64,000 bases of DNA from Clostridiaceae bacterium AM27-36LB. Its GTDB lineage: Bacteria > Bacillota > Clostridia > Lachnospirales > Lachnospiraceae. A program made the position numbers and the translations under genes. Shown one piece after another: positions 1 through 64,000 of this stretch. The notes beneath the pieces are model-generated. The model ran no database searches. It was not told where the DNA came from and was given only the letters and a program-made list of their open reading frames with translations. Positions within the stretch are counted from its first letter, which is position 1, and every line of letters starts with the position of its first letter. The stretch lies in the NCBI GenBank assembly GCA_003480725.1, contig QUJQ01000002.1, forward strand, positions 378,754 through 442,753, given 5' to 3'.

Positions 1-413
1 AGGATCTCAATATCAGAGAAGATCAGCTCCAGATTGATGGTCTCAATGTCTCTTGCCGGATCAATGGAACCATCCACATGGATGATGTTCGGATCCTCAA
101 AACAACGTACTACATGAACAATGGCATCTACTTCACGGATATTTGCAAGGAACTGGTTACCAAGTCCTTCTCCTTTGCTGGCTCCTTTTACAAGGCCTGC
201 AATGTCCACGAATTCGATAGTTGCCGGTGTCACTTTCTTTGTATGATACAGTTCTCCCAGCTTCACGATCCGCTCATCCGGTACGGATACAATTCCTACG
301 TTCGGATCAATGGTTGCAAACGGATAGTTTGCAGACAATGCTCCTGCCTTGGTCAGGGAGTTAAATAATGTACTTTTTCCAACATTTGGAAGTCCGACGA
401 TTCCTAATTTCAT
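1..413 (-). CDS. ychF: Redox-regulated ATPase YchF, N-terminal part (cut by window edge)
   Basis: Seen: the minus-strand reading frame starts with an ATG at 413 and runs off the left edge, giving 137 codons. It opens with [20 protein letters not shown], an Obg/HflX-type P-loop, followed by the switch region [19 protein letters not shown] and then a loop with VRCFEDPNI. Known: this combination is typical of YchF/Ola1, a P-loop protein that prefers ATP to GTP, binds ribosomes and modulates the oxidative stress response. The C-terminal TGS domain would lie outside the window. It is transcribed away from the eut terminator and has its own promoter. Identity is secure; only the length is unknown. 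Confidence 0.95.
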
Positions 414-525
414 TTTATGTGTTACCTGTTCAGAAAATGCTGTATTTCATGCATTTTCGCCTTTCTAAATTATTTTCCTACATAAACTGTCACGCAGCCC
501 GGACTTTCGCCCGATACAGCATTAT

Positions 526-553
526 ATTATAGCACAGCTTGACAGGTTTGCAA
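526..553 (-). promoter_or_regulatory. Promoter of ychF
   Basis: On the minus strand TTGCAA and TATAAT are separated by 16 bases, with a TG one base upstream of the -10 (extended -10). The leader to the ychF ATG is about 110 nt and contains a perfect 8-bp hairpin (GAAAATGC/GCATTTTC, 433-458). Function is inferred from consensus only. Confidence 0.6.
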
Positions 554-595
554 ATACACAAAAATAACCCCTGATTCACCGTCACAAAATATACA

Positions 596-631
596 AAAAA
601 GACTGACACATCCATCTGCATCAGTCTTTTT
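596..631 (-). terminator. Terminator at the 3' end of the eut operon
   Basis: A hairpin AAAAAGACTGA/TCAGTCTTTTT with a 14-nt loop lies 13 nt after the last eut gene. Both flanks are A/T runs, so it could work in either direction. It separates the BMC operon from ychF. Confidence 0.8.
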
Positions 632-643
632 ATGGTTATTCTG

Positions 644-1138
644 TTACTCTTCCCAGGCATTAAGCCCACGGCTTTGTTTTTCAATTGCCTGCTCAAGGGT
701 GATTTTTTCCGGATCTCCCTGCAGGTATTCCATAAGCTCAGGGATTCCTTCTTTTGTCACATTGTTGACTTCAAAAATCGGATCACACCCGGAATTTGCC
801 AGCCACTGTCTTACCATCGGGATATTTGCATATGGCGAATCAATCTTCGTGATAATACCGATCAATGGGCGGTTCACGAAGCACTGACAATTAGCCTCAA
901 ATACACTGAACGGCTCATCTGCAGCCATTACGATTGCAATAATATCTGCCTCAAATGAAAAACATGCCAATGCAACACCGACATTTTTGGATTCTGCATA
1001 TTCTCCCGGGGTATCAATGGTATCTTCAGCTGTATTGGTATACTGCGTCTTATGATAATGCAGCTCTTCACCCTTCAAAGCCTGTGTAAGAGAGGTCTTT
1101 CCGGACTCACTTCGTCCCATCAAGAATAATCTTTTCAT
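644..1138 (-). CDS. eutP: EutP/PduV family P-loop protein, last gene of the BMC operon
   Basis: A 164-residue protein with the Walker A motif GRSESGKTSL at residues 8-17, the switch motif DTPGEY near residue 43 and the TKID base-recognition motif near residue 97. Known: EutP/PduV proteins are small Ras-like GTPases or acetate kinase-like proteins associated with microcompartments; PduV has been linked to compartment movement. This is the second EutP paralogue of the locus; the other is at 16498-16944. It follows a permuted shell gene after 3 bases, so translation is probably coupled. The C-terminal tail after residue 140 (ITLEQAIEKQSRG) is longer than in the paralogue. Family is certain; exact role is not. 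Confidence 0.88.
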   Translation of the reverse strand: MKRLFLMGRSESGKTSLTQALKGEELHYHKTQYTNTAEDTIDTPGEYAESKNVGVALACFSFEADIIAIVMAADEPFSVFEANCQCFVNRPLIGIITKIDSPYANIPMVRQWLANSGCDPIFEVNNVTKEGIPELMEYLQGDPEKITLEQAIEKQSRGLNAWEE

Positions 1139-1141
1139 TTC

Positions 1142-1573
1142 CTAATTCTCCGTCAGTTCACAAGCTCCAAACTTCAAGGTGTTTCCAAAATAATCCAACA
1201 CTTCCTGAAGAGCGATCTTTATATTTTCTCTTTCACCAGTCAGGATCAGAGATCCATTAAACCGATCCATAAACCCAATCTCGACATTTGCCACTTTCGT
1301 TGCGATGTCAGCAGCTACTACCGCACCTTCCCAGGGTGTAAACTGCAATAATCCAAGGCTCTCTCCTGTATGATCTTCACCTAAATGTACACCGATATGA
1401 AGTCCCAGATTTTTATATACCTCCGAATCCGACACTCCGATCAGATGTGCAAGCGATACCTCGCTTCCAGGAATACGGATACGAACCAGACGAAGCTTGT
1501 CACCTTGTAATGCCTCATAGTTCTCCGAAAATATATACTCCAGAAATTCTTCTCTCGTTAATCTCTGTTTCAT
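1142..1573 (-). CDS. EutS/PduU-type permuted BMC shell protein with N-terminal extension
   Basis: 143 residues. From about residue 30 it carries the circularly permuted BMC pattern of EutS/PduU: SLAHLIG, then GLLQFTPWEGAVVAADIA and MDRFNGSLILTG. Known: these proteins form hexamers with a capped beta-barrel on one face and build shell facets. Unlike its two neighbours in the family, it has about 20 extra residues at the N-terminus (MKQRLTREEFLEYIFSENYE), predicted helical and acidic, which might cap the barrel or recruit cargo (inference). It lies 9 bases after the next permuted shell gene. Confidence 0.88.
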   Translation of the reverse strand: MKQRLTREEFLEYIFSENYEALQGDKLRLVRIRIPGSEVSLAHLIGVSDSEVYKNLGLHIGVHLGEDHTGESLGLLQFTPWEGAVVAADIATKVANVEIGFMDRFNGSLILTGERENIKIALQEVLDYFGNTLKFGACELTEN

Positions 1574-1582
1574 AGGGATTCC

Positions 1583-1945
1583 TTACCGCTGCGTGACCGG
1601 ACAGGTGACATATCCAAGAACATCATGGTAATAGCGAACAACCTCATTGAGAGCACTTCTTACATCTGAAATATCTCCGGTGATGATCAAAGTTCCGGTA
1701 AAACGATCTGCAAATCCAAGATATACATTTCCGCTTTTTATTGCAATATCAGAAGCAATAACGGCTGATTCCGGTGGAGTCATATTCATGATCCCGATCG
1801 CAGATGATCCATAATCAATAGAAGGATTCAGACCCAGCTTCTGGTAAATGATCGGAGCCGGTCCGCCCATCACATGTGCAAGTGTGATCTCTTTACCTGC
1901 AACGGTCTCCTGTACAATTCTGATCTGATCTCTATGGTCAATCAT
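1583..1945 (-). CDS. eutS: EutS-type permuted BMC shell protein
   Basis: 120 residues, the usual EutS length. It reads ITLAHVMGGP, then GIMNMTPPESAVIASDIAIK and ADRFTGTLIITG, the permuted BMC fold of EutS/PduU. It should form hexameric shell tiles. It is one of four permuted BMC genes in this operon and the second of two placed near the 3' end. It begins 3 bases after the upstream DUF2284-type gene. Which copy performs the classical EutS role cannot be decided here. Confidence 0.9.
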   Translation of the reverse strand: MIDHRDQIRIVQETVAGKEITLAHVMGGPAPIIYQKLGLNPSIDYGSSAIGIMNMTPPESAVIASDIAIKSGNVYLGFADRFTGTLIITGDISDVRSALNEVVRYYHDVLGYVTCPVTQR

Positions 1946-1948
1946 CTC

Positions 1949-2503
1949 TTATTCCTCCTGGTTACATAATAAACTGGATACAGTCACCTGATATTCCGGC
2001 AGTTTGTTATCAAACCACTGTAATTTAATACCCAGTTCTTCTTCCAAAAGTCTGGTAAACTGAAATCCCAGACAAGTCATGGAATATCGCTGATCCTCCG
2101 GATGCCTGCATGGCAGATCATCCAATCTTGCGCATCTCTTACAGAGAAGACATGTGCTGATACTTAAGCTTCCCGGATATTGTTTTTCCAGCTCTAAAAG
2201 AATTACCTGCAGGTGAAGCTGAACCTTCTGAAAGAGATTTCTTCTCACCCAATCCATACCTTCCGGTGTCTTGATCCGCTCACGTAGTTCTTCTGAATAA
2301 TAAATCTTTACAGCGATCAGATACGCATCCTGGTATGGCTTCAGATACTCAAATGGATCTGGCTGACCAGGCGGACAGGACCAGTCATTGTTATAATTCG
2401 TACATTTTTTGCACGCTTCATTTGAAGTTTTGGGATCCAGATAAGTCACCAACCGACTCACTGGTAATTTTTTTACAATGACTTCTGTGCGATAATCTTT
2501 CAT
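1949..2503 (-). CDS. DUF2284-type cysteine-rich putative metal-binding protein
   Basis: 184 residues. Seen: CKKCTNYNNDWSCPPG near residues 31-46, then STCLLCKRCARLDDLPCRHP and TCLGFQF further on, about ten cysteines in all. Known: DUF2284 proteins are small cysteine-rich proteins predicted to bind metal or an iron-sulfur cluster, with no established activity. It sits inside the BMC operon, 11 bases after eutQ and just before two shell genes, so co-expression with ethanolamine breakdown is very likely. A role in cobalamin reduction, cluster supply to PduS/PduT or metal delivery is speculation. No encapsulation-type helix is seen at its N-terminus (MKDYRTEVIVKKLP). Confidence 0.75.
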   Translation of the reverse strand: MKDYRTEVIVKKLPVSRLVTYLDPKTSNEACKKCTNYNNDWSCPPGQPDPFEYLKPYQDAYLIAVKIYYSEELRERIKTPEGMDWVRRNLFQKVQLHLQVILLELEKQYPGSLSISTCLLCKRCARLDDLPCRHPEDQRYSMTCLGFQFTRLLEEELGIKLQWFDNKLPEYQVTVSSLLCNQEE

Positions 2504-2514
2504 AAGCTTTCTCT

Positions 2515-2955
2515 TTATAACTCAGCCCAGTTTGCCGGATATACAAAATACCAGTATTTTGCATAATTTGGTGTCTGGAAGTGAATATGGCTTCCTTTCG
2601 GGATATAAATGATCTCACCTGGTTTTGCTGTCAGAACATTTCCATTGATCTCGATCTCCAGAGTTCCCTCTACAACACAGTCATACTCATCATAAGTAAG
2701 TGTCCATTCAAATGATGTGCCGTCTTTTAATTCCATGAGACCTGCACCCATTCTCGGTGCTTCTTCCAGGGTCACAACATCTTTCAGATATACCCCATCC
2801 TGCTCAAAACGCTCAGTCTCGACTTTATCAGTGGTGATCTTGATGATTCCACTCGGATCTTTTTCTTTATACGGCTCAGCCGGAGCTGCAGTGCCAGCTG
2901 ATTCAGCCAGTACTTTTTCAACAATAGAGCGAATCAATTCTTTACTTACATCCAT
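2515..2955 (-). CDS. eutQ: EutQ, cupin-fold acetate kinase of the ethanolamine compartment
   Basis: 146 residues with a C-terminal cupin: GTSFEWTLTYDEYDCVVEG, then PGEIIYIPKGSHIHFQ. Known: EutQ is a cupin protein reported to have acetate kinase activity, converting acetyl phosphate and ADP to acetate and ATP, and linked to compartment assembly. It is shorter than enterobacterial EutQ (about 230 residues). The N-terminus (MDVSKELIRSIVEKVLAES) is an amphipathic helix of the kind that targets cargo to BMC shells, followed by a small Ala/Pro linker. A strong hairpin lies between it and eutH. Confidence 0.9.
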   Translation of the reverse strand: MDVSKELIRSIVEKVLAESAGTAAPAEPYKEKDPSGIIKITTDKVETERFEQDGVYLKDVVTLEEAPRMGAGLMELKDGTSFEWTLTYDEYDCVVEGTLEIEINGNVLTAKPGEIIYIPKGSHIHFQTPNYAKYWYFVYPANWAEL

Positions 2956-2979
2956 CTTTATACCTCGCTTATTCTAAAA

Positions 2980-3023
2980 GGAGCTTTGCGAAAGCCGCTA
3001 TTACACTTACTTTGCAAAGCTCC
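2980..3023 (-). terminator. Internal terminator-like hairpin between eutH and eutQ
   Basis: A perfect 10-bp stem GGAGCTTTGC/GCAAAGCTCC closes a 24-nt loop. On the minus strand it is followed by TTTTAG. It lies inside the operon after eutH, so it probably lowers expression of eutQ and later genes or protects the upstream RNA. Confidence 0.6.
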
Positions 3024-3032
3024 GTATTTAGA

Positions 3033-4271
3033 TTACTCTTCTTTTTCTGCTGCTTTTACAGATGCTTCAACCTTTGAAAGAAGTTTCGGCGCAAGAATAT
3101 TAGCAACGATCAGAGCTGTGATACCAGCTGTCAGCTTACCAACGATCATCGGGAAGATCATCTCGCTGTTAACACCTGCAGTAAATCCAAGGTGATCACC
3201 AAATACGAATGCTGCAGAAACTGCAAATGCAACGTTAAGGAGTTTTGCCTTCGGGTTCATATCGCCCATAATATTAAATACAGCGATATTGTTTGCAAGG
3301 TTTGCTACCAGACCTGCAGAACCTTCTTTGTTCATACCAAGTTTTGCACCAATAGACTCCAGCGGCTTACCAAAGGTACGTGTGATCCACTCTACCATCG
3401 GGAATGCACCGATCAATACGCAGGAGATCTGTCCACAGGTAAGAAGACCAGACTCAAGTGGAATAGCTCCAGAAGCATCCGGCTCAACCATGATGTTCAG
3501 AAGCGGGAATTTAATACCGGTTTCATACTCAAATACTGCAATTGCAGTAAAGATCGTGATAACGATCGTAACGCCTGAACCAAATTTGTCAAAGCCACGG
3601 ATCATCTTGTCCGGGATCACCCACAGACCTACAACGATAAGACCAGCAATAATGATAACCGGAATCAGGTTCACGAGGATCGTTCCGATACCCATCTTGT
3701 ACTGCGTCATGTTCATTGCCAGACCACCAACGATACATCCGATCGGAACAGTGATCAGACCGGCCAGAACACCGGCACCCAGGTACGGTTTATCTGTTTT
3801 TTTGATAATGGAAAGTGCTACCGGGATTGTAAATACAATTGTTGGTCCCATCATGGTTCCAAGGATCAGACCTGCAAAATTACCAACACTTTCGTTTGCT
3901 GCCATCTGCATAGCCAGCGGATAACCACCCATGTCACATGCAAGCAGTGTCGTTGCGAACATGGAAGGGTCAGCACCAACCAGAGTATAGATCGGAGCGA
4001 TGATCGGTTTTAAGATAATACACAGAACCGGAGCTGCTGCTACTACTCCAGCCATAGCTGCTGCCAGAGGTCCCATAGCATTAAATCCTTCATCGAACTT
4101 TTCACCATATCCACGCTTGTTTCCAGCAATCTTATCAATTGCACCAACCAGCATGAAGATCATCATAATAAATACGATTGCGCTGTTAATAGAAATACCG
4201 GATATCCATTCACCAAAACTTTCAGTGAATACACCTACATTTGTAATGTTAGAAACTAATTCCTGAAACAT
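3033..4271 (-). CDS. eutH: EutH ethanolamine transporter
   Basis: 412 residues, almost entirely hydrophobic, with about ten or more membrane segments. Glycine- and alanine-rich helices such as AAAMAGVVAAAPVLCIILKP and the motif LACDMGGYPLAMQMA are characteristic of EutH. Known: EutH is an inner-membrane facilitator for ethanolamine, most useful when the substrate is scarce or protonated. It is transcribed between the PduT-type shell gene (42-nt gap) and eutQ. The C-terminus is short and charged. No plausible alternative family. Confidence 0.93.
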   Translation of the reverse strand: MFQELVSNITNVGVFTESFGEWISGISINSAIVFIMMIFMLVGAIDKIAGNKRGYGEKFDEGFNAMGPLAAAMAGVVAAAPVLCIILKPIIAPIYTLVGADPSMFATTLLACDMGGYPLAMQMAANESVGNFAGLILGTMMGPTIVFTIPVALSIIKKTDKPYLGAGVLAGLITVPIGCIVGGLAMNMTQYKMGIGTILVNLIPVIIIAGLIVVGLWVIPDKMIRGFDKFGSGVTIVITIFTAIAVFEYETGIKFPLLNIMVEPDASGAIPLESGLLTCGQISCVLIGAFPMVEWITRTFGKPLESIGAKLGMNKEGSAGLVANLANNIAVFNIMGDMNPKAKLLNVAFAVSAAFVFGDHLGFTAGVNSEMIFPMIVGKLTAGITALIVANILAPKLLSKVEASVKAAEKEE

Positions 4272-4313
4272 ACAACCTCTCCCTTCGATTATTATCCTTT
4301 CCTACGGTAAGGA

Positions 4314-4853
4314 TTATAAGAGTGATTCAAGTACCTGCTTGGAAGGACGTGGAATCACGGTGCTTCCAATGTAAAGCTCACTCTGTTTTTCAGCTGCTGC
4401 AACTGCTGCGCGAACAGCACCCACATCACCTGTAAGGGTGAAATAACCTTTTCCACCCACAGCATAGCCGGTCCTCACTTCGATCAGTGTTACCTGAGCG
4501 GCTTTTGCTGCCGCATCTGCTGCCTTGATAGCCGATGCGATTGAATAAAACTCCACAACACCAATGGCCTGTGGGTCTACTACTTCCTGTGTTCCTGCAA
4601 TTGCAGGGAACAATTGCTCATGTACATTTGGAATAAGAAGAGAATCAACAATAAATTCCCCTCCTTTTGCCAGGCCAGCCTCTAAGGCTGCTCTTACTGC
4701 ACCAGTTTCGCCCCCAACGATGACCATATATTTTCCAGGACATACTGTTGTACCACGAAGCAATGTAACCTGGGCAGCTTTTATCATGTCATCACTGGTT
4801 TCGATACCACGTGCAATACTGGTAAGTTCTACCATACAGATTGCCATTCCCAT
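4314..4853 (-). CDS. pduT: PduT-type tandem BMC shell protein with predicted [4Fe-4S] pore cysteine
   Basis: 179 residues with two BMC domains (about 1-88 and 95-179). The first ends with DSLLIPNVHEQL, the second with GSTVIPRPSKQ. Cys38 lies in TVCPGKYM, the same residue and context as the cysteine that holds a [4Fe-4S] cluster at the three-fold pore of PduT. Known: PduT trimers conduct electrons across the shell. Its gene lies 3 bases after pduS, so the reductase and its electron conduit are co-translated. The Pdu-type name is by sequence; the locus itself is an ethanolamine locus. Confidence 0.9.
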   Translation of the reverse strand: MGMAICMVELTSIARGIETSDDMIKAAQVTLLRGTTVCPGKYMVIVGGETGAVRAALEAGLAKGGEFIVDSLLIPNVHEQLFPAIAGTQEVVDPQAIGVVEFYSIASAIKAADAAAKAAQVTLIEVRTGYAVGGKGYFTLTGDVGAVRAAVAAAEKQSELYIGSTVIPRPSKQVLESLL

Positions 4854-4856
4854 GAT

Positions 4857-6224
4857 TTATGCCTCCTTCTTGCTGATTCGAATGCCTGAAGATCCAATCT
4901 CTGTGACGATTCCTGCAAATCCGGTGTGGATATTTGCAGAGAGCCCCTCTGCTGCTTCCGCAATGAGATCTCCTGCATGTACCATATCTCCAACCTTCAC
5001 CACCGGGGTCGCTGGTTTTCCAATGTGCTGTCCAAGCGGAACGATCACTTCCTTCACATCCAGATCTGTGATCAACTTTGGCTCCACATGGAATACATAG
5101 TCTGAAAGTCCCAGTCTTGCGATCAACCGTTCGGTTGGTATCCTGCGCTGCTCGATGGTGGATTTTGCTGTAGGATTCTGGTTCTTTTCAGGATTGATTC
5201 CCAGTCCTCTCAACAGTCCCTTGGTATAGTCATTCATTTTCCGTGGTGATAAGCCCATCGGACATGCAAACATTTCGCATACACCACAGCTGCTGCAATT
5301 TGCAGCACTTCCAAAAGTAGCTTCAAACTCCTTGACGTCTGTGATCTGATCCTGACGCCAGAGATTTCTCATAATTTGATTGGGTTTTACATTATGACCA
5401 ATCTGTTCTCTTGGACACAGATCCGTACAAAAACGACACTGAATACAGGATGTTCTTGCCTGACGAATCATAGTCTGTACCGGCTTCACTGCCCTTCTTA
5501 CCAAATAATGGTCTTTTGGCAGGATCAGAAGGTTACCGGTTGTTTTTGTTACCACTGCATGATCGATCATGGAATCACTCGACTGCATCTTTCCCATCAT
5601 TGGACCACCGATGATGACTGCATAGTCTTTTACTCTCAAATCAACCTGATTGATGATCCTTCGAATCGGTGTTCCAAGCGGAACTTTAAACATCACAGGT
5701 TCTCTCACTGCACCTGTAACAGATAAATACTTCTCCGTCACAGGTTTGTCTTCCAGCGCATCTGCAATGGAAAGAACGGTTCCAACATTCTCGACAACTG
5801 CTCCCACATTTAATGGAAGTCCTCTTTCCGGAACGCTTCGCCCTGTCACCTGCTGAACCAGCACCTGCTCATCTCCTGCCGGATAAAATGTCCGCATTGG
5901 AAAAATCTCAACTGCAGCATGTTTCTCACGGATCGCTTTCTCCAACGCTGCAATCTCAGCCTTATATTTTGCTTTTAATCCGATCACAATGTGCTGTGCT
6001 TCTAAATGATGCCCCATGAGCAGTATCGTATCAATGATACGGTCTGCAAATTCACGGCACAGGAACTTATCCGTCTCGATCAACGGTTCGCATTCCGCTG
6101 CATTAATAATCAAATATTCAGCTTTTGCATTTAATTTTACGTGTGTTGGAAATCCGGCGCCGCCGGCACCAACAACACCTGCTTTTTTAATCGCTTCTAT
6201 TAGTTCCATAAACTTCAGCTCCAT
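4857..6224 (-). CDS. pduS: PduS-type cobalamin reductase (RnfC-like flavin/iron-sulfur protein)
   Basis: 455 residues. Seen: the N-terminal GVVGAGGAGFPTHVK nucleotide/flavin loop and INAAECEPLIETD, typical of RnfC/NuoF-like folds, then two four-cysteine clusters, CIQCRFCTDLCPRE and CSSCGVCEMFACPMG. The C-terminal part (VKVGDMVHAGDLIAEA) is a biotinyl-like hammerhead. Known: PduS reduces cob(III)alamin towards cob(I)alamin for the adenosyltransferase. Here the partner would be EutT, upstream in the same operon, with PduT as electron path through the shell. Length and both clusters are intact. Confidence 0.92.
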   Translation of the reverse strand: MELKFMELIEAIKKAGVVGAGGAGFPTHVKLNAKAEYLIINAAECEPLIETDKFLCREFADRIIDTILLMGHHLEAQHIVIGLKAKYKAEIAALEKAIREKHAAVEIFPMRTFYPAGDEQVLVQQVTGRSVPERGLPLNVGAVVENVGTVLSIADALEDKPVTEKYLSVTGAVREPVMFKVPLGTPIRRIINQVDLRVKDYAVIIGGPMMGKMQSSDSMIDHAVVTKTTGNLLILPKDHYLVRRAVKPVQTMIRQARTSCIQCRFCTDLCPREQIGHNVKPNQIMRNLWRQDQITDVKEFEATFGSAANCSSCGVCEMFACPMGLSPRKMNDYTKGLLRGLGINPEKNQNPTAKSTIEQRRIPTERLIARLGLSDYVFHVEPKLITDLDVKEVIVPLGQHIGKPATPVVKVGDMVHAGDLIAEAAEGLSANIHTGFAGIVTEIGSSGIRISKKEA

Positions 6225-6231
6225 TAACTCA

Positions 6232-6513
6232 TCAGATCAGCGCGACATCAACATCATGTCCGTCCACGATTCCAACTATAGTTGCATCCACCGGAATATT
6301 ACTTCCTCCGGCTGCCGGACGAGCAGAACTACCGCCAACGTAGATCACCGTTTCACCGACACCTGCGCCGATAATATCTGCTGCAATGATCGGTTCCCCG
6401 ACAGGATGCAGATCGATCAGATTAATCGGCTGAATCACAAGAAGTTTCAGTCCGTTTAAGTTTTCATCCTTTCTGGTTGCCCAGATATTTCCGATTACTT
6501 TTGCTGTCTTCAA
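6232..6513 (-). CDS. eutN: EutN/CcmL-type pentameric BMC vertex protein
   Basis: 93 residues. MKTAKVIGNIWATRKDENL and DIIGAGVGETVIYVGGSSAR are hallmarks of the EutN/CcmL/PduN fold, and the C-terminus IVDGHDVDVALI fits. Known: this family forms pentamers that close the twelve vertices of the icosahedral shell. It is the only vertex protein gene in the window, in contrast to the many facet proteins. It lies 7 bases before pduS. Confidence 0.93.
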   Translation of the reverse strand: MKTAKVIGNIWATRKDENLNGLKLLVIQPINLIDLHPVGEPIIAADIIGAGVGETVIYVGGSSARPAAGGSNIPVDATIVGIVDGHDVDVALI

Positions 6514-6549
6514 ATCAGAAACTCCTTTCTTCTAGTTTCGATTTATCAC

Positions 6550-7284
6550 TTAGCAATCTACTTTTTCAATCACAATGTGATACTTTTTCGCATAATCCTT
6601 TGCCAGATCTGTAACGATTGTCTTTCCGTTCACAAGAATGCGAGTTACTTTGCCCTGATGGGCCATGATCATGTCTCTTTCTGAGAGTACTCGCTTTTCA
6701 AAAGCAAGGTCTTTTTCCTCTGCCTTTGCAGAGACTTCTACCTCTGTACTGCTTGTACAGCACTCACTTCCCAGAATAGCAGGTCCGATCTGCTCATTCG
6801 GAAGGATCTCCACCCCGCTCTTTTTCAGGATCTCAAGATTTGCTTCGAGCTTTCTATAATATTCCCTTGGTGCAGTCTTACGATAGTGATATAATTCCAC
6901 ATCCTCTTCCGGAACATAGATTTTCTTACCACAAAGCAGAGCCTTTCCAAATGCTTTTGTATAAGGCGTATCAAAAATACCATTTACGATCTTTCCCAGC
7001 GCCTCATTAGTCAGTGTATATGCGATCACGGCTTCCCAGTTTTCCACATCCCATGTATCCTCAAGCAAAGCACATCTCATCCGATAATACTCTGCCAGTT
7101 GTTTACATTCATAGACTTTGTGGCAAATCTCTCCATGATTCTCAGATATGATACCAAGCACAGGTTTATCTTCCGCTCCCACAACTCCAATATGGTTAGC
7201 TTCCGCTTCCGGCTCAGCTTCACAGGCGGCAACACGCTCTTGTACTCGACGATAGATTTCGTTGACTAATGCATCTAAATCCAT
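6550..7284 (-). CDS. Firmicute-specific ethanolamine utilization protein of unknown activity
   Basis: 244 residues. It resembles the family named ethanolamine utilization protein (eut_hyp, TIGR02536) found in non-proteobacterial eut operons. Seen: an N-terminal amphipathic helix MDLDALVNEIYRRVQERVAA like a BMC targeting peptide, a central alpha/beta region (YTLTNEALGKIVNGIFDTPY, FGKALLCGKKIYVPEED) and a C-terminal RILVNGKTIVTDLAKDYAKK. The middle may be a flavoprotein-like Rossmann fold (inference). The operon places it between eutJ and eutN. That family was proposed to replace EutJ and the phosphotransacetylase of Proteobacteria, but here eutJ and pduL are present too. Confidence 0.75.
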   Translation of the reverse strand: MDLDALVNEIYRRVQERVAACEAEPEAEANHIGVVGAEDKPVLGIISENHGEICHKVYECKQLAEYYRMRCALLEDTWDVENWEAVIAYTLTNEALGKIVNGIFDTPYTKAFGKALLCGKKIYVPEEDVELYHYRKTAPREYYRKLEANLEILKKSGVEILPNEQIGPAILGSECCTSSTEVEVSAKAEEKDLAFEKRVLSERDMIMAHQGKVTRILVNGKTIVTDLAKDYAKKYHIVIEKVDC

Positions 7285-7299
7285 GCGTATTCCTCCTAA

Positions 7300-8130
7300 C
7301 TATTTGCAATTCATTGCAATTCCCGTCGGAGTAACCAAAAATGGATTCTCCGGCTTGACGGTTTTGATACCCGTCTCTTTTTCAATAATTTTTTCCATAC
7401 CGGTGAGGCAGCAGGTACCACCACAAAGGTAAATGGTATCCGTCTCGCTGAGATTTACATACTTTTTGATAATACTTGCCATCTTTTCTACTACCGGTTT
7501 CAAAATCGGAAGAATCTCGCGATGTTTGCTGTAATCCTGCTTGATCACCTCTGCCTCATCAAAACTGATATGATAATTACCTGCAAGTACTAACGACAGA
7601 TGCGTACCACCTGTTGGCTCATCCTGAATATCAACCACCTTGCCATCTTTCAGGATAGCAAGTCCTGTCGTACCGCCACCAATATCTACGATCACACCAT
7701 CTGAGATCTGGTACACAGCATTTGCAGCACTGGGCTCATCCAACACTGCAACTACTTCAAATCCTGCACCTTCTGCCACATACTGATGTGTTTTTGTACT
7801 GCTTTCAGTACCTGCCGGCATGGCGATCGCACAGTCAATAAGCTCTACTTCTCTGCCGGTTTTTTCTGATATACGGTCTTCCAGCTTTTTCTTTAACTCT
7901 TTTACCACTCGGAGGGTTCCAGAATAATCCACAACTACTCCATCTTTCAGGAAGTTATGCGCCTGCTTCTCACATGCAATCGGATTGTTCTCTTCATCCA
8001 AGACTACGATCACGATATATGCAGTACCAAGATCCAATCCCACTTTAAATTTGTTGCCTACAGGCTGAAAGGTTTCGGTCTCAGACTGTTCTACCCTTTT
8101 CATATAGCTTTCGATTCTTTGAATATCCAT
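7300..8130 (-). CDS. eutJ: EutJ, Hsp70/actin-fold chaperone-like protein
   Basis: 276 residues with actin/Hsp70 ATPase motifs: VGLDLGTAYIVIVVLDEE near residue 30 (phosphate 1), VIVDIGGGTTGLAILK (phosphate 2) and IYLCGGTCCLTGMEKI (adenosine region). No substrate-binding domain follows, as is normal for EutJ. Known: EutJ is a putative chaperone of the ethanolamine operon; its client is unproven. The N-terminal helix (MDIQRIESYMKRVEQS) could act as a targeting peptide. It is flanked by pduL and the unknown eut gene. Confidence 0.9.
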   Translation of the reverse strand: MDIQRIESYMKRVEQSETETFQPVGNKFKVGLDLGTAYIVIVVLDEENNPIACEKQAHNFLKDGVVVDYSGTLRVVKELKKKLEDRISEKTGREVELIDCAIAMPAGTESSTKTHQYVAEGAGFEVVAVLDEPSAANAVYQISDGVIVDIGGGTTGLAILKDGKVVDIQDEPTGGTHLSLVLAGNYHISFDEAEVIKQDYSKHREILPILKPVVEKMASIIKKYVNLSETDTIYLCGGTCCLTGMEKIIEKETGIKTVKPENPFLVTPTGIAMNCK

Positions 8131-8160
8131 CCCAATTGCTCCTGTCGATATGTTTCCTTT

Positions 8161-8772
8161 TTAATGTCTGATAATCTTTCCTAATGTAAAGCCGCTTACC
8201 ATAGCTGCATTCGCTTCATCAAAATCGATATGCATCTTATACCGGTATTTATCACTGACACGGATCACCACATCATCAAATGTCAGCATACGCTCTGTGA
8301 GCATCTGAACACTGACACGTTCTCCGTCCTTCATATTCATTTTACGGGCAATGTCCGTTGGAACATGAATATGATTATGGGCTACGATCGCTGCCGGGAT
8401 GTCTTTTAGTACACCCTTAGGTCCTTCAATGGTGATAGTTCCGGCACCTTCCAGATTGCCGGACTCCCGAACCGGAGCTTCTACTCCCAGAGTTCGTTTA
8501 TCAGTAATAGAAACCTCTACCTGAGCAGCACTTCTGGCCGGTCCCAAAACAGATACCTGTAAGGTTCCTTTTTTTCCTACCAGCTTTACTTTCTCCTCAC
8601 TCAGGAACTGCCCCGGCTGGGACAGCATACGCTTCGGGTGAAGCTGTGCACCTTCTCCAAACAGGATTTCTATCTGTTCCTGGGTCAGGTGTACATGTCT
8701 TGCCGACACTTCCACTTCGACCAGACCAGACTTTACAATAGAATCAACGACTTCGTCTATTATTCTATTCAT
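8161..8772 (-). CDS. pduL: PduL-type phosphate propanoyl/acetyltransferase
   Basis: 203 residues with two PduL domains. Metal-binding histidines are visible in EVSARHVHLTQEQ (near residue 25) and AHNHIHVPTDIA (near residue 130). Known: PduL converts acyl-CoA and phosphate to acyl phosphate plus CoA inside the compartment, recycling CoA for the aldehyde dehydrogenase. It replaces EutD of Proteobacteria, which is absent here. The N-terminus MNRIIDEVVDSIVKSG is an encapsulation-type helix. The start overlaps the end of eutT by 4 bases, indicating translational coupling. Confidence 0.93.
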   Translation of the reverse strand: MNRIIDEVVDSIVKSGLVEVEVSARHVHLTQEQIEILFGEGAQLHPKRMLSQPGQFLSEEKVKLVGKKGTLQVSVLGPARSAAQVEVSITDKRTLGVEAPVRESGNLEGAGTITIEGPKGVLKDIPAAIVAHNHIHVPTDIARKMNMKDGERVSVQMLTERMLTFDDVVIRVSDKYRYKMHIDFDEANAAMVSGFTLGKIIRH

Positions 8773-9578
8773 TTTGTCTCCTGATTCTGAAGTTTTGCCA
8801 ACTGTTTACACATCAGGATATGCATTGCACTGGACATGCGGTTTAATTCCTCGATGATATCACCTCGGTCATAACTCTTTCCGTTATGGAAAGCGGTTGC
8901 AGCCGCTACTTCTGTCTCACGCACTGCAGTCCGCATCTGATTCAATAATGCATATGTCTTACCCAGCTTATAACTTGGAAGCACCATCTGTTTTACCTTA
9001 TAATATTTCATCGGATAATGCGAATGCTCTCTCAGTTCAGCGTGGGTCAGCCCGATAATGGTTTCTCTTGTAAACGGTTCTTCCAGCACATCACATCTCA
9101 TCATTTCCCGGATACTTGTCAACACATCTTCCAGGTCTTCTACAATGGACATATCCTCGCCCATCTCGATCAGTATGGTCTGGTTCAGAACAAAGAGTGC
9201 TTCTAATGCATCCAGTTTTCCACGGAAAAGAATTCTCTTGTCGTCCTTGGCAACCAGTCTGTTTCCTGCCAGCTGTGTCATGTGTTCCGGCTTTTCAAAA
9301 TAAAATGCGCCAGTCGTATCATCTACATATTTTGGTTTCGGCAGATTTTCCGCTTTCTTCGGAACTTCAGGTTCCTGTGCAGGTGGAACATCTGTGGCTA
9401 CTACTTCAATATTACTTTTGCGGAGCGGCTTGTCTTTCGAACTAACAATTTTTACTTTATTCTGCTGCAGATATTCTCTTGCGGCCGGGGAAAGAATCTT
9501 TCCTTCCGGGATCACATAAGTCTCTATCTGTGTATCTCGCAGTTCATCCCGTAAAATTGCTTCGGTAATGACTTTCAT
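8769..9578 (-). CDS. eutT: EutT-type cobalamin adenosyltransferase, metal-independent class
   Basis: 269 residues. The start (ITEAILRDELRD...) and KPEHMTQLAGNRLVAKDDKR match EutT, and the helical core (REMMRCDVLEEPF, YALLNQMRTAVRETEVAA) matches the PduO/EutT fold. Known: EutT makes adenosylcobalamin from ATP and cob(I)alamin for EutBC. In Salmonella EutT a His-x11-Cys-Cys-x2-Cys site binds Fe(II). Here His99 is kept, but the three cysteine positions read Lys111, Asp112 and Arg115. This agrees with the Firmicute EutT class described as not needing a metal. A Pro/Lys-rich linker (about 50-85) separates an N-terminal module from the core. Confidence 0.9.
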   Translation of the reverse strand: MKVITEAILRDELRDTQIETYVIPEGKILSPAAREYLQQNKVKIVSSKDKPLRKSNIEVVATDVPPAQEPEVPKKAENLPKPKYVDDTTGAFYFEKPEHMTQLAGNRLVAKDDKRILFRGKLDALEALFVLNQTILIEMGEDMSIVEDLEDVLTSIREMMRCDVLEEPFTRETIIGLTHAELREHSHYPMKYYKVKQMVLPSYKLGKTYALLNQMRTAVRETEVAAATAFHNGKSYDRGDIIEELNRMSSAMHILMCKQLAKLQNQETK

Positions 9579-9613
9579 GTCGTGCCACCTCCTAATATGG
9601 TGTTTTATAAACT

Positions 9614-9646
9614 ACCTGCACCGGAGCCTTTACGCTCCGGGCAGGT
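9614..9646 (-). repeat. Stable hairpin between eutM and eutT
   Basis: ACCTGC/GCAGGT and CGGAGC/GCTCCG stack around a small internal loop, with a 6-nt loop on top. The following bases (TAGTTTATAAAA on the minus strand) hold no good T run, so it is more likely a processing or stability element protecting the abundant shell-gene RNA than a full terminator. Confidence 0.55.
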
Positions 9647-9660
9647 CAGTCACAAATCAC

Positions 9661-9945
9661 TTATTTAGAAAGCTGTGGCAGAATTCCTTCTACTTCCTCG
9701 TGCGGTCTCGGGATTACGTGTACGGAGATCAGCTCACCAACACGTTCAGCTGCTGCTGCGCCAGCGTCAACAGAAGCTTTTACTGCACCTACATCACCAC
9801 GTACCATAACGGTTACCAGTCCGCCGCCTACATGCTCTTTTCCAACAAGAGTAACGTTTGCTGCTTTAACCATTGCATCTGCTGCCTCGATAGATGCTAC
9901 TAATCCTTTTGTTTCAATCATTCCTAATGCCTGAGTAACTGCCAT
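9661..9945 (-). CDS. eutM: EutM/PduA-type hexameric BMC shell protein
   Basis: 94 residues, one canonical BMC domain: [40 protein letters not shown], and the C-terminal [14 protein letters not shown]. Known: EutM hexamers tile most of the shell facets and their central pores pass substrates. It follows eutE after 42 bases and precedes eutT. Its first 85 residues are very similar to the BMC part of the gene at 11470, suggesting a local duplication. Confidence 0.95.
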
Positions 9946-9987
9946 TGTAATGTCCTCCTTAAATTAATTGTCTTTTTTTTTGATATT

Positions 9988-11466
9988 TTATATTGCCTGA
10001 AGGCGCTTTACGATTTCATTGACCAGCATATCTACGTCAATATCTGCCGCCTTTGAGCCAGTACAGCAAGGAGCTGCGATCAAAGCTTCCGTATTTTTGC
10101 GGATCTCATCCATCTCCAGCAATCCTTCTGCAACAACACGAACATTGATCAAATGCTGCGGTCCTACGTTTTCAGAAGTAGCACTTCCTCCGATGGCACC
10201 GCATCCAAGTGTCAGTGCCGGGAGCATGCCTGTGGAAGCGCCGATGCCACCAAGTGCACTTGGCGTATTTACCATGATACGGGAAGCCGGTATTCTTGCT
10301 GCAAAATAATCTACGATCTTAGGATCTTTGGTATGCATGGAGAATGTATGTCCTGCCCCTTCGTAATGAAGAATCTTCTGTGCAAGTTCACAGATCTCCA
10401 CATAATTCTCTGCAGTATAGAATCCAAGGATCGGAGCAAGCTTCTCATTGGAATATGGATGTCCGAATCCGATACCGGTCTCTTTTGCAACCAGGACTCT
10501 TGTTCCTTCCGAAATCTCAATCTCAGCCAGATCTGCAATCACCTGGGCACTCTTACCAACGATCTGCGGATTCATAGTTCCGTTTGCTCGAAGGATGAAT
10601 TTTCCAAGTTTTGCGATCTGCTCATCATTCAGGAAATAAGCTCCCTGTTTTTCCATCTCGACACGAACGGCCGGTTCCATATCACAGTCGCACATAACAG
10701 ACTGCTCGGATGCACAGATCGTTCCATTGTCAAAAGTCTTGGAATCCATGATACGTTTAACCGCCAGGGCTACATCTGCTGTCTTTTCAATATAAGCAGG
10801 TCCATTTCCAGGTCCCACACCGATAGCCGGTGTTCCTGAAGAATATGCCGCACGCACCATTGCGCTGCCTCCTGTTGCCAGGATCATGGCAACATCTGGA
10901 TGTTTCATCAACATATCCGTTGCCTGAATCGTAGGTATGGTGATCACAGATACAAGATCTTCGTTTCCACCTGCCTCAGCGATGGCTGTACGAATCACCT
11001 TAACCGCTTCTACGATACAGTTCTTTGCATTTGGATGCGGAGAAAAGATAATTGCATTTCCACCCTTCAGCGCAATCTCTGATTTATAAAATGCAGTAGA
11101 CGTAGGATTTGTAGAAGGAATCAGACCTGCTACAATACCAACCGGAATTGCGATCTTTTTGGTTTTTTTCTCCTCATCTACTTCAAGTACTCCGATCGTC
11201 TTCATGTCTTTGATTGCTTCATAGACACCGCGACTTCCGAATACATTTTTTATTACCTTGTCAGCCTCGATACCAAACCCTGTCTCTTCATGAGCCATCT
11301 TCGCAAGTCTTTTTGCATTTCTGACTCCGGCTTCTGCAACGCTCTTTACGATTGCGTCTACCTCTTCCTGACTCTTCAGTGCAAATTCCTGCTGAGCTTT
11401 TTTGGCCTTTTCAACAAGATCTCTCACTTCCTGAACTGACAACAAATCTTTATCATACAACTGCAT
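9988..11466 (-). CDS. eutE: EutE-type CoA-acylating acetaldehyde dehydrogenase
   Basis: 492 residues. The catalytic cysteine is Cys251 in NGTICASEQ, and [15 protein letters not shown] and [13 protein letters not shown] are nucleotide/CoA-site motifs of the EutE/PduP/AdhE-N family. Known: it oxidises acetaldehyde to acetyl-CoA with NAD+ and CoA inside the compartment. The last 18 residues ([18 protein letters not shown]) form an amphipathic helix joined by a short linker, so the targeting peptide appears to be at the C-terminus, whereas PduP and many EutE proteins carry it at the N-terminus. It lies 3 bases from the preceding BMC gene. Confidence 0.95.
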
Positions 11467-11469
11467 ATT

Positions 11470-12057
11470 TTACATCTCCCGTCCTGTAAATTCTAGTATG
11501 TTCTGAATCAGTTCTGTCTTTTTGCCAAATCGAATCTGTTCTCTTGTCATATTATTGACCTGTAATTCTCTTGCAATGGTTCTGAGCTTTGAAACAGACA
11601 TTTTCTCCAGCATTTCTTCGGTGTAAGATTCAGCTTTTACAGGTTCTTCGATCACTGCATTGTCTGAAACTTCAGCAATCGGAGTCTCGGAAGCTTCCGG
11701 CACTGCTTCTGCTTCCGGTTCAAGCTTCAATTCCGGCTCGGGCTTCGGCTCCGGATCAGGCTCCGGAGATTTTTCCGGAGCAGGAGGCGTCGGTGGCTTG
11801 AGCATCTCGCCTACTGACTCGTGAGGTCTTGGGATCACATGAACACTGATCACCTCTCCAACTCTTTCCGCAGCACTTGCTGCTGCATCCATAGAGGCTT
11901 TTACTGCTCCTACATCTCCCTCTACCATCACTGTTACCAGTCCGCCGCCTACCTTTGTTGCTCCAAGACTGCTGACATTTGCTGCTTTTAATGCACTATC
12001 GAGAGCTTCCACTGCTGCAAGGTAACCATATAATTCAATCATTCCTAATGCTTTCAT
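11470..12057 (-). CDS. BMC shell protein with Pro/Glu linker and SAP/Rho-N-like C-terminal domain (EutK-like)
   Basis: 195 residues in three parts. Residues 1-85 are a standard BMC domain nearly identical in pattern to EutM ([25 protein letters not shown]). Residues 87-140 are a Pro/Glu-rich linker. Residues 147-193 ([18 protein letters not shown], then [12 protein letters not shown]) look like a SAP/HeH/Rho-N helix-extended-loop-helix fold, known to bind nucleic acid or proteins. Known: enterobacterial EutK also joins a BMC domain to a C-terminal nucleic-acid-binding-like domain, but a different fold (winged helix). Function of the tail here is unknown; it may face the lumen or cytosol and tether something. 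Confidence 0.85.
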
Positions 12058-12079
12058 ATAGTACCTCAGTTGTGATTAC

Positions 12080-12754
12080 TTATACCAGTGGGTTTGCTGC
12101 AACTGCCTCAACGGCTTCCGCAAATGCGTTACATGCCGCTTTACAAGCTGACTGGCTTCCAGTCAGAAGACCTCCACCAAAGTTGGTCTCACTTGGCGGA
12201 TTGTACAGAGCAACGATGGTTACATCTGCTGCCTTGATTGCTGCATCCAGAGCGTACATTGCTTCCAGAGGCGGAGCGATCAGGTATGCAAGAGCTTCAC
12301 CTTCTTTGATTCCATTGGTGCTGGACAGATAAGAACCAGTACGGGAAATGCAATGTGCATAATACGGAATGGAATCATCATCATTTGCAGATACGAAATG
12401 AGCTTCATTTTCAATAAAGTCTACAGCAGCTTCCAGGCCGGCTCTTGCCTCTGCCGGGTTCGGTCCTGCCAGAACACCAATGATCTCACCTGCGAGCTTG
12501 GTGTTTGCATTTGCTGCTCCAGCATAGAAGGAATGTGCATAGATAACGTCTACATCTGCTTTCTTTGTTGCTTCATCAAGTGCTGTATAAGTTACATCAT
12601 CACAGTCTGCTGTCAGCAGTGCCAGTGAACGATGACGCTGCGGATCATATTCAATAATTCCACCAGCTGTGATCAAATCCTGAACCATTTTCTGTGTTGC
12701 ATTCGGGATATATCTCGTTGCAAGGACAGTCGCTTTTAACGGATCTCTTTTCAT
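12080..12754 (-). CDS. eutL: EutL tandem BMC shell protein
   Basis: 224 residues with two permuted BMC domains. PLKATVLATRYIPNATQKM, LTADCDDVTYTALDEATKKA and YAHSFYAGAANANTKLAGE match EutL. Known: EutL trimers have pores that switch between open and closed states and may gate bulky molecules such as cobalamin; ethanolamine binding favours the closed form. It lies 26 bases after eutC. The length is standard. Confidence 0.93.
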   Translation of the reverse strand: MKRDPLKATVLATRYIPNATQKMVQDLITAGGIIEYDPQRHRSLALLTADCDDVTYTALDEATKKADVDVIYAHSFYAGAANANTKLAGEIIGVLAGPNPAEARAGLEAAVDFIENEAHFVSANDDDSIPYYAHCISRTGSYLSSTNGIKEGEALAYLIAPPLEAMYALDAAIKAADVTIVALYNPPSETNFGGGLLTGSQSACKAACNAFAEAVEAVAANPLV

Positions 12755-12780
12755 TTTGTTATTACCTCCATCCAGAATGA

Positions 12781-13680
12781 TTAAAGTTTAAGGTCTGTTC
12801 CACTTGCTTTTGCTTCCAGAATCTTCTTGATGATATCTGCAATATGCGCTCCTGCCTCAGCCGGGATCGTACCATCTTTGTGAATATTGGAAACAACTGT
12901 TCTTCTTGCTTCCGGCATACCAACTGTTGCCTTGTAAGCAATATATGCAGACATGGATTCTGCTGTAATAAGACCTGGTCTTTCACCGATCAGTACACAG
13001 GTAACGTCAGCGCCTGTGATCTCAGAAATCTGATCCATGACACCAACACGTCCATATTTTACAAAGAACGGTGTACCTGCTTCAATACCATAGCTCTTAA
13101 GGCCCTGAAGAATTGCCGGAAGAACATCAGCGGTATTGGCTGCAACTGCTGCGGAACTAAGTCCGTCAGATACATAGATCTGTACAGTCGGATGCATTTT
13201 GCATTTTTCTTTGATCGTCTGAACAGCTTCATCACTGAGGATACGACCAAGGTCCGGTCTTGTAAGATAGGTATCTTTACTGTCACATTTTGTCTGAACA
13301 GTGAACAGTCCAAGCTTCTCAATAACCTCTGGATCTACGTCTGTAAATACGGCATCCTGTGCTGCGGAATGTGCTGCACGGAATTCCAGTACCGGTAAGG
13401 TCTTGTATCTGGCACCTGCTTTGCCGATACCCAGACGACAAGGTGCATACTGTTTCAGTTCATAATAAGCATCTCCTGCAACCGGATGCTCTACCAGATA
13501 CTGTTTTTTAATATCAATTTCTGCTACATCTTCAACAAATCCGTCTTCTGTAGCAGCAGATGCGGTATCCGCTTTCTGTGCCGGCGCTGCGGAAGTTGCA
13601 GATGTGGTATCTGTTACGTTCATCTCAGAAAGGACCTGAGCAATAATATCTCTTAAATCTTTTTCGTTCAAAACTTCCAC
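12781..13680 (-). CDS. eutC: Ethanolamine ammonia-lyase small subunit EutC
   Basis: 299 residues. RPDLGRILSDEAV, IYVSDGLSSAAVAAN and VCVLIGERPGL are EutC signatures. Known: EutC pairs with EutB and helps bind adenosylcobalamin; the complex splits ethanolamine into acetaldehyde and ammonia. The N-terminal helix MEVLNEKDLRDIIAQVLSEM followed by a Thr/Ala/Ser-rich linker (residues 22-45) is an encapsulation peptide like that of enterobacterial EutC. It starts 6 bases after the eutB stop. Confidence 0.95.
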   Translation of the reverse strand: MEVLNEKDLRDIIAQVLSEMNVTDTTSATSAAPAQKADTASAATEDGFVEDVAEIDIKKQYLVEHPVAGDAYYELKQYAPCRLGIGKAGARYKTLPVLEFRAAHSAAQDAVFTDVDPEVIEKLGLFTVQTKCDSKDTYLTRPDLGRILSDEAVQTIKEKCKMHPTVQIYVSDGLSSAAVAANTADVLPAILQGLKSYGIEAGTPFFVKYGRVGVMDQISEITGADVTCVLIGERPGLITAESMSAYIAYKATVGMPEARRTVVSNIHKDGTIPAEAGAHIADIIKKILEAKASGTDLKL

Positions 13681-13686
13681 CTCCCC

Positions 13687-15054
13687 TTATTTCAAAAATA
13701 CAGATGCATCGCCTGCAAGGTCTGTAAGTTTTCCATCTTTTGAGAAGCCCATCTTTTCAAGCCATTCATCAAACTCTTTGATCGGACGAAGACCGAATAC
13801 TTCACGAAGAGATGCTGCCTCATGATAACCAGTACACTGATACATCAGCATACAGTCATCACCCTGCGGAACACCCATGATATAGTTGCATCCTGCTGCC
13901 ACAAGAAGAGTTGCCAGATTCTCAATATCATTCTGGTCAGCTTTCATATGGTTGGTATAGCAGGCATCGCATCCCATCGGGATACCTGTCAGTTTACCCA
14001 TGAAGTGGTCCTCAAGACCTGCTCTGGTAACCTGTTTGGAATCATACAGATACTCCGGTCCGATGAAACCAACTACGGTATTAACAAGGAACGGATGATA
14101 TCTTCTTGCGAATCCATAACAACGAGCTTCCATGGTTACCTGGTCCCATCCGTTGTGTGCTTCGGAAGAAAGCTCAGAACCCTGTCCAGTCTCGAAATAC
14201 ATGTAGTTCGGACCTGCACTGGTTCCTTTCTCATTCATCATCTGATAGCCTTCATCCAGCATGGTAGCGGTCAGACCGAAAGCCTCATTACCTTTCTGAG
14301 ATCCTGCGATAGACTGGAACAGCAGGTCGATCGGTGCGCCCTGCTTCTCACATGCTTCCATCTGAGTGGTTACATGAGCAAGTACACAGATCTGAGTCGG
14401 AACTTCCCATTTATTCTTAAATTCATCAAAGCTTCTCAGTACTCTTGCAACGCTCTCTACAGAGTCATCTACCGGGTTCAGACCGATAACGGCATCACCA
14501 CATCCAAGAGAAAGACCTTCCATAACAGATGCCATGATTCCTTTCGGATCATCTGTAGTATGGTTCGGCTGCAGTCGTGAAGAGAAAGTTCCTTCAAGAC
14601 CGATGGTAGTGTTACAATGTGCATGTACTCGGATTTTCTTTGCTGCATAAATAAGGTCAAGGTTTGTCATCAGCTTGCAGACAGCTGCAACCATCTCGGA
14701 AGTAAGACCCTGAGCTACGGTCCTGATCATTTCTCCTGTGGTATTGATGTCCAGGATCCACTCTCTTAATTCTGCCACCGTCCAACTCTGAATACTGCGA
14801 TAGATGATCGGGTCAATACCATCAATGATGATTCTTGTAACCTCATCTGTCTCATAGGGAACTGCTGGGTTTTCGAATAAATCCTTTAATGTGATGTGCT
14901 GAAGAACTGCCTTTGCTGCAATTCTCTCTTCTGCGGATTCAGCGCTGACTCCGGCGAGGTTATCACCAGATTTCTCTTCATTGGCTTTACCCATAACTTC
15001 ACGAAGAGATTTGAATTCGTAAACTTTTCCGCGTAAATGTGTCTTTAAGATCAA
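13687..15054 (-). CDS. eutB: Ethanolamine ammonia-lyase large subunit EutB
   Basis: 455 residues. RLQPNHTTDDPKGIMASVME, FETGQGSELSS, GFIGPEYLYDSKQ and GLEDHFMGKLTGIPMGCDAC are EutB catalytic-barrel motifs. Known: EutB carries the active site of the cobalamin-dependent radical lyase. Start: the frame is open further upstream to a TTG at 15075, but the Shine-Dalgarno AGAAGGAGGGC lies inside that stretch and is placed correctly for a TTG at 15054. The resulting N-terminus (Met-Ile-Leu-Lys-Thr...) aligns with known EutB starts. It lies 17 bases downstream of eutA. Confidence 0.95.
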   Translation of the reverse strand: MILKTHLRGKVYEFKSLREVMGKANEEKSGDNLAGVSAESAEERIAAKAVLQHITLKDLFENPAVPYETDEVTRIIIDGIDPIIYRSIQSWTVAELREWILDINTTGEMIRTVAQGLTSEMVAAVCKLMTNLDLIYAAKKIRVHAHCNTTIGLEGTFSSRLQPNHTTDDPKGIMASVMEGLSLGCGDAVIGLNPVDDSVESVARVLRSFDEFKNKWEVPTQICVLAHVTTQMEACEKQGAPIDLLFQSIAGSQKGNEAFGLTATMLDEGYQMMNEKGTSAGPNYMYFETGQGSELSSEAHNGWDQVTMEARCYGFARRYHPFLVNTVVGFIGPEYLYDSKQVTRAGLEDHFMGKLTGIPMGCDACYTNHMKADQNDIENLATLLVAAGCNYIMGVPQGDDCMLMYQCTGYHEAASLREVFGLRPIKEFDEWLEKMGFSKDGKLTDLAGDASVFLK

Positions 15055-15071
15055 TTTTCTTGCCCTCCTTC

Positions 15072-16505
15072 TCAAGAATTGAAAATTAGAGTTTTGGTAA
15101 CAACCGGAACAACTCGTCCCATGGCAACTGGTTCTCCGATATCAATATAATCTCCGTCATTCGCATAGATTCCATCAATACAGATAAAATCCTTTTTGCG
15201 TTCCAGGAGTACATTGATCGCATTACCCAGTACTTTGGCAATATCATTTTCTAAAACAATGATCAATGGATACGGTCCCGAGATAACCGCTTCTGCACCA
15301 TGGATGATCATCTCTGCCAGTTCCTGAACTTTTAAAAAACTGGTATGATATTTGCCGGAAACCACAATTGCTACCTGTTCCACATGACCTTCATTCATGA
15401 ATAGCTGAAGTTTTCTCTGAAGAGTCGTCTGGAACAATGCCGGGTTCTGTTCATCTTCTTCAGACATTCGCAGAACCGGAATGTTTTTTATGGGAAGTTT
15501 TCCATCCGTATACTGAATGGTACTTCCACTAACATTTGTTGTATGGGTACCTGCACCTACGACTGTGGCGCGGATCGTCTCCGCCGCCTGATAGGTCGGT
15601 ACAGTTTTGAGAACCGGATGATTCTTGATCGCCCTCGCAAGCAATACTCCTACATCATGATAGGCAAATACATCTGCCGGCTCTCCTTCATAGTAAACAC
15701 TGGCAACACCGCCTGAATAAGTAACTGCATTGATCACAGGTTCTTCTTTCAGTCTCTTTCCCTGATTGGTATACATTCTGCTGTGCATCTCATCTGCCGG
15801 CTCCTTATTGATCGCCTGTGCCAGCTGATCTGCCATCAGTTCGCATACCTTCATGAGGGTTTCTTCCTTTGCCGTATCACCGACATTGATCTCGATTCCA
15901 TGAGCTTTTGCAAGCTCCTTTGTTCCCGGGAAAATATAGTAGATTTTTCCGTTCTCGTCGATCTTGATCAATCTGCCGCCCACATCCAGGCAGCTGGTGC
16001 CTCTTAAGATTCCATTTTGGAATACGGCAATGTTGCTGGTGCCTCCGCCAATGTCCAGATTTGCCACAGTTTCTCTGTGTTCCTTTGACAGCTTGTCTGC
16101 GCCTGCACCTCTCGCCGAGAGAACAGATTCCAGATCCGGTCCTGCCGTTGCAACGACAAAATCTCCTGCCAGGTTGCTTAATGTATCCAGTACTACATTG
16201 GCATTCTGTTTTCTTGCAGTCTCACCGGTAATGATCACAGCTCCTGTGGAGAGATCCTCCGGTTTCATTCCTGCATCCTGATATTCTTTTTCAATAATTT
16301 CTTTTACCTTCTCCGCATCAATAGTCTTCTGATCCAGCAGAGGGGTAAAATAGATCTTGCTTCTGTATGTTACTTTCTTATCAACAATGTTGATCCTCGG
16401 CACCACATAATTGCTTGCCTCATTTTCAATTGTCAGTTCACTGAAAATCAGCTGTGTAGTTGATGTGCCGATATCAATTCCTACACTTTTTATGATCTCA
16501 TGCAT
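15072..16505 (-). CDS. eutA: EutA, reactivating factor of ethanolamine ammonia-lyase
   Basis: 477 residues with an actin/Hsp70 ATPase fold: VGIDIGTSTTQLIFS at residues 8-22, ANLDIGGGTSNIAVF near 147, and AVTYSGGVASVYY. Known: EutA uses ATP to expel damaged cobalamin from EutBC so that a fresh cofactor can enter. It lies directly before eutB and its first 8 bases overlap the end of eutP, so production of repair factor and enzyme is coupled. Confidence 0.94.
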   Translation of the reverse strand: MHEIIKSVGIDIGTSTTQLIFSELTIENEASNYVVPRINIVDKKVTYRSKIYFTPLLDQKTIDAEKVKEIIEKEYQDAGMKPEDLSTGAVIITGETARKQNANVVLDTLSNLAGDFVVATAGPDLESVLSARGAGADKLSKEHRETVANLDIGGGTSNIAVFQNGILRGTSCLDVGGRLIKIDENGKIYYIFPGTKELAKAHGIEINVGDTAKEETLMKVCELMADQLAQAINKEPADEMHSRMYTNQGKRLKEEPVINAVTYSGGVASVYYEGEPADVFAYHDVGVLLARAIKNHPVLKTVPTYQAAETIRATVVGAGTHTTNVSGSTIQYTDGKLPIKNIPVLRMSEEDEQNPALFQTTLQRKLQLFMNEGHVEQVAIVVSGKYHTSFLKVQELAEMIIHGAEAVISGPYPLIIVLENDIAKVLGNAINVLLERKKDFICIDGIYANDGDYIDIGEPVAMGRVVPVVTKTLIFNS

Positions 16506-16944
16506 GGCTATCCATCTCCTCCATATACTTTAGAAATGCGTCAAACCCTTCTCCTGTATAGCTGCTGGTAACAAATATCTCCTTTGCTCCTGCAAGCTTC
16601 AGATATTTTTTTGCATTTTCGATCTGTTCTTTGCTTCCAAGATCACATTTTGTCACTACACCCACGCAGGGTTTTCCAAATGTGGTTGCATATCCCGGAG
16701 GAAACATGGTGCCGCTTTCCGTTGACTGCTGTACCAGAACAATGCAGTCTACCTCAGCTGCTGTGACTGACAAAGCACCCCAGAACCGATGTTCAAAATA
16801 TTCACCTGGTGTATCGACCATCGTTTTATTTATCACCTGAATCGTCTGGGTCTTCTTATATCTCAGTTCTTCATTAGTCAAATACTGGCAAAGTGTTGTC
16901 TTGCCTGCCATGGATCTTCCAATCAGGATGATCTTGGTTTTCAT
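16498..16944 (-). CDS. eutP: EutP/PduV family P-loop protein, first copy in the operon
   Basis: 148 residues from the ATG at 16944 (Met-Lys-Thr-Lys-Ile-Ile-Leu-Ile), preceded by AGAGGAC at suitable distance; the open frame extends 27 codons further upstream without support. Walker A GRSMAGKTTL near residues 9-18, switch DTPGEYFEHRF, and TKCD base-recognition. Known: a Ras-like GTPase family linked to ethanolamine and propanediol compartments. It lies between eutS and eutA. It differs clearly from the copy at 644-1138, so the two are old paralogues rather than a recent duplication. Confidence 0.9.
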   Translation of the reverse strand: MKTKIILIGRSMAGKTTLCQYLTNEELRYKKTQTIQVINKTMVDTPGEYFEHRFWGALSVTAAEVDCIVLVQQSTESGTMFPPGYATTFGKPCVGVVTKCDLGSKEQIENAKKYLKLAGAKEIFVTSSYTGEGFDAFLKYMEEMDSHA

Positions 16945-16981
16945 GTTGCTGTCCTCTTTCTGACTTTGTAACGGTTGATCA

Positions 16982-17338
16982 TCAGGACTGTGTGATCTCT
17001 GGCTTTGCAAATCCCATATAGTCACACAATTTTGCGATCACTCCATTCATTGCCGCTTCCACGGAAGCCACTTCACCGGTAATGATCAGCGTTCCATTAA
17101 AACGATCCACAAATCCAATCTTGATTCCACCGGCTTTACTTGCCACATCTGCAGCAATGATCGCACCTTCGCTTGGCGTTATCGTAAAGATTCCGATCGC
17201 ACCATCTCCATCTATCATTCCCATCTTTGAATAAAGATCACTCACCGGATTGGGAATAATATGTGCCAGTGTAATCTGTTTGCCTGGAACAAATTCCTGA
17301 ATAATTCTTTCCTTTGATGAATCAAATTTTTCTATCAT
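16982..17338 (-). CDS. eutS: EutS permuted BMC shell protein, promoter-proximal copy
   Basis: 118 residues. QITLAHIIPNPVSDLY, IGIFTITPSEGAIIAADVA and VDRFNGTLIITG define the permuted EutS/PduU BMC fold. It starts exactly where the eutG coding region ends (one shared base), and is followed by eutP. This eutG-eutS-eutP-eutA-eutB order resembles classical Firmicute eut operons, so this is probably the orthologue of EutS, while the copies near 1142-1945 are additional. Confidence 0.92.
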   Translation of the reverse strand: MIEKFDSSKERIIQEFVPGKQITLAHIIPNPVSDLYSKMGMIDGDGAIGIFTITPSEGAIIAADVASKAGGIKIGFVDRFNGTLIITGEVASVEAAMNGVIAKLCDYMGFAKPEITQS

Positions 17339-18501
17339 CAGATCTCTCTTCCTTTATAAGCTTCCATGAAAAGCTCCTTCAGTTCTTCCCTTGTCGGAAC
17401 TCTTGGATTGGTTGCCGTACAGGAATCTGCCATTGCTGCATCCACCATCTCATCCAGAGCAGCCACAAACTCATTTTCCGGAATTCCAAGATTCTTAATA
17501 CAGGATGGTATATTCAGCTTTCTGATAAGCTGTTTCGTTGCACGGATCGCACCAAATGCACTCTGTCTGCTGCTTCCGTTATCAAGCGATAAAACAGTAG
17601 ACATCTTTGCATAACGTTCTGCCGCAGGTGTGAGAGAAGTACGGCATCCACAATTGTATGCCATCACATAGGGGAGAAGCACTGCATTGGCTCTTCCATG
17701 TGGAATATGGAAATGTCCGCCCAGGGTATGTGCCATACTGTGATTGATGCCAAGTCCTGCATTGGAAAATGCCATTCCTGCCAGACAGGATGCATGATGC
17801 ATCTTCTGCCTTGCATACAGATCTTCTTTTGTCAGTTCTTCTAAATTCTTTCCTGCTGCTTTGTACGCTTCCGGAAGATATTCAAATACAAGCTTCATGG
17901 ACTTTTCAGCAGCTGCATCGGTAAAATCATTGGCCTTTGATGAAACATACGCTTCATACGCATGTGTCAGTACATCAATACCGGTATCAGCAGTGATCGA
18001 TGCCGGCACTGTCTTGGTAAGCTCTGCATCCAGAACCGCCGCATCCGGGAGCATATTCTCAGAGATCAGCGGATATTTTGCTTTCTTATCCGGATCGCTG
18101 ATTACTGCAAAGGTCGTCACTTCACTTCCAGTACCACTGGTCGTCGGAATCGCAACAAAGTATGCTTTTTCCAGCATACCTTCTCTTGATGCCAGATAAT
18201 TCATGGCTTTTGCCGCATCAATGGAAGATCCTCCTCCCAAAGCAAACAGTACATCCGGCTTTATGTCTACCATCATAGAGATCCCTTTTGTTACAGTTGC
18301 AATATCCGGATCCGGCTTGATCTCTGAAAAGATGGTAACTTCCACACCCATTCGTGCACAGATATCTGTAATATAGGAGACCTTTCCGCTTTCATGCATG
18401 AACCGGTCTGTAACGATAAATGCTTTTTTACGGCCCTGTAAAATCTCTGTCAGCCCATCACGATCCATATAGATCCTTGGCTTCACTAAGTAGCTGTCCA
18501 T
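17338..18501 (-). CDS. eutG: EutG-type iron-containing alcohol dehydrogenase
   Basis: 387 residues. Seen: FALGGGSSIDAAKAMNYL (NAD-binding), IPTTSGTGSEVTTFAVI, and the iron-binding histidine segment INHSMAHTLGGHFHIPHGRA. Known: group III Fe-dependent alcohol dehydrogenases; EutG/PduQ reduce acetaldehyde to ethanol and regenerate NAD+ inside the compartment. No clear N-terminal targeting helix is present (MDSYLVKPRIYMDR). Transcription into it must pass a terminator at 18530-18569. It has a strong GGAGG ribosome site. Confidence 0.92.
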   Translation of the reverse strand: MDSYLVKPRIYMDRDGLTEILQGRKKAFIVTDRFMHESGKVSYITDICARMGVEVTIFSEIKPDPDIATVTKGISMMVDIKPDVLFALGGGSSIDAAKAMNYLASREGMLEKAYFVAIPTTSGTGSEVTTFAVISDPDKKAKYPLISENMLPDAAVLDAELTKTVPASITADTGIDVLTHAYEAYVSSKANDFTDAAAEKSMKLVFEYLPEAYKAAGKNLEELTKEDLYARQKMHHASCLAGMAFSNAGLGINHSMAHTLGGHFHIPHGRANAVLLPYVMAYNCGCRTSLTPAAERYAKMSTVLSLDNGSSRQSAFGAIRATKQLIRKLNIPSCIKNLGIPENEFVAALDEMVDAAMADSCTATNPRVPTREELKELFMEAYKGREI

Positions 18502-18529
18502 TTTCTAGTAACCTCCTTACATTCTTCAG

Positions 18530-18569
18530 AAAATAAAAACAGCACCATATAATTCTACTTATACGGCGC
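18530..18569 (-). terminator. Intrinsic terminator (probable attenuator) in front of eutG
   Basis: On the minus strand an 11-bp stem with two G-U pairs (GCGCCGTATAA/TTATATGGTGC) and a 6-nt loop is followed by TGTTTTTATTT. It stands between the first gene of the operon and the 23 others, so full expression requires readthrough. Known Firmicute eut operons use EutV antitermination at such sites. I could not recognise the paired hexaloop target convincingly. Confidence 0.7.
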
Positions 18570-18605
18570 GCCTTCCGATATCAATAAAAGAAACCTTTTG
18601 ACAGT

Positions 18606-18896
18606 TTACCATGATTCTGAATTGATTCGCTTAACAGCTTCATCCACTGCGGATGCAGATCCCAGAATCGCAAGGCAGGTCAGATGCTGCGGACAATTGC
18701 CGCTAATCTCAAACACTTCCACATCCGATGCTTTCTGAGCAAGATCACTTGCATAGATCAGATCACATACATTCCCATTGAGCACCGCCAATGCAGAATG
18801 CTCCTGAAACAGCACATCAAGTCCTTCCATCCGTGCTCGCCTCATAATAATCTGCCTGGTTCCTTCTGACACCGTTTTCATAATATGAATCTTCAT
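18606..18896 (-). CDS. Divergent permuted BMC-domain protein, first gene of the eut operon
   Basis: 96 residues from the ATG at 18896, chosen because AGGGAAGGA lies 9 bases upstream; the frame is open 46 codons further up but those codons overlap leader hairpins. Seen: LIYASDLAQKASDVEV and TCLAILGSASAVDEAVKRI align with IIAADVASKAGGIKI and TLIITGEVASVEAAM of the EutS at 16982, so it is probably a fourth, divergent permuted BMC protein. The segment before the first of these motifs is unlike the other copies. It is separated from eutG by a terminator, so it may be made in different amounts from the rest. Function unknown. Confidence 0.7.
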   Translation of the reverse strand: MKIHIMKTVSEGTRQIIMRRARMEGLDVLFQEHSALAVLNGNVCDLIYASDLAQKASDVEVFEISGNCPQHLTCLAILGSASAVDEAVKRINSESW

Positions 18897-18946
18897 CGAT
18901 GTCATTCCTTCCCTATTCACTTTTTCAATCAACAAGTCAGGTAACT

Positions 18947-18974
18947 GATATATGCATATGGCGCTGCACATATC
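18947..18974 (-). promoter_or_regulatory. Leader hairpin upstream of the eut operon
   Basis: A 10-bp stem with one G-U pair (GATATGTGCA/TGCATATATC) and an 8-nt loop lies in the leader. Upstream of it GATGATT and AATCATC can also pair around a small inner hairpin (about 18986-19038). The roughly 150-nt leader is thus highly structured. No B12-box sequence of a cobalamin riboswitch is visible. Confidence 0.45.
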
Positions 18975-19053
18975 CTTTCGTTCATTTGATGATTCTGTCT
19001 TTTTCACCTGTCTCCGAGCTGAGCAGTTGTACAAATCATCTTTTCAACACGTC

Positions 19054-19083
19054 CTTAGTATACCTCATTTATTGCAGTTTGTC
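19054..19083 (-). promoter_or_regulatory. Promoter of the eut/BMC operon
   Basis: On the minus strand TAGACA and TATACT are spaced by 17 bases, just upstream of the leader of the first BMC gene. It is the only good promoter I see for the 24-gene operon. Coordinates are approximate to a few bases. Confidence 0.6.
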
Positions 19084-19146
19084 TATTCATTCATAAAATT
19101 TTTTTTAACAGCTATACAATAGTTACAATTTTTCTTTTTTATGTCC

Positions 19147-19200
19147 ATTTTTAAGCAAAAAGAAGGAAGAGTCTCCTCTTCCTTCTTTTTGCTTAAAAAT
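19147..19200 (-). terminator. Perfect 25-bp inverted repeat at the end of the acetyltransferase gene
   Basis: Two 25-base arms (19147-19171 and 19176-19200) are exact reverse complements around a TCTC loop. Read on the minus strand the stem ends in CTTCCTTCTTTTTGC, so it terminates the acetyltransferase transcript; the last codons and stop of that gene form part of the stem. It separates this gene from the eut promoter. Confidence 0.8.
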
Positions 19201-20425
19201 ATGTATAATTCTTTGGTTTCCGGCTCCAGCCGATGGCATTCTGTATATCCTGCACATAAGCATGATCACTGCATTCCATCTGCTCAGACCACAGGAATGC
19301 TTCCAGTGGGATCGCACCCACAACCATCGAAGACAGATCTGCAATCTTTGCCTTCAGAACCACATCTGCTTTCTGAGCATCCGTCTGGCATACCCGATCC
19401 CCCTCTATCCGAAGCCGGATCGTCTTATTGTTGGATTCCATAAAATCATCCTCTACCTGGAGCTCCAACGTAAATGCTCTGCTCACAGGCTTGTCACAAT
19501 GACTTTGCTGTCGAAAATATTCCTCCAGATCCAGAATGCGGAACATAAATCCCATGATCTTCCTTCCCGTCTCCTGAATTGCCCCATCATATGCCCGGTT
19601 CTCGCCACTGTCCGGATTCGTAAATAATATATGGAAATATTCTTCATACGTATAGATGCGTACTCTCTCGATCTGATCGGTCTGTGAAGCAAAAAACGTC
19701 AGAAACTGCTTCATGGTCTCCATATCCTCACAGACCAGTTCACGCACCGCCAGGTCATGATACATATCTGTATAATGATCCACTTGCACAAAATCAAAGG
19801 TCAGATATCCTGTAATCTTTCCATTTCTTCTGCAGACTACCACATATGGTTCATCAAAGATCCGATGCTTATCCATAAAAGGATGGATCGTCGCTCCATG
19901 TGTTTTTCTGGCATATTGCCGGTAGAACTCCAGTATTTCTTCCTCATCCTCTGGTCCTGCATAAGATAAACCAGATTTATCTCCATAGGAACGGATATAT
20001 TGTGGACGCGGTGAATACATTACCTGTTCCGTACAATATCCATATCCCATTTTACGATAAAAAGCCGGATTAAATGGATGCAGTGCTCCAACTGCCGTGC
20101 CTGTCTGTGCAAATACCCCCATCTGAACCCTGAGGAGATTTCTTGCAATATGTTCCTTCTTGTGCAGAAAATTTGTGGATACATAGGCAGGTGCACCCAT
20201 TTTCATCATCTTCCCACGGACATTCATCTCAAAATCCATCATAAGAAGAGAACCTATCATGGTGCCGTCATCATCAAAACAGCCAAGATATCTCCCTTCC
20301 TCCGGTCTGACAAGTTCTCCTGGCATATTGTCCAGTAATGCCTGCGGTGTCTTAGATGGGAACGCTGTCTGTACATTTCTTCTGAGCTGCTCCACTTCTG
20401 CTGGTTCTACAAAACGTATTTCCAT
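19193..20425 (-). CDS. Eis-like GNAT N-acetyltransferase with SCP2-like C-terminal domain
   Basis: 410 residues. Residues 1-150 form a GNAT domain (GRYLGCFDDDGTMIGSLLMM, then GALHPFNPAFYRKMGYGYC as the acetyl-CoA region), a second GNAT-like domain follows (ITGYLTFDFVQ), and the last 110 residues (TLRLRIEGDRV type; VVGAIPLEAFLWS) are sterol-carrier-like. Known: Eis proteins acetylate amines on aminoglycosides, peptides or other substrates. The substrate here cannot be inferred. It is a single-gene unit with a terminator at its end; a TATAAT lies about 60 bases upstream. Confidence 0.85.
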   Translation of the reverse strand: MEIRFVEPAEVEQLRRNVQTAFPSKTPQALLDNMPGELVRPEEGRYLGCFDDDGTMIGSLLMMDFEMNVRGKMMKMGAPAYVSTNFLHKKEHIARNLLRVQMGVFAQTGTAVGALHPFNPAFYRKMGYGYCTEQVMYSPRPQYIRSYGDKSGLSYAGPEDEEEILEFYRQYARKTHGATIHPFMDKHRIFDEPYVVVCRRNGKITGYLTFDFVQVDHYTDMYHDLAVRELVCEDMETMKQFLTFFASQTDQIERVRIYTYEEYFHILFTNPDSGENRAYDGAIQETGRKIMGFMFRILDLEEYFRQQSHCDKPVSRAFTLELQVEDDFMESNNKTIRLRIEGDRVCQTDAQKADVVLKAKIADLSSMVVGAIPLEAFLWSEQMECSDHAYVQDIQNAIGWSRKPKNYTYF

Positions 20426-20513
20426 CTTTTTTCTTCCCCTTACAATTCAATTTTCAGCGCCATATCATTCGATTCATATGCACCCATTATATCACCTTCG
20501 TACAAAATAATCA

Positions 20514-21545
20514 TCACTTAATAAAAAGTTTATGCAAATCGCTGAACAGAATCACAGCCATCAGTCCCATCAACAATACAAATCCTGTAAAATGCACCAT
20601 ACTTTCTTTTTCCTGTGGAATAGCCTTGCCGCGAATAGCCTCAAGGACCAGAAATACCAGCCGCCCCCCGTCCAGTGCCGGTATGGGCAGGAGATTCATC
20701 ACTCCCAGATTCACACTCAGAAGGATTGCGATCATGATCATATTCATAGTCACATAATACCAGCCATCTACCCGGGATTCCTTGTAGGTATCACCAATCG
20801 TGCTGACAATTCCCACCGGACCGGACATTTCCTCCAGTCCCACCTGTCCGCCGATCAGCATCTTCAGGCTCTCAACGGTGGCCTTCAGCCAGTAGCGGAT
20901 CTCTGCACAGCTGTATCCAACTGTTTCCAGTGCACCGCCCTTTTCCCGCTGCACAGTTCTGGAAAATCCATAGAGATAAGCTCCGGTGTCGCTTTGCTTC
21001 GGAGTCAGCACAACCGTCTGCTTCTCTCCATTCCGTTCAAAGACTACTGTTGCCGTCTGTCCCTGATGAAGACTGCTGTAAAGACTTACCTCCCGGTAGA
21101 GCCAAGTACGGCTTCCATTGATGCTGATGATCTGATCACCATCTTCCATGCCAGCCTCTGCTGCCGCAGAATCTGGAATAATGTCCACCATTGTATTGTC
21201 GTAGCCCACGCTTCCCACAATGATCAACGCCAGCACCCATGCCAGAATAAAATTAAATACAGGGCCTGCCGCCACCACAGCGATCCGTGCCCAGACAGAT
21301 TTATTTCCAAAAGCACCTGCAGAATCGCTGGCTTCTTCCTCTCCTACCATCTGACAGGAACCACCGATTGGCAGAAGTTTCAGCGAATATCGTGTATCTC
21401 CCCACACATGGCTTAAGAGTCTTGGTCCCATGCCAAGAGAAAATTCAATCACTTCAATACCATTCCATTTTGCCAGAAGAAAATGTCCAAGCTCATGAAA
21501 TATAACGATCGCACTGAATATGATCAGTGCCAGAATATAACTCAA
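20514..21545 (-). CDS. rseP: RseP-type intramembrane site-2 zinc metalloprotease
   Basis: 343 residues with the TTG at 21545 as start (AGGTGG four bases upstream); the open frame reaches 21563. HELGH near residue 20 is the zinc site, NLLPIPALDGGRLVF near the C-terminus is the third-ligand motif, and a PDZ domain (SAAAEAGMEDGDQIISINGS) lies between membrane segments. Known: M50 proteases cut membrane-bound anti-sigma factors and signal peptides. It is the last gene of the pyrH-frr-uppS-cdsA-dxr operon, a common arrangement. Confidence 0.92.
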   Translation of the reverse strand: MSYILALIIFSAIVIFHELGHFLLAKWNGIEVIEFSLGMGPRLLSHVWGDTRYSLKLLPIGGSCQMVGEEEASDSAGAFGNKSVWARIAVVAAGPVFNFILAWVLALIIVGSVGYDNTMVDIIPDSAAAEAGMEDGDQIISINGSRTWLYREVSLYSSLHQGQTATVVFERNGEKQTVVLTPKQSDTGAYLYGFSRTVQREKGGALETVGYSCAEIRYWLKATVESLKMLIGGQVGLEEMSGPVGIVSTIGDTYKESRVDGWYYVTMNMIMIAILLSVNLGVMNLLPIPALDGGRLVFLVLEAIRGKAIPQEKESMVHFTGFVLLMGLMAVILFSDLHKLFIK

Positions 21546-21546
21546 T

Positions 21547-22689
21547 CTACCACCTGCTCTCAATCATGTCATAGGTTGCAGCCTCTGTCTGAAGGATCTG
21601 CTCTACAGTCGGAGCCTCCACAACCTTGTGGGCAGCCATACACTCACTGATAATCTCAGGAATATCGAGAAAACCGATCTTCCGATCCAGGAATTTGGCT
21701 ACTGCCCGCTCATTGGCCGCATTATAGACCGTCGGCATGGAGCCGCCTGCGGCTGCCGCATCAAATGCCAGCTTCAGTCCCAGGAAATTCTCCATATCCG
21801 GTTTTTCAAAAGTAATCTGGTTCAATGACCAGAAGTCCAGCCGGTCTCCCGGCAGATACTTGCGATCCGGATAATACAGGGCATACTGGATCGGCAGCTT
21901 CATATCCGGTGTGCCAAGCTGCGCAATCACTGCGCCATCTACAAACTCCACCATGGAATGGATGATACTCTTAGGCTGCACCACGATCTGAATATCTTTT
22001 GGTTCCACGCCGAAGAGCCAACGTGCCTCCATCATCTCCAGACCTTTATTGACCAGCGTTGCAGAGTCAATGGTAATCTTTCTTCCCATGGACCAGTTCG
22101 GATGCTTCAGGGCATCCTCCACCTGTACATGTTTCAGTTCTTCCTTTTTCTTTCCGCGGAACGGACCACCGGAAGCTGTCAGAAGAATCTTCTTCAACTG
22201 ACTTCTGTGCTCTCCGTTCAGACACTGGAAAATCGCGCTGTGCTCACTGTCCACCGGAAGAATCTGTACGTTGCACTCCTTCGCCAGCGGAATAATAATA
22301 TGACCTGCCGTTACCAGTGTTTCTTTATTGGCAAGCGCAATATCCTTTCCAGCTTTCATAGCTGCGATAGTCGGGCGAATGCCGATCATACCTACGATTG
22401 CCGTCACCAGGATCTCTGAAGACGGTTCTGTCGCCACCTCCAGAAGTCCATCCATGCCACAGACCACCTTCACATCCAGATCTTTTACTCTGTCTTTTAA
22501 TTCCTTTGCCTTTTCTTCTTTCCATACAGCTACCAGTCCCGGATGGAACTCGCGGATCTGCTTTTCCAGCAGTTCAATATTATTTCCCGCCGCCAGTGCT
22601 GTGATCTGAAGATCACCATTTTCTCTTGCCACTTCCAATGTCTGTGTGCCAATGGAACCAGTAGATCCTAAGATTGCTATCTTCTTCAT
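21547..22689 (-). CDS. dxr: 1-deoxy-D-xylulose 5-phosphate reductoisomerase
   Basis: 380 residues from the ATG at 22689 (Met-Lys-Lys-Ile-Ala-Ile). The NADPH loop GSTGSIGTQTLEVA starts at residue 7; LPVDSEHSAIFQCL, TASGGPFRG and IHSMVEFVDGAVIAQLG are metal and substrate motifs. Known: it makes 2-C-methyl-D-erythritol 4-phosphate in the non-mevalonate isoprenoid pathway. The frame is open 22 codons further upstream but the GlySer-rich Rossmann start argues for the internal ATG. Its product feeds uppS, two genes upstream. Confidence 0.96.
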   Translation of the reverse strand: MKKIAILGSTGSIGTQTLEVARENGDLQITALAAGNNIELLEKQIREFHPGLVAVWKEEKAKELKDRVKDLDVKVVCGMDGLLEVATEPSSEILVTAIVGMIGIRPTIAAMKAGKDIALANKETLVTAGHIIIPLAKECNVQILPVDSEHSAIFQCLNGEHRSQLKKILLTASGGPFRGKKKEELKHVQVEDALKHPNWSMGRKITIDSATLVNKGLEMMEARWLFGVEPKDIQIVVQPKSIIHSMVEFVDGAVIAQLGTPDMKLPIQYALYYPDRKYLPGDRLDFWSLNQITFEKPDMENFLGLKLAFDAAAAGGSMPTVYNAANERAVAKFLDRKIGFLDIPEIISECMAAHKVVEAPTVEQILQTEAATYDMIESRW

Positions 22690-22747
22690 CTGCTGTTCTC
22701 CTGTTCTCCTGCAGTCGCTTCTGACTGCCTTATTTATTCCCGACCGA

Positions 22748-23557
22748 TCATCCAAGCATCCTTAATGCAAGTACATAGATCATGGGAGCTGTAACGATCA
22801 CGCTGTCAAACCGGTCCAGGATTCCTCCATGTCCTGGAATCAGCGTACCATAATCCTTAATGCCATGTTGTCTCTTCACCGCTGATGCCGCCAGATCTCC
22901 AATCTGGGAAGCCGCTGCACCCACTGCGCAGATCAGGGCAAAGGCTGCCGTATACTTACCCAGCAACGCTCCATACGCCGCTCCAAGCAATGCCGCACCT
23001 ACAACGCCCCCGATGGCTCCTTCAATGGATTTCTTCGGACTTAATACCGGTGCCAGCTTATGCTTTCCGATCAGTACACCTGTACAGTATGCGCAGGTGT
23101 CGCAGCCCCATGCACTTAAGAAGATCAGCCAGACCAGTTGAAATCCATCTTCCAGCATCCGGGTCTGATAGATAAAGCTCAGCATCACCGGCACATAGAA
23201 GATGCCGAAAAATGCTGCCATGATCTGCTGGGTATTGTATTTAGGATAGGAAATCACATATTCCAGCATGATCAGCATAAATGCCGCAACCAGTGTAAGC
23301 CACAGATTTTCTTTCCATGTCGGATTGCCACCACAGACAACAAAGCTGATGAACGACCATAGTCCCGTACCAATCATGCCGATCCACCAGAGAATATCCC
23401 ATCTGGGAATCTCCAGCACTCGATAGAATTCATGAAGGCCAATAAAACCCGCCAGTGTTACTGCGATCCAAAGCGGCCAGCTGCCAAATGCACAGGTCAC
23501 GCCAATGATTACCAGCAACAAAATACCACTGGTCAGTCTGGTTAAAAATGCTTTCAT
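22748..23557 (-). CDS. cdsA: Phosphatidate cytidylyltransferase
   Basis: 269 residues with about seven membrane helices and the CdsA signature [12 protein letters not shown] followed by [19 protein letters not shown]. Known: it makes CDP-diacylglycerol from phosphatidate and CTP, the branch point for phospholipids. Its start overlaps the uppS stop by 4 bases, indicating coupled translation. Confidence 0.95.
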
Positions 23558-24249
23558 TCTTCTTTCACTCCCCCATACCGACGGTCACGACCATTGTATT
23601 TTTCAATCGCTTTTTCAAGCTCCGCCTTATTAAAATCCGGCCACGGTACATCAGTAAAATAAAACTCTGTATAAGCAAGCTGCCACATCAGATAATTGGA
23701 TAATCTAAGTTCTCCGCTGGTACGGATCAGAAGATCCGGATCAGGGATTCCTGCTGTATCCAGATGATCACTGATCACCTGCTCTGTAATATCCTCCGGT
23801 GCGATTCCTTCTGCCACGATCTTTTTCACTGCACGGCAGATCTCATCCCGACTTCCATAATTAATGGCAATCGTAAAGTTCAGTCCGTCCTGATCCTTAG
23901 ACTCTTCCTCCAGCTTTGCAATGCTTGCCTGGATATCCTCTGCCAGTCCGCTCTTATCTCCGATCACACGCACGCGCATATGATTTTTCTTCGCCGTCTT
24001 GACACAGGTCTTCATATAATTGCGCAGCAATGTCATCAATGCATCCACTTCATCCTTGCTACGCTTCCAGTTCTCCGTGGAAAATGCATAGACTGTAAGA
24101 TATTTGATACCCATATAATATGCATCTTCACAGATTTTCTCCACATTTTTTGCTCCCTGTACATGTCCATAATTGCGGGGCATGCCTTTTGCTTTGGCCC
24201 AGCGGCCGTTTCCATCCAGAATGATCGCCACATGCTGCGGAATATTCAT
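23554..24249 (-). CDS. uppS: Isoprenyl transferase (undecaprenyl diphosphate synthase)
   Basis: 231 residues from the ATG at 24249, which has GGAGG 8 bases upstream. [19 protein letters not shown] is the catalytic Asp/isoprenyl diphosphate motif; [13 protein letters not shown] and [19 protein letters not shown] follow as expected. Known: makes the C55 lipid carrier for peptidoglycan and wall polymers. It is separated from frr by a structured spacer. Confidence 0.95.
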
Positions 24250-24286
24250 ACCGGTTTCCTCCAAATTCTCTCTAAAACGTGTTTTA

Positions 24287-24348
24287 GGCTGCTGTCGGAC
24301 AAGAAAACCCGTGATTCACAGCTCTCCTCATGTTACCCAACAGCAGCC
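24287..24348 (-). repeat. Hairpin element between frr and uppS
   Basis: A 12-bp stem (GGCTGCTGTTGG/CCGACAGCAGCC, one G-U) closes a 38-nt loop. On the minus strand it is followed at once by a second small palindrome, CTAAAACACGTTTTAG. No proper T run follows. It could be a processing site or a copy of a dispersed element. Confidence 0.55.
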
Positions 24349-24363
24349 TCCCTCATTGCATGC

Positions 24364-24918
24364 CTATACGGTCATGATCTCTTTTGTTTTCTCTTCTACA
24401 GCTTTATCAATGTCGCTGATGTATTTATCAGTCATCTTCTGTGCCTGATTTTCCAGATCCTTCTGATCATCCTCCGTCAGCTCATTGTTCTTGTTCATCT
24501 TCTTGAATGCTTCGTTTGCATCACGACGGATATTGCGGATCGCAACCTTTGCCTCGTCGCCTTTTTTCTTCACATCTTTGGCAAGTGCTTTTCTGCGCTC
24601 CTCAGTGAGTTCCGGGAAGATCAGGCGGATAGACGTACCATCGTTGGTCGGGTTGATACCAAGATCAGAAGTCATGATCGCCTTCTCGATCTCACGGATC
24701 AGCTTTTTCTCCCACGGCTGGATCTGAATGATTCTTGCCTCCGGTACAGATATATTTCCTACCTGCTGAAGCGGAGTCGGGGTTCCATAATAATCAACTT
24801 TGATCTTGTCCAGCACATGCGGATTGGCACGTCCTGCACGGATTGCTGCATAATCTCTCAGCAGCGCATCAAATGATTTTGTCATCTTGCTGTCATATAC
24901 TTTTAATCTCTCATCCAT
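24364..24918 (-). CDS. frr: Ribosome recycling factor
   Basis: 184 residues, the standard length. IRAGRANPHVLDKIKVDYYG, IRLIFPELTEERRKALAKD and RNIRRDANEAFKKM are RRF signatures. Known: with EF-G it splits post-termination ribosomes. It starts 14 bases after pyrH, the usual partner. Confidence 0.97.
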   Translation of the reverse strand: MDERLKVYDSKMTKSFDALLRDYAAIRAGRANPHVLDKIKVDYYGTPTPLQQVGNISVPEARIIQIQPWEKKLIREIEKAIMTSDLGINPTNDGTSIRLIFPELTEERRKALAKDVKKKGDEAKVAIRNIRRDANEAFKKMNKNNELTEDDQKDLENQAQKMTDKYISDIDKAVEEKTKEIMTV

Positions 24919-24932
24919 CTATATATCCTCCC

Positions 24933-25628
24933 TTATACGGTCACTTTTGTTCCGGAAAATTTTCCTTTTAATGTATTAACGATACTGTTTTCTTCATTCA
25001 ATCCAAACACCATCATCGGCATCTTGTTCTCCATGCACATGATAGATGCTGTCAGATCCATCACGCCCAGCTTCTGATCGATCACCTGCTGAATCGGGAT
25101 CTCATCATATTTCTTTGCTTCCGGATTCACCTTCGGATCGCTGTCATAGACACCGTCCACCGCCTTAGCCAGCAGAATCACATCTGCCTCGATCTCCACT
25201 GCCCGAAGAGTTGTGGTGGTATCGGTGGAGAAATACGGATGTCCGGTTCCGCCTGCGAAGAAGGTCACTACCCCTTTCTCCAGGCACTCAACAGCTGCAT
25301 CCTTGGTAAACATCTCAGCCATCGGTCCCATGGTAAACGGAGTAAATACCTTGGTCTTCATTCCCACGCTGCGGAAAATCTCAGACACATAGATACAGTT
25401 CATCACAGTTGCCAGCATACCGATCTGGTCAGATTTTGTACGGTCAATATTGTTGCTGGTACGGCCTCTCCAGAAATTGCCTCCTCCGATCACAATAGCT
25501 ACCTGAACACCGCTGTCACACACCTGCTTTACCTGTTCTGCAACCTGAAGGCAGGTTGCCTCATCAAATCCGGTATGCTTCTCACCGGCCAGAGCTTCTC
25601 CACTCAGTTTCAAAAGTACACGTTTCAT
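24933..25628 (-). CDS. pyrH: UMP kinase
   Basis: 231 residues from the ATG at 25628 (GAGG 7 bases upstream). KRVLLKLSGEAL, VIGGGNFWRGRTSN and FTMGPMAEMFTKDAA are bacterial UMP kinase motifs. Known: hexameric kinase making UDP from UMP, regulated by GTP and UTP. It heads the operon that runs through rseP. Confidence 0.96.
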   Translation of the reverse strand: MKRVLLKLSGEALAGEKHTGFDEATCLQVAEQVKQVCDSGVQVAIVIGGGNFWRGRTSNNIDRTKSDQIGMLATVMNCIYVSEIFRSVGMKTKVFTPFTMGPMAEMFTKDAAVECLEKGVVTFFAGGTGHPYFSTDTTTTLRAVEIEADVILLAKAVDGVYDSDPKVNPEAKKYDEIPIQQVIDQKLGVMDLTASIMCMENKMPMMVFGLNEENSIVNTLKGKFSGTKVTV

Positions 25629-25688
25629 ATCGCACCTCAATTTTTTCTCGCAGCACGCAGTATCCCCGCATGCCTCATATCTGTCGTT

Positions 25689-25717
25689 ATTCTACCATAA
25701 CACCAGAAGATTTTCAA
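25689..25717 (-). promoter_or_regulatory. Promoter of the pyrH-frr-uppS-cdsA-dxr-rseP operon
   Basis: TTGAAA and TAGAAT separated by 17 bases on the minus strand, about 60 bases upstream of the pyrH start. Confidence 0.65.
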
Positions 25718-25755
25718 CTGATACGTCAGTCGTCGGAACGGATTCCAGTCACTTC

Positions 25756-26202
25756 TTACAGTTGGTCTGAATCCAGCAGAATCGTGAACGGACCATCATT
25801 TAACAGTTCCACCTTCATATCCGCGCCAAATTCCCCTTTTTCCACCACCGGTACCTGCTCTTTGCATTTTGCAATGATGTACTCATACATTTCGTTGGCC
25901 ATATCCGGCTTTCCTGCCTCAATAAAGCTCGGACGGTTACCATGACGGCAGTTTGCATAGAGAGTAAATTGTGAGATCAGCAGAAGTTCACCTTCCACCG
26001 TATGTATATCCAGATTCGTCTTGCCGTTCTCATCCTCAAAAATGCGAAGTCCCAGCAGCTTTTTTACCATTTTATCAGCAATCTCTCTCGTGTCTGTATC
26101 CGCTACACCGATCAGTACCATAAATCCATTTCCGATCTTTCCGATCACCTGACTATCTACCGTGACAGATGCATGTGTCACTCTCTGTACTACAAATCTC
26201 AT
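25756..26202 (-). CDS. dtd: D-aminoacyl-tRNA deacylase
   Basis: 148 residues. [16 protein letters not shown] at the start, [20 protein letters not shown] and the C-terminal [13 protein letters not shown] (Gly-cisPro-type motif region) identify DTD. Known: removes D-amino acids and glycine wrongly attached to tRNA. It follows maf by about 25 bases and probably shares its transcript. Confidence 0.95.
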
Positions 26203-26227
26203 ATTTCTGACTCCTGTCTCTTATCTT

Positions 26228-26815
26228 CTATAGGGTTCGCAGATCCACATCTGCAATGGCCTTTACTTCCTGATACAGTCTTCCCACCGGCAGACCAACC
26301 ACATTGTTGTAATCGCCTTCGATTCCGGATACATATGCGGCAAAGAGCCCCTGGATGCCATATGCCCCGGCTTTATCCATGGGTTCTTTGCTTGCTACAT
26401 ACGCCTGGATCTCCTCCTCTGTCATAGGAAACACATGCACACGGGTAGTCTCTGCAAAATTGATGGTGGTCTCCACCTCTCCTTTTTTCAGGATCACAGC
26501 CACACCGGTCAGCACCTCATGATCCCGTCCCTGAATGCGGTGGATCATCCGAACCGCATCTTCCGGATCCTTTGGTTTTCCCATGATCTCGCCGTCTACA
26601 GCGACCACAGTATCCGCTCCGATCACCACATCTGCATCCACACGGCCCGCAACCTCCTGCGCTTTCTGCATGGCAAGCTCCTTGACCGCTTCCTCCGGAT
26701 CATCCGTCGTTATCTTTTCTTCACCTTCCGCCTTCACCACTTCAAAGGAGATGCCGATCTGTGTCAGCAGTTCTCTTCTTCTTGGCGATCCAGAAGCCAA
26801 TATGATCTTCTTCAT
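26228..26815 (-). CDS. maf: Maf-type nucleoside triphosphate pyrophosphatase
   Basis: 195 residues from the ATG at 26815 (Met-Lys-Lys-Ile-Ile-Leu), with GGGAG upstream. ILASGSPRRRELL is the Maf signature; DVVIGADTVVAVDGEIMGKP and EPMDKAGAYGIQG complete the active site. Known: Maf proteins hydrolyse dTTP, UTP or modified nucleotides. It lies between eno and dtd. Confidence 0.95.
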   Translation of the reverse strand: MKKIILASGSPRRRELLTQIGISFEVVKAEGEEKITTDDPEEAVKELAMQKAQEVAGRVDADVVIGADTVVAVDGEIMGKPKDPEDAVRMIHRIQGRDHEVLTGVAVILKKGEVETTINFAETTRVHVFPMTEEEIQAYVASKEPMDKAGAYGIQGLFAAYVSGIEGDYNNVVGLPVGRLYQEVKAIADVDLRTL

Positions 26816-26867
26816 TTGTTTTCTCCCGTCCATAAACTGGTTTTTAAACGTCAGTCAGTTCTGCATT

Positions 26868-26896
26868 ATCATATCATCTATGCCGGTTTCTGTAAA
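26868..26896 (-). promoter_or_regulatory. Promoter of maf-dtd
   Basis: TTTACA and TATGAT at 17-base spacing on the minus strand, directly after the eno stop codon. This gives maf-dtd their own transcription start behind the glycolytic cluster. Confidence 0.55.
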
Positions 26897-28222
26897 TCAT
26901 GAACTTTTCTCCTGTCCGTCATCAACAGCAAAAGGATTCCGAAAAGATGCCAGTTCTCCTAATTCTTCCTGTATCCGCAGCAACTGATTATATTTTGCCG
27001 TCCGCTCCGCCCGGCATGGCGCACCGGTCTTAATCTGTCCGGATCCGCAGGCTACTGCCAGATCTGCGATCATATCCTCTGAAGTCTCACCGCTGCGATG
27101 AGATATAATGGTGCGATATCCGGCCTTGTGAGCCATATGGATCGCATCAAAAGTTTCCGTCAGCGTTCCGATCTGATTGAGTTTGATCAGAACCGCATTG
27201 GCTGTCTGAAGCTTGATCCCACAGCTGATCCGCCTGGTGTTCGTTACAAACAGATCATCTCCTACCAGCTGAATATTCTGACCCAGACGACAGGTAAGCT
27301 TCTGCCAGCCTTCCCAGTCATTTTCCGCCAGTCCATCTTCAATTGATACCAGTGGAAATTCTGCCGTCAACGATTCATAGTAATCGATCATCTCATTTGT
27401 ACTCCGACTGATCTGACAGCCTTCCTGGCTTCCTTCTCCTGGAAAATCATAACAGCCAGTCCGTTCATTTAACAACTCGCTGGCTGCTGCATCCATGGCA
27501 AACACCACATCTTTTCCCGGATCGTATCCCGCCAGTTCTACTGCCTTCATCAGATATTCCAACGCTTCCCTTGCATTTTTCAGATCCGGTGCAAATCCGC
27601 CTTCGTCACCAACTGCGCTGACCATCTGATCTTTGTTGAGAATCAGTTTTAACTTGTGGTACACCTCTGTTCCCATACGAATGGATTCCTTAAAATTCTC
27701 TGCACCTACAGGAAGGATCATAAATTCCTGAAAGTCCAATGAATTCTTCGAATGACGGCCTCCATTCAATATATTCATCATAGGAACCGGCATGCTGTCC
27801 GTCCGAATACCACCCAGATACTGATACAAAGGAAGTCCCAGTGCCTTTGCAGAAGCTTTGGCAACCGCCATAGAGACCGGCAGGATCGCATTGGCACCCA
27901 GGTTAGACTTATTTTCCGTACCATCCGCATCGATGAGCAGATGGTCAATATATCCCTGACTCAACGCATTTTCCCCCAGCAGAGCATTGGCGATCTTTGT
28001 GTTTACATTGGAGACTGCCTTTTCTACTCCCAATCCCAGGTAACGTTCCTGTCCATCCCGCAGTTCCACCGCCTCATACTGCCCTGTAGATGCTCCTGAC
28101 GGAACAGATGCCCTTGCCTCATAGACACCATCCAGCACCACCTCCGCCTCCACAGTAGGGTTTCCCCTGGAGTCCAGGATCTCTCTTGCGTAAATATAGG
28201 TGATTGGCAGATATCGATTCAT
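26897..28222 (-). CDS. eno: Enolase
   Basis: 441 residues. [67 protein letters not shown] and [17 protein letters not shown] are all present, so metal ligands and the catalytic Lys/Glu region appear intact. Known: converts 2-phosphoglycerate to phosphoenolpyruvate. It is the downstream member of the gap-pgk-tpiA-gpmI cluster but is separated from it by the SH3 protein and by a terminator hairpin that contains its ribosome binding site. Confidence 0.95.
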
Positions 28223-28268
28223 AAAAAAAGAACCTCCTATACTATTTTTTCATAGTATAGGCAGGTTC
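28223..28268 (-). terminator. Terminator whose stem contains the eno ribosome binding site
   Basis: Minus strand: a stem of 15 pairs with one bulge (GAACCT-C-GCC...; arms 28230-28244 and 28253-28268), 8-nt loop, then TTCTTTTTTT and directly the eno ATG. The AGGAGG of eno (28233-28238) forms part of the downstream arm. So one structure can end the upstream transcript and also hide the eno start. Confidence 0.8.
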
Positions 28269-28276
28269 CTTTCTTT

Positions 28277-29623
28277 CTATTCGGCAGCTACCAGATACTC
28301 GCTCTTCACGTAGCCTTCCTCATTATTCTTGCTGGTGCATCGAATCTGTACCCATTCCTGAGATGCATCACCAAGAACTTCTACCGTATCTCCATTTGCC
28401 AGACTGGTTACGACAGAGCTGGTGGTATTGGCTTCACTTCTTACATTCAGAGAGCTTGCATTGACCTTCATAGTCACCGTCTGCGGCTCTTCCGGTTCTG
28501 CTTCTTCTTCCGGAGCAGTCTCTTCAGTCTCCTCTGTCTCCTCAGCATCTGTTTCCTCAGCAGACTCTGTATCATCAGCAGTATCGCCATCACCCTTGAT
28601 CACCAGATCAGCAGCTGCATCTTCATCTTCCTGCTGTTCTTCTGTCTGAGACGATGTCGCGCTGTCACCCTTGTTTCTTCCCATGAACCACATGGCACCA
28701 AGTCCGATCACAACGCAAAGAATCACTGCAACAACTGCTCCAATAATGATCATCTTACGGCCATCATCTTCCAGATCCCAGTCGTAACGATCCTCATCGT
28801 CTTCGTCATCCTCGTCGTCTTCGTCATTATATTCTTCATCATCGTCATCGTATTCCTCATCCTCATCGTCTTCATCGGAATACTCTTCTTCGTCCTCATC
28901 ATCCTCTTCTTCAATGACAGGCTCTGCTTTTTTCTTCTTCGGCTTTTCTTCTGTCAGATCCACATCTGCCACAAAATATTCAAAGTTGTCTTCTTTCTTC
29001 GGTTGTTCTTTCACACCTGCAGCAGCGGATGCCTTCTCATAGGCCACATCCACCCAGTCAGCAGCTACTGTCCCAAGGATCTGACGGTCTGCGCCTGCCA
29101 GAATCGTCTTCCAGCCTGCCAGCCATACAGCATTCTCCTGCGGCTGTCCCTGTGTAAGGGTCGGAAGAATCTTCTCCAGCTTCTCAAGCTCGCCTTCGAT
29201 CTTCTCCGAAGCCAGACCAAGCACTGCGCTGATCTGTTCTGCACTGAAGTCATCCTCATAAGCCATCACCAGCATCACACGATGAAGCAGTGGAAGTGCC
29301 GCCAGGATCTGTGCCAGATTCTGTGCTTTACCCGGAGCCTCTTTATGCTGAACGCTTAAAAGCTTCTGATATTCGCGGCGGATCTTCTTATAATACTGCT
29401 GCCAGAACCAGAGATTCTGATCCTCTGCTTTCAGTGCTTCGCCGATTTCTTTTAATACACCTGCATAAAAATCTTCCACCAGACTCAGTGCCTGTTTTTC
29501 TTCCTGTGTGATCAGAAAACTCTTGCAGTATACCTCTTCATAAGTTGCATCGTATATTTTTCTATATGCCCCGTCAGCACCTTTTTTCAGATCTTCCAGA
29601 GCACGTTTCATCTCCAGTACCAT
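28277..29623 (-). CDS. Membrane protein with sigma-factor-like N-terminus, acidic linkers and SH3 domain
   Basis: 448 residues in four parts. Residues 15-155 resemble an ECF sigma factor: YRKIYDATYEEVYCKSFLIT (region 2-like), then LPLLHRVMLVMAYEDDFSAE plus ISAVLGLASEKI (region 4-like helix-turn-helix). Residues 237-288 are almost only Asp/Glu/Tyr. Residues 291-313 are a membrane helix (IIIGAVVAVILCVVIGLGAM). After a second acidic/Thr stretch, residues 385-448 form a bacterial SH3 domain (VNASSLNVRSEANTTSSVV, VQIRC, GYVKSEYL). Topology inferred: head in the cytoplasm, SH3 outside at the wall. RBS AGGAGTGG six bases before ATG. It lies between gpmI and eno. Function unknown. Confidence 0.75.
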   Translation of the reverse strand: MVLEMKRALEDLKKGADGAYRKIYDATYEEVYCKSFLITQEEKQALSLVEDFYAGVLKEIGEALKAEDQNLWFWQQYYKKIRREYQKLLSVQHKEAPGKAQNLAQILAALPLLHRVMLVMAYEDDFSAEQISAVLGLASEKIEGELEKLEKILPTLTQGQPQENAVWLAGWKTILAGADRQILGTVAADWVDVAYEKASAAAGVKEQPKKEDNFEYFVADVDLTEEKPKKKKAEPVIEEEDDEDEEEYSDEDDEDEEYDDDDEEYNDEDDEDDEDDEDRYDWDLEDDGRKMIIIGAVVAVILCVVIGLGAMWFMGRNKGDSATSSQTEEQQEDEDAAADLVIKGDGDTADDTESAEETDAEETEETEETAPEEEAEPEEPQTVTMKVNASSLNVRSEANTTSSVVTSLANGDTVEVLGDASQEWVQIRCTSKNNEEGYVKSEYLVAAE

Positions 29624-29632
29624 AAGCCACTC

Positions 29633-31171
29633 CTATTTTACAAGCAGAGATTTTCCGGTCATCTCAGCAGGCTGCTCCATTCCCATCAGTTCCAGCAGAG
29701 TCGGTACGATGTCTGCCAGGCATCCGCCTTCTCTCAGCGTATATTTCGGATCCGCATTTACAAGGATGAACGGAACCGGGTTGGTGGTATGAGCAGTGAA
29801 CGGTTCACCGGTCTCATAATCTTTAAGCTGCTCTGCATTTCCATGGTCAGCACAGATAAACATCTGTCCATCCACTTCCTTGAGTGCCTCTACTGCCTTG
29901 CCAACACACTCGTCAACAACCTCGATGGCTTTGATAGCTGCAGCCTCTACACCTGTATGACCTACCATATCCGGGTTTGCAAAGTTGATGATGATCACAT
30001 CATATTTTTCAGAACGGATTGCCTCACACAGACGGTCGCATACTTCATATGCGCTCATCTCCGGCTTCAGATCATAAGTTGCAACTTTCGGAGATTTTAC
30101 AAGGATACGATCCTCGCCCTCGTTGGGCTGCTCCACTCCTCCATTGAAGAAGAAGGTCACATGTGCATATTTTTCTGTCTCAGCAATACGTGCCTGAGTC
30201 ATGTGATGTGCTGCCAGATACTCACCAAACGTATTGTGGAGTTCTACTTTCTTGAATGCAATGATCGTATGCGGAATCGTTGCATCATACTGAGTGAAGC
30301 ATACATATGTCAGATCCAGCTTCTTCTCTCTTGCAAATCCGTCAAACTCATCTGCGCAGAAAGCTCTGGTAATCTCTCTTGCACGGTCCGGACGGAAGTT
30401 GAAGAAGATAACAGAATCCTTGTCCTGAATGGTCGCGGTCGGGTGTCCGTCTTTCATAACCACGCTCGTTTTTACGAACTCATCGTATACTTCTTCCTTA
30501 TAAGAATTCTCTACAGCGCAGATCGGGCAGTCAGCCGGGATGCCTTCTCCCTTGGTCAGAGCCTTGTATGCCAGCTCCACACGATCCCATCTGTTATCAC
30601 GGTCCATAGCATAATAGCGACCCATAACGGTTGCCACTTCTCCAACACCGATCTCTTTCATCTTATCAACTAACTGGGCAACAAAATCTTTTCCAGATGC
30701 AGGCGGTGTATCACGTCCATCCAAGAAGCAATGTACATATACTTTGTGAAGTCCCTGCTGCTTTGCCATCTCCAGAAGTGCATACAGGTGAGTATTGTGG
30801 CTGTGAACGCCTCCGTCAGAGAGCAGTCCGTACAGATGAAGTGCGGAATCGTTCTTCTTGGCATTATCCATAGCTTCCAGAAGTGCTTCATTCTTGAAGA
30901 AATCACCATCCTGAATCTCTTTGGTGATGCGGGTCAGCTCCTGGTATACGATACGGCCTGCGCCCATATTCATATGTCCAACCTCAGAGTTACCCATCTG
31001 TCCATCCGGAAGTCCTACTGCCAGTCCACTGGCATTTCCTTTTACATACGGATACTCAGCCATCAGTTTGTCCATCACCGGGGTATTCGCCTCAGCGATC
31101 GCATTGGCTTCTTTTCTGTCATTCAGTCCATAGCCATCTAAAATCATCAGCACTGTTGGTCTTTTGCTCAT
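29633..31171 (-). CDS. gpmI: 2,3-bisphosphoglycerate-independent phosphoglycerate mutase
   Basis: 512 residues. RPTVLMILDGYGLN holds the first metal Asp, PDGQMGNSEVGHMNMGAGR the catalytic serine, and CADHGNAEQLKDYETGEPFTAHTT (quoted here only in part: CADHGNAEQL) the metal-binding end of the alkaline phosphatase fold. Known: Mn-dependent interconversion of 3- and 2-phosphoglycerate; in spore formers it is pH-sensitive. It has its own promoter upstream and runs into the SH3 gene after 9 bases. Confidence 0.96.
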   Translation of the reverse strand: MSKRPTVLMILDGYGLNDRKEANAIAEANTPVMDKLMAEYPYVKGNASGLAVGLPDGQMGNSEVGHMNMGAGRIVYQELTRITKEIQDGDFFKNEALLEAMDNAKKNDSALHLYGLLSDGGVHSHNTHLYALLEMAKQQGLHKVYVHCFLDGRDTPPASGKDFVAQLVDKMKEIGVGEVATVMGRYYAMDRDNRWDRVELAYKALTKGEGIPADCPICAVENSYKEEVYDEFVKTSVVMKDGHPTATIQDKDSVIFFNFRPDRAREITRAFCADEFDGFAREKKLDLTYVCFTQYDATIPHTIIAFKKVELHNTFGEYLAAHHMTQARIAETEKYAHVTFFFNGGVEQPNEGEDRILVKSPKVATYDLKPEMSAYEVCDRLCEAIRSEKYDVIIINFANPDMVGHTGVEAAAIKAIEVVDECVGKAVEALKEVDGQMFICADHGNAEQLKDYETGEPFTAHTTNPVPFILVNADPKYTLREGGCLADIVPTLLELMGMEQPAEMTGKSLLVK

Positions 31172-31243
31172 TTTTTCATTCTCCTTTATCTTATCTATGT
31201 ATACGGCCTGTCTTCAGAACAAACCTGTAACTAGCCATATGTC

Positions 31244-31272
31244 ATTGTACATGATGTCCGCAGAACATGCAA
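31244..31272 (-). promoter_or_regulatory. Promoter of gpmI
   Basis: TTGCAT and TACAAT with 17-base spacing on the minus strand, within the 245-base gap between tpiA and gpmI. The rest of this gap holds the tpiA terminator and A/T-rich sequence without other clear features. Confidence 0.6.
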
Positions 31273-31355
31273 GCCGTCACTTGACAAATTCAGAGAATTT
31301 TCATTTCTTCTCTTACTATATTGTCTGATAAACAGGATCTTTTCTTAAAAAGCAA

Positions 31356-31393
31356 ATAGCCAGACGATTCCTTACTTGGAACCATCTGGCTAT
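31356..31393 (-). terminator. Terminator after tpiA
   Basis: A 16-base stem with minor mismatches (ATAGCCAGATGGTTCC/GGAATCGTCTGGCTAT) and a short loop, followed on the minus strand by TTGCTTTTTAAG. It lies 24 bases after tpiA. Confidence 0.75.
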
Positions 31394-31416
31394 ATACATT
31401 TCACTTATTCAGTGAC

Positions 31417-32166
31417 TTATTTCCAGTTTACGATCTTTCCGAAATCTGGTTTCAGAGCAGCTCCTCCAACCAGTCCACCATCGATATCCGGCTGTACGAA
31501 CAGCTCCGGAGCGGTAGCAGCATTTACAGATCCGCCGTACTGGATACGGATTGCTTCTGCAGTTGCCTCATCATAGATCTCAGCGATGCACTCACGAATG
31601 CCTTTGCAAACTTCCTGTGCCTGCTCGGTAGTAGCGGTCTTGCCGGTACCGATTGCCCAGATCGGCTCGTAAGCGATAACAGCGGTCTTAGCCTGCTCAG
31701 CAGTTACTCCAAGGAAACCAACTTTTACCTGCTGACGGATGAAATCCATAGTTACGCCCTGCTCTCTCTGAGTCAGAGTCTCACCGCAGCACATGATTGG
31801 AGTCAGACCATGCTCAAATGCTTTCAGCATCTTCTTGTTTACAGTCTCGCTGGTCTCTGCGAAGTACTCTCTTCTCTCAGAATGACCAAGGATTACATAT
31901 TTTACTCCTACGTCAGTCAGCATGTTCGGGGAGATTTCTCCGGTGTAAGCACCTTTCTCCTCAAAGTACATGTTCTCTGCACCAACCTGGATATTGGAAC
32001 CTTTAGCAGCTTCCATTACCGGAATGATGTCGATTGCCGGTACGCAGAAAACTACATCTGCATCTTCTGTTGCTACCAGCGGTTTCAGTGTGTTAACCAG
32101 CTCTACTGCCTCACTCGGAGTCATGTTCATCTTCCAGTTTCCGGCAATAATTTTCTTTCTAGCCAT
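31417..32166 (-). CDS. tpiA: Triosephosphate isomerase
   Basis: 249 residues. [13 protein letters not shown] (catalytic Lys), [12 protein letters not shown] (catalytic His), [19 protein letters not shown] (catalytic Glu and loop 6) and [11 protein letters not shown] are all present. Known: interconverts dihydroxyacetone phosphate and glyceraldehyde 3-phosphate. It follows pgk by about 70 bases. Confidence 0.98.
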
Positions 32167-32239
32167 TTCTTATATCCTCCTGATATACTTTATAAAATAT
32201 CCGTCTACAGCTGAAACTGCCACGGTATTTTACGAAAAC

Positions 32240-33463
32240 TTATTTGTCATCAGCAGCCATAACACCCGGAAGCTCTTTACCCTCCAGGAACTCAAGGGAA
32301 GCTCCGCCACCGGTGGAGATATGAGTCATCTTATCGCCAAATCCAAGAGTATTAACTGCTGCTGCTGAATCTCCGCCGCCGATGATAGTGATTGCATCGG
32401 TCTCAGCAAGTGCTTTTGCAACTGCGATGGTTCCTTTTGCAAGGATCGGGTTCTCAAATACACCCATCGGTCCGTTCCATACAACGGTCTTAGCAGATTT
32501 TACAGCATCAGCGTAAAGCTCTGCAGTCTTCGGTCCGATATCCAGTCCCATCATATCAGCCGGAATTGCTTTGCTGTCTACAACTTCTACAGCAATTTCA
32601 GCATCGATCGGATTCGGGAATGCTGCTGCAATGGTAGTATCTACCGGAAGGAGCAGTTTCTTTCCAAGCTTTTCAGCTTTCTCAAGCATCTCTTTGCAGT
32701 AATCAAGTTTTGTATCATCTACCAGAGAAGTACCAACTTCTGCGCCCTGTGCTTTCAGGAAGGTATAAGCCATTCCACCACCAATGATCAGAGTATCACA
32801 TTTCTCCAGCAGGTTGGAGATAACGTTCAGCTTGTCTGCTACTTTTGCACCACCAAGGATTGCAACGAACGGACGAACCGGATTCTCTACTGCATTTCCA
32901 AGGAAGTTGATCTCTTTCTCCATCAGGTATCCAACTACATTCTGTCCGCCTTTTGCGCTGATGAATTTGGTAACACCTGCAACAGAAGCATGTGCTCTGT
33001 GAGAAGAACCAAATGCATCGCATACATAGATATCAGCCAGGTCAGCCAGCTCTTTGCTGAACTCTTCACCATTCTTGGTCTCCTCAGCACCACGGAAACG
33101 TGTATTCTGAAGAAGAACTACATCTCCATCTTTCATCTCAGAAACTGCTTTGGTAGCTGCCTCTCCGGTTACATGATAATCAGATACGAATACTACCTCT
33201 TTGCCAAGCTTCTCAGACAGACGCTTTGCAACCGGTGCCAGGGATTCTCCCTCGTTCGGACCATTCTTTACTTTTCCAAGATGGGAGCAAAGGATCACTT
33301 TTGCACCATCACCTATCAGCTTTTTGATAGTCGGAAGTGCTGCAACGATACGGGTCTCATCAGTGATCACGCCGTCTTTCAGCGGTACGTTGAAATCGCA
33401 TCTTACAAGGACACGTTTTCCTTTTGCATTGATATCATCAACTGTTTTTTTATTTAATGCCAT
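32240..33463 (-). CDS. pgk: Phosphoglycerate kinase
   Basis: 407 residues. [51 protein letters not shown] and [14 protein letters not shown] are the substrate and nucleotide motifs. Known: makes ATP from 1,3-bisphosphoglycerate. A terminator and structured spacer separate it from gap, so it relies on readthrough or an unseen promoter. Confidence 0.98.
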
Positions 33464-33507
33464 GATAAATAACTTCCTTTCTTTCAGGATCTTTTACAAA
33501 GACGAAA

Positions 33508-33538
33508 AAAAGGTCCGGTCCTGAAGACCGGACCTTTT
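33508..33538 (-). terminator. Terminator between gap and pgk
   Basis: Perfect 13-base arms (AAAAGGTCCGGTC/GACCGGACCTTTT) around a 5-nt loop, followed by a run of T on the minus strand. One of the strongest terminators in the window, placed inside the glycolytic cluster; likely tunes gap above pgk. Confidence 0.85.
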
Positions 33539-33554
33539 GAGGTCTTAAACAATC

Positions 33555-33680
33555 AGCCCGCCATGCCCCTCGATTCCACTTCGTTTCATCTCGGTGAACG
33601 GGCTATCGCCCTATAAAAGTCGCAAACTCCAGCCGCTCATGTGCAAGCACATAGCGCCTGCATTTTACGCCTTTTGCATG
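33555..33680 (-). repeat. Structured spacer after gap
   Basis: Between the gap stop and the terminator lie a hairpin with a bulge (CGCTATGTGC/GCACATGAGCG, 33634-33656) and a long-range stem AGCCCG/CGGGCT (33555-33604). The region is richer in G/C than usual spacers and contains a 14-codon open frame (MKRSGIEGHGGLIV). It may be a copy of a dispersed intergenic element. Confidence 0.45.
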
Positions 33681-33689
33681 GCTTAATGC

Positions 33690-34703
33690 TTACGCAAGCT
33701 CAGCGAAGTATTTGATAGTACGAACCATCTGAGAAACGTAGGAGTTCTCATTGTCATACCAAGATACAACCTCAACCTGGGTCTTTCCATCCGGAAGCGG
33801 GGAAACCATAGTCTGGGTAGCATCGAACAGAGAACCAAATCTCATACCAACGATATCGCTGGATACGATCTCATCCTCGTTGTATCCGAAGGACTCGGTA
33901 GTAGCTGCTTTCATAGCTGCGTTGATCTCTTCTTTGGTTACAGCTTTGTCTACAACTGCGAACAGAAGAGTGGTAGATCCGGTCGGGGTCGGTACACGCT
34001 GTGCAGCACCGATCAGTTTGCCATTCAGTTCCGGAATAACCAGACCGATTGCTTTTGCAGCACCAGTGCTGTTCGGAACGATGTTAACAGCGCCTGCACG
34101 GCTTCTTCTCAGATCGCCTTTTCTCTGCGGTCCGTCAAGGATCATCTGATCACCAGTGTAAGCATGGATGGTGCACATGATACCAGACTCGATCGGAGCC
34201 AGGTCGTTCAGAGCTTTTGCCATCGGAGCCAGGCAGTTGGTGGTACAGGAAGCTGCAGAAATAACAGTATCCTCTTTGGTCAGAGTTTTGTGGTTTACGT
34301 TGTATACGATAGTCGGCAGATCATTTCCAGCCGGAGCGGAAATAACTACTTTCTTAGCGCCTGCAGTGATGTGTGCAGAAGCTTTCTCTTTAGAGGTGTA
34401 GAATCCGGTACACTCCAGAACTACATCTACGCCGATCTCTCCCCACGGAAGCTCAGCTGCGTTAGCTTTTGCATAAATCTTAATCTCTTTTCCATCAACG
34501 ATGATAGAATCATCAGTTGCAGATACAGTGTCAGCCAGAGCATATTTACCCTGAGAAGAATCATATTTCAGCAGATGTGCAAGCATTTTCGGAGAAGTAA
34601 GGTCGTTGATTGCTACTACCTCATATCCCTCTGCGCCAAACATCTGTCTGAATGCCAGACGGCCAATACGTCCGAATCCATTGATCGCTACTTTTACTGC
34701 CAT
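33690..34703 (-). CDS. gap: Glyceraldehyde-3-phosphate dehydrogenase
   Basis: 337 residues. [17 protein letters not shown] (NAD site), [17 protein letters not shown] with the catalytic Cys, and [15 protein letters not shown]. Known: NAD-dependent oxidation and phosphorylation of glyceraldehyde 3-phosphate. First gene of the gap-pgk-tpiA-gpmI-eno cluster with its own promoter and leader hairpin. No CggR-type regulator gene lies upstream. Confidence 0.98.
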
Positions 34704-34746
34704 GTTTCAATTCCTCCTAAAAGTTGAATAATGATATATTTCTGAT

Positions 34747-34775
34747 CTTTTAACTCTTGCCATGATTGTTAAAAG
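34747..34775 (-). promoter_or_regulatory. Leader hairpin of gap
   Basis: Perfect 8-bp stem CTTTTAAC/GTTAAAAG with a 13-nt loop, between the promoter and the gap ribosome site. It may stabilise the abundant gap mRNA or serve as an operator. Inferred only. Confidence 0.45.
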
Positions 34776-34792
34776 AACATCAACCGTTACTT

Positions 34793-34821
34793 ATTTTAAC
34801 TGCTTTGCCTGAAAATATCAA
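34793..34821 (-). promoter_or_regulatory. Promoter of gap
   Basis: TTGATA and TAAAAT separated by 17 bases on the minus strand, about 90 bases upstream of the gap start, in the divergent region shared with the PHP phosphatase. Confidence 0.65.
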
Positions 34822-34921
34822 TACCAAAAATCAAGATTCCACATTTTTTTACTTTACTTTCCTGCTTTTTTCTTCTATCATGGGTCAGGACAGGACTATT
34901 TTTACACAGGAGGAACAGATT

Positions 34922-35728
34922 TTGGCAATTATTGCTGATACACATGTACATACTTTGTTCTCCGGTGATGGTTCATTTTCACCGGAAATTATGATTGAAA
35001 AAGCAATTTCACTCGGACTTTCCCATCTGTGTCTGACCGACCACATGGACTATGATTACACAGACGGCGGTATCTGCTTTGAATTTGACCCGAAAAAATA
35101 TTTTGACTATATGACTCCACTGAAGGAACAATATCAGGATCGGATCGATCTGATGATCGGTGTGGAACTCGGGCTGCAGCCCTATCTGTCCAGCCGGCAT
35201 CACAATCTGGTGTTTTCTCATCCCTTTGATTATGTGATCGGCTCCATCCATCTCGTCAACAGCCGTGACCCTTACTACCCTTCTTTTTTTGAAGGGCGAG
35301 AAGAGCAGACCGCTTACCGGGAATACTTTGAATGTGTCCTTCAGAATCTGAAATCATATACGAACTTTGACAGTCTTGGACATCTTGACTATGTTGTTCG
35401 ATATGGTCCCACAAAAAGCAAAAATTATGCATGGACACAATATCAGGAAATTCTGGATGCGATCCTTGGTGTTTTGATTAAAAATGAAATTGCGTTAGAA
35501 GTCAACACAGGGGGATATAAATATGGTCTTGGCGAACCTAATCCTTGCACAGAGATTCTGAAACGTTATAAAGAACTTGGTGGAAAATTGCTGACCATCG
35601 GCTCAGATGCCCATGATCCCGTGTATCTGGCCTATGAATTCTCAAGATTACGAGAGCTGCTGGTCTCCTGCGGATTTTCTTCCTATTATATATTCAAGAA
35701 ACGCGCCCCGATGGAACTGCCTCTGTAA
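34922..35728 (+). CDS. PHP-domain histidinol-phosphatase-like protein
   Basis: 268 residues starting at a TTG with AGGAGG 8 bases upstream; the frame is open to 34766 but those codons encode a low-quality Phe-rich stretch. IADTHVHTLFSGDG is the first PHP metal motif, CLTDHMDYDYTD the second, GVELGLQPY the third, VIGSIHLVN and GSDAHDPVYL the last ones. Known: HisK-type phosphatases release histidinol, but many PHP proteins act on other phosphates. No other his gene is nearby, so the substrate is open. Confidence 0.85.
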   Translation: MAIIADTHVHTLFSGDGSFSPEIMIEKAISLGLSHLCLTDHMDYDYTDGGICFEFDPKKYFDYMTPLKEQYQDRIDLMIGVELGLQPYLSSRHHNLVFSHPFDYVIGSIHLVNSRDPYYPSFFEGREEQTAYREYFECVLQNLKSYTNFDSLGHLDYVVRYGPTKSKNYAWTQYQEILDAILGVLIKNEIALEVNTGGYKYGLGEPNPCTEILKRYKELGGKLLTIGSDAHDPVYLAYEFSRLRELLVSCGFSSYYIFKKRAPMELPL

Positions 35729-35777
35729 TCAACTATGATAGCCTGGATGGCAGCATAAAAACTTCTATAAAAACTAC

Positions 35778-35830
35778 AACAGCCCGAAGTGACAGCAATA
35801 AATTACGCTACCACTCCGGGCTGTTATTTA
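35778..35830. terminator. Bidirectional terminator between the PHP phosphatase and mnmA
   Basis: Arms AACAGCCCGAAGTG and CACTCCGGGCTGTT pair with one mismatch around a 20-nt loop; A/T-rich flanks on both sides. The two genes converge on it. Confidence 0.75.
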
Positions 35831-35831
35831 T

Positions 35832-36905
35832 TTACAGAATCGTTCCGCCGCCTGCCACATAGTCTCCATCGTAGAATACAACGGCCTGACCAGGTGTCAC
35901 GGCACGAACCGGCTCATCAAAGGTGCATTCCACCAGATCTTCCTCGATCTTCCGCACAGTACACATGGATCCGCTGTGGTTATAACGGATCTTTGCCAGA
36001 AAACGTGCTTCCCCTTCAATATCCGGCACACTCATCCAATTCAGACGATTCGCGCGAAGGGTTGTACGAAAGACGGCATCTGCTTCACCGATAACTACTT
36101 CGCCGGTCTCCGGACGAATCTCTGTCACAACGACAGGTCTTCCCATGGCAAGTCCAAGTCCTTTCCGCTGACCAATGGTATAATGCGTGATTCCCTTATG
36201 CATTCCAATCACAGTTCCGTCTGTCCAGACAAAATTTCCTTCCGGAATCTTCTTTCCAGAGTTCTCCTCAATGAACTTTGCATAATCTCCATCCGGAACA
36301 AAACAGATTTCCTGACTGTCCGGCTTATGAGCCACTGGAAGACCCAGCTCTTCTGCAAATGCGCGGATCTGATCCTTGGTGTACTCTCCCACTGGCATCA
36401 GTGTTTTTGACAGCTGTTCCTGCGTCAGATTATACAGTGCATAAGTCTGATCCTTGGCCGAAGTCGCTGATTTACGCAGCGCATAACGTCCATTTGGCAA
36501 TTTCTCGATCCGGGCATAGTGACCGGTTGCAATGTAATCTGCACCAATATCCATGCTTCTCTTCAGCAAAGACTCCCACTTCACATAACGGTTACAGGCA
36601 ATACAGGGATTAGGTGTATGTCCCTTTAAATATTCATCCATAAAATAATCAATGACATTTTCCTTGAAATCCTGTTTAAAATTCATGACATAGTAAGGAA
36701 TCTCCAGGCGGGATGCCACTCTTCTGGCATCATCTACAGCAGAAAGTCCACAGCATCCACCGTTTTCCTCCACCTGCTCCGGCACTTCATCCTGCCAGAT
36801 CTGCATGGTCACACCCATCACGTCGTAGCCCTTCTGAAGAAGAAGCCAGGCCGCCACGGATGAATCGACTCCGCCGGACATTCCGACAACGACCTTTTTC
36901 TTCAT
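35832..36905 (-). CDS. mnmA: tRNA 2-thiouridine synthase MnmA
   Basis: 357 residues. The PP-loop GMSGGVDSSVAAWLL starts near residue 8; PNPCIACNRYVKW holds the first catalytic Cys and DSQEICFVPDGDY the second. AVTPGQAVVFYDGDYV ends the C-terminal barrel. Known: puts sulfur on U34 of tRNA Lys, Glu and Gln. Sulfur comes from a cysteine desulfurase, and iscS is two genes upstream in the same operon. Confidence 0.96.
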   Translation of the reverse strand: MKKKVVVGMSGGVDSSVAAWLLLQKGYDVMGVTMQIWQDEVPEQVEENGGCCGLSAVDDARRVASRLEIPYYVMNFKQDFKENVIDYFMDEYLKGHTPNPCIACNRYVKWESLLKRSMDIGADYIATGHYARIEKLPNGRYALRKSATSAKDQTYALYNLTQEQLSKTLMPVGEYTKDQIRAFAEELGLPVAHKPDSQEICFVPDGDYAKFIEENSGKKIPEGNFVWTDGTVIGMHKGITHYTIGQRKGLGLAMGRPVVVTEIRPETGEVVIGEADAVFRTTLRANRLNWMSVPDIEGEARFLAKIRYNHSGSMCTVRKIEEDLVECTFDEPVRAVTPGQAVVFYDGDYVAGGGTIL

Positions 36906-36906
36906 C

Positions 36907-37344
36907 CTAGTATTCTTCCTCTTCTTCGCCTTCGTGAATATCTGACTTCGGTTTCTTCAGTCCTTCAATCTTAATATGATGTTTCTCTGCATAATCCCAC
37001 AGTGCTGCATGGATTGCTTCCTCAGCCAGCAGAGAACAGTGTACTTTTACAGGTGGAAGTCCATCCAGTGCTTCCATAACTGCTTTATTGGTAACTTCCA
37101 GAGCTTCATAGATGCTTTTTCCTTTTACCAGCTCCGTTGCCATACTGCTGGTTGCAACTGCTGCACCGCAGCCAAAGGTCTTGAATTTTACATCACGGAT
37201 GATCTGGTTGTCATCGATATCAAAGTAAATTCTCATGATATCACCGCATTTTGCATTACCAACTGTACCTACACCGCTGGCATTCTCAATCTCTCCTACG
37301 TTTCTCGGATGCTGGAAATGATCCATTACTTTATCGCTATACAT
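36907..37344 (-). CDS. iscU: Iron-sulfur cluster scaffold IscU/NifU-like
   Basis: 145 residues. The three scaffold cysteines are in GNAKCGDIMRI, KTFGCGAAVATSSM and KVHCSLLAEEAI. Known: assembles [2Fe-2S]/[4Fe-4S] clusters from IscS-derived sulfur. The last 20 residues are very acidic (HEGEEEEEY). It starts 36 bases after iscS and ends 1 base before mnmA. Confidence 0.95.
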   Translation of the reverse strand: MYSDKVMDHFQHPRNVGEIENASGVGTVGNAKCGDIMRIYFDIDDNQIIRDVKFKTFGCGAAVATSSMATELVKGKSIYEALEVTNKAVMEALDGLPPVKVHCSLLAEEAIHAALWDYAEKHHIKIEGLKKPKSDIHEGEEEEEY

Positions 37345-37380
37345 ATTCTAAATCCTCTTTTCTTATATTAATGGCTGTAA

Positions 37381-38568
37381 TTAATGATTCCGAAGGAAAT
37401 CCTCATACAGCGGAGACATACTTCTAAGTCTCTCAACGATTTTCTTAATACAATCTACTACATAGTCCACATCTTCCATGGTGGTCTCCTCGCTCAGAGT
37501 CAGACGCAAAGAACCATGTGCGATCTCATGAGGCAGTCCAATAGCCAGCAGTACGTGAGACGGATCAAGAGATCCCGATGTACAGGCTGATCCACTGGAG
37601 CCACAGATGCCATCCATATCAAGCATGATCAGCAGGGACTCACCCTCTACGAACTGGAAGCTGAAGTTTGCATTGTTCGGCAGACGGTCAGTTCTGTGTC
37701 CATTCAGTCTGGTGTACGGAACTTCTGCAAGTACACGGTCGATCAGATGGTCACGGATCTTACGCTCTTTTGCAGTACGCTCTTCCATGGTATTTGCTGC
37801 ACGTTCTGCTGCCACACCGTATCCTACAATACCCGGAACATTCTCTGTACCTGCACGACGTTTTCTCTCCTGCGCACCACCATGAATAAAACTTCTGATC
37901 TTTACCCCTTTACGAATATACAGGAAGCCAATTCCTTTCGGTCCGTTCAGCTTATGTCCGCTGGAACTTAACATATCGATATGCAGCTCATCTACATTAA
38001 TAGGAAGCTGTCCATATGCCTGTACTGCGTCGGTGTGGAACAGGATACCATGCTCATGAGCAATCTCACCGATCTCTTTGATCGGCTGAATGGTACCAAT
38101 CTCATTGTTTGCAAACATCACACTGATCAGAATGGTAGTCGGACGGATAGCTTTTTTCAGTTCATCAAGCTTGATCTTACCAAACTCATCTACATCCACA
38201 TAAGTGATCTCAAATCCATGTTTTTCCAGCCAGTCACAAGTATGCAGGATTGCATGATGCTCGATCTTAGATGTAATAATGTGATTTCCTTTGGAAGCAT
38301 AAGCTTCTGCTGTTGCTTTCAATGCCCAGTTATCAGACTCGCTTCCACCTGCTGTAAAATAGATTTCCTCCGGATTTGCTCCAAGAGTCTTTGCAATCTT
38401 TTCTCTTCCTGCAGTGATAGCTTCTTTGCTTTTCTGTGAAAAGCTGTAGACACTGGATGGATTTCCATACAGTTCTGTAAAATACGGAAGCATTGCCTCC
38501 ACAACTTCCGGCGCAGTCTTGGTCGTCGCCGCATTATCCAGGTAAATTAATTTCTTCTCTTCACCCAT
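37381..38568 (-). CDS. iscS: Cysteine desulfurase (NifS/IscS type)
   Basis: 395 residues. YLDNAATTKTAPEVVEAM at the start, SSGHKLNGPKGIGF with the PLP lysine, and GSSGSACTSGSLDPSHVL with the catalytic cysteine. Known: PLP enzyme that takes sulfur from cysteine for iron-sulfur clusters and tRNA thiolation. It lies between its regulator iscR and iscU. Confidence 0.96.
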   Translation of the reverse strand: MGEEKKLIYLDNAATTKTAPEVVEAMLPYFTELYGNPSSVYSFSQKSKEAITAGREKIAKTLGANPEEIYFTAGGSESDNWALKATAEAYASKGNHIITSKIEHHAILHTCDWLEKHGFEITYVDVDEFGKIKLDELKKAIRPTTILISVMFANNEIGTIQPIKEIGEIAHEHGILFHTDAVQAYGQLPINVDELHIDMLSSSGHKLNGPKGIGFLYIRKGVKIRSFIHGGAQERKRRAGTENVPGIVGYGVAAERAANTMEERTAKERKIRDHLIDRVLAEVPYTRLNGHRTDRLPNNANFSFQFVEGESLLIMLDMDGICGSSGSACTSGSLDPSHVLLAIGLPHEIAHGSLRLTLSEETTMEDVDYVVDCIKKIVERLRSMSPLYEDFLRNH

Positions 38569-38574
38569 GTTTTA

Positions 38575-39039
38575 TCACTCCTTTTTCTCACAACATGATA
38601 CTGGAATCTGACGTTTTTTCTGTACTTCCCGGCTTTCTGCCAGCAGATCACTGAGCATCATTTCATCTACAGTCTGGTTAATACTGTCATTGATCCGTTT
38701 CCATACATATTTAGTCACGCATACATCGGAACCATCACAGCCGCCCTGATGTTCGATTCCCGGACACTCTACCGGATCCAGATTTCCTTCCAGGGCTCTC
38801 AGCACATCTCCTACTGAGATCTCTTCCACCGGCCGTCCCGGTACATATCCGCCTCCGGCTCCACGCACGCTTGTTACCAGATTTGCTTTACGGAGCTTCG
38901 CGATCAGTTGTTCCAGATAGCTCTCGGATATATGCTGTCTGGCTGCAATACTTGCAATCGACACCGGAGTATTCTCCGCATATAATGCCAGATCGATCAT
39001 CGCTCTGAGCCCATAACGTCCTTTTGTAGACAGCTTCAT
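38575..39039 (-). CDS. iscR: Rrf2-family regulator IscR-like
   Basis: 154 residues from the ATG at 39039 (a GTG three codons earlier is possible). MKLSTKGRYGLRAMIDLALY opens the winged helix; ISESYLEQLIAKLRKANLV is the recognition region; cysteines in DPVECPGIEHQGGCDGSDVC match the [2Fe-2S]-binding pattern. Known: IscR-type proteins sense cluster status and repress isc genes. A dyad suited as operator lies in its own leader. Confidence 0.93.
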   Translation of the reverse strand: MKLSTKGRYGLRAMIDLALYAENTPVSIASIAARQHISESYLEQLIAKLRKANLVTSVRGAGGGYVPGRPVEEISVGDVLRALEGNLDPVECPGIEHQGGCDGSDVCVTKYVWKRINDSINQTVDEMMLSDLLAESREVQKKRQIPVSCCEKKE

Positions 39040-39059
39040 CTCTTTCACCCCGTTTCAAT

Positions 39060-39078
39060 TCCGAGCTTTTTACTCGGA
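39060..39078 (-). promoter_or_regulatory. Dyad operator candidate for IscR autoregulation
   Basis: TCCGAG-N7-CTCGGA lies just after the expected transcription start of the isc operon. Position and symmetry suit a repressor site. It could also form an RNA hairpin. No footprint is implied. Confidence 0.5.
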
Positions 39079-39089
39079 TTTCATGTAAA

Positions 39090-39118
39090 AGAATAACACT
39101 GGTAAGCAGTTCTGTCAA
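39090..39118 (-). promoter_or_regulatory. Promoter of the iscR-iscS-iscU-mnmA operon
   Basis: Consensus TTGACA with 17 bases to TATTCT on the minus strand, ending about 50 bases upstream of iscR. Confidence 0.75.
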
Positions 39119-39164
39119 GCACTCTTCTCTAATATATTATAGGAAAAAAGAACAGCGAAATTCT

Positions 39165-40697
39165 ATGCGATCATTTCCTCATTTTATTAAAAGTACGCTC
39201 CTTTTGACCTGTGCAGGTCTTCTGTGCCGTTTTTCCGGTTTCTTCTATAAGATATTCCTGGCACATGCCCTGGGTGCGGAAGGAATCGGCATCTATCAGC
39301 TTATTTTTCCTGTATTCGCCGTATGTCATGCATGTACCGCCTCCGGTATTGAATCTGCCATCTCCCGCTTCACCGCCGGAGCTATGGAAAAAGAACGCTC
39401 CTACGCTTTGAAAGCCGGACTGTTTCTGTCCTTGTCCGCCTCTGTGCTGGTCTGCGTCCTTCTCTGGAATCGGGCAGAATTCGTAGCAGACAAACTGCTC
39501 TGTGAAAGCCGCTGTGTCACACCTTTACGTATTCTGGCTCCGGTCATCCCTCTTAGTGCGCTCCACGGCTGTCTCCAGGGATATTATCTGGGACAGAAGA
39601 AAGCATCTCTCCCGGCCATCTCCCAGATTATGGAGCAGGCAGCAAGAATCGGTTCTGTAATCTTGCTTTACCGCATTTTTATCCAGGAGGGCCGGGCAAT
39701 CACCCCCTCACTGGCAGTACTGGGACTTCTCTTCGGAGAGGCTGCTTCCGCCCTGTTCATGCTCCATTTTACCGTATCCGAAGAACGTTCTGCTCTGCCA
39801 CTATCTGCACTGCGTATTCAATGCCGGAAGATTCTTTCCATGGCACTGCCTCTCACCGGCAGCCGTTTAAGTCTGACCCTACTTCAAAGTGCGGAGGCAG
39901 TACTGATTCCTGTGAGCCTCCAGACATCCGGTCTGTCTGTATCAGAATCCTTGAGTCTCTATGGCATCCTGACCGGCATGTCTCTGTCCTTCCTGATGTT
40001 TCCTAATGCAGTGACCTCTTCTCTGTCTGCCATGCTGCTCCCGGCCATCTCAGAAGAGCAGTCCCGCGGCAATGAACAACGAATTTCTCTTTCTATTGAA
40101 TATACGATTCTCTTCGGACTCCTCATGGGAATATTCTGTATGGGAATTTTTTTATTTTTCGGAAACGAATTAGGAACTGTTGTCTTCCACGAACCATTAG
40201 CCGGAAGCTTTTTGTGTACATTGGCATGGATCTGCCCATTTCTTTATCTTACCGGAAATATCAACAGCATTCTCCACGGTCTTGGCAAAACCGGCATCAC
40301 CTTTATCAACCAGCTGGCGGCAGTGCTAGTGCGGATCCTGGCCCTTCTGCTCTTCGTACCCCGTTTTGGTATCGAAGGTGTTCTCTGGAGTATTCTGATC
40401 AGTCAGTTGCTGCTGTGCATGTCCGGGCTTCTGGCAGTCTCTCGGCACATTCACCCAACCATCGGACTTGACGCCTATATTCTAAAACCTGCAACTGCCA
40501 TGCTCTTATCAACCGGAGGTATTTATCTGTTGAAACCCTTATCTCACTGTATGATTTTTCGTTCCTTATCAGCGTTCCTGATTCTGGCAGGAAATCTCTG
40601 TCTGTGCACGATCCTGTATATACTTCTGCTCCTGTCCTTTGGGATCTGGAAACTTTTCACTTCTGCCCGGGAGTTCTTTTATTTACAATCTCAGTGA
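39165..40697 (+). CDS. SpoVB/MurJ-like polysaccharide flippase
   Basis: 510 residues with about 14 membrane helices. FYKIFLAHALGAEGIGIYQL and the GI-N-S-ILHGLGKTGITF segment belong to the MVF/SpoVB family. Known: SpoVB and MurJ flip lipid-linked wall precursors; SpoVB is needed for the spore cortex. Several paralogues are usual in spore formers, so the exact role is uncertain. Transcribed divergently from iscR; the ribosome site is weak. Confidence 0.85.
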   Translation: MRSFPHFIKSTLLLTCAGLLCRFSGFFYKIFLAHALGAEGIGIYQLIFPVFAVCHACTASGIESAISRFTAGAMEKERSYALKAGLFLSLSASVLVCVLLWNRAEFVADKLLCESRCVTPLRILAPVIPLSALHGCLQGYYLGQKKASLPAISQIMEQAARIGSVILLYRIFIQEGRAITPSLAVLGLLFGEAASALFMLHFTVSEERSALPLSALRIQCRKILSMALPLTGSRLSLTLLQSAEAVLIPVSLQTSGLSVSESLSLYGILTGMSLSFLMFPNAVTSSLSAMLLPAISEEQSRGNEQRISLSIEYTILFGLLMGIFCMGIFLFFGNELGTVVFHEPLAGSFLCTLAWICPFLYLTGNINSILHGLGKTGITFINQLAAVLVRILALLLFVPRFGIEGVLWSILISQLLLCMSGLLAVSRHIHPTIGLDAYILKPATAMLLSTGGIYLLKPLSHCMIFRSLSAFLILAGNLCLCTILYILLLLSFGIWKLFTSAREFFYLQSQ

Positions 40698-40710
40698 AGT
40701 ATACTATAAT
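40682..40710 (+). promoter_or_regulatory. Promoter of the DAHP synthase gene
   Basis: TTTACA and TATAAT at 17-base spacing, overlapping the stop codon of the SpoVB-like gene. Confidence 0.65.
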
Positions 40711-40762
40711 GTTTTCGAATATCATTTCGCAAACATAGAAACTAGTAACAAAGGAGATTACC

Positions 40763-41791
40763 ATGGGATTCACATTCAACAAAAAGCTGCCTATCCCCAA
40801 GGAGATCAAAGCCATGTATCCGCTTTCCCCGGAAAATGCAGCAAAAAAAGCACAGAGAGATAAAGAGATCCGCGACGTGATCACTGGCGCAGACGACCGA
40901 TTTCTCGTAATCATCGGACCGTGTTCCGCAGATAATGAGCCTGCTGTCATGGATTACCTGCACCGTCTGGTTCCGATCCAGGAACAGATTAAAGATAAAT
41001 GCATCATCATTCCACGTATTTATACCAACAAGCCACGTACTACCGGCGAAGGCTACAAGGGTATGGTTCATCAGCCGGATCCGGAAGCAGCACCAGATCT
41101 TCTGGAAGGTCTGATCGCGATTCGTAAACTTCATATCAGAAATATTGAGGAGACCGGTCTTACCGCAGCGGATGAGATGCTTTATCCGGAGAACTGGTGG
41201 TATTTGGCAGATCTGCTCTCTTATGTGGCAGTTGGAGCCCGTTCCGTAGAGGACCAGCAGCATCGAATGACTGTCAGCGGTTTTGATGTTCCGGCCGGTA
41301 TGAAGAATCCGACCAGTGGCGATATGACAGTTATGCTGAACTCCGTTGTCGCTGCTCAGCATGCTCACTCCTTTATCTATCGGGGCTGGGACGTAGACAC
41401 CACCGGCAACCCGCTTGCTCACACTGTTCTTCGCGGTGCTGTCAATAAGCGTGGGCAGGTTCTTCCAAATTATCACTATGAAGATCTGCGGCTCTTGTGT
41501 GAGCTGTATGCTCAGAAAAACCTCCAGAATCCAGCTTGTGTGGTAGATACCAACCATTCCAACTCCAATAAGCAGTATCTGGAACAGATCCGTATTGCCA
41601 AGGAAATCCTTCACAGCCGTCGTTACAGCAACGACATCCATAAGCTGGTCAAAGGACTGATGATCGAGAGCTACATCGAAGATGGCAGCCAGAAGATTCA
41701 TGATCACATTTACGGAAAATCCATCACCGATCCCTGTCTTGGATGGGAAAAAACAGAAAGACTTCTCTACGAGATCGCTGAGGAGTGTTAA
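40763..41791 (+). CDS. 3-deoxy-7-phosphoheptulonate synthase, class I (AroF/AroG type)
   Basis: 342 residues. FLVIIGPCSADNEPAVMDYL, IIPRIYTNKPRTTGEGYKG, GARSVEDQQHRM and CVVDTNHSNSNKQYLEQ are DAHP synthase motifs with metal-binding Cys and His. Known: first step of the shikimate pathway from phosphoenolpyruvate and erythrose 4-phosphate. It stands alone between promoter and terminator. RBS AAGGAG lies 8 bases upstream. Confidence 0.94.
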   Translation: MGFTFNKKLPIPKEIKAMYPLSPENAAKKAQRDKEIRDVITGADDRFLVIIGPCSADNEPAVMDYLHRLVPIQEQIKDKCIIIPRIYTNKPRTTGEGYKGMVHQPDPEAAPDLLEGLIAIRKLHIRNIEETGLTAADEMLYPENWWYLADLLSYVAVGARSVEDQQHRMTVSGFDVPAGMKNPTSGDMTVMLNSVVAAQHAHSFIYRGWDVDTTGNPLAHTVLRGAVNKRGQVLPNYHYEDLRLLCELYAQKNLQNPACVVDTNHSNSNKQYLEQIRIAKEILHSRRYSNDIHKLVKGLMIESYIEDGSQKIHDHIYGKSITDPCLGWEKTERLLYEIAEEC

Positions 41792-41802
41792 TACGAAAAT
41801 TA

Positions 41803-41848
41803 TCCTGCGAAAGCTGTTCTTACCGGCAGTTTCCGCAGGACTTTTTAT
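41803..41848 (+). terminator. Terminator of the DAHP synthase gene
   Basis: TCCTGCG/CGCAGGA with further A/T and CTG/CAG pairs, followed by ACTTTTTATTT on the plus strand. It reaches the stop codon of the converging gene. Confidence 0.75.
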
Positions 41849-44800
41849 TTCACATATTTCTGAATAAAATCCAGTATGATCTTTCTCGTCTCTTCGTAAG
41901 CATTGGCCGTCTCAAATCTCCTCTCCGGATGCCACTGCAGTGCCAGAATCTTCATTTCATCCGAACCATAGGCCTCAACCACATGGTTTTCCCTGTCGAT
42001 GGCAAGAGGTTCAAAGCAAGAAGCCAGACCTTCCTCATAGATACAGTCAGAATGATAATTGTTGACCCAGATATTTCGCTGTTCTTTCACCAGCCACACC
42101 TGATGATCCACGCCTCTTGTCCGGCTTACTGGTAGACGTGGGTGATACCAGAGCTTCCCGCCAAACATCACATTGATATACTGCATACCGCGACAAGTAG
42201 CAATGATGGGAATCCCGTGAGCCACGCAATAGTGGATCACCTGTTCTTCCATCCGGTCACGGTTGGGCTGAAGTTCATCTTCATGAGGTCTGTCATACAA
42301 CTGCGGCGGAAGAGAACCACCTCCCACCACGATCAGAAGATCTCTCTTCTTATTAAAGATCATCTCCACATTTTTTGTGAAGTTGGAAATGGTCTTTGGA
42401 ATAAATCCAAGTAATTCATAGAACCGTACATAGCCAGATTCCAGAATATCTACCGGATCTCCGTACTGATTGACCCCCTCTCTTTGGGTGATCAACGCAC
42501 TTAAATTCCGATACTGAATTCCTTCCTCGATCTTTCCAGCCCGGCAGTCCAGTGTCAGATAGCTCAGAGAAGAAACATAATTATATATCTTCTCTCCGCA
42601 ACCAATAGCAGCTGGTATTTCAAATTCCGCACATCGGATCGCCATATGGGAAGCCGCACCACCATAGCAGGTAATAAATCCTTTGATCCCTTTGGCAAAT
42701 ACCCACTCATAGCCAGGATCCGCCTTGGGAACTACTACGATCTTATCATGAATATCCACCCCCGGCTCTTCCTCCAGAAGTACCACTTCTCCCTCGATCC
42801 GTTTGGTTGTAATAAAATTAGGTCTTGCCTCGTAAACTTCCACCACATCAAGACTTTCACGGTTCAGGATCACCTCCGGCAACGAAAGCTCCCGATATTG
42901 CTGATACCGTTTATGTCTCCGTCTGATCTTCACCTCCAGTTGATCTCTCAGCTCTTCCATCGCCATATACTGAGGCAATCTGAAATCTTCAATTTCCAGC
43001 CAGGACAGATCATTTCTGGCGATCTCCATCTCATTTCCTGCACGTACCAGAAGTTCCAGAATGAGACTTAATGATTTTGTAAATTCAAATTTAAAATATT
43101 CCCGTTGTTCGATGGCGTAGCGGATAAAATGCAGCAACTGCTCGACACTTACCTGCAATCCAACTTCCTTCAAAGCCTCCGCCAGACGCCCCGGATTCAA
43201 TGCATCTTCTCTAGCTTCCGCCTTGCCTTTACTCTTTGACGGCCCCGGTCGAAAATTCATCTGGTCATACCGCTCGGTACGGATATCATAGGTTCCCACT
43301 CGCAGATGACCATATTTTTCATTAAATTCCGCACGGCTGATCTCATCCATGGAAAATGCCCGAAAATCTTTTTCAAATTCCGTGGATACAGTAGATATTG
43401 ATTGCATAAATGCATCTGTATCCTCCTGTGAAAACCAGGTCTTTCCTTCTTCGTCTGCTGGTCCGTTTTCTGTAAGACTCCGCAAAAATGCACGTGCCAT
43501 AAATGCCATTCGTGCCTGTCTGGCAAACTGTGGTGTTCCATAATGCTGTAATCCTGCCCGTAGATTCTGAACTGCTCTGAGAATCTGATAAATATCTGCC
43601 TGTTGGTTTCTAAGAAGCCTCTCCTCTTTTTTTCGAAGTTCTTCCAGTTTCTGAAGACTTGTCATGTCTTCTGCCAGAATCTCATCAAACTGAAGGATTG
43701 CCGCCATTGTCACTTCTTTTAATTTTTCCGTTAGATCCTGACGGTCATCTTCCGTAAATCCATGCTCCAGCAGACATCTGGTTCGATTTTCTGTTCCAAA
43801 ATCATAACTGGTAAACACGATTTCAAACTCGATCTTGTCATGAGCCGTCAGATTGTGTCTTAGAGCATCCTGATAATACCGCACCAGCCGGAGTGCCAGC
43901 TCCTCGTCCACCGCCTGCGGAATCAAAGAATAAAAAGCATATTCCAGACAGATGTACGGCTTATTTCCCACCCGGTGCATCAGATCTTCCTCAAGCTTCC
44001 GGAATCCGATCCGCGCAATTCCCTGATTCCAGGCCCGATGGGTAATGATTGCCCGGTAAAGAGAATAATCAAGAGGTCTCGGATTACTTCCGATGATCTC
44101 AGAAGGATTCCAGAATGCCATATCTGACATCATCATAGGCTCTTTGGTAATCACATTTTTATGTCGTTCATACATACTTCCCGCATCTTCCAGAAGTTCA
44201 AAAAATGCGTGGTCATCATAGTTTCCTGCCTGCTTATAGCTGGCCACCAGCGGCCGCATCTGAAACAGAATCACCTGGTAGTCCCTGTCAATGGCAAACT
44301 CAATATCAAGAGCCAGTCCATCCATAATATGCTCCAGCTCCCGTACTGCCAAAAGCAATTCTTTCCATGGTGAAGGCAGCCCCTCCGCCTTAATATTCCG
44401 GACGATCTTCATCATCCTTCCGGCAGAGCCGCTGGTCACACTGTCTGTAGACCCGGTCTCATCATAATTGATCAGATAATATGGTTTGTTACTTTGGATA
44501 TCGCGGGTGAAGACCACACCCCCGAGCATGACATTTCTGGCCTGACACTGAATCAGCACTTGTTCTTCTTCCAGATTGTGAATATCCCGTCGATAGGACG
44601 CAATGACTGCATCCACCGCATCAATGATTTCCTGCTCACTGGAAGAATCCACATCCAGAATACTTTTATAATGTCCCGCATTAGAACGCTGGAAAGAATC
44701 TTCTGCGGTGGAAGAGCTTCTTACCACAATCCGCCTTCCCCTGAACTGATCCATGATCTCATGGCAGACGCCGATCTTATCTCTGTGGTAGTCTCCCACC

Positions 44801-44898
44801 TGCAAAATATACATTTCCTCAATCACAGACTCATGGATCAGACTTCTTAAGGCAAACAATGTGTCTGCCTTTGTGGAAATCAATTTTCTGTGTTCCAT
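41845..44898 (-). CDS. Glutamine kinase-like (PPDK/ATP-grasp + phosphohistidine domain) fused to class I amidotransferase-like hydrolase
   Basis: 1017 residues from the ATG at 44898. (1) Residues 40-235: PPDK-type ATP-grasp, with VVRSSSTAEDSFQRSNAGHY and IQCQARNVMLGGVVFTRD. (2) A long helical middle part. (3) Around residue 751: the phosphohistidine domain, CYGGAASHMAIRCAEFEIPA with the catalytic His. (4) Residues 840-1017: a peptidase C26-type amidotransferase with VVGGGSLPPQL, ATCRGMQYINVMFGG (Cys902) and LQWHPER (His990, Glu992). Known: in Campylobacter, Cj1418 is an L-glutamine kinase with parts 1-3 and Cj1417 is a separate C26-type hydrolase acting on a later gamma-glutamyl intermediate of capsule phosphoramidate. 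Here both are one chain. No cytidylyltransferase or capsule gene is near. The gene follows the Xer-like gene by 5 bases. Activity is inferred. Confidence 0.7.
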   Translation of the reverse strand: MEHRKLISTKADTLFALRSLIHESVIEEMYILQVGDYHRDKIGVCHEIMDQFRGRRIVVRSSSTAEDSFQRSNAGHYKSILDVDSSSEQEIIDAVDAVIASYRRDIHNLEEEQVLIQCQARNVMLGGVVFTRDIQSNKPYYLINYDETGSTDSVTSGSAGRMMKIVRNIKAEGLPSPWKELLLAVRELEHIMDGLALDIEFAIDRDYQVILFQMRPLVASYKQAGNYDDHAFFELLEDAGSMYERHKNVITKEPMMMSDMAFWNPSEIIGSNPRPLDYSLYRAIITHRAWNQGIARIGFRKLEEDLMHRVGNKPYICLEYAFYSLIPQAVDEELALRLVRYYQDALRHNLTAHDKIEFEIVFTSYDFGTENRTRCLLEHGFTEDDRQDLTEKLKEVTMAAILQFDEILAEDMTSLQKLEELRKKEERLLRNQQADIYQILRAVQNLRAGLQHYGTPQFARQARMAFMARAFLRSLTENGPADEEGKTWFSQEDTDAFMQSISTVSTEFEKDFRAFSMDEISRAEFNEKYGHLRVGTYDIRTERYDQMNFRPGPSKSKGKAEAREDALNPGRLAEALKEVGLQVSVEQLLHFIRYAIEQREYFKFEFTKSLSLILELLVRAGNEMEIARNDLSWLEIEDFRLPQYMAMEELRDQLEVKIRRRHKRYQQYRELSLPEVILNRESLDVVEVYEARPNFITTKRIEGEVVLLEEEPGVDIHDKIVVVPKADPGYEWVFAKGIKGFITCYGGAASHMAIRCAEFEIPAAIGCGEKIYNYVSSLSYLTLDCRAGKIEEGIQYRNLSALITQREGVNQYGDPVDILESGYVRFYELLGFIPKTISNFTKNVEMIFNKKRDLLIVVGGGSLPPQLYDRPHEDELQPNRDRMEEQVIHYCVAHGIPIIATCRGMQYINVMFGGKLWYHPRLPVSRTRGVDHQVWLVKEQRNIWVNNYHSDCIYEEGLASCFEPLAIDRENHVVEAYGSDEMKILALQWHPERRFETANAYEETRKIILDFIQKYVK

Positions 44899-44903
44899 AC
44901 TTC

Positions 44904-45782
44904 TCACCCTCTTGGATGTACTTTGCTGTATTCATTCTTTACTTCTGGCTGAAATCCTGCATAGATCTGTGCCGCCGTAAGATCTGAATACCCCAACAAT
45001 TCCTGTATCATATGCATTCTTGCTCCGCCTGCAGCCATGTGCGCTGCACAGGAATGACGGAACATCCGCGGTGTAATATCTTTTTCGATACCAGCTCTCG
45101 CCGCATAACCTTTTAATACTTTCCAGAATCCCTGGCGGCTCATGGGTGCACCAGAGCAGTTCAGAAACAGAGTCTCTGTATCTTTCTTCAGAAATGCATC
45201 TCTTCCCCGTTCCAGATAGACCAGCAAAGCTTTTCCCGCTTTTTCGCCAAATGGAATCATACGTTCCCGACCTTCATCCCTGCACAGAATCCATCCAAAA
45301 CGCAGATTCACATCCTCCATCCGAAGGCTGATCAGTTCACTGACTCTCATACCTGTGGCATACAAAAGCTCCAGCATAGCCTTATCCCTGCATCCTTTTG
45401 GCGTATCCTCGGTGGTCTGAGCAAGCAGATGCTCCATTTCCTGAATGGTCAGTATTCCTGGCTGCTTCTTCTCCACCTTTGGCGGTTTTAACGTAAATGC
45501 AGGATCTTCCTCGATCATATGCTCCCGAAACAGATACTCAAAGAACCCTTTCATCGAGGCAATATATCTGGAAATGGTAGCTGCTGCCATTCCATCCTTT
45601 TCCAGAAGCAGCACATAGGAATTCAGATGCGTGGTCCGCACCGCGGACACAGAATCCATTCCCTGTCCATGCAGATACGCGATCATCTTGGTCAAATCAC
45701 TGTGATAGGACATGACCGTATTATGTGATGCCTTTCTTATATTTTCCAAATATGCGACAAAATATCGCAGTTCTTCTTCCAT
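44904..45782 (-). CDS. XerC/D-like tyrosine recombinase with degenerate active site
   Basis: 292 residues from the ATG at 45782 (GAGGAG upstream). The N-terminal SAM-like domain (LRYFVAYLENIRKASHNTVM) and catalytic domain (LLYATGMRVSELISLRMEDV) match XerD. Of the six catalytic positions the first Arg, the Arg of box II and the Tyr (QIYAG) remain. The beta-hairpin Lys is lost (CRDEGRERMIPFG instead of a GKGNKER-type loop), the box II His is Arg (TPRMFRHSCAAHM) and the second His is Tyr (LLGYSDLTAAQIY). Known: XerD is often beside spoIIM in Clostridia. Here it may be inactive in cutting or act only as a DNA-binding protein. Confidence 0.8.
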   Translation of the reverse strand: MEEELRYFVAYLENIRKASHNTVMSYHSDLTKMIAYLHGQGMDSVSAVRTTHLNSYVLLLEKDGMAAATISRYIASMKGFFEYLFREHMIEEDPAFTLKPPKVEKKQPGILTIQEMEHLLAQTTEDTPKGCRDKAMLELLYATGMRVSELISLRMEDVNLRFGWILCRDEGRERMIPFGEKAGKALLVYLERGRDAFLKKDTETLFLNCSGAPMSRQGFWKVLKGYAARAGIEKDITPRMFRHSCAAHMAAGGARMHMIQELLGYSDLTAAQIYAGFQPEVKNEYSKVHPRG

Positions 45783-45811
45783 AACAACTCCTCGACCTCT
45801 GAAAACTGCAT
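45737..45811 (-). CDS. Possible 24-residue leader peptide overlapping the xer-like start
   Basis: An ATG at 45811 is preceded by AAGGGAG at ideal distance and opens a frame of 24 codons (MQFSEVEELLWKKNCDILSH...) that overlaps the recombinase start in another frame. A perfect stem TTGATATC/GATATCAA encloses its ribosome site. It could couple or limit translation of the recombinase. No homology claimed. Confidence 0.35.
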   Translation of the reverse strand: MQFSEVEELLWKKNCDILSHIWKI

Positions 45812-45842
45812 TGATATCTCCCTTCAGATCAGATATCAATAT

Positions 45843-45871
45843 TAGATTCAGTATAGCCAAGTATGTTGTGA
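45843..45871 (-). promoter_or_regulatory. Promoter of the xer-like/glutamine kinase-like operon
   Basis: TTGAAA and TATACT with 17 bases between them on the minus strand, in the gap after spoIIM. Coordinates are within a few bases. Confidence 0.6.
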
Positions 45872-45889
45872 ATTTCAATCTTTTTTTCA

Positions 45890-46453
45890 CTATATTTTAC
45901 GTAAAATCTGCCTGACAAGTCCCGGATTCAAGGCCGCCTCACATGCAACTCCAAAGAACAGAAAAAACAATCCCAAAGCCGCCAGAAAAACATATTTTTT
46001 TCGGTTCGATCCTCCACAGGAGGTCCACAGAATCACCCACCCAAAGGCCGGTACATAGAAAAGGATCTGCGGAAACAGTCCGGCTACACAGATCATCAGC
46101 CCCTTTCCACCCAGCTGGATCACTGAGATTCCCGCCATGGTTCCCCAGAGCATTCCTGTCAGAAATAACAGTCCAGTCAGTATAGCCGGTGCCAGCGGAA
46201 GAAATCCCGCGCACACAACTGCCAGATACTGACTTATCCGATAACCACCTATGTACAAGAACAATTTTTCTATATTAACAGACAGGGAAGCATATTGATT
46301 CAGAAAATATTCACTGAATAATCCTGTATCTGCTGTCGTTGCTTTTGTCTGTGCGATCAAAACACCTGCAATGATCCCTGCAAAGAATACCATCGGCCCT
46401 GGTTTCCACCTGATGCCGCTATTCGTATACTGCCTCCATATCCTCCCTAACAC
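45890..46453 (-). CDS. spoIIM: Stage II sporulation protein M-like
   Basis: 187 residues with about five membrane helices: MVFFAGIIAGVLIAQTKA, LAVVCAGFLPLAPAILTGLL and the C-terminal LGLFFLFFGVACEAALNPG. Known: SpoIIM, with SpoIID and SpoIIP, drives engulfment of the forespore. Start is a GTG at 46453; its GGGGAGG ribosome site lies in the 3' arm of the upstream terminator and the T run serves as spacer. The conserved end (Glu-Ala-x-x-Asn-Pro) is present. Confidence 0.8.
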   Translation of the reverse strand: MLGRIWRQYTNSGIRWKPGPMVFFAGIIAGVLIAQTKATTADTGLFSEYFLNQYASLSVNIEKLFLYIGGYRISQYLAVVCAGFLPLAPAILTGLLFLTGMLWGTMAGISVIQLGGKGLMICVAGLFPQILFYVPAFGWVILWTSCGGSNRKKYVFLAALGLFFLFFGVACEAALNPGLVRQILRKI

Positions 46454-46492
46454 AAAAACACCTCCCCATCCATCTTATGGACGGGGAGGTGT
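46453..46492 (-). terminator. Terminator after proC, containing the spoIIM ribosome binding site
   Basis: Arms of 16 bases (46458-46473 and 46477-46492; ACACCTCCCC...GGGGAGGTGT) with one mismatch and a 3-nt loop are followed on the minus strand by TTTTTGTG, whose GTG is the spoIIM start. It lies 15 bases after the proC stop. Confidence 0.8.
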
Positions 46493-46507
46493 CGGTATGA
46501 CTCTATC

Positions 46508-47302
46508 TCAGATTTTTGTACATCTGTTGTACACTGCTTCCGATGCTTTGAGCACTGCATTGCGAAGGCCATATTCTTCCAGTGCTGCCACACCTTCAAT
46601 GGTCGTTCCCGCCGGAGAGCATACCTGGTCTTTTAAGACTGCGGGATGTTCTCCAGTCTCCAACACCATGGCAGCCGCACCTTTCACTGCCTGTGCCGCA
46701 AATACATAAGCTTGCTTTCTTGGCATACCATATCTGACCGCACTGTCTGCCAATGCTTCAATGAACTGATAGACAAATGCCGGAGAGCTTCCACTGGCGC
46801 AGACTACCGCATCCATCAACCGTTCTTCGATAAATTCGGTCTTTCCGCAGGCATCGAAGAGCTTCTTTATCTCATCCATCTCCTCGCCTGACAATTCGCC
46901 CTGCTTCACACTGACACCTGTCATTCCCTCTCCAATCATAGCCGGTGTATTTGGCATGACACGGACGATTCTCTTATCATTGCCAAGGTTCTGCTTTAAC
47001 TGGTCAATAGTCTTGCCAGGTGCCAGCGAGATCAATACATGCTCCGGTGTCACCATATAACGGATCTCTTTTAAGACCTCCTCATAGAACTGCGGTTTTA
47101 CTGCCAACACCAGATACTTACAACGATTTGCACATTCTGCATTGTTGTCTGTATATTCCACCCCTGTCTCTGTATGAACTTTTGTCTTTGTTTCAGAAGT
47201 CTTTGCGCAGAAGATCATCTCTTCTGCTGGATACTCTTTTAAGGCTCCTTTCAGGATCGCATGTCCCATATTGCCCATTCCAATAAATCCAATCTTCGCC
47301 AT
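46508..47302 (-). CDS. proC: Pyrroline-5-carboxylate reductase
   Basis: 264 residues. KIGFIGMGNMGHAILKGAL (NADPH site), VRVMPNTPAMIGEGMTGV, and the C-terminal VCSPAGTTIEGVAALEEYG are ProC signatures. Known: last step of proline synthesis. It follows the rny terminator by about 35 bases. Confidence 0.96.
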   Translation of the reverse strand: MAKIGFIGMGNMGHAILKGALKEYPAEEMIFCAKTSETKTKVHTETGVEYTDNNAECANRCKYLVLAVKPQFYEEVLKEIRYMVTPEHVLISLAPGKTIDQLKQNLGNDKRIVRVMPNTPAMIGEGMTGVSVKQGELSGEEMDEIKKLFDACGKTEFIEERLMDAVVCASGSSPAFVYQFIEALADSAVRYGMPRKQAYVFAAQAVKGAAAMVLETGEHPAVLKDQVCSPAGTTIEGVAALEEYGLRNAVLKASEAVYNRCTKI

Positions 47303-47337
47303 ACTATGTACCTGCCTTCTTTCTTTGTAAACAGAAA

Positions 47338-47362
47338 AGGATGCCGTATGTTACGACATCCT
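47338..47362 (-). terminator. Terminator after rny
   Basis: An 11-bp stem with one G-U pair (AGGATGTCGTA/TACGGCATCCT), 3-nt loop, then TTTTCTGTTT on the minus strand; 21 bases after rny. Confidence 0.75.
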
Positions 47363-47383
47363 CTTTGTTATCTTTTATCTTAG

Positions 47384-48928
47384 TTATTTCGCGTATTCCG
47401 TTACCCTGCTTTCGCGGATCACGTTTACTTTGATCTGACCAGGATACTCCAGCTCTGCTTCAATCTGCTTGGAAATATCACGCGCAAGCAATACCATTGA
47501 TGCATCGTCTACCTGATCCGGAACTACCATTACACGAACCTCTCTGCCTGCCTGAATAGCAAAAGACTTATCTACTCCCTTAAAGGAGTTTGCAATATCT
47601 TCCAGTTGTTTTAATCTGTTGGTATAAGTCTCCAGTGTCTCTCTTCTTGCACCCGGTCTTGCTGCAGAAATTGTATCTGCTGCCTGAACGATACATGCGA
47701 TCAGAGATGTCGGCTCCACATCACCATGATGTGCTTCTACCGCATTGATAACAATCTGAGATTCCTTATACTTCTTACATAAATCTACGCCGATCTGAAT
47801 ATGGGATCCTTCCATCTCATGGTCGATGGATTTACCGATATCATGTAAAAGTCCGGCTCTCTTAGCCAGGCGAACATCAACACCGATCTCGCCTGCCAGA
47901 AGTCCTGACAAATGTGCAACCTCAATAGAATGCTTCAAAGCATTCTGACCATAGCTGCTACGGAATTTCATACGTCCAAGCAGACGTACCAGTTCCGGAT
48001 GAATACCGTGTACACCAACCTCGAGAGTTGCTGCTTCTCCCTCTTCACGAATCATTGTCTCGACTTCTTTCTGAGCCTTCTCAACCATCTCTTCGATTCT
48101 GGCCGGATGGATACGTCCATCAACGATCAGCTTCTCAAGAGCGATTCTGGCTACTTCCCGGCGGATCGGGTCAAAGCCTGAGAGAATAACTGCTTCCGGT
48201 GTATCATCAATAATCAGATCCACACCGGTCATCGTCTCCAGAGTACGGATATTACGTCCCTCTCGTCCAATGATTCTTCCTTTCATTTCGTCATTCGGAA
48301 GCTGTACAACAGAAATTGTTGTCTCTGCCACATGGTCTGCTGCACATTTCTGAATGGCAGTTACCACATAGTCCTTTGCTTTTCTGTTTGCTTCCTCTTT
48401 CGCCCTGGCCTCCATTTCTTTGACCAGCTTGGCTGTTTCATGTTTTACATCGTCTTCAACTGTTTTTAAAAGATATTCTTTTGCTTGTTCGGAGGTAAGG
48501 CCTGAGATTCTTTCCAGTTCCTGCACACGTCTGACAGACAGCTCTTCTACTTCAGCACGTTTTTTTGCCAATTGCTCTTCCCGTGCTGCAAAGCCTGCTT
48601 CCTTACGCTCAATTGCCTCAGTCTTCTTGTCAAGAGTTTCCTCTTTTGCCAGAACACGACGCTCATAGCGCTGGAGCTCTGCCCTGCGTTCTTTGGTTTC
48701 TTTTTCTAATTCATTTCTGGTTCTCATAGACTCTTCTTTTGCTTCCAGCATCGCTTCACGTTTTTTCGTTTCAGCGGTCTTCAGCGCTTCGTCTACGATC
48801 TCTCTCGCTCTGTCCTCTGCATTGCCAAGCTTGGTCTCCACAACCTTTTTCCGATAACCGATTGCGCAAGGCCAGGTGATAGCTGCTGCAACAACAACTG
48901 CGACCAGAACTGCTATAGCCGTAACCAT
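47384..48928 (-). CDS. rny: Ribonuclease Y
   Basis: 514 residues from the ATG at 48928, with AAGGAGG 10 bases upstream; the frame also opens at a TTG at 48952. A membrane helix ([18 protein letters not shown]) is followed by a long charged coiled coil (about 30-190), a KH domain ([15 protein letters not shown]) and an HD domain ([16 protein letters not shown]). Known: membrane-anchored endonuclease that starts mRNA decay in Firmicutes. Confidence 0.96.
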
Positions 48929-48968
48929 ATACAGGAGCACCTCCTTATTCAATTTTCATTGTACATAC

Positions 48969-49015
48969 ACAACACTTAAAGTTTAATCTGTTTTTACAAT
49001 TATGTCAAGTGTTGT
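48969..49015 (-). promoter_or_regulatory. rny promoter framed by an inverted repeat
   Basis: TTGACA (49003-49008) and TAAACT (48980-48985) with 17-base spacing. A perfect 9-bp inverted repeat, ACAACACTT and AAGTGTTGT, brackets both promoter elements, so it may be an operator or form a leader structure. Confidence 0.6.
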
Positions 49016-49042
49016 CTGTCCGCTTTTGTATATTTTGTGCAA

Positions 49043-49498
49043 TCAGTCAGTTTCTTTCATGACAGATATGATATCACTCATGCAAAATCCTTTTCTGGCA
49101 AGAGATGCTATCACACTCCGCTTCTGACGGTCATCTGCCTCCGCATTCCGATAATGCTTTTTTTCCAGATGCTTTCGGATCAGCTCACACTGATCCACCG
49201 GTTCCAGTTCTTCGTACACCTGCTGGATCAGTTCTGGGGATACTCCTTTACGGAACTGCAGTTCCTGTTCCAGCTGTCTTCTGCTCTTGCTCTGGCACCG
49301 GCACTCTATGTAGTTACGCACATAACGTTCATCATTGATATAACCAAAACTTTTTACATAGGCAATGACCTTCTCCACCATTTCAGAGTCAAATTCCGCC
49401 TGCAAAAGCTTTTCTCTGAGCTGCGCCTCTGTCCGGTCCATCCGTTCCAGAAGCCGTAAAGCTTTAAGCTTCGCCTGTCTCAGCTGTTCTTCCGGCAT
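49043..49498 (-). CDS. recX: Regulatory protein RecX
   Basis: 151 residues from the ATG at 49498 (AGGAG just upstream); a longer start at 49546 is possible. Three-helix repeats are visible: [40 protein letters not shown] and [19 protein letters not shown]. Known: RecX binds RecA filaments and controls their activity. It overlaps the 3' end of recA by 35 bases, indicating coupled translation. Confidence 0.9.
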
Positions 49499-50555
49499 CA
49501 GCTCCTGCGGACTTCGCTTTATCTTCTTCCGGCACCGGTAATCCATAATATGCTCTTACTTTCCTCTCAATTTCATCACAGATCTGACGGTTCTCCTTCA
49601 GATACTGTTTTGCGTTCTCACGGCCCTGACCGATCTTAGCATCATTATAGGCATACCATGCACCGCTCTTGTTCACAATGCCACAGTTAGCAGCCAGATC
49701 CAGAATGTCTCCGATCGTGGAGATTCCCTGCCCGAACATGATATCAAATTCAGCCTCTTTAAATGGAGGTGCGATCTTATTCTTTACAACTTTTACTTTC
49801 GTATGGTTACCGATCACTTCTCCGCCCTGCTTGAGAGCTTCCGTACGACGTACATCCAGACGTACAGATGCATAGAATTTCAATGCACGTCCACCAGTTG
49901 TGGTCTCCGGATTTCCGAACATCACGCCGATCTTCTCACGAAGCTGATTGATAAAGATCACGATACAGTTAGTCTTGCTGACAACAGATGTGAGCTTTCT
50001 CAGTGCCTGAGACATAAGTCTCGCCTGCAGTCCCACATGAGAATCACCCATATCGCCTTCGATCTCTGCCTTTGGAACCAGCGCTGCCACAGAGTCCACG
50101 ATCACAATATCCACTGCTCCAGAACGCACCATGGTCTCAGTGATCTCCAGTGCCTGTTCCCCATTGTCCGGCTGGGAAATGTAAAGATTATCAATATCCA
50201 CACCAATATTTCTTGCATAGACCGGATCAAGCGCATGCTCTGCATCAATAAATCCCGCAATACCTCCACGCTTTTGTACCTCAGCTACCATATGAAGAGC
50301 AACCGTGGTCTTACCACTGGATTCCGGTCCGTAGATCTCAACAATTCTTCCCTTCGGAACACCTCCTGCTCCCAGTGCAATATCAAGACTTAAAGAACCA
50401 GTCGGAACGGTCTCCACCTGCATATGGGAAGTATCTCCCAGCTTCATCACAGAACCTTTCCCATACTGCTTCTCGATCTGGCTTAAAGCCGCATCCAGCG
50501 CTTTCAGACGGTCATCCTTTTTTACATCATCTTTTTTATTATCTTCCTTTGCCAT
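49464..50555 (-). CDS. recA: Recombinase RecA
   Basis: 363 residues. [20 protein letters not shown] (Walker A), [18 protein letters not shown] (Walker B), and [20 protein letters not shown] (loop L2 region) are intact. Known: strand exchange and LexA cleavage. A consensus SOS box lies in its leader. Confidence 0.98.
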
Positions 50556-50589
50556 GAATAATCTCCTTCAAATGATCTGTTTCACGATA

Positions 50590-50603
50590 CGAACTTTTGT
50601 TCG
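50590..50603. promoter_or_regulatory. LexA/SOS box of recA
   Basis: CGAACTTTTGTTCG is a perfect palindrome matching the Firmicute CGAAC-N4-GTTCG consensus. It lies a few bases downstream of the expected recA transcription start. Confidence 0.9.
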
Positions 50604-50617
50604 ATTTCCATGCATTC

Positions 50618-50646
50618 ATCCTATCCTATTTCCAGACGATTGTCAA
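50618..50646 (-). promoter_or_regulatory. Promoter of recA-recX
   Basis: TTGACA and TAGGAT with 17 bases between them on the minus strand; the SOS box follows. Confidence 0.7.
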
Positions 50647-50691
50647 GTAAAAGTTCCCTGGATCACCATGGTTATTCTGTTGAAATTACAA

Positions 50692-50720
50692 AGACCCCGG
50701 GATACTTTCTCCCGGGGTCT
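50692..50720 (-). terminator. Terminator after asd
   Basis: A perfect 11-bp stem AGACCCCGGGA/TCCCGGGGTCT with a 7-nt loop, 57 bases after asd. The following minus-strand bases TTGTAATTT are only moderately T-rich. Confidence 0.65.
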
Positions 50721-50776
50721 GATGCCTTTTGTGTATTTGCGATGTGTTTGTGCAGTATCAGCTTTATATCTGATGC

Positions 50777-51862
50777 TTATTTCTTAGCGATATATCCTTT
50801 TGCTTTCAAAGTCTCTGCGCAGAGCACAGCTCCTCCTGCTGCACCACGGACGGTATTATGGGAAAGTCCTACAAATTTCCAGTCATAGATACTGTCTTCA
50901 CGGATACGTCCTACAGAAATGCCCATTCCGTTCTCATAGTTTACATCCAGCTGTACCTGCGGACGATTATCTTCTTCCATATAGCGGATGAACTGCTTTG
51001 GTGCACTTGGAAGTCCTGCTTCCTGCGGGAATCCTTTGAAGTTCACCAGGCGATCGATCAGCTGTTCCTTGGTCGGTTTCTTGCGGAATTTTACAAATAC
51101 AGCTGCGGTATGTCCATTCAGAACCGGAACACGGATACACTGACAGGTGATCTTTGGCTCTTCTGCTTTTACGATCACACCATCCTCAATGTGTCCCCAG
51201 ATACGAAGCGGTTCCTGCTCGGATTTTTCTTCCTCACCACCGATATACGGGATAATATTTCCAACCATTTCCGGCCAGTCTTTGAAAGTCTTTCCTGCTC
51301 CGGAGATTGCCTGGTAAGTAGTAGCTACGACCTCATACGGTTCGAACTCTTTCCATGCAGTCAGGACCGGTGCATAACTCTGGATAGAGCAGTTCGGTTT
51401 TACTGCGATAAATCCTCTGGTGGTTCCCAGACGTTTTTTCTGATGTTCGATGACTTCGAAGTGCTCTGGATTGATTTCCGGCACTACCATCGGCACATCC
51501 GGGGTCCAGCGATGTGCACTGTTATTGGAAACAACCGGTGTCTCAGTCTTTGCATAAGCCTCCTCGATTGCTTTGATCTCATCCTTGGACATATCCACTG
51601 CACTGAATACAAAATCAACGCTTGCAGCTACTTTTTCTACTTCATTGACATTCATAACAATGATCTTCTTTACCGCTTCCGGCATCGGAGTATCCATCTT
51701 CCAGCGTCCTCCGACAGCTTCCTCATAAGTCTTTCCTGCAGAACGTGCACTGGCTGCAATGGTCACTACCTCAAACCACGGGTGATTCTCAAGCAATGAA
51801 ATAAATCTCTGTCCTACCATACCGGTACCGCCAAGGATACCTACTCTTAACTTCTCGCTCAT
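50777..51862 (-). CDS. asd: Aspartate-semialdehyde dehydrogenase
   Basis: 361 residues from the ATG at 51862, which has GAGGAG at normal distance, unlike the ATG three codons earlier. RVGILGGTGMVGQRFISLL (NADP site), KPNCSIQSYAPVL with the catalytic Cys, and VPVLNGHTAAVFVKFR. Known: the archaeal/Firmicute form of Asd, in lysine, threonine and methionine synthesis. Single-gene unit. Confidence 0.94.
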   Translation of the reverse strand: MSEKLRVGILGGTGMVGQRFISLLENHPWFEVVTIAASARSAGKTYEEAVGGRWKMDTPMPEAVKKIIVMNVNEVEKVAASVDFVFSAVDMSKDEIKAIEEAYAKTETPVVSNNSAHRWTPDVPMVVPEINPEHFEVIEHQKKRLGTTRGFIAVKPNCSIQSYAPVLTAWKEFEPYEVVATTYQAISGAGKTFKDWPEMVGNIIPYIGGEEEKSEQEPLRIWGHIEDGVIVKAEEPKITCQCIRVPVLNGHTAAVFVKFRKKPTKEQLIDRLVNFKGFPQEAGLPSAPKQFIRYMEEDNRPQVQLDVNYENGMGISVGRIREDSIYDWKFVGLSHNTVRGAAGGAVLCAETLKAKGYIAKK

Positions 51863-51934
51863 CTCTTTCATTCTCCTCTGTTTTATGCCCGCTGCACATG
51901 TCCGTATGTAGCGTACATTTGTATGTCCTCTGAA

Positions 51935-51963
51935 ATATTACAGGATTTTTGATAAAAATGCAA
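51935..51963 (-). promoter_or_regulatory. Promoter of asd
   Basis: TTGCAT and TAATAT with 17-base spacing on the minus strand. The leader of about 60 bases is too short for a lysine riboswitch. Confidence 0.6.
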
Positions 51964-52019
51964 TACTTTTTTCAAAAACATATGAAATATATTTTAACAT
52001 ATCTATATACATACAACAA

Positions 52020-52051
52020 CCGGGGCACCGACAAAATTGCCGATGCCCCGG
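52020..52051 (-). terminator. Hairpin after the formate/nitrite-type channel gene
   Basis: CCGGGGCA/TGCCCCGG, extended by imperfect pairs, 4-nt loop region. It lies 37 bases after the stop codon. The T run is weak. Confidence 0.55.
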
Positions 52052-52087
52052 ATTTATATGGGATCCAAATATAAGGTAGCTGTCCTT

Positions 52088-52861
52088 TTATTTCTTTTGG
52101 ATCAGATAATACGGCAGTGCAACAAAGATGCTGCCACCAATAATATTTCCAAGTGTTACCCACAGAAGATTGTGAAAATATCCTGCAATGGTAAGTCCTG
52201 CCACACCATTAGGACTCATCAGTCCGATTGCCATCACACTCATGTTTGCAATACTATGCTCGAATCCGCACACCATGAAAATAAAGATACACCAGAAGAT
52301 CATGATCAGTTTTCCGGATTCTGTCTTCATCTTTGTACAGCACCATACTGCCAGACAAACCATCAGGTTGCACATAATACCTTTCACAAACAGCTGGCCG
52401 GCTGCTCCACCCATCTTGGTTGCCGCTGTATTTGCAAAAAATTCACCGACAGTCCCAGTCGGAACACCTGCTGCCACGAACATGACTGCCCCTAAAAGTG
52501 CTCCCACCAGATTACCAAGATAGCAGACTACCCATACTTTCACAGTATTTGCCCAGGACACCTGCCCCATAAAGGAACCGGCTGCCATCACAAAGTTATT
52601 TCCGGTAAAGAGTTCTGCTCCTGCCATGACTACCAGACTCAGTGCCGAGGCAAATGCGAAAGCCATGATCGGCTTGGTAATCGTACAACCTGCCGCAGTC
52701 AGATGTGCCCCAAGAGTAAATGTCACAAATCCTCCCAGTGCAATAAACATGCCTGCCACTATGGATGATACAAAATATCCCAGTGGACTCTTCTCCAGTA
52801 ATCCAAGTTTTCCTTTTGCCGCGTTGCATACGCTCTGATACTCGTCTTTGAACATCTTCAT
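52088..52861 (-). CDS. Formate/nitrite transporter family channel
   Basis: 257 residues with six membrane helices. AELFTGNNFVMAAGSFMG, KGIMCNLMVCLAVWCC and CGFEHSIANMSVMAIG (with the conserved central His) are FNT family motifs. Known: FNT pentamers carry formate, nitrite, hydrosulfide or lactate. Which one cannot be told from motifs; formate is sensible for a fermenter. A CRP/FNR-like palindrome lies upstream of its promoter. Confidence 0.88.
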   Translation of the reverse strand: MKMFKDEYQSVCNAAKGKLGLLEKSPLGYFVSSIVAGMFIALGGFVTFTLGAHLTAAGCTITKPIMAFAFASALSLVVMAGAELFTGNNFVMAAGSFMGQVSWANTVKVWVVCYLGNLVGALLGAVMFVAAGVPTGTVGEFFANTAATKMGGAAGQLFVKGIMCNLMVCLAVWCCTKMKTESGKLIMIFWCIFIFMVCGFEHSIANMSVMAIGLMSPNGVAGLTIAGYFHNLLWVTLGNIIGGSIFVALPYYLIQKK

Positions 52862-52957
52862 CTCTCCATTCTGCTCTTGTTACCCTTTATCATTCTGCCA
52901 GATACTCAGAATCTTTATGGATCGCCCCCATATTAACGACCCGGGTCAAAGATTGTT

Positions 52958-52998
52958 ATTATAATAACATACTTTTTCTCATGTGTGATTGTACACAT
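52958..52998 (-). promoter_or_regulatory. FNT promoter region with CRP/FNR-like palindrome
   Basis: TATAAT (minus strand, 52958-52963) sits inside a 16-base palindrome. About 40 bases upstream of the likely start lies ATGTGTGATTGTACACAT (52981-52998), with TGTGT-N6-ACACA symmetry like CRP/FNR sites, at the place of a class II activator; the -35 is poor, as expected for an activated promoter. Confidence 0.5.
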
Positions 52999-53036
52999 TG
53001 TAGGAAAGGTTTTCCTAGAGTTTTTCGAAAAAAGAC

Positions 53037-53065
53037 TTTACAATCTTCTATTTATCCGATATAAT
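53037..53065 (+). promoter_or_regulatory. Promoter of tRNA-Thr
   Basis: TTTACA and TATAAT with 17-base spacing; the tRNA begins 22 bases downstream. Confidence 0.75.
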
Positions 53066-53087
53066 ATCATTTGTTGTTATGCAACAA

Positions 53088-53160
53088 GCTTCCGTGGCTC
53101 AGTAGGTAGAGCGACGCACTCGTAATGCGTAGGTCACCGGTTCGAATCCGGTCGGGAGCT
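53088..53160 (+). tRNA. tRNA-Thr (anticodon CGU)
   Basis: A 73-base cloverleaf: acceptor GCTTCCG/CGGGAGC, D arm GCTCAGTAGGTAGAGC, anticodon stem ACGCA/TGCGT with loop CTCGTAA (anticodon CGT), T arm ACCGGTTCGAATCCGGT. The CCA end is not encoded. It reads ACG codons. Confidence 0.95.
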
Positions 53161-53171
53161 TCACGTAAAAG

Positions 53172-53199
53172 CCTTGATTTTTCAAGGTTTTTTTATTTT
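53172..53199 (+). terminator. Terminator after tRNA-Thr
   Basis: CCTTGA/TCAAGG with a TTTT loop, followed by a run of seven T. Confidence 0.8.
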
Positions 53200-53210
53200 A
53201 CGTCAGAAAG

Positions 53211-53236
53211 AAAACCGCCCGAAAACGGGCGGTTTT
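53211..53236. terminator. Bidirectional terminator between tRNA-Thr and glgA
   Basis: AAAACCGCCCG/CGGGCGGTTTT around AAAA, with T runs on both strands; 50 bases after the glgA stop. Confidence 0.85.
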
Positions 53237-53285
53237 TCCTGTTTTGTCGACCGGTTGTCGACCATTCTTGCATTTATTCCAGCAT

Positions 53286-54737
53286 CTACCAGCCAATCAG
53301 CCAGGAATAGATTCCTTCATATTTGTATCTGGAAGCATCCCAGGAGAAGTCCTTCTGCATACCGCGGGCCACCAGCTCGTCCCACTCTTTTCTATGGACA
53401 AAATAGGTATATTTCGCATAGTTGATAACTTCCATCATATCCCACGGATTGTAGTTGGTGAAAGAGAATCCATCTCCACGACCTTCATACTCATTGTAGG
53501 GTTCAACTGTATCTTTCAGTCCGCCAGTCTCTCTGACGATTGGCACGGTGCCATAGCGGAAAGAAATCAACTGTGTCAGTCCACATGGTTCAAATGCAGA
53601 CGGCATCAGGAATGCATCTGCTGCTGCATACAGCTTATGAGACATCTCATCCGCATAATAAATATTGGCGGATACTTTGTTCGGATATTTCCATGCATAG
53701 TGACGGAACATATTCTCATAACGCTCATCGCCGGTTCCGATTACAACAAACTGCGTATTATCATCCACGATCTGTTCCATCACTTCTGCGATCAGATCCA
53801 GGCCTTTCTGATCTGTCAGACGGGAGATAAGACCGATCAACATCTTATTCTCATCTACTGTAAGACCCAGAGCTTCCTGAAGTGCCCTTTTATTAGCCGC
53901 TTTTCCTTTATGAACATCCTTGATATTGTAATTGGTATTGATCTTGCCATCTGTCTCCGGATTCCAGATATCGTAATCGATACCATTGACGATTCCTCTC
54001 AGATCCATGTGTCTTGCAGAAAGAAGTCCATCCAGTCCTTCGCCATATTGCGGTGTCTGAATCTCCTGTGCATAAGTTTCGCTGACAGTTGTAATATAAT
54101 CTGCATATACCAGACCGCCCTTCAACATGTTGGCGTCTCTCTTATACTCCAGCTTGTCCGGGGTAAATACATAATCCGGAAGTCCTGTCAGTCCCTGCAT
54201 CGTCTCAACATCCCAGATTCCCTGGAATCTCAGGTTATGAATCGTCATAACAGATTTGATGCCGCGATAAAATTCGCCTGCTGCGAACTCCGTCTTCAGA
54301 TATACCGGAATCAGCCCTGTCTGCCAGTCATGGCAGTGGATCAGATCCGGGCGGAAGCCTACGATCGGCAGGATAGAGAGCACTGCCTTGTCAAAGAAAG
54401 CAAACTTCTCAATATCGGTACGGAAATCTCCGTACGGTTTAGATCCCCCGAAATAGACCAGATTGTCAATAAAATAATAGGTGACGCCCTCATACTCATA
54501 GGTCATGACACCTACATGTGCACCCGGATTATAAGAACCAGTTCCCATATAAAAATGCGTGATATACTTGAAATTATTTCGGAAATGATCTGGAATACAA
54601 GTATAGTTCGGAAGCACTACCCGGACATCCCACTCATCTTTATTGAATCCCTTCGGAAGAGCTCCACATACGTCCGCCAGTCCTCCTGTTTTCACGAACG
54701 GTACACACTCCGATGTTGCAAACAATATTTTTCTCAT
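53286..54737 (-). CDS. glgA: Glycogen synthase (ADP-glucose type)
   Basis: 483 residues from the ATG at 54737 (AGGGGGA upstream); the frame stays open 88 codons further but those overlap the promoter region. FVKTGGLADVCGALPKG is the ADP-glucose KTGGL motif; HCHDWQTGLIPVYL and PSAFEPCGLTQLISFRYGT complete the GT5 active site. Known: extends alpha-1,4-glucan. No other glg gene is beside it here. Confidence 0.95.
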   Translation of the reverse strand: MRKILFATSECVPFVKTGGLADVCGALPKGFNKDEWDVRVVLPNYTCIPDHFRNNFKYITHFYMGTGSYNPGAHVGVMTYEYEGVTYYFIDNLVYFGGSKPYGDFRTDIEKFAFFDKAVLSILPIVGFRPDLIHCHDWQTGLIPVYLKTEFAAGEFYRGIKSVMTIHNLRFQGIWDVETMQGLTGLPDYVFTPDKLEYKRDANMLKGGLVYADYITTVSETYAQEIQTPQYGEGLDGLLSARHMDLRGIVNGIDYDIWNPETDGKINTNYNIKDVHKGKAANKRALQEALGLTVDENKMLIGLISRLTDQKGLDLIAEVMEQIVDDNTQFVVIGTGDERYENMFRHYAWKYPNKVSANIYYADEMSHKLYAAADAFLMPSAFEPCGLTQLISFRYGTVPIVRETGGLKDTVEPYNEYEGRGDGFSFTNYNPWDMMEVINYAKYTYFVHRKEWDELVARGMQKDFSWDASRYKYEGIYSWLIGW

Positions 54738-54780
54738 AAATGAGTCCCCCTGTCGCCATAAAGAGATATTTGATAGGAAT

Positions 54781-54809
54781 ATCATATCATAAATCAGATT
54801 ATTTCTAAA
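54781..54809 (-). promoter_or_regulatory. Promoter of glgA
   Basis: TTTAGA and TATGAT with 17-base spacing on the minus strand. Confidence 0.45.
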
Positions 54810-54856
54810 GCACATTTTTCGGAAAGATATGTTTTTATAGTTACTTGCGATTTTCC

Positions 54857-54884
54857 TTGAAAAATCAACACTTTTATGTATAAT
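54857..54884 (+). promoter_or_regulatory. Promoter of the ABC-F gene
   Basis: TTGAAA and TATAAT with 16-base spacing on the plus strand, 50 bases before the start codon. Confidence 0.6.
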
Positions 54885-54933
54885 AAGAATGGTGCGTTTT
54901 AATGTAAAAATTCTGATAAACTGAGGTGTTACA

Positions 54934-56574
54934 ATGATTAGTGCAAATAACGTTACTCTTCGGATCGGCAAAAAAGCTCTTTTCGAAGATGTAAACATCA
55001 AATTTACTGAAGGAAACTGCTACGGTCTGATCGGTGCCAATGGTGCCGGCAAATCTACCTTCCTGAAAATTCTCTCCGGAGAATTGGAGTCTACCAGCGG
55101 TGACGTGGTGATTACTCCGGGACAGCGCCTTTCCTTCCTGAAACAGGATCATTTCCAGTATGATGAGTATACCGTTATGGATACCGTTATCATGGGAAAT
55201 GCAAGACTCTATGAGATCATGAAAGAAAAAGATGCCATCTATGCCAAAGAGGACTTCTCTGATGAGGATGGAATCCGCGCCAGTGAGCTGGAAGCTGAGT
55301 TTGCAGATATGGACGGATGGGAAGCCGAGTCTGATGCCGCTACCCTGTTAAATGGTCTGGGAATCGAGACTGATCTTCATTACAGCATGATGAAGGATCT
55401 GATCGGTGCACAGAAGGTCAAAGTCCTTCTTGCCCAGGCATTGTTCGGAAACCCGGATATTCTGCTTCTGGACGAGCCGACCAACCACCTGGATCTGGAT
55501 GCCATCGCATGGCTGGAAGAATTTCTGATCAACTTTGAAAATACTGTCATCGTTGTATCCCATGACCGTTACTTCCTGAACAAGGTATGTACCCATACTG
55601 CTGATATCGACTATGGCAAGATCCAGCTCTATGCCGGAAACTACGATTTCTGGTATGAGTCCAGTCAGCTGCTGATCCGTCAGATGAAAGAAGCGAACAA
55701 GAAAAAGGAAGAGAAGATCAAAGAGCTGCAGGAATTCATCTCCCGTTTCTCTGCAAATGCTTCCAAATCCAAGCAGGCAACTTCCAGAAAGAAAGCTCTG
55801 GAAAAAATTCAGCTGGATGAGATTCGTCCGTCCAGTCGTAAATATCCGTACATTGACTTCCGGCCGAATCGCGAGATCGGTAACGAGGTTCTGTCCGTAG
55901 AGGGACTGACCAAAACCATCGATGGTGTAAAGGTTCTGGACAATGTATCCTTTATCCTTGGCCATGACGACAAGGTTGCATTTGTAGGTAGCAATGAATT
56001 TGCGAAGACTACGCTGTTCCGTATCCTTGCAGGTGAACTGGAACCGGATGAAGGAACTTACAAATGGGGTGTTACTACTTCTCAGTCCTATTTTCCGAAG
56101 GACAATACCAAGGAATTCGATAATGATGATACCATCGTTGACTGGCTGACTCAGTATTCCGAGATCAAGGATGCGACTTATGTCCGCGGATTTCTGGGAC
56201 GTATGCTGTTCGCCGGCGAGGACGGTGTAAAGAAAGTCCGCGTTCTGTCCGGTGGTGAGAAAGTCCGCTGCATGCTCAGCAAGCTGATGATCTCCGGTGC
56301 AAATGTACTTCTTCTGGATGAGCCAACTGACCATCTGGATATGGAATCTATCACAGCACTGAACAATGGCCTGATCAAATTCCCAGGTGTACTGCTGTTC
56401 TCCTCACGTGACCACCAGATCGTACAGACAACTGCCAACAGAATCATCGAGATCTTGCCAAATGGTTCCATTATTGATAAGATCACGACTTATGATGAGT
56501 ATCTGGAAAGCGATGAGATGGCGAGAAAGAGAACTGTCTACAGCAACAGTCGTGAAGATGAAGATGATAACTAA
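54934..56574 (+). CDS. ABC-F family ATPase, YkpA/YbiT type
   Basis: 546 residues, two ATPase domains and no membrane part. Domain 1: GLIGANGAGKSTFLKILSGE, LLLDEPTNHLDLDAI and VVSHDRYFLNKV. The ABC-F linker with ANASKSKQATSRKKALEK follows. Domain 2: P-loop GSNEFAKTTLFRI, signature VLSGGEKVRCMLS, LLLDEPTDHLDMES and SSRDHQIVQT. Known: ABC-F proteins act on the ribosome; YkpA of Bacillus is close in sequence pattern. Odd: the domain 1 signature reads IGAQKVKVLLA, the domain 2 P-loop lacks the usual glycines and its switch histidine is Arg. Confidence 0.92.
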   Translation: MISANNVTLRIGKKALFEDVNIKFTEGNCYGLIGANGAGKSTFLKILSGELESTSGDVVITPGQRLSFLKQDHFQYDEYTVMDTVIMGNARLYEIMKEKDAIYAKEDFSDEDGIRASELEAEFADMDGWEAESDAATLLNGLGIETDLHYSMMKDLIGAQKVKVLLAQALFGNPDILLLDEPTNHLDLDAIAWLEEFLINFENTVIVVSHDRYFLNKVCTHTADIDYGKIQLYAGNYDFWYESSQLLIRQMKEANKKKEEKIKELQEFISRFSANASKSKQATSRKKALEKIQLDEIRPSSRKYPYIDFRPNREIGNEVLSVEGLTKTIDGVKVLDNVSFILGHDDKVAFVGSNEFAKTTLFRILAGELEPDEGTYKWGVTTSQSYFPKDNTKEFDNDDTIVDWLTQYSEIKDATYVRGFLGRMLFAGEDGVKKVRVLSGGEKVRCMLSKLMISGANVLLLDEPTDHLDMESITALNNGLIKFPGVLLFSSRDHQIVQTTANRIIEILPNGSIIDKITTYDEYLESDEMARKRTVYSNSREDEDDN

Positions 56575-56586
56575 ATAAAATGTTTG

Positions 56587-56792
56587 GCCGAAATCCTCGA
56601 GGGTCCACACAGACCGACAGGCAGGAACGCTCGTATGGAGTGTATCGGAGCATTTAGATGAAAAAGAGTCCACCCAGAGTGTACATGCAAGCATGTTCAT
56701 TCTGGGTGGACTCTTTTCACTAAATGTCCGCTCCAATCCATAGCAGCGCTGTTCCTTGTCTGCCGGTCTGTGTGAACCGGGAGGTTTTCGGC
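56587..56792. repeat. 206-bp near-perfect-symmetry palindrome between convergent genes
   Basis: Two arms of about 103 bases pair around a centre at 56689/56690. Outer matches include GCCGAAA/TTTCGGC and CACACAGACCG/CGGTCTGTGTG; then CATTTAG/CTAAATG; the core GAGTCCACCCAGA/TCTGGGTGGACTC has A/T flanks and is itself a bidirectional terminator. It fills nearly the whole gap between the ABC-F gene and ansA. Confidence 0.8.
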
Positions 56793-56815
56793 TACTCGGG
56801 AATGGATGCAAACTT

Positions 56816-57844
56816 TTATTCTATAAAATTTTTCAGCGGCACGCTTCGATCCACCGGACTCATGTCACCGCAAAGAAAGGCTTCGATATCCTTCTTATCG
56901 GTCCAGCGTCCAAGAGCAATCATAGTCCGCACAACCAGAGCTTCTGTGGTCAGATCCCCTGCCGGGATCACACCAAGTTTCAGAGCTCGAACTCCTACTT
57001 CATACTGACTCAAATCACAACCGTCAAAGATGCTCTGTGTGGTAGCTGCCACAACCATCCCTTTGTGGATCATTTTTTCAATAGCAGGAAGAAGATTCCG
57101 GCGATAATTGGTGATTCCTCCACATCCATAAGCTTCCAGAACCACACCATGATATCCCAGATCCACCACCGTCTCCAATAGCACCGGATCAAACCCCGGT
57201 ATTAACTTGAATACTGCCACTTTAGAGTCCAATCGCACATCAACAGCTGATTCTACTGTTGCAGCTGCGACAGCTTTTCCTTTTGCAGTTTCCTGCATCA
57301 TCAATTTCCCATCTACAATTTTTCCTGCATAAGGACAGTTCACACTGACAAAGGCATCGAATCCCATGGTTCGGATTTTAGTTGCCCATAATCCATGAAT
57401 CACTCTGCCATCAAAAGTAAGATAAACTCCCGCCGGTGCTCCGCAGGCCGTCAGGAATGCATCATAAATATTATGCGCCGCATCACTGTCCTCTTCTCCC
57501 GCTGGAAGCTGAGATCCCGTCAGAACCACAGGCACTTTAGGATGGATCAACATCGTATCCAGTGCCGCTGCACTGTAGGCACAAGTATCTGTTCCATGAG
57601 TAATCACAATTCCATCATGGTTCTTCATTCCTTCAAATGCTGCTTTTGCCATCACAGCCCACTCTTCTGGCTGCATATTAGTGCTATCGAGATTCAGAAG
57701 ATCGACACAGTCGATTTCACACAAACCCTGAAGTTCCGGAATCAGATCCAGCATCTGCTGTCCGGTCGTCTTCGGTTCCAGACCGTCTTCTCCTTCCTGA
57801 GAAGCGATGGTTCCACCTGTCGTTATCATTAGAATCCGTTTCAT
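56816..57844 (-). CDS. ansA: L-asparaginase, type I (AnsA-like)
   Basis: 342 residues. ILMITTGGTIASQEGEDGLE has the first catalytic Thr and IVITHGTDTCAYSAAALDTM the second with its Asp; VVLTGSQLPAGEEDSDAAHN follows. No signal peptide, so cytoplasmic. Known: hydrolyses asparagine to aspartate and ammonia. It begins 1 base after the nrdD stop, so the two share a transcript. Confidence 0.92.
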   Translation of the reverse strand: MKRILMITTGGTIASQEGEDGLEPKTTGQQMLDLIPELQGLCEIDCVDLLNLDSTNMQPEEWAVMAKAAFEGMKNHDGIVITHGTDTCAYSAAALDTMLIHPKVPVVLTGSQLPAGEEDSDAAHNIYDAFLTACGAPAGVYLTFDGRVIHGLWATKIRTMGFDAFVSVNCPYAGKIVDGKLMMQETAKGKAVAAATVESAVDVRLDSKVAVFKLIPGFDPVLLETVVDLGYHGVVLEAYGCGGITNYRRNLLPAIEKMIHKGMVVAATTQSIFDGCDLSQYEVGVRALKLGVIPAGDLTTEALVVRTMIALGRWTDKKDIEAFLCGDMSPVDRSVPLKNFIE

Positions 57845-57845
57845 A

Positions 57846-59984
57846 TTACATAGACACCCGTTCTGCGATCTCTGCCATCTTCGCTTTATTCAGCCTGGTA
57901 TCTCCCTTTACTCTGGAATAGGACAGATAGCCGTTCATACGGTCGATCTTGGTCAGATTTTTGCTGCCACATTTAGGGCATACATCCATATCCAGTTCCT
58001 GATATCCACAATCATCGCAGTATGCCAGTGACAGATTCACGCCTTCGTAAAATCCTTTTTTCATAGCACGACGTACCAGAGTGCGGACAGCCTCTTTGTT
58101 ATATCCTACCGGATAACGCACATACTGAATCTTTCCACCGTTACACAGTTCCCAGAAGCGGCCTTCCTTATCCTGCTTTTCAATTGGAGTCATTTCCTCA
58201 GTCACATGACAGTGGAAGCTGTTGCTCACATACGGTCTGTCAGATACATTTTCCACGATTCCATATTTCTTGCGGAACTGCTCGATCTGAAGTCCACACA
58301 GGCTCTCTGCCGGAGTACCATAGATGGCATAGAGGATACCATCCTCTTCTTTATATTCGTTAATCTTTTTATTGATGTATCGCATTACTTCCAGTGCGAA
58401 CTCGCCGTCTTCCCTGATAGATTTTCCATTGTAAAGCTCCTGCAGCTCATTAAGGGCCGTGATTCCAAAGGAAGCTGTCATAGGTTTCAACAGTGGTTTG
58501 ATCTTATCCTGCGGCTTCAGATGTCCTCCATAGAAACCACCTTCACAGTAAGCCAGCGGATTGGTAGACGCTCTCATCTCGCCCAAATAGTCAAAGGTAC
58601 GGATATGAAGGTTACGGATCATCTCCAGATAGTAATCCAGCACCTCATAGAAGTCCCGGTTCTCTGCTCTGGACTGTGCCAGAATCATAGGAAGATGCAG
58701 ACTTACAGCTCCGATATTAAAACGACCTACAAATACCGGCTTGTCATTCTCATCTGCCGGTCTCATGCCTCCTCGCTCATACCAGGGACTCAGGAACGCA
58801 CGGCATCCCATGGGGCTGATGACTCTCTTGTATTTTTTATACATTTCAGAGATATATCCTTCTCCGCTCATGGACAGCCAATCTGGATACATGGTTTTGG
58901 AAGAGCACTCGATTCCTGCTTCAAATACATCCTCGCAGACACCGCCTTTTCCATGAATCTCTTCGTCATAAAGAAATACAATCTTCGGAAACAGTACCGG
59001 CTTTTTGTTCCCCGGTTTACCCTGTCCGCCCTGATGCACATGCAGCAGAGAAATATTGCACATCTTTGCAAACCGTTCCTGTCCAAGTCCAAGGGTTACT
59101 GTCACAAACGGATAATCTCCACGGGAAGATCCTACCGTATTTAACTTATACTCAATTCCCTGCCATCCCTGATCAAAATCTCTGCGGACTTTGTTCATGG
59201 CATAGGTCTCTGCCTTCTCTTCCACTCCCTGCCATTTAGGATCCATATAAGATAAAAATTCGGTTTTGTATTTTTTGTAGCTCTTCTCTGCATAAGGCGC
59301 CAGCACCTTATCCACTTCCGGCACTGTAAATCCACCGTACTGCTGGGCTGCAGTACTTAAGATAATGTCTCCCATAACGTCAAATGCTGTATCCAATGTC
59401 TTCGGCTCGTTGTACCACACGTTACCCATCTCAAAGCCACCGTTCAGAACACTGGCAATATCAAATAGACAGCAGTTCATGGTATCCAGACGTGCTGACT
59501 GATCATGAATGTAGATATATCCATCCCTGCAGGCCTGCAGCTCATTGCGATTCATAAAGAACTTGCGGTACAATTCCTTGTTCAATTCATTAAAGATCAG
59601 GCTTCGTTTGGTGGCTACCAGAGCACTGTCTGTATTAGCGTTGCTCTTATCACCAATGTAACGGATAGACTGGCTCTTAGTATAGACGTCATCCATCATG
59701 TGTACAAAATCCTTTTTATAGTTCCGATAGTCACGATAGCTCTTTGCCACCGCCGGATTCACATGATCCAGAGCTCCCTCCACAATATTATGCATATCCT
59801 GGATATCGATATTTTCTTTTCCCAGGGACTCTGCACGCTCCTGCGCGAAGTTACAGATAAATCGAATCTCATCCTCCGAAAATTTGTACAAAATTCTTGC
59901 AGCCGACTTATTGACTGCATTAATGATCTTTTCTACATTAAATATCTCTCTTGTTCCGTCCTTTTTGACTACGTACAATTTCAT
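57846..59984 (-). CDS. nrdD: Anaerobic ribonucleoside-triphosphate reductase
   Basis: 712 residues. An N-terminal ATP-cone (VVKKDGTREIFNVEKIINAV), the catalytic core, a zinc site (YCDDCGYQELDMDVCPKCG) and the glycyl radical loop RMNGYLSYSRVKGDTRLN with the radical Gly near residue 685. Known: makes dNTPs without oxygen and needs the activase NrdG, which is not seen next to it. Confidence 0.96.
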   Translation of the reverse strand: MKLYVVKKDGTREIFNVEKIINAVNKSAARILYKFSEDEIRFICNFAQERAESLGKENIDIQDMHNIVEGALDHVNPAVAKSYRDYRNYKKDFVHMMDDVYTKSQSIRYIGDKSNANTDSALVATKRSLIFNELNKELYRKFFMNRNELQACRDGYIYIHDQSARLDTMNCCLFDIASVLNGGFEMGNVWYNEPKTLDTAFDVMGDIILSTAAQQYGGFTVPEVDKVLAPYAEKSYKKYKTEFLSYMDPKWQGVEEKAETYAMNKVRRDFDQGWQGIEYKLNTVGSSRGDYPFVTVTLGLGQERFAKMCNISLLHVHQGGQGKPGNKKPVLFPKIVFLYDEEIHGKGGVCEDVFEAGIECSSKTMYPDWLSMSGEGYISEMYKKYKRVISPMGCRAFLSPWYERGGMRPADENDKPVFVGRFNIGAVSLHLPMILAQSRAENRDFYEVLDYYLEMIRNLHIRTFDYLGEMRASTNPLAYCEGGFYGGHLKPQDKIKPLLKPMTASFGITALNELQELYNGKSIREDGEFALEVMRYINKKINEYKEEDGILYAIYGTPAESLCGLQIEQFRKKYGIVENVSDRPYVSNSFHCHVTEEMTPIEKQDKEGRFWELCNGGKIQYVRYPVGYNKEAVRTLVRRAMKKGFYEGVNLSLAYCDDCGYQELDMDVCPKCGSKNLTKIDRMNGYLSYSRVKGDTRLNKAKMAEIAERVSM

Positions 59985-59987
59985 TCA

Positions 59988-60005
59988 CCCCTACTATATC
60001 TTGTG
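59988..60005 (-). promoter_or_regulatory. NrdR-box-like sequence in the nrdD leader
   Basis: ACACAAGATATAGTAG resembles the NrdR box ACACWATATATWGTGT (13 of 16 positions). The usual paired box at about 31 bases was not found, so this is tentative. Confidence 0.35.
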
Positions 60006-60040
60006 TTTTATGTTTAATTTTATTCCAAATATTGATTAAA

Positions 60041-60069
60041 AGTATATACCAACCACATTTAATATGCAA
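60041..60069 (-). promoter_or_regulatory. Promoter of nrdD-ansA
   Basis: TTGCAT and TATACT with 17-base spacing on the minus strand. The remaining gap to csoR is A/T-rich with no other clear feature. Confidence 0.65.
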
Positions 60070-60197
60070 GACATAATGACGCTGAAAACTTACCAAGAAA
60101 TTTTTCTGAAATTCTACTATATTTCACAAACTTCAAAAAAACAGGTTTATCCACTTGACAAATGGGTAAACCTGCTCTTCATAATTTTCATCTTTTG

Positions 60198-60617
60198 TTA
60201 CTTCATGAAGCGATCAATGGCCTCTGCCAGTTCTTTCACTGATTCCATATCTCCACACTCTACTGCATCTACCAGACAGTGTTCAATATGTTCCTTAAGA
60301 ATCACTTTTCCGGTATTATTGATAGCCGACTTTACAGCTGACAGCTGTATCAGCACCTCACTGCAGTCTCTTCCTTCTTCCACCATGCGACGGATAGATT
60401 CCAGATGTCCAATCGCTCTGGAAAGACGATTCAGCACTGCTTTTGTATTCGTATGAGTATGCGTGTGTCCATGTCCATGGTTGTGGCAGCACTCATCATG
60501 GTCATGATCATGGGTATGCCCCTCATCATGACTGTGCACATGCTCATGATCGTGATGTACGTGCTCATAAATCGTTCCATCAGGAGCCACATGCACATGT
60601 CTTCCCTCTTCTGACAT
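60198..60617 (-). CDS. CsoR-family metal-responsive repressor with histidine-rich N-terminus
   Basis: 139 residues. Residues 57-139 are the CsoR/RcnR four-helix fold (VLNRLSRAIGHLESIRRMVE). Cys85, His110 and Cys114 reproduce the spacing of the copper(I) site of CsoR (25 and 4). Residues 7-55 contain 19 histidines and two cysteines (HVHHDHEHVHSHDEGHTHDH and similar), which is not part of the normal family. Known: CsoR releases DNA on binding Cu(I). The head could store or sense Ni, Zn or Co (inference). No metal pump gene is next to it; it follows pyk. Confidence 0.85.
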   Translation of the reverse strand: MSEEGRHVHVAPDGTIYEHVHHDHEHVHSHDEGHTHDHDHDECCHNHGHGHTHTHTNTKAVLNRLSRAIGHLESIRRMVEEGRDCSEVLIQLSAVKSAINNTGKVILKEHIEHCLVDAVECGDMESVKELAEAIDRFMK

Positions 60618-60638
60618 ATCATTCCTCCGACTGAAGTC

Positions 60639-60752
60639 CTAGACTCCAGTTTCTCTTTCTGTATTTTCCAAAAATCTCTGTTTTACCAGCAAAAATTCTT
60701 CCAGGTTCATCCATACCTGTTCGCCCTCCGGCTTTTTGGTTTCCGACTGCAA
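60639..60752 (-). CDS. Possible small protein between pyk and csoR
   Basis: Directly after the pyk stop, in the same frame, 37 codons run from a TTG to a TAG (containing EGEQVWMNLEEFLLVKQRFL). A second small frame (31 codons, ATG about 60713, with GGAGGG upstream) ends by overlapping the csoR start. The first reads more like protein, the second has the better ribosome site. Not recognised. Confidence 0.35.
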   Translation of the reverse strand: MQSETKKPEGEQVWMNLEEFLLVKQRFLENTERETGV

Positions 60753-62495
60753 TTATCTTCCGTTATATACGATTCCCTGTTCTGCATCCATAGTCACAAA
60801 TGTTCCAGACTTGAGGATTCTGGTCGCATTTCTTGCAGATGTGATGACCGGGATCTCCAAAGTCATTCCCACAACTGCTGCATGAGAATAGCGATCACCA
60901 GTCTCTGTGATGATACCGGCTGCATCCTTCAGCTTGTGAACCATCTCATTGGTAGTCTGCTCCACAACTACAATATCTCCTGCACGGAATTTTTGCTCCA
61001 GATCTTCATCATTGCTGCATACGCAGACATTCCCGGAGGCTTTCAGCTTATTGGCACCTTTTCCAGTCACCAGTGCATTACCTGCGATCTGCACCTTCAT
61101 CATATTAGTAGTTCCGGACAATCCAACCGGCACACCTGCTGCAATAACAACCAGTTCTCCTCTGGCGATCAGGCCTTTCTGCTCTGCCAGTTCCACCGCA
61201 TGATCAAACAGCTCATCTGCAGTATTTGCTTCTTCCATCACGACCGGAGTCACACCCCAAAGCAGATTTAACTGACGATATACGCGCTCATCTGTGGTAC
61301 AGCCAATGATCGGACATACCGGCAGATATTTTGCGATTCTGGACACGGTACGGCCAGATTTGGATACTGCCACGATAGCTGCTGCTTTCAGATCGGCTGC
61401 TGTCGTACAAGTCGCATGAGAGATAGCGCTGGTCACATCTGGTGCTTCAGCCAGCTTTCTCGGCTTAAATTCCCTGCTATAATCAATATCCTGTTCTGTA
61501 CGTTCCGCAATCTTCGCCATAGTCTGTACTGCTTCTATCGGATAAGCACCTGCTGCAGTCTCTCCGGACAGCATGATCGCACTGGTTCCCTGATAGATCG
61601 CATTGGCAACATCCGAGGTCTCCGCTCTCGTCGGTCTTGGATTCTTCATCATGGAATCCAGCATCTGTGTAGCTGTGATCACCGGTTTTCCCATATGCAT
61701 TGCCTTGCTGATCAATTCTTTCTGAATTACCGGAACTTCCTCCAGCGGAATCTCTACACCCATATCACCTCTGGCGATCATAATTCCATCTGCCACTCTG
61801 AGAATATCCTCACAATTTTTTACACCCTGCTTATTTTCCAATTTGGCGATAATATGAATCTTCTCGCCACCATGCTCCTGCAGAATCTTGCGGATCTCCA
61901 TAATATCCTCTGCAGTTCTGGTGAAAGATGCTGCAATAAAATCATAATCCTGTTCTACAGCAAATACAATGTCAGCAAGATCCTTCGGACTGACAAATGG
62001 CATATTCAGTTCTACACCTGGAACATTTACTCCTTTATGATTTGAAATAAATCCTCCATTTTTCACACGACAAACAATATCTGATTCATCAATACGCACT
62101 ACTTCCATGCCGATCAGTCCATCGTCGATCAGAATAGAATCTCCCGGTTCCACGTCTTTGTACAATTCTTTATATGTGATCGTGACTTTCTTCTCGGTTC
62201 CCAGCATCTCTTCAGTGGTCAGCGTGAACTCCTGGTCCGGCTTTAATTCCAGTTTTCCTCCTTCTACATCACCGATCCGGATCTCCGGTCCCTTTGTATC
62301 AAGAAGTGCTGCCACCGGAAGATTCAGCTCTTTCCGAAGTTTCTTTATCATATCCAGTCTTGCTTTCTGCTCCTCGTGAGTTCCATGGGAGAAATTCATT
62401 CTGGCTACATTCATGCCATTTTTCATCAGATTTCTTAATACTTCCTCTTTATCTGTAGATGGTCCTAATGTACATACAATTTTGGTTCTTCTCAT
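60753..62495 (-). CDS. pyk: Pyruvate kinase with C-terminal phosphohistidine-like domain
   Basis: 580 residues. TKIVCTLGPSTDKEEVLRNL, VARMNFSHGTHEEQ, ARGDMGVEIPLEEVPVIQK and TRAETSDVANAI give a complete enzyme core. After about residue 475 an extra domain (VVVEQTTNEMVHKLKDAAGI, GDRYSHAAVVGMTLEIPVIT) of the PEP-utilising mobile type follows, as known in Bacillus/Geobacillus pyruvate kinases. Known: makes ATP and pyruvate from phosphoenolpyruvate; completes the glycolytic set at 26,900-34,700. Confidence 0.96.
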   Translation of the reverse strand: MRRTKIVCTLGPSTDKEEVLRNLMKNGMNVARMNFSHGTHEEQKARLDMIKKLRKELNLPVAALLDTKGPEIRIGDVEGGKLELKPDQEFTLTTEEMLGTEKKVTITYKELYKDVEPGDSILIDDGLIGMEVVRIDESDIVCRVKNGGFISNHKGVNVPGVELNMPFVSPKDLADIVFAVEQDYDFIAASFTRTAEDIMEIRKILQEHGGEKIHIIAKLENKQGVKNCEDILRVADGIMIARGDMGVEIPLEEVPVIQKELISKAMHMGKPVITATQMLDSMMKNPRPTRAETSDVANAIYQGTSAIMLSGETAAGAYPIEAVQTMAKIAERTEQDIDYSREFKPRKLAEAPDVTSAISHATCTTAADLKAAAIVAVSKSGRTVSRIAKYLPVCPIIGCTTDERVYRQLNLLWGVTPVVMEEANTADELFDHAVELAEQKGLIARGELVVIAAGVPVGLSGTTNMMKVQIAGNALVTGKGANKLKASGNVCVCSNDEDLEQKFRAGDIVVVEQTTNEMVHKLKDAAGIITETGDRYSHAAVVGMTLEIPVITSARNATRILKSGTFVTMDAEQGIVYNGR

Positions 62496-62590
62496 TCTTT
62501 ATATCCTTTCCTGCGTATAGTATTCTTTGGTTATGACAGACCTATTCATCAGGTTTTACTTTTTTTACAGTATCCACTTATCGCCAGACA

Positions 62591-62699
62591 GACAAAGGCT
62601 GTCTGCCCATGTTTCTAATTTACCATCTGTTCTTCCCTTTTGCAACTAAAAAGGAAGTTAAGATCATGAAAAGAATTTATGAGCTGACAGCCTTTTGTC
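62591..62699. repeat. Inverted repeat in the guaB-pyk spacer
   Basis: GACAAAGGCTGTC (62591-62603) and GACAGCCTTTTGTC (62686-62699) are reverse complements apart from one extra base, 82 bases apart. They could close a large loop in the guaB 3' untranslated region. The first arm also pairs locally. The remainder of this 215-base gap shows no gene I trust. Confidence 0.45.
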
Positions 62700-62710
62700 T
62701 ATCAATCACT

Positions 62711-64000
62711 TTATTCGTTTACACTATAGTTCGGTGCTTCTTTTGTAATATGAATGTCATGGGGATGACTTTCCTTGAGAGAAGCTGCAGAAATCTTCAC
62801 AAATCTGCCTGTAGTCTTCAGTGTCTCAATGTCTTTAGCTCCGCACAGACCCATACCGGAACGAAGTCCTCCAAGAAGCTGGAAAATGGTGTCTTCCACA
62901 TAACCCTTGTAAGCTACGCGGCCTTCCACCCCTTCCGGTACCAGCTTTTTGGCATCACTCTGGAAATAACGGTCTTTGGAACCATTCTCCATAGCAGAGA
63001 TGGATCCCATTCCACGGTATACTTTATATTTTCTTCCCTGATACAGTTCGAAAGATCCCGGACTCTCATCACAACCAGCAAAGATACTTCCCATCATGCA
63101 GACATTCGCACCTGCTGCGATTGCCTTGGTAATATCTCCTGAATATTTAATACCGCCATCTGCAATGACCGGAATACCATATTCTTTTGCCACTTCGTAA
63201 CAATCCATTACCGCACTGACCTGTGGAACACCTACACCAGATACCACTCGGGTAGTACAGATAGATCCAGGTCCGATACCAACTTTCACAGCATCCGCTC
63301 CTGCTTCGATCAGTGCTCTGGTACCTTCTCCAGTAGCCACATTACCTGCGATAACCGGAACATCTGGATACGCTTCCTTCAGCATACGCAGGCAGCGGAT
63401 CACATTTGCAGAATGACCATGAGAGGAATCCAGAACCAGTACATCTACATGCGCATCCACCAGCGCTTTTGCTCTCTCCAGTACGTTGGCAGTAATACCA
63501 ATACCGGCACCACACAGAAGACGTCCCTGTGCATCCTTTGCTGCCAGCGGGTATTTAATCTGTTTTTCAATATCTTTGATCGTAATAAGACCCTTCAGAT
63601 TGAAATCTTTATCAACAATCGGAAGTTTCTCCTTGCGAGCCTTGCCAAGAATCACTTTTGCTTCTTCCAGTGTAATACCTTCCTGTGCAGTTACCAGATT
63701 CTCAGAAGTCATGGACTCTTTGATCTTTTTCGTGAAATCTGTCTCAAACTTCAGATCACGGTTAGTGATGATACCTACCAGCTTCTTTCCTTCCGTGATC
63801 GGTACACCGGAGATCCGATATTTTGCCATAAGTTCATTGGCATCTGCCAGTGTATGCTCCGGTGACAGAGAAAACGGATCTGTAATAACACCGTTCTCAG
63901 AACGTTTTACCATATCCACTTCTTCTGCCTGCTGTTCGATTGACATATTTTTATGAATAATACCGATACCACCCTGTCTTGCCATAGCGATTGCCATTCT
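62711..64000 (-). CDS. guaB: IMP dehydrogenase, N-terminus cut by window edge
   Basis: 429 codons present. A CBS pair ([37 protein letters not shown]) lies within the barrel; [20 protein letters not shown] holds the catalytic Cys; [19 protein letters not shown] is the mobile flap region. Known: NAD-dependent oxidation of IMP to XMP, the first step to GMP. About 55 N-terminal residues are missing. Confidence 0.97.

Follow-up and report, generated by a model that had tools for sequence, protein, structure and literature searches.

A glutamine kinase-like protein fused to a C26 hydrolase in Clostridia and its predicted phosphoramidate-forming reaction

Described phosphoramidate enzymes and the fused gene

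The closest described system is the capsule phosphoramidate pathway of Campylobacter, in which the L-glutamine kinase Cj1418 (EC 2.7.3.13) phosphorylates the amide nitrogen of glutamine, as an excerpt of PMC10971088 states. Phosphorylation of the glutamine amide nitrogen also appears in a passage of PMC6429109 that carries no gene name, and Cj1415-Cj1418 jointly make CDP-phosphoramidate 3'-phosphate according to part of PMC11800397. In this kinase family, the known phosphoramidate chemistry goes together with capsule decoration and CDP intermediates. In the Campylobacter order of steps, which runs through Cj1416 and Cj1417, CDP is attached between phosphorylation and hydrolysis. In the titles and abstract openings searched, a scope outside which the primary glutamine-kinase papers lie, no description of a fused or cytidylyltransferase-free form was found; the component domains are known, and what this literature did not show is their fusion and their uncoupling from the CDP step across a mostly gut Clostridia clade.

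In the window (the whole 64 kb stretch of DNA analysed), the fused kinase-hydrolase gene is read on the minus strand (41845..44898; 1017 aa plus stop) from an ATG at 44898 to a stop codon at 41845-41847, and the plus-strand frame displayed over 41845-44898 is interrupted by many stops. The gene for a XerD-like tyrosine recombinase (44904..45890, minus strand) lies directly upstream, its stop being followed after 5 nt by the ATG of the fused gene with AGAGGG just ahead, and the two genes are probably in one transcript.

The domains, all on the minus strand, follow one another in a single chain. The ATP-grasp domain (about residues 1-225, boundary approximate; 44224..44898), whose best PPDK_N stretch is 55-142, has the conserved residues Lys10, Arg60, Glu66, Asp67, Glu200, Gln213 and Arg215. 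It is followed by a central, mostly helical domain (about residues 226-690; 42829..44223) with the motif SDMAFWNPSE, which does not vary across 19 aligned fused homologues; from the layout of rifampin phosphotransferase, this is presumed to be the amide-substrate domain. The phosphohistidine swivel domain (about residues 691-795, boundary approximate; 42514..42828), with PF00391 at 718-788, contains the presumed phosphoryl carrier His751 (42646..42648). The C26 gamma-glutamyl hydrolase domain (residues 796-1017; 41848..42513) contains the nucleophile Cys902 (42193..42195) and the catalytic His990-Pro-Glu992 (41923..41931), and the kinase/hydrolase junction coincides with the start point of separate hydrolases (ALITQRE).

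PPDK_N (55-142), PEP-utilizers (718-788) and Peptidase_C26 (815-992) each scored above the Pfam gathering score, and the C26 domain also matched the class-I glutamine amidotransferase family PF00117. The initial annotation, which had described one 1017-residue chain with PPDK-type ATP-grasp, phosphohistidine and C26 domains, is borne out by the reading frame and by Pfam, and the residues it named are correct: GGAASHMAIRCAE occupies 746-758 with His751, and Cys902, His990 and Glu992 are all present. Among 2476 homologues (E 1e-3), the best 120 all carry the same four Pfam accessions in proteins of 989-1040 aa, indicating that the domain combination is not due to chance.

Kinase family assignment

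Residues 5-791 matched NCBIfam family NF004508 at 749.3 bits (cut-off 501), whereas rifampicin phosphotransferase and PEP synthase models gave only 26-45 bits against the kinase part (cut-offs 598-999). Identity as a rifampin phosphotransferase (NF041857, 31.9 bits, cut-off 999) or as a PEP synthase (TIGR01418, 40.1 bits, cut-off 739.75) was rejected by sequence. The initial annotation had likened the kinase to Cj1418, naming closer similarity to these two families as a case against its proposal. By sequence family the likeness to Cj1418 holds, and the domain order proposed to match Cj1418 is indeed the same; by fold alone, the nearest solved kinase is the rifampin phosphotransferase RPH-Lm (5hv1, 5fbt). 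The 26 matches of a PDB sequence search included no chain named glutamine kinase.

As NF004508 is named merely 'hypothetical protein', its contents were checked in a sample of 200 genomes from the phylum to which a Helicobacteraceae relative belongs. A hydrolase above the cut-off of NF045546, the equivalog model of the Cj1417-type gamma-glutamyl-CDP-amidate hydrolase, was found in 33/200 genomes, and in all 12 loci examined from those 33 (L095-L106) a kinase frame adjoins it. A Cj1416-like gene was present in 11 of the 12 loci, L105 being without one in the following 1.5 kb. Five wider stretches of NF045546-passing loci gave full kinases of 773-781 aa, and the three of these five Campylobacterota kinases that were scanned scored 1076-1098 bits in NF004508; because they stand beside Cj1417 equivalogs, NF004508 holds Cj1418-type kinases. 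We infer the label 'Campylobacter' for these reference loci from equivalog and phylum. Taken as a sequence family, glutamine kinase is thus a supported assignment for the N-terminal 790 residues. The window protein differs from a Cj1418-type kinase in its fusion to a hydrolase, in having no capsule locus and in that no cytidylyltransferase was found. An antibiotic-modifying or PEP-forming enzyme of the rifampin phosphotransferase or PEP synthase kind, joined to a C26 domain by chance, is highly improbable in view of the low scores of those families' models, and the chance fusion is further opposed by the clade grouping of the kinase tree, which recurs in the hydrolase tree (see below).

Locus types and the cytidylyltransferase

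For the locus survey, one genome per species was used, and the best 80 of 109 relatives gave 79 loci. All frames of these loci and of the window were searched with HMMs for a Cj1416-like enzyme and an N-terminal HIGH-type cytidylyltransferase domain, by which the loci were sorted into 39 full-type (Campylobacter-like) and 40 Clostridia-type loci. A Cj1416-like frame of at least 186 bits was present in 37/39 full-type loci, the exceptions being L067, which has no such frame, and L071, where the contig ends soon past the hydrolase. In contrast, neither the Cj1416-like frame nor the HIGH domain was found in any frame of the 40 Clostridia-type loci, and no Cj1416-like frame occurs in the 64 kb window.

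The HIGH-type domain forms an extra kinase N-terminus in 30/39 full-type loci (for example L027, L036, L044, L045, L047, L048 and L053); kinases with this domain usually also have a separate Cj1416-like gene, and their record titles range from Bacteroidota to archaea.

The 40 Clostridia-type loci comprise 28 fused genes (two of them partial), four adjacent kinase-hydrolase pairs, six lone kinases and two kinase fragments. Since the partial fusions and the fragments pair up within two genomes, these four loci may represent just two genes. By record title, most of the 40 belong to Lachnospiraceae, Butyrivibrio or Clostridia. Bacteroides, Alistipes or Thermoflexaceae stands in the titles of a few metagenome bins; such titles may be wrong, since one of these bins, L015, falls in the genome sample taken from the family of Lachnoclostridium sp. 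An196. The gene is patchy, being present in 7/200 genomes sampled from the bacterial family that includes G001 and in 10/17 of the genus of G001, and one of those seven, G341, carries both hydrolase and transferase in a locus of full type.

No orthologue was found with the Cj1416-like model in 34 Clostridia-type whole genomes (0/34; best match 97.6 bits), mostly metagenome bins and possibly incomplete, whereas the model scored 387-402 bits in 4/4 full-type control genomes. The search left out the genomes of L005, L021, L046, L056, L060 and L074. Two of the related genomes, Lachnoclostridium sp. An196 and Eubacterium sp. MSJ-21, carry no MAG label, and the Cj1416-like gene was absent there as well. 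The absence of a nearby cytidylyltransferase, already noted in the initial annotation, is thus seen in the window and extends to 34/34 related whole genomes. A model of the Clostridia-type hydrolase scored 365-401 bits in 12/12 fused and paired genomes; among the six lone-kinase genomes, which showed nothing dedicated, five gave no match to this model at E 1e-10 and the sixth only 60.9 bits.

The proposed position outside any capsule locus likewise stands: by gene names assigned by eye, the window contains housekeeping genes and an ethanolamine-utilisation operon. Polysaccharide-gene markers (14 proteins that we picked visually out of four full-type loci, not counting self-hits) were present in 19/39 full-type loci and in 0/40 Clostridia-type loci, where the neighbours are ordinary chromosomal genes that vary between subclades. 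These data bear on another reading, in which N-phosphoglutamine is made but an unrelated nucleotidyltransferase elsewhere adds a nucleotide before hydrolysis, so that the pathway would finish, as it does in Campylobacter, with a decorated polymer at the cell surface. In its favour, 20/34 Clostridia-type genomes gave lower-scoring nucleotidyltransferase matches of 42-98 bits, most of them partial and many lying in open frames about 600 aa long, but the other 14 had no match to the Cj1416-like model at E 1e-10, and the missing polysaccharide markers speak against a surface polymer; this reading is considered unlikely.

Descent, conservation and predicted reaction

The transferase had been used in sorting the loci, and therefore the trees serve as an independent test. 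In the kinase tree (73 kinases, after removal of eight near-copies and five short pieces), the fused kinases make up a single group (19 rows, support 100). Nested among the full-type kinases, the fused, lone and three of the four paired kinases form one group (28 rows, support 99). L037, the remaining pair, has a long branch; grouping it with the others (29 rows) gave a slightly better likelihood and was not rejected (p-AU 0.62). In the hydrolase tree (64 rows, excluding near-copies, partial fusions, L001, and the two loci that gave no hydrolase match, L058 and L069), the fused and all four paired forms fall together (22 rows, support 99), again nested among full-type rows. Both trees suggest one loss of the transferase with the fusion afterwards; as they are quick and midpoint-rooted, the direction of change is read from the position of the Clostridia-type clade, which full-type rows surround.

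Of 83 kinase columns at least 95% conserved in the 39 full-type kinases, 80 were kept in at least 90% of the 27 fused rows, 81 in the four paired and 76 in the six lone kinases; each of the five Campylobacterota kinases keeps 78-80 of them. The catalytic His of GGxxSH (His751) and ATP-grasp residues Arg60, Glu200, Gln213 and Arg215 are conserved in the window kinase. His751 occurs in 38/39 rows of full-type kinases, and every Clostridia-type group retains it in 90% or more of its rows. Four conservative-looking columns split 37 Clostridia-type from 39 full-type kinases; under different row sets, 9/783 columns separate the clade. In the five of ten comparisons with close relatives that had an estimable dS, dN/dS was 0.03-0.055, a rough value because dS was about 2-3 and near saturation, roughly indicating strong purifying selection on the fused gene.

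Identity between the window kinase and the five Campylobacterota kinases reaches only 31-33%, so the substrate could have drifted. The nearest solved C26 structures are PuuD (gamma-glutamyl-GABA by its entry title) and SpuA, which acts on gamma-glutamyl-polyamines; in both structures the hydrolase of gamma-glutamyl amines is a stand-alone protein of about 250 aa. The kinase domain might accordingly act on another amide or gamma-glutamyl compound, whose product the hydrolase trims. The conservation of 80/83 columns and the few clade-specific kinase columns, by either criterion, count against such a change of substrate, which seems a little less likely still than the added nucleotide discussed above.

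Like hydrolases of the Cj1417 type, which adjoin the kinase in full-type loci, the C26 domain of the window protein belongs to the C26 family and has the same triad, whose Cys, His and Glu are all intact in 64/64 hydrolase rows. It differs in being fused and in scoring 59.6 bits against the NF045546 cut-off of 250, and its substrate may lack CDP. The C26 assignment and the triad proposed at first thus stand, and the domain is a distant relative of Cj1417, not a Cj1417 equivalog. The separate hydrolase of L052 (67.8 bits) and the hydrolases of the full-type genomes tested (59.5-180.7 bits) also miss this cut-off, indicating that it marks Campylobacterota forms and not function.

Clade-specific fixed columns in the Clostridia type amounted to 26/206 in the hydrolase, against the 9/783 in the kinase; a control clade that keeps the transferase nearby (except L067) had 18/206 and 6/783. 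Asn947 and Ser979 of the hydrolase are invariant in the Clostridia-type clade, but six full-type hydrolases from loci that retain the transferase (L028, L029, L030, L033, L040 and L066) have both residues too, so they are not markers of a switch to a CDP-free substrate. This sharing would also fit nucleotide addition by an unrelated enzyme. Hydrolase residues as a sign of lost CDP recognition were dropped on account of the control clade and these six loci.

The reading preferred here, with a probability of roughly 0.55 on the sequence evidence, is a bifunctional enzyme that phosphorylates the glutamine amide and releases phosphoramidate with no CDP step. Kinases of this class convert ATP to AMP and phosphate. 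Using ATP and a phosphohistidine shuttle, the kinase domain would place phosphate on the side-chain amide nitrogen of L-glutamine, and the C26 domain would open the gamma-glutamyl linkage of N-phosphoglutamine by way of a thioester at Cys902, yielding glutamate and free phosphoramidate. In contrast to Campylobacter, CDP would not be attached between the steps, the cytidylyltransferase presumably having been lost in the Clostridia-type clade. That glutamine is the substrate, that phosphorylation precedes hydrolysis and that phosphoramidate is the product are predictions from homology.

The PF00117 match would also allow the C26 domain to hydrolyse glutamine and the phosphohistidine to phosphorylate the ammonia to phosphoramidate, the kinase not acting on glutamine itself; the fusion would suit such channelling, but in Campylobacter the first step is direct phosphorylation of glutamine (in the passage of PMC6429109), and the six lone kinases keep 76/83 columns without a dedicated hydrolase, making an ammonia channel improbable.

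Under the preferred glutamine-phosphorylating reading, the lone kinases, which lie in the same group without a dedicated hydrolase, do not obviously have phosphoramidate as their product, raising the question whether N-phosphoglutamine itself is a product. As the third enzyme of the Campylobacter route was not found in the relatives, Clostridia-type bacteria may use an N-P compound for a purpose other than capsule decoration. Somewhat more tentatively, a CTP-independent N-P metabolism in gut Clostridia is conceivable, in which the fusion would make phosphoramidate and the lone kinases would make N-phosphoglutamine; these compounds would have no link with capsule decoration and would serve as end products, as donors of phosphoryl groups or as a store. 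In this clade, mostly from gut and rumen by record titles, the first enzymes of the pathway appear transferase-free, fused and under purifying selection. If the activity is true, free phosphoramidate or N-phosphoglutamine is a metabolite to seek in gut anaerobes, and the proposed activities are carried by one soluble-looking protein that is open to assay.

Recurrent neighbours were considered as candidates for naming the function and rejected, since PutP-like symporters, a hotdog thioesterase and HAD-like genes (by eye) each occur in two contexts and were judged too common or too few for interpretation. Two unrelated contexts (L019, L020 and L046; L032-type loci) have a PutP-like sodium/proline symporter gene adjoining the kinase or close to it. 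The lone-kinase clade (L032, L034, L035, L038, L043 and L050) lies in a conserved pyrH-frr-uppS run, with a bactofilin-like gene (by eye) between in 5/6 loci, the copy of L035 having no NCBIfam match. The XerD-like recombinase, which scored below the NCBI XerD cut-off (303.7 vs 329.6 bits), belongs to a proC-SpoIIM-like gene run; both the window and L001-L010 have it next to the fusion. Elsewhere in the window, an ethanolamine-utilisation microcompartment operon with Eut enzymes and shell proteins (by eye) was observed at about 1-18500, and at 60198-60617 on the minus strand a metal-sensing repressor that resembles CsoR/FrmR (by eye) and whose N-terminal tail is unusually rich in His.
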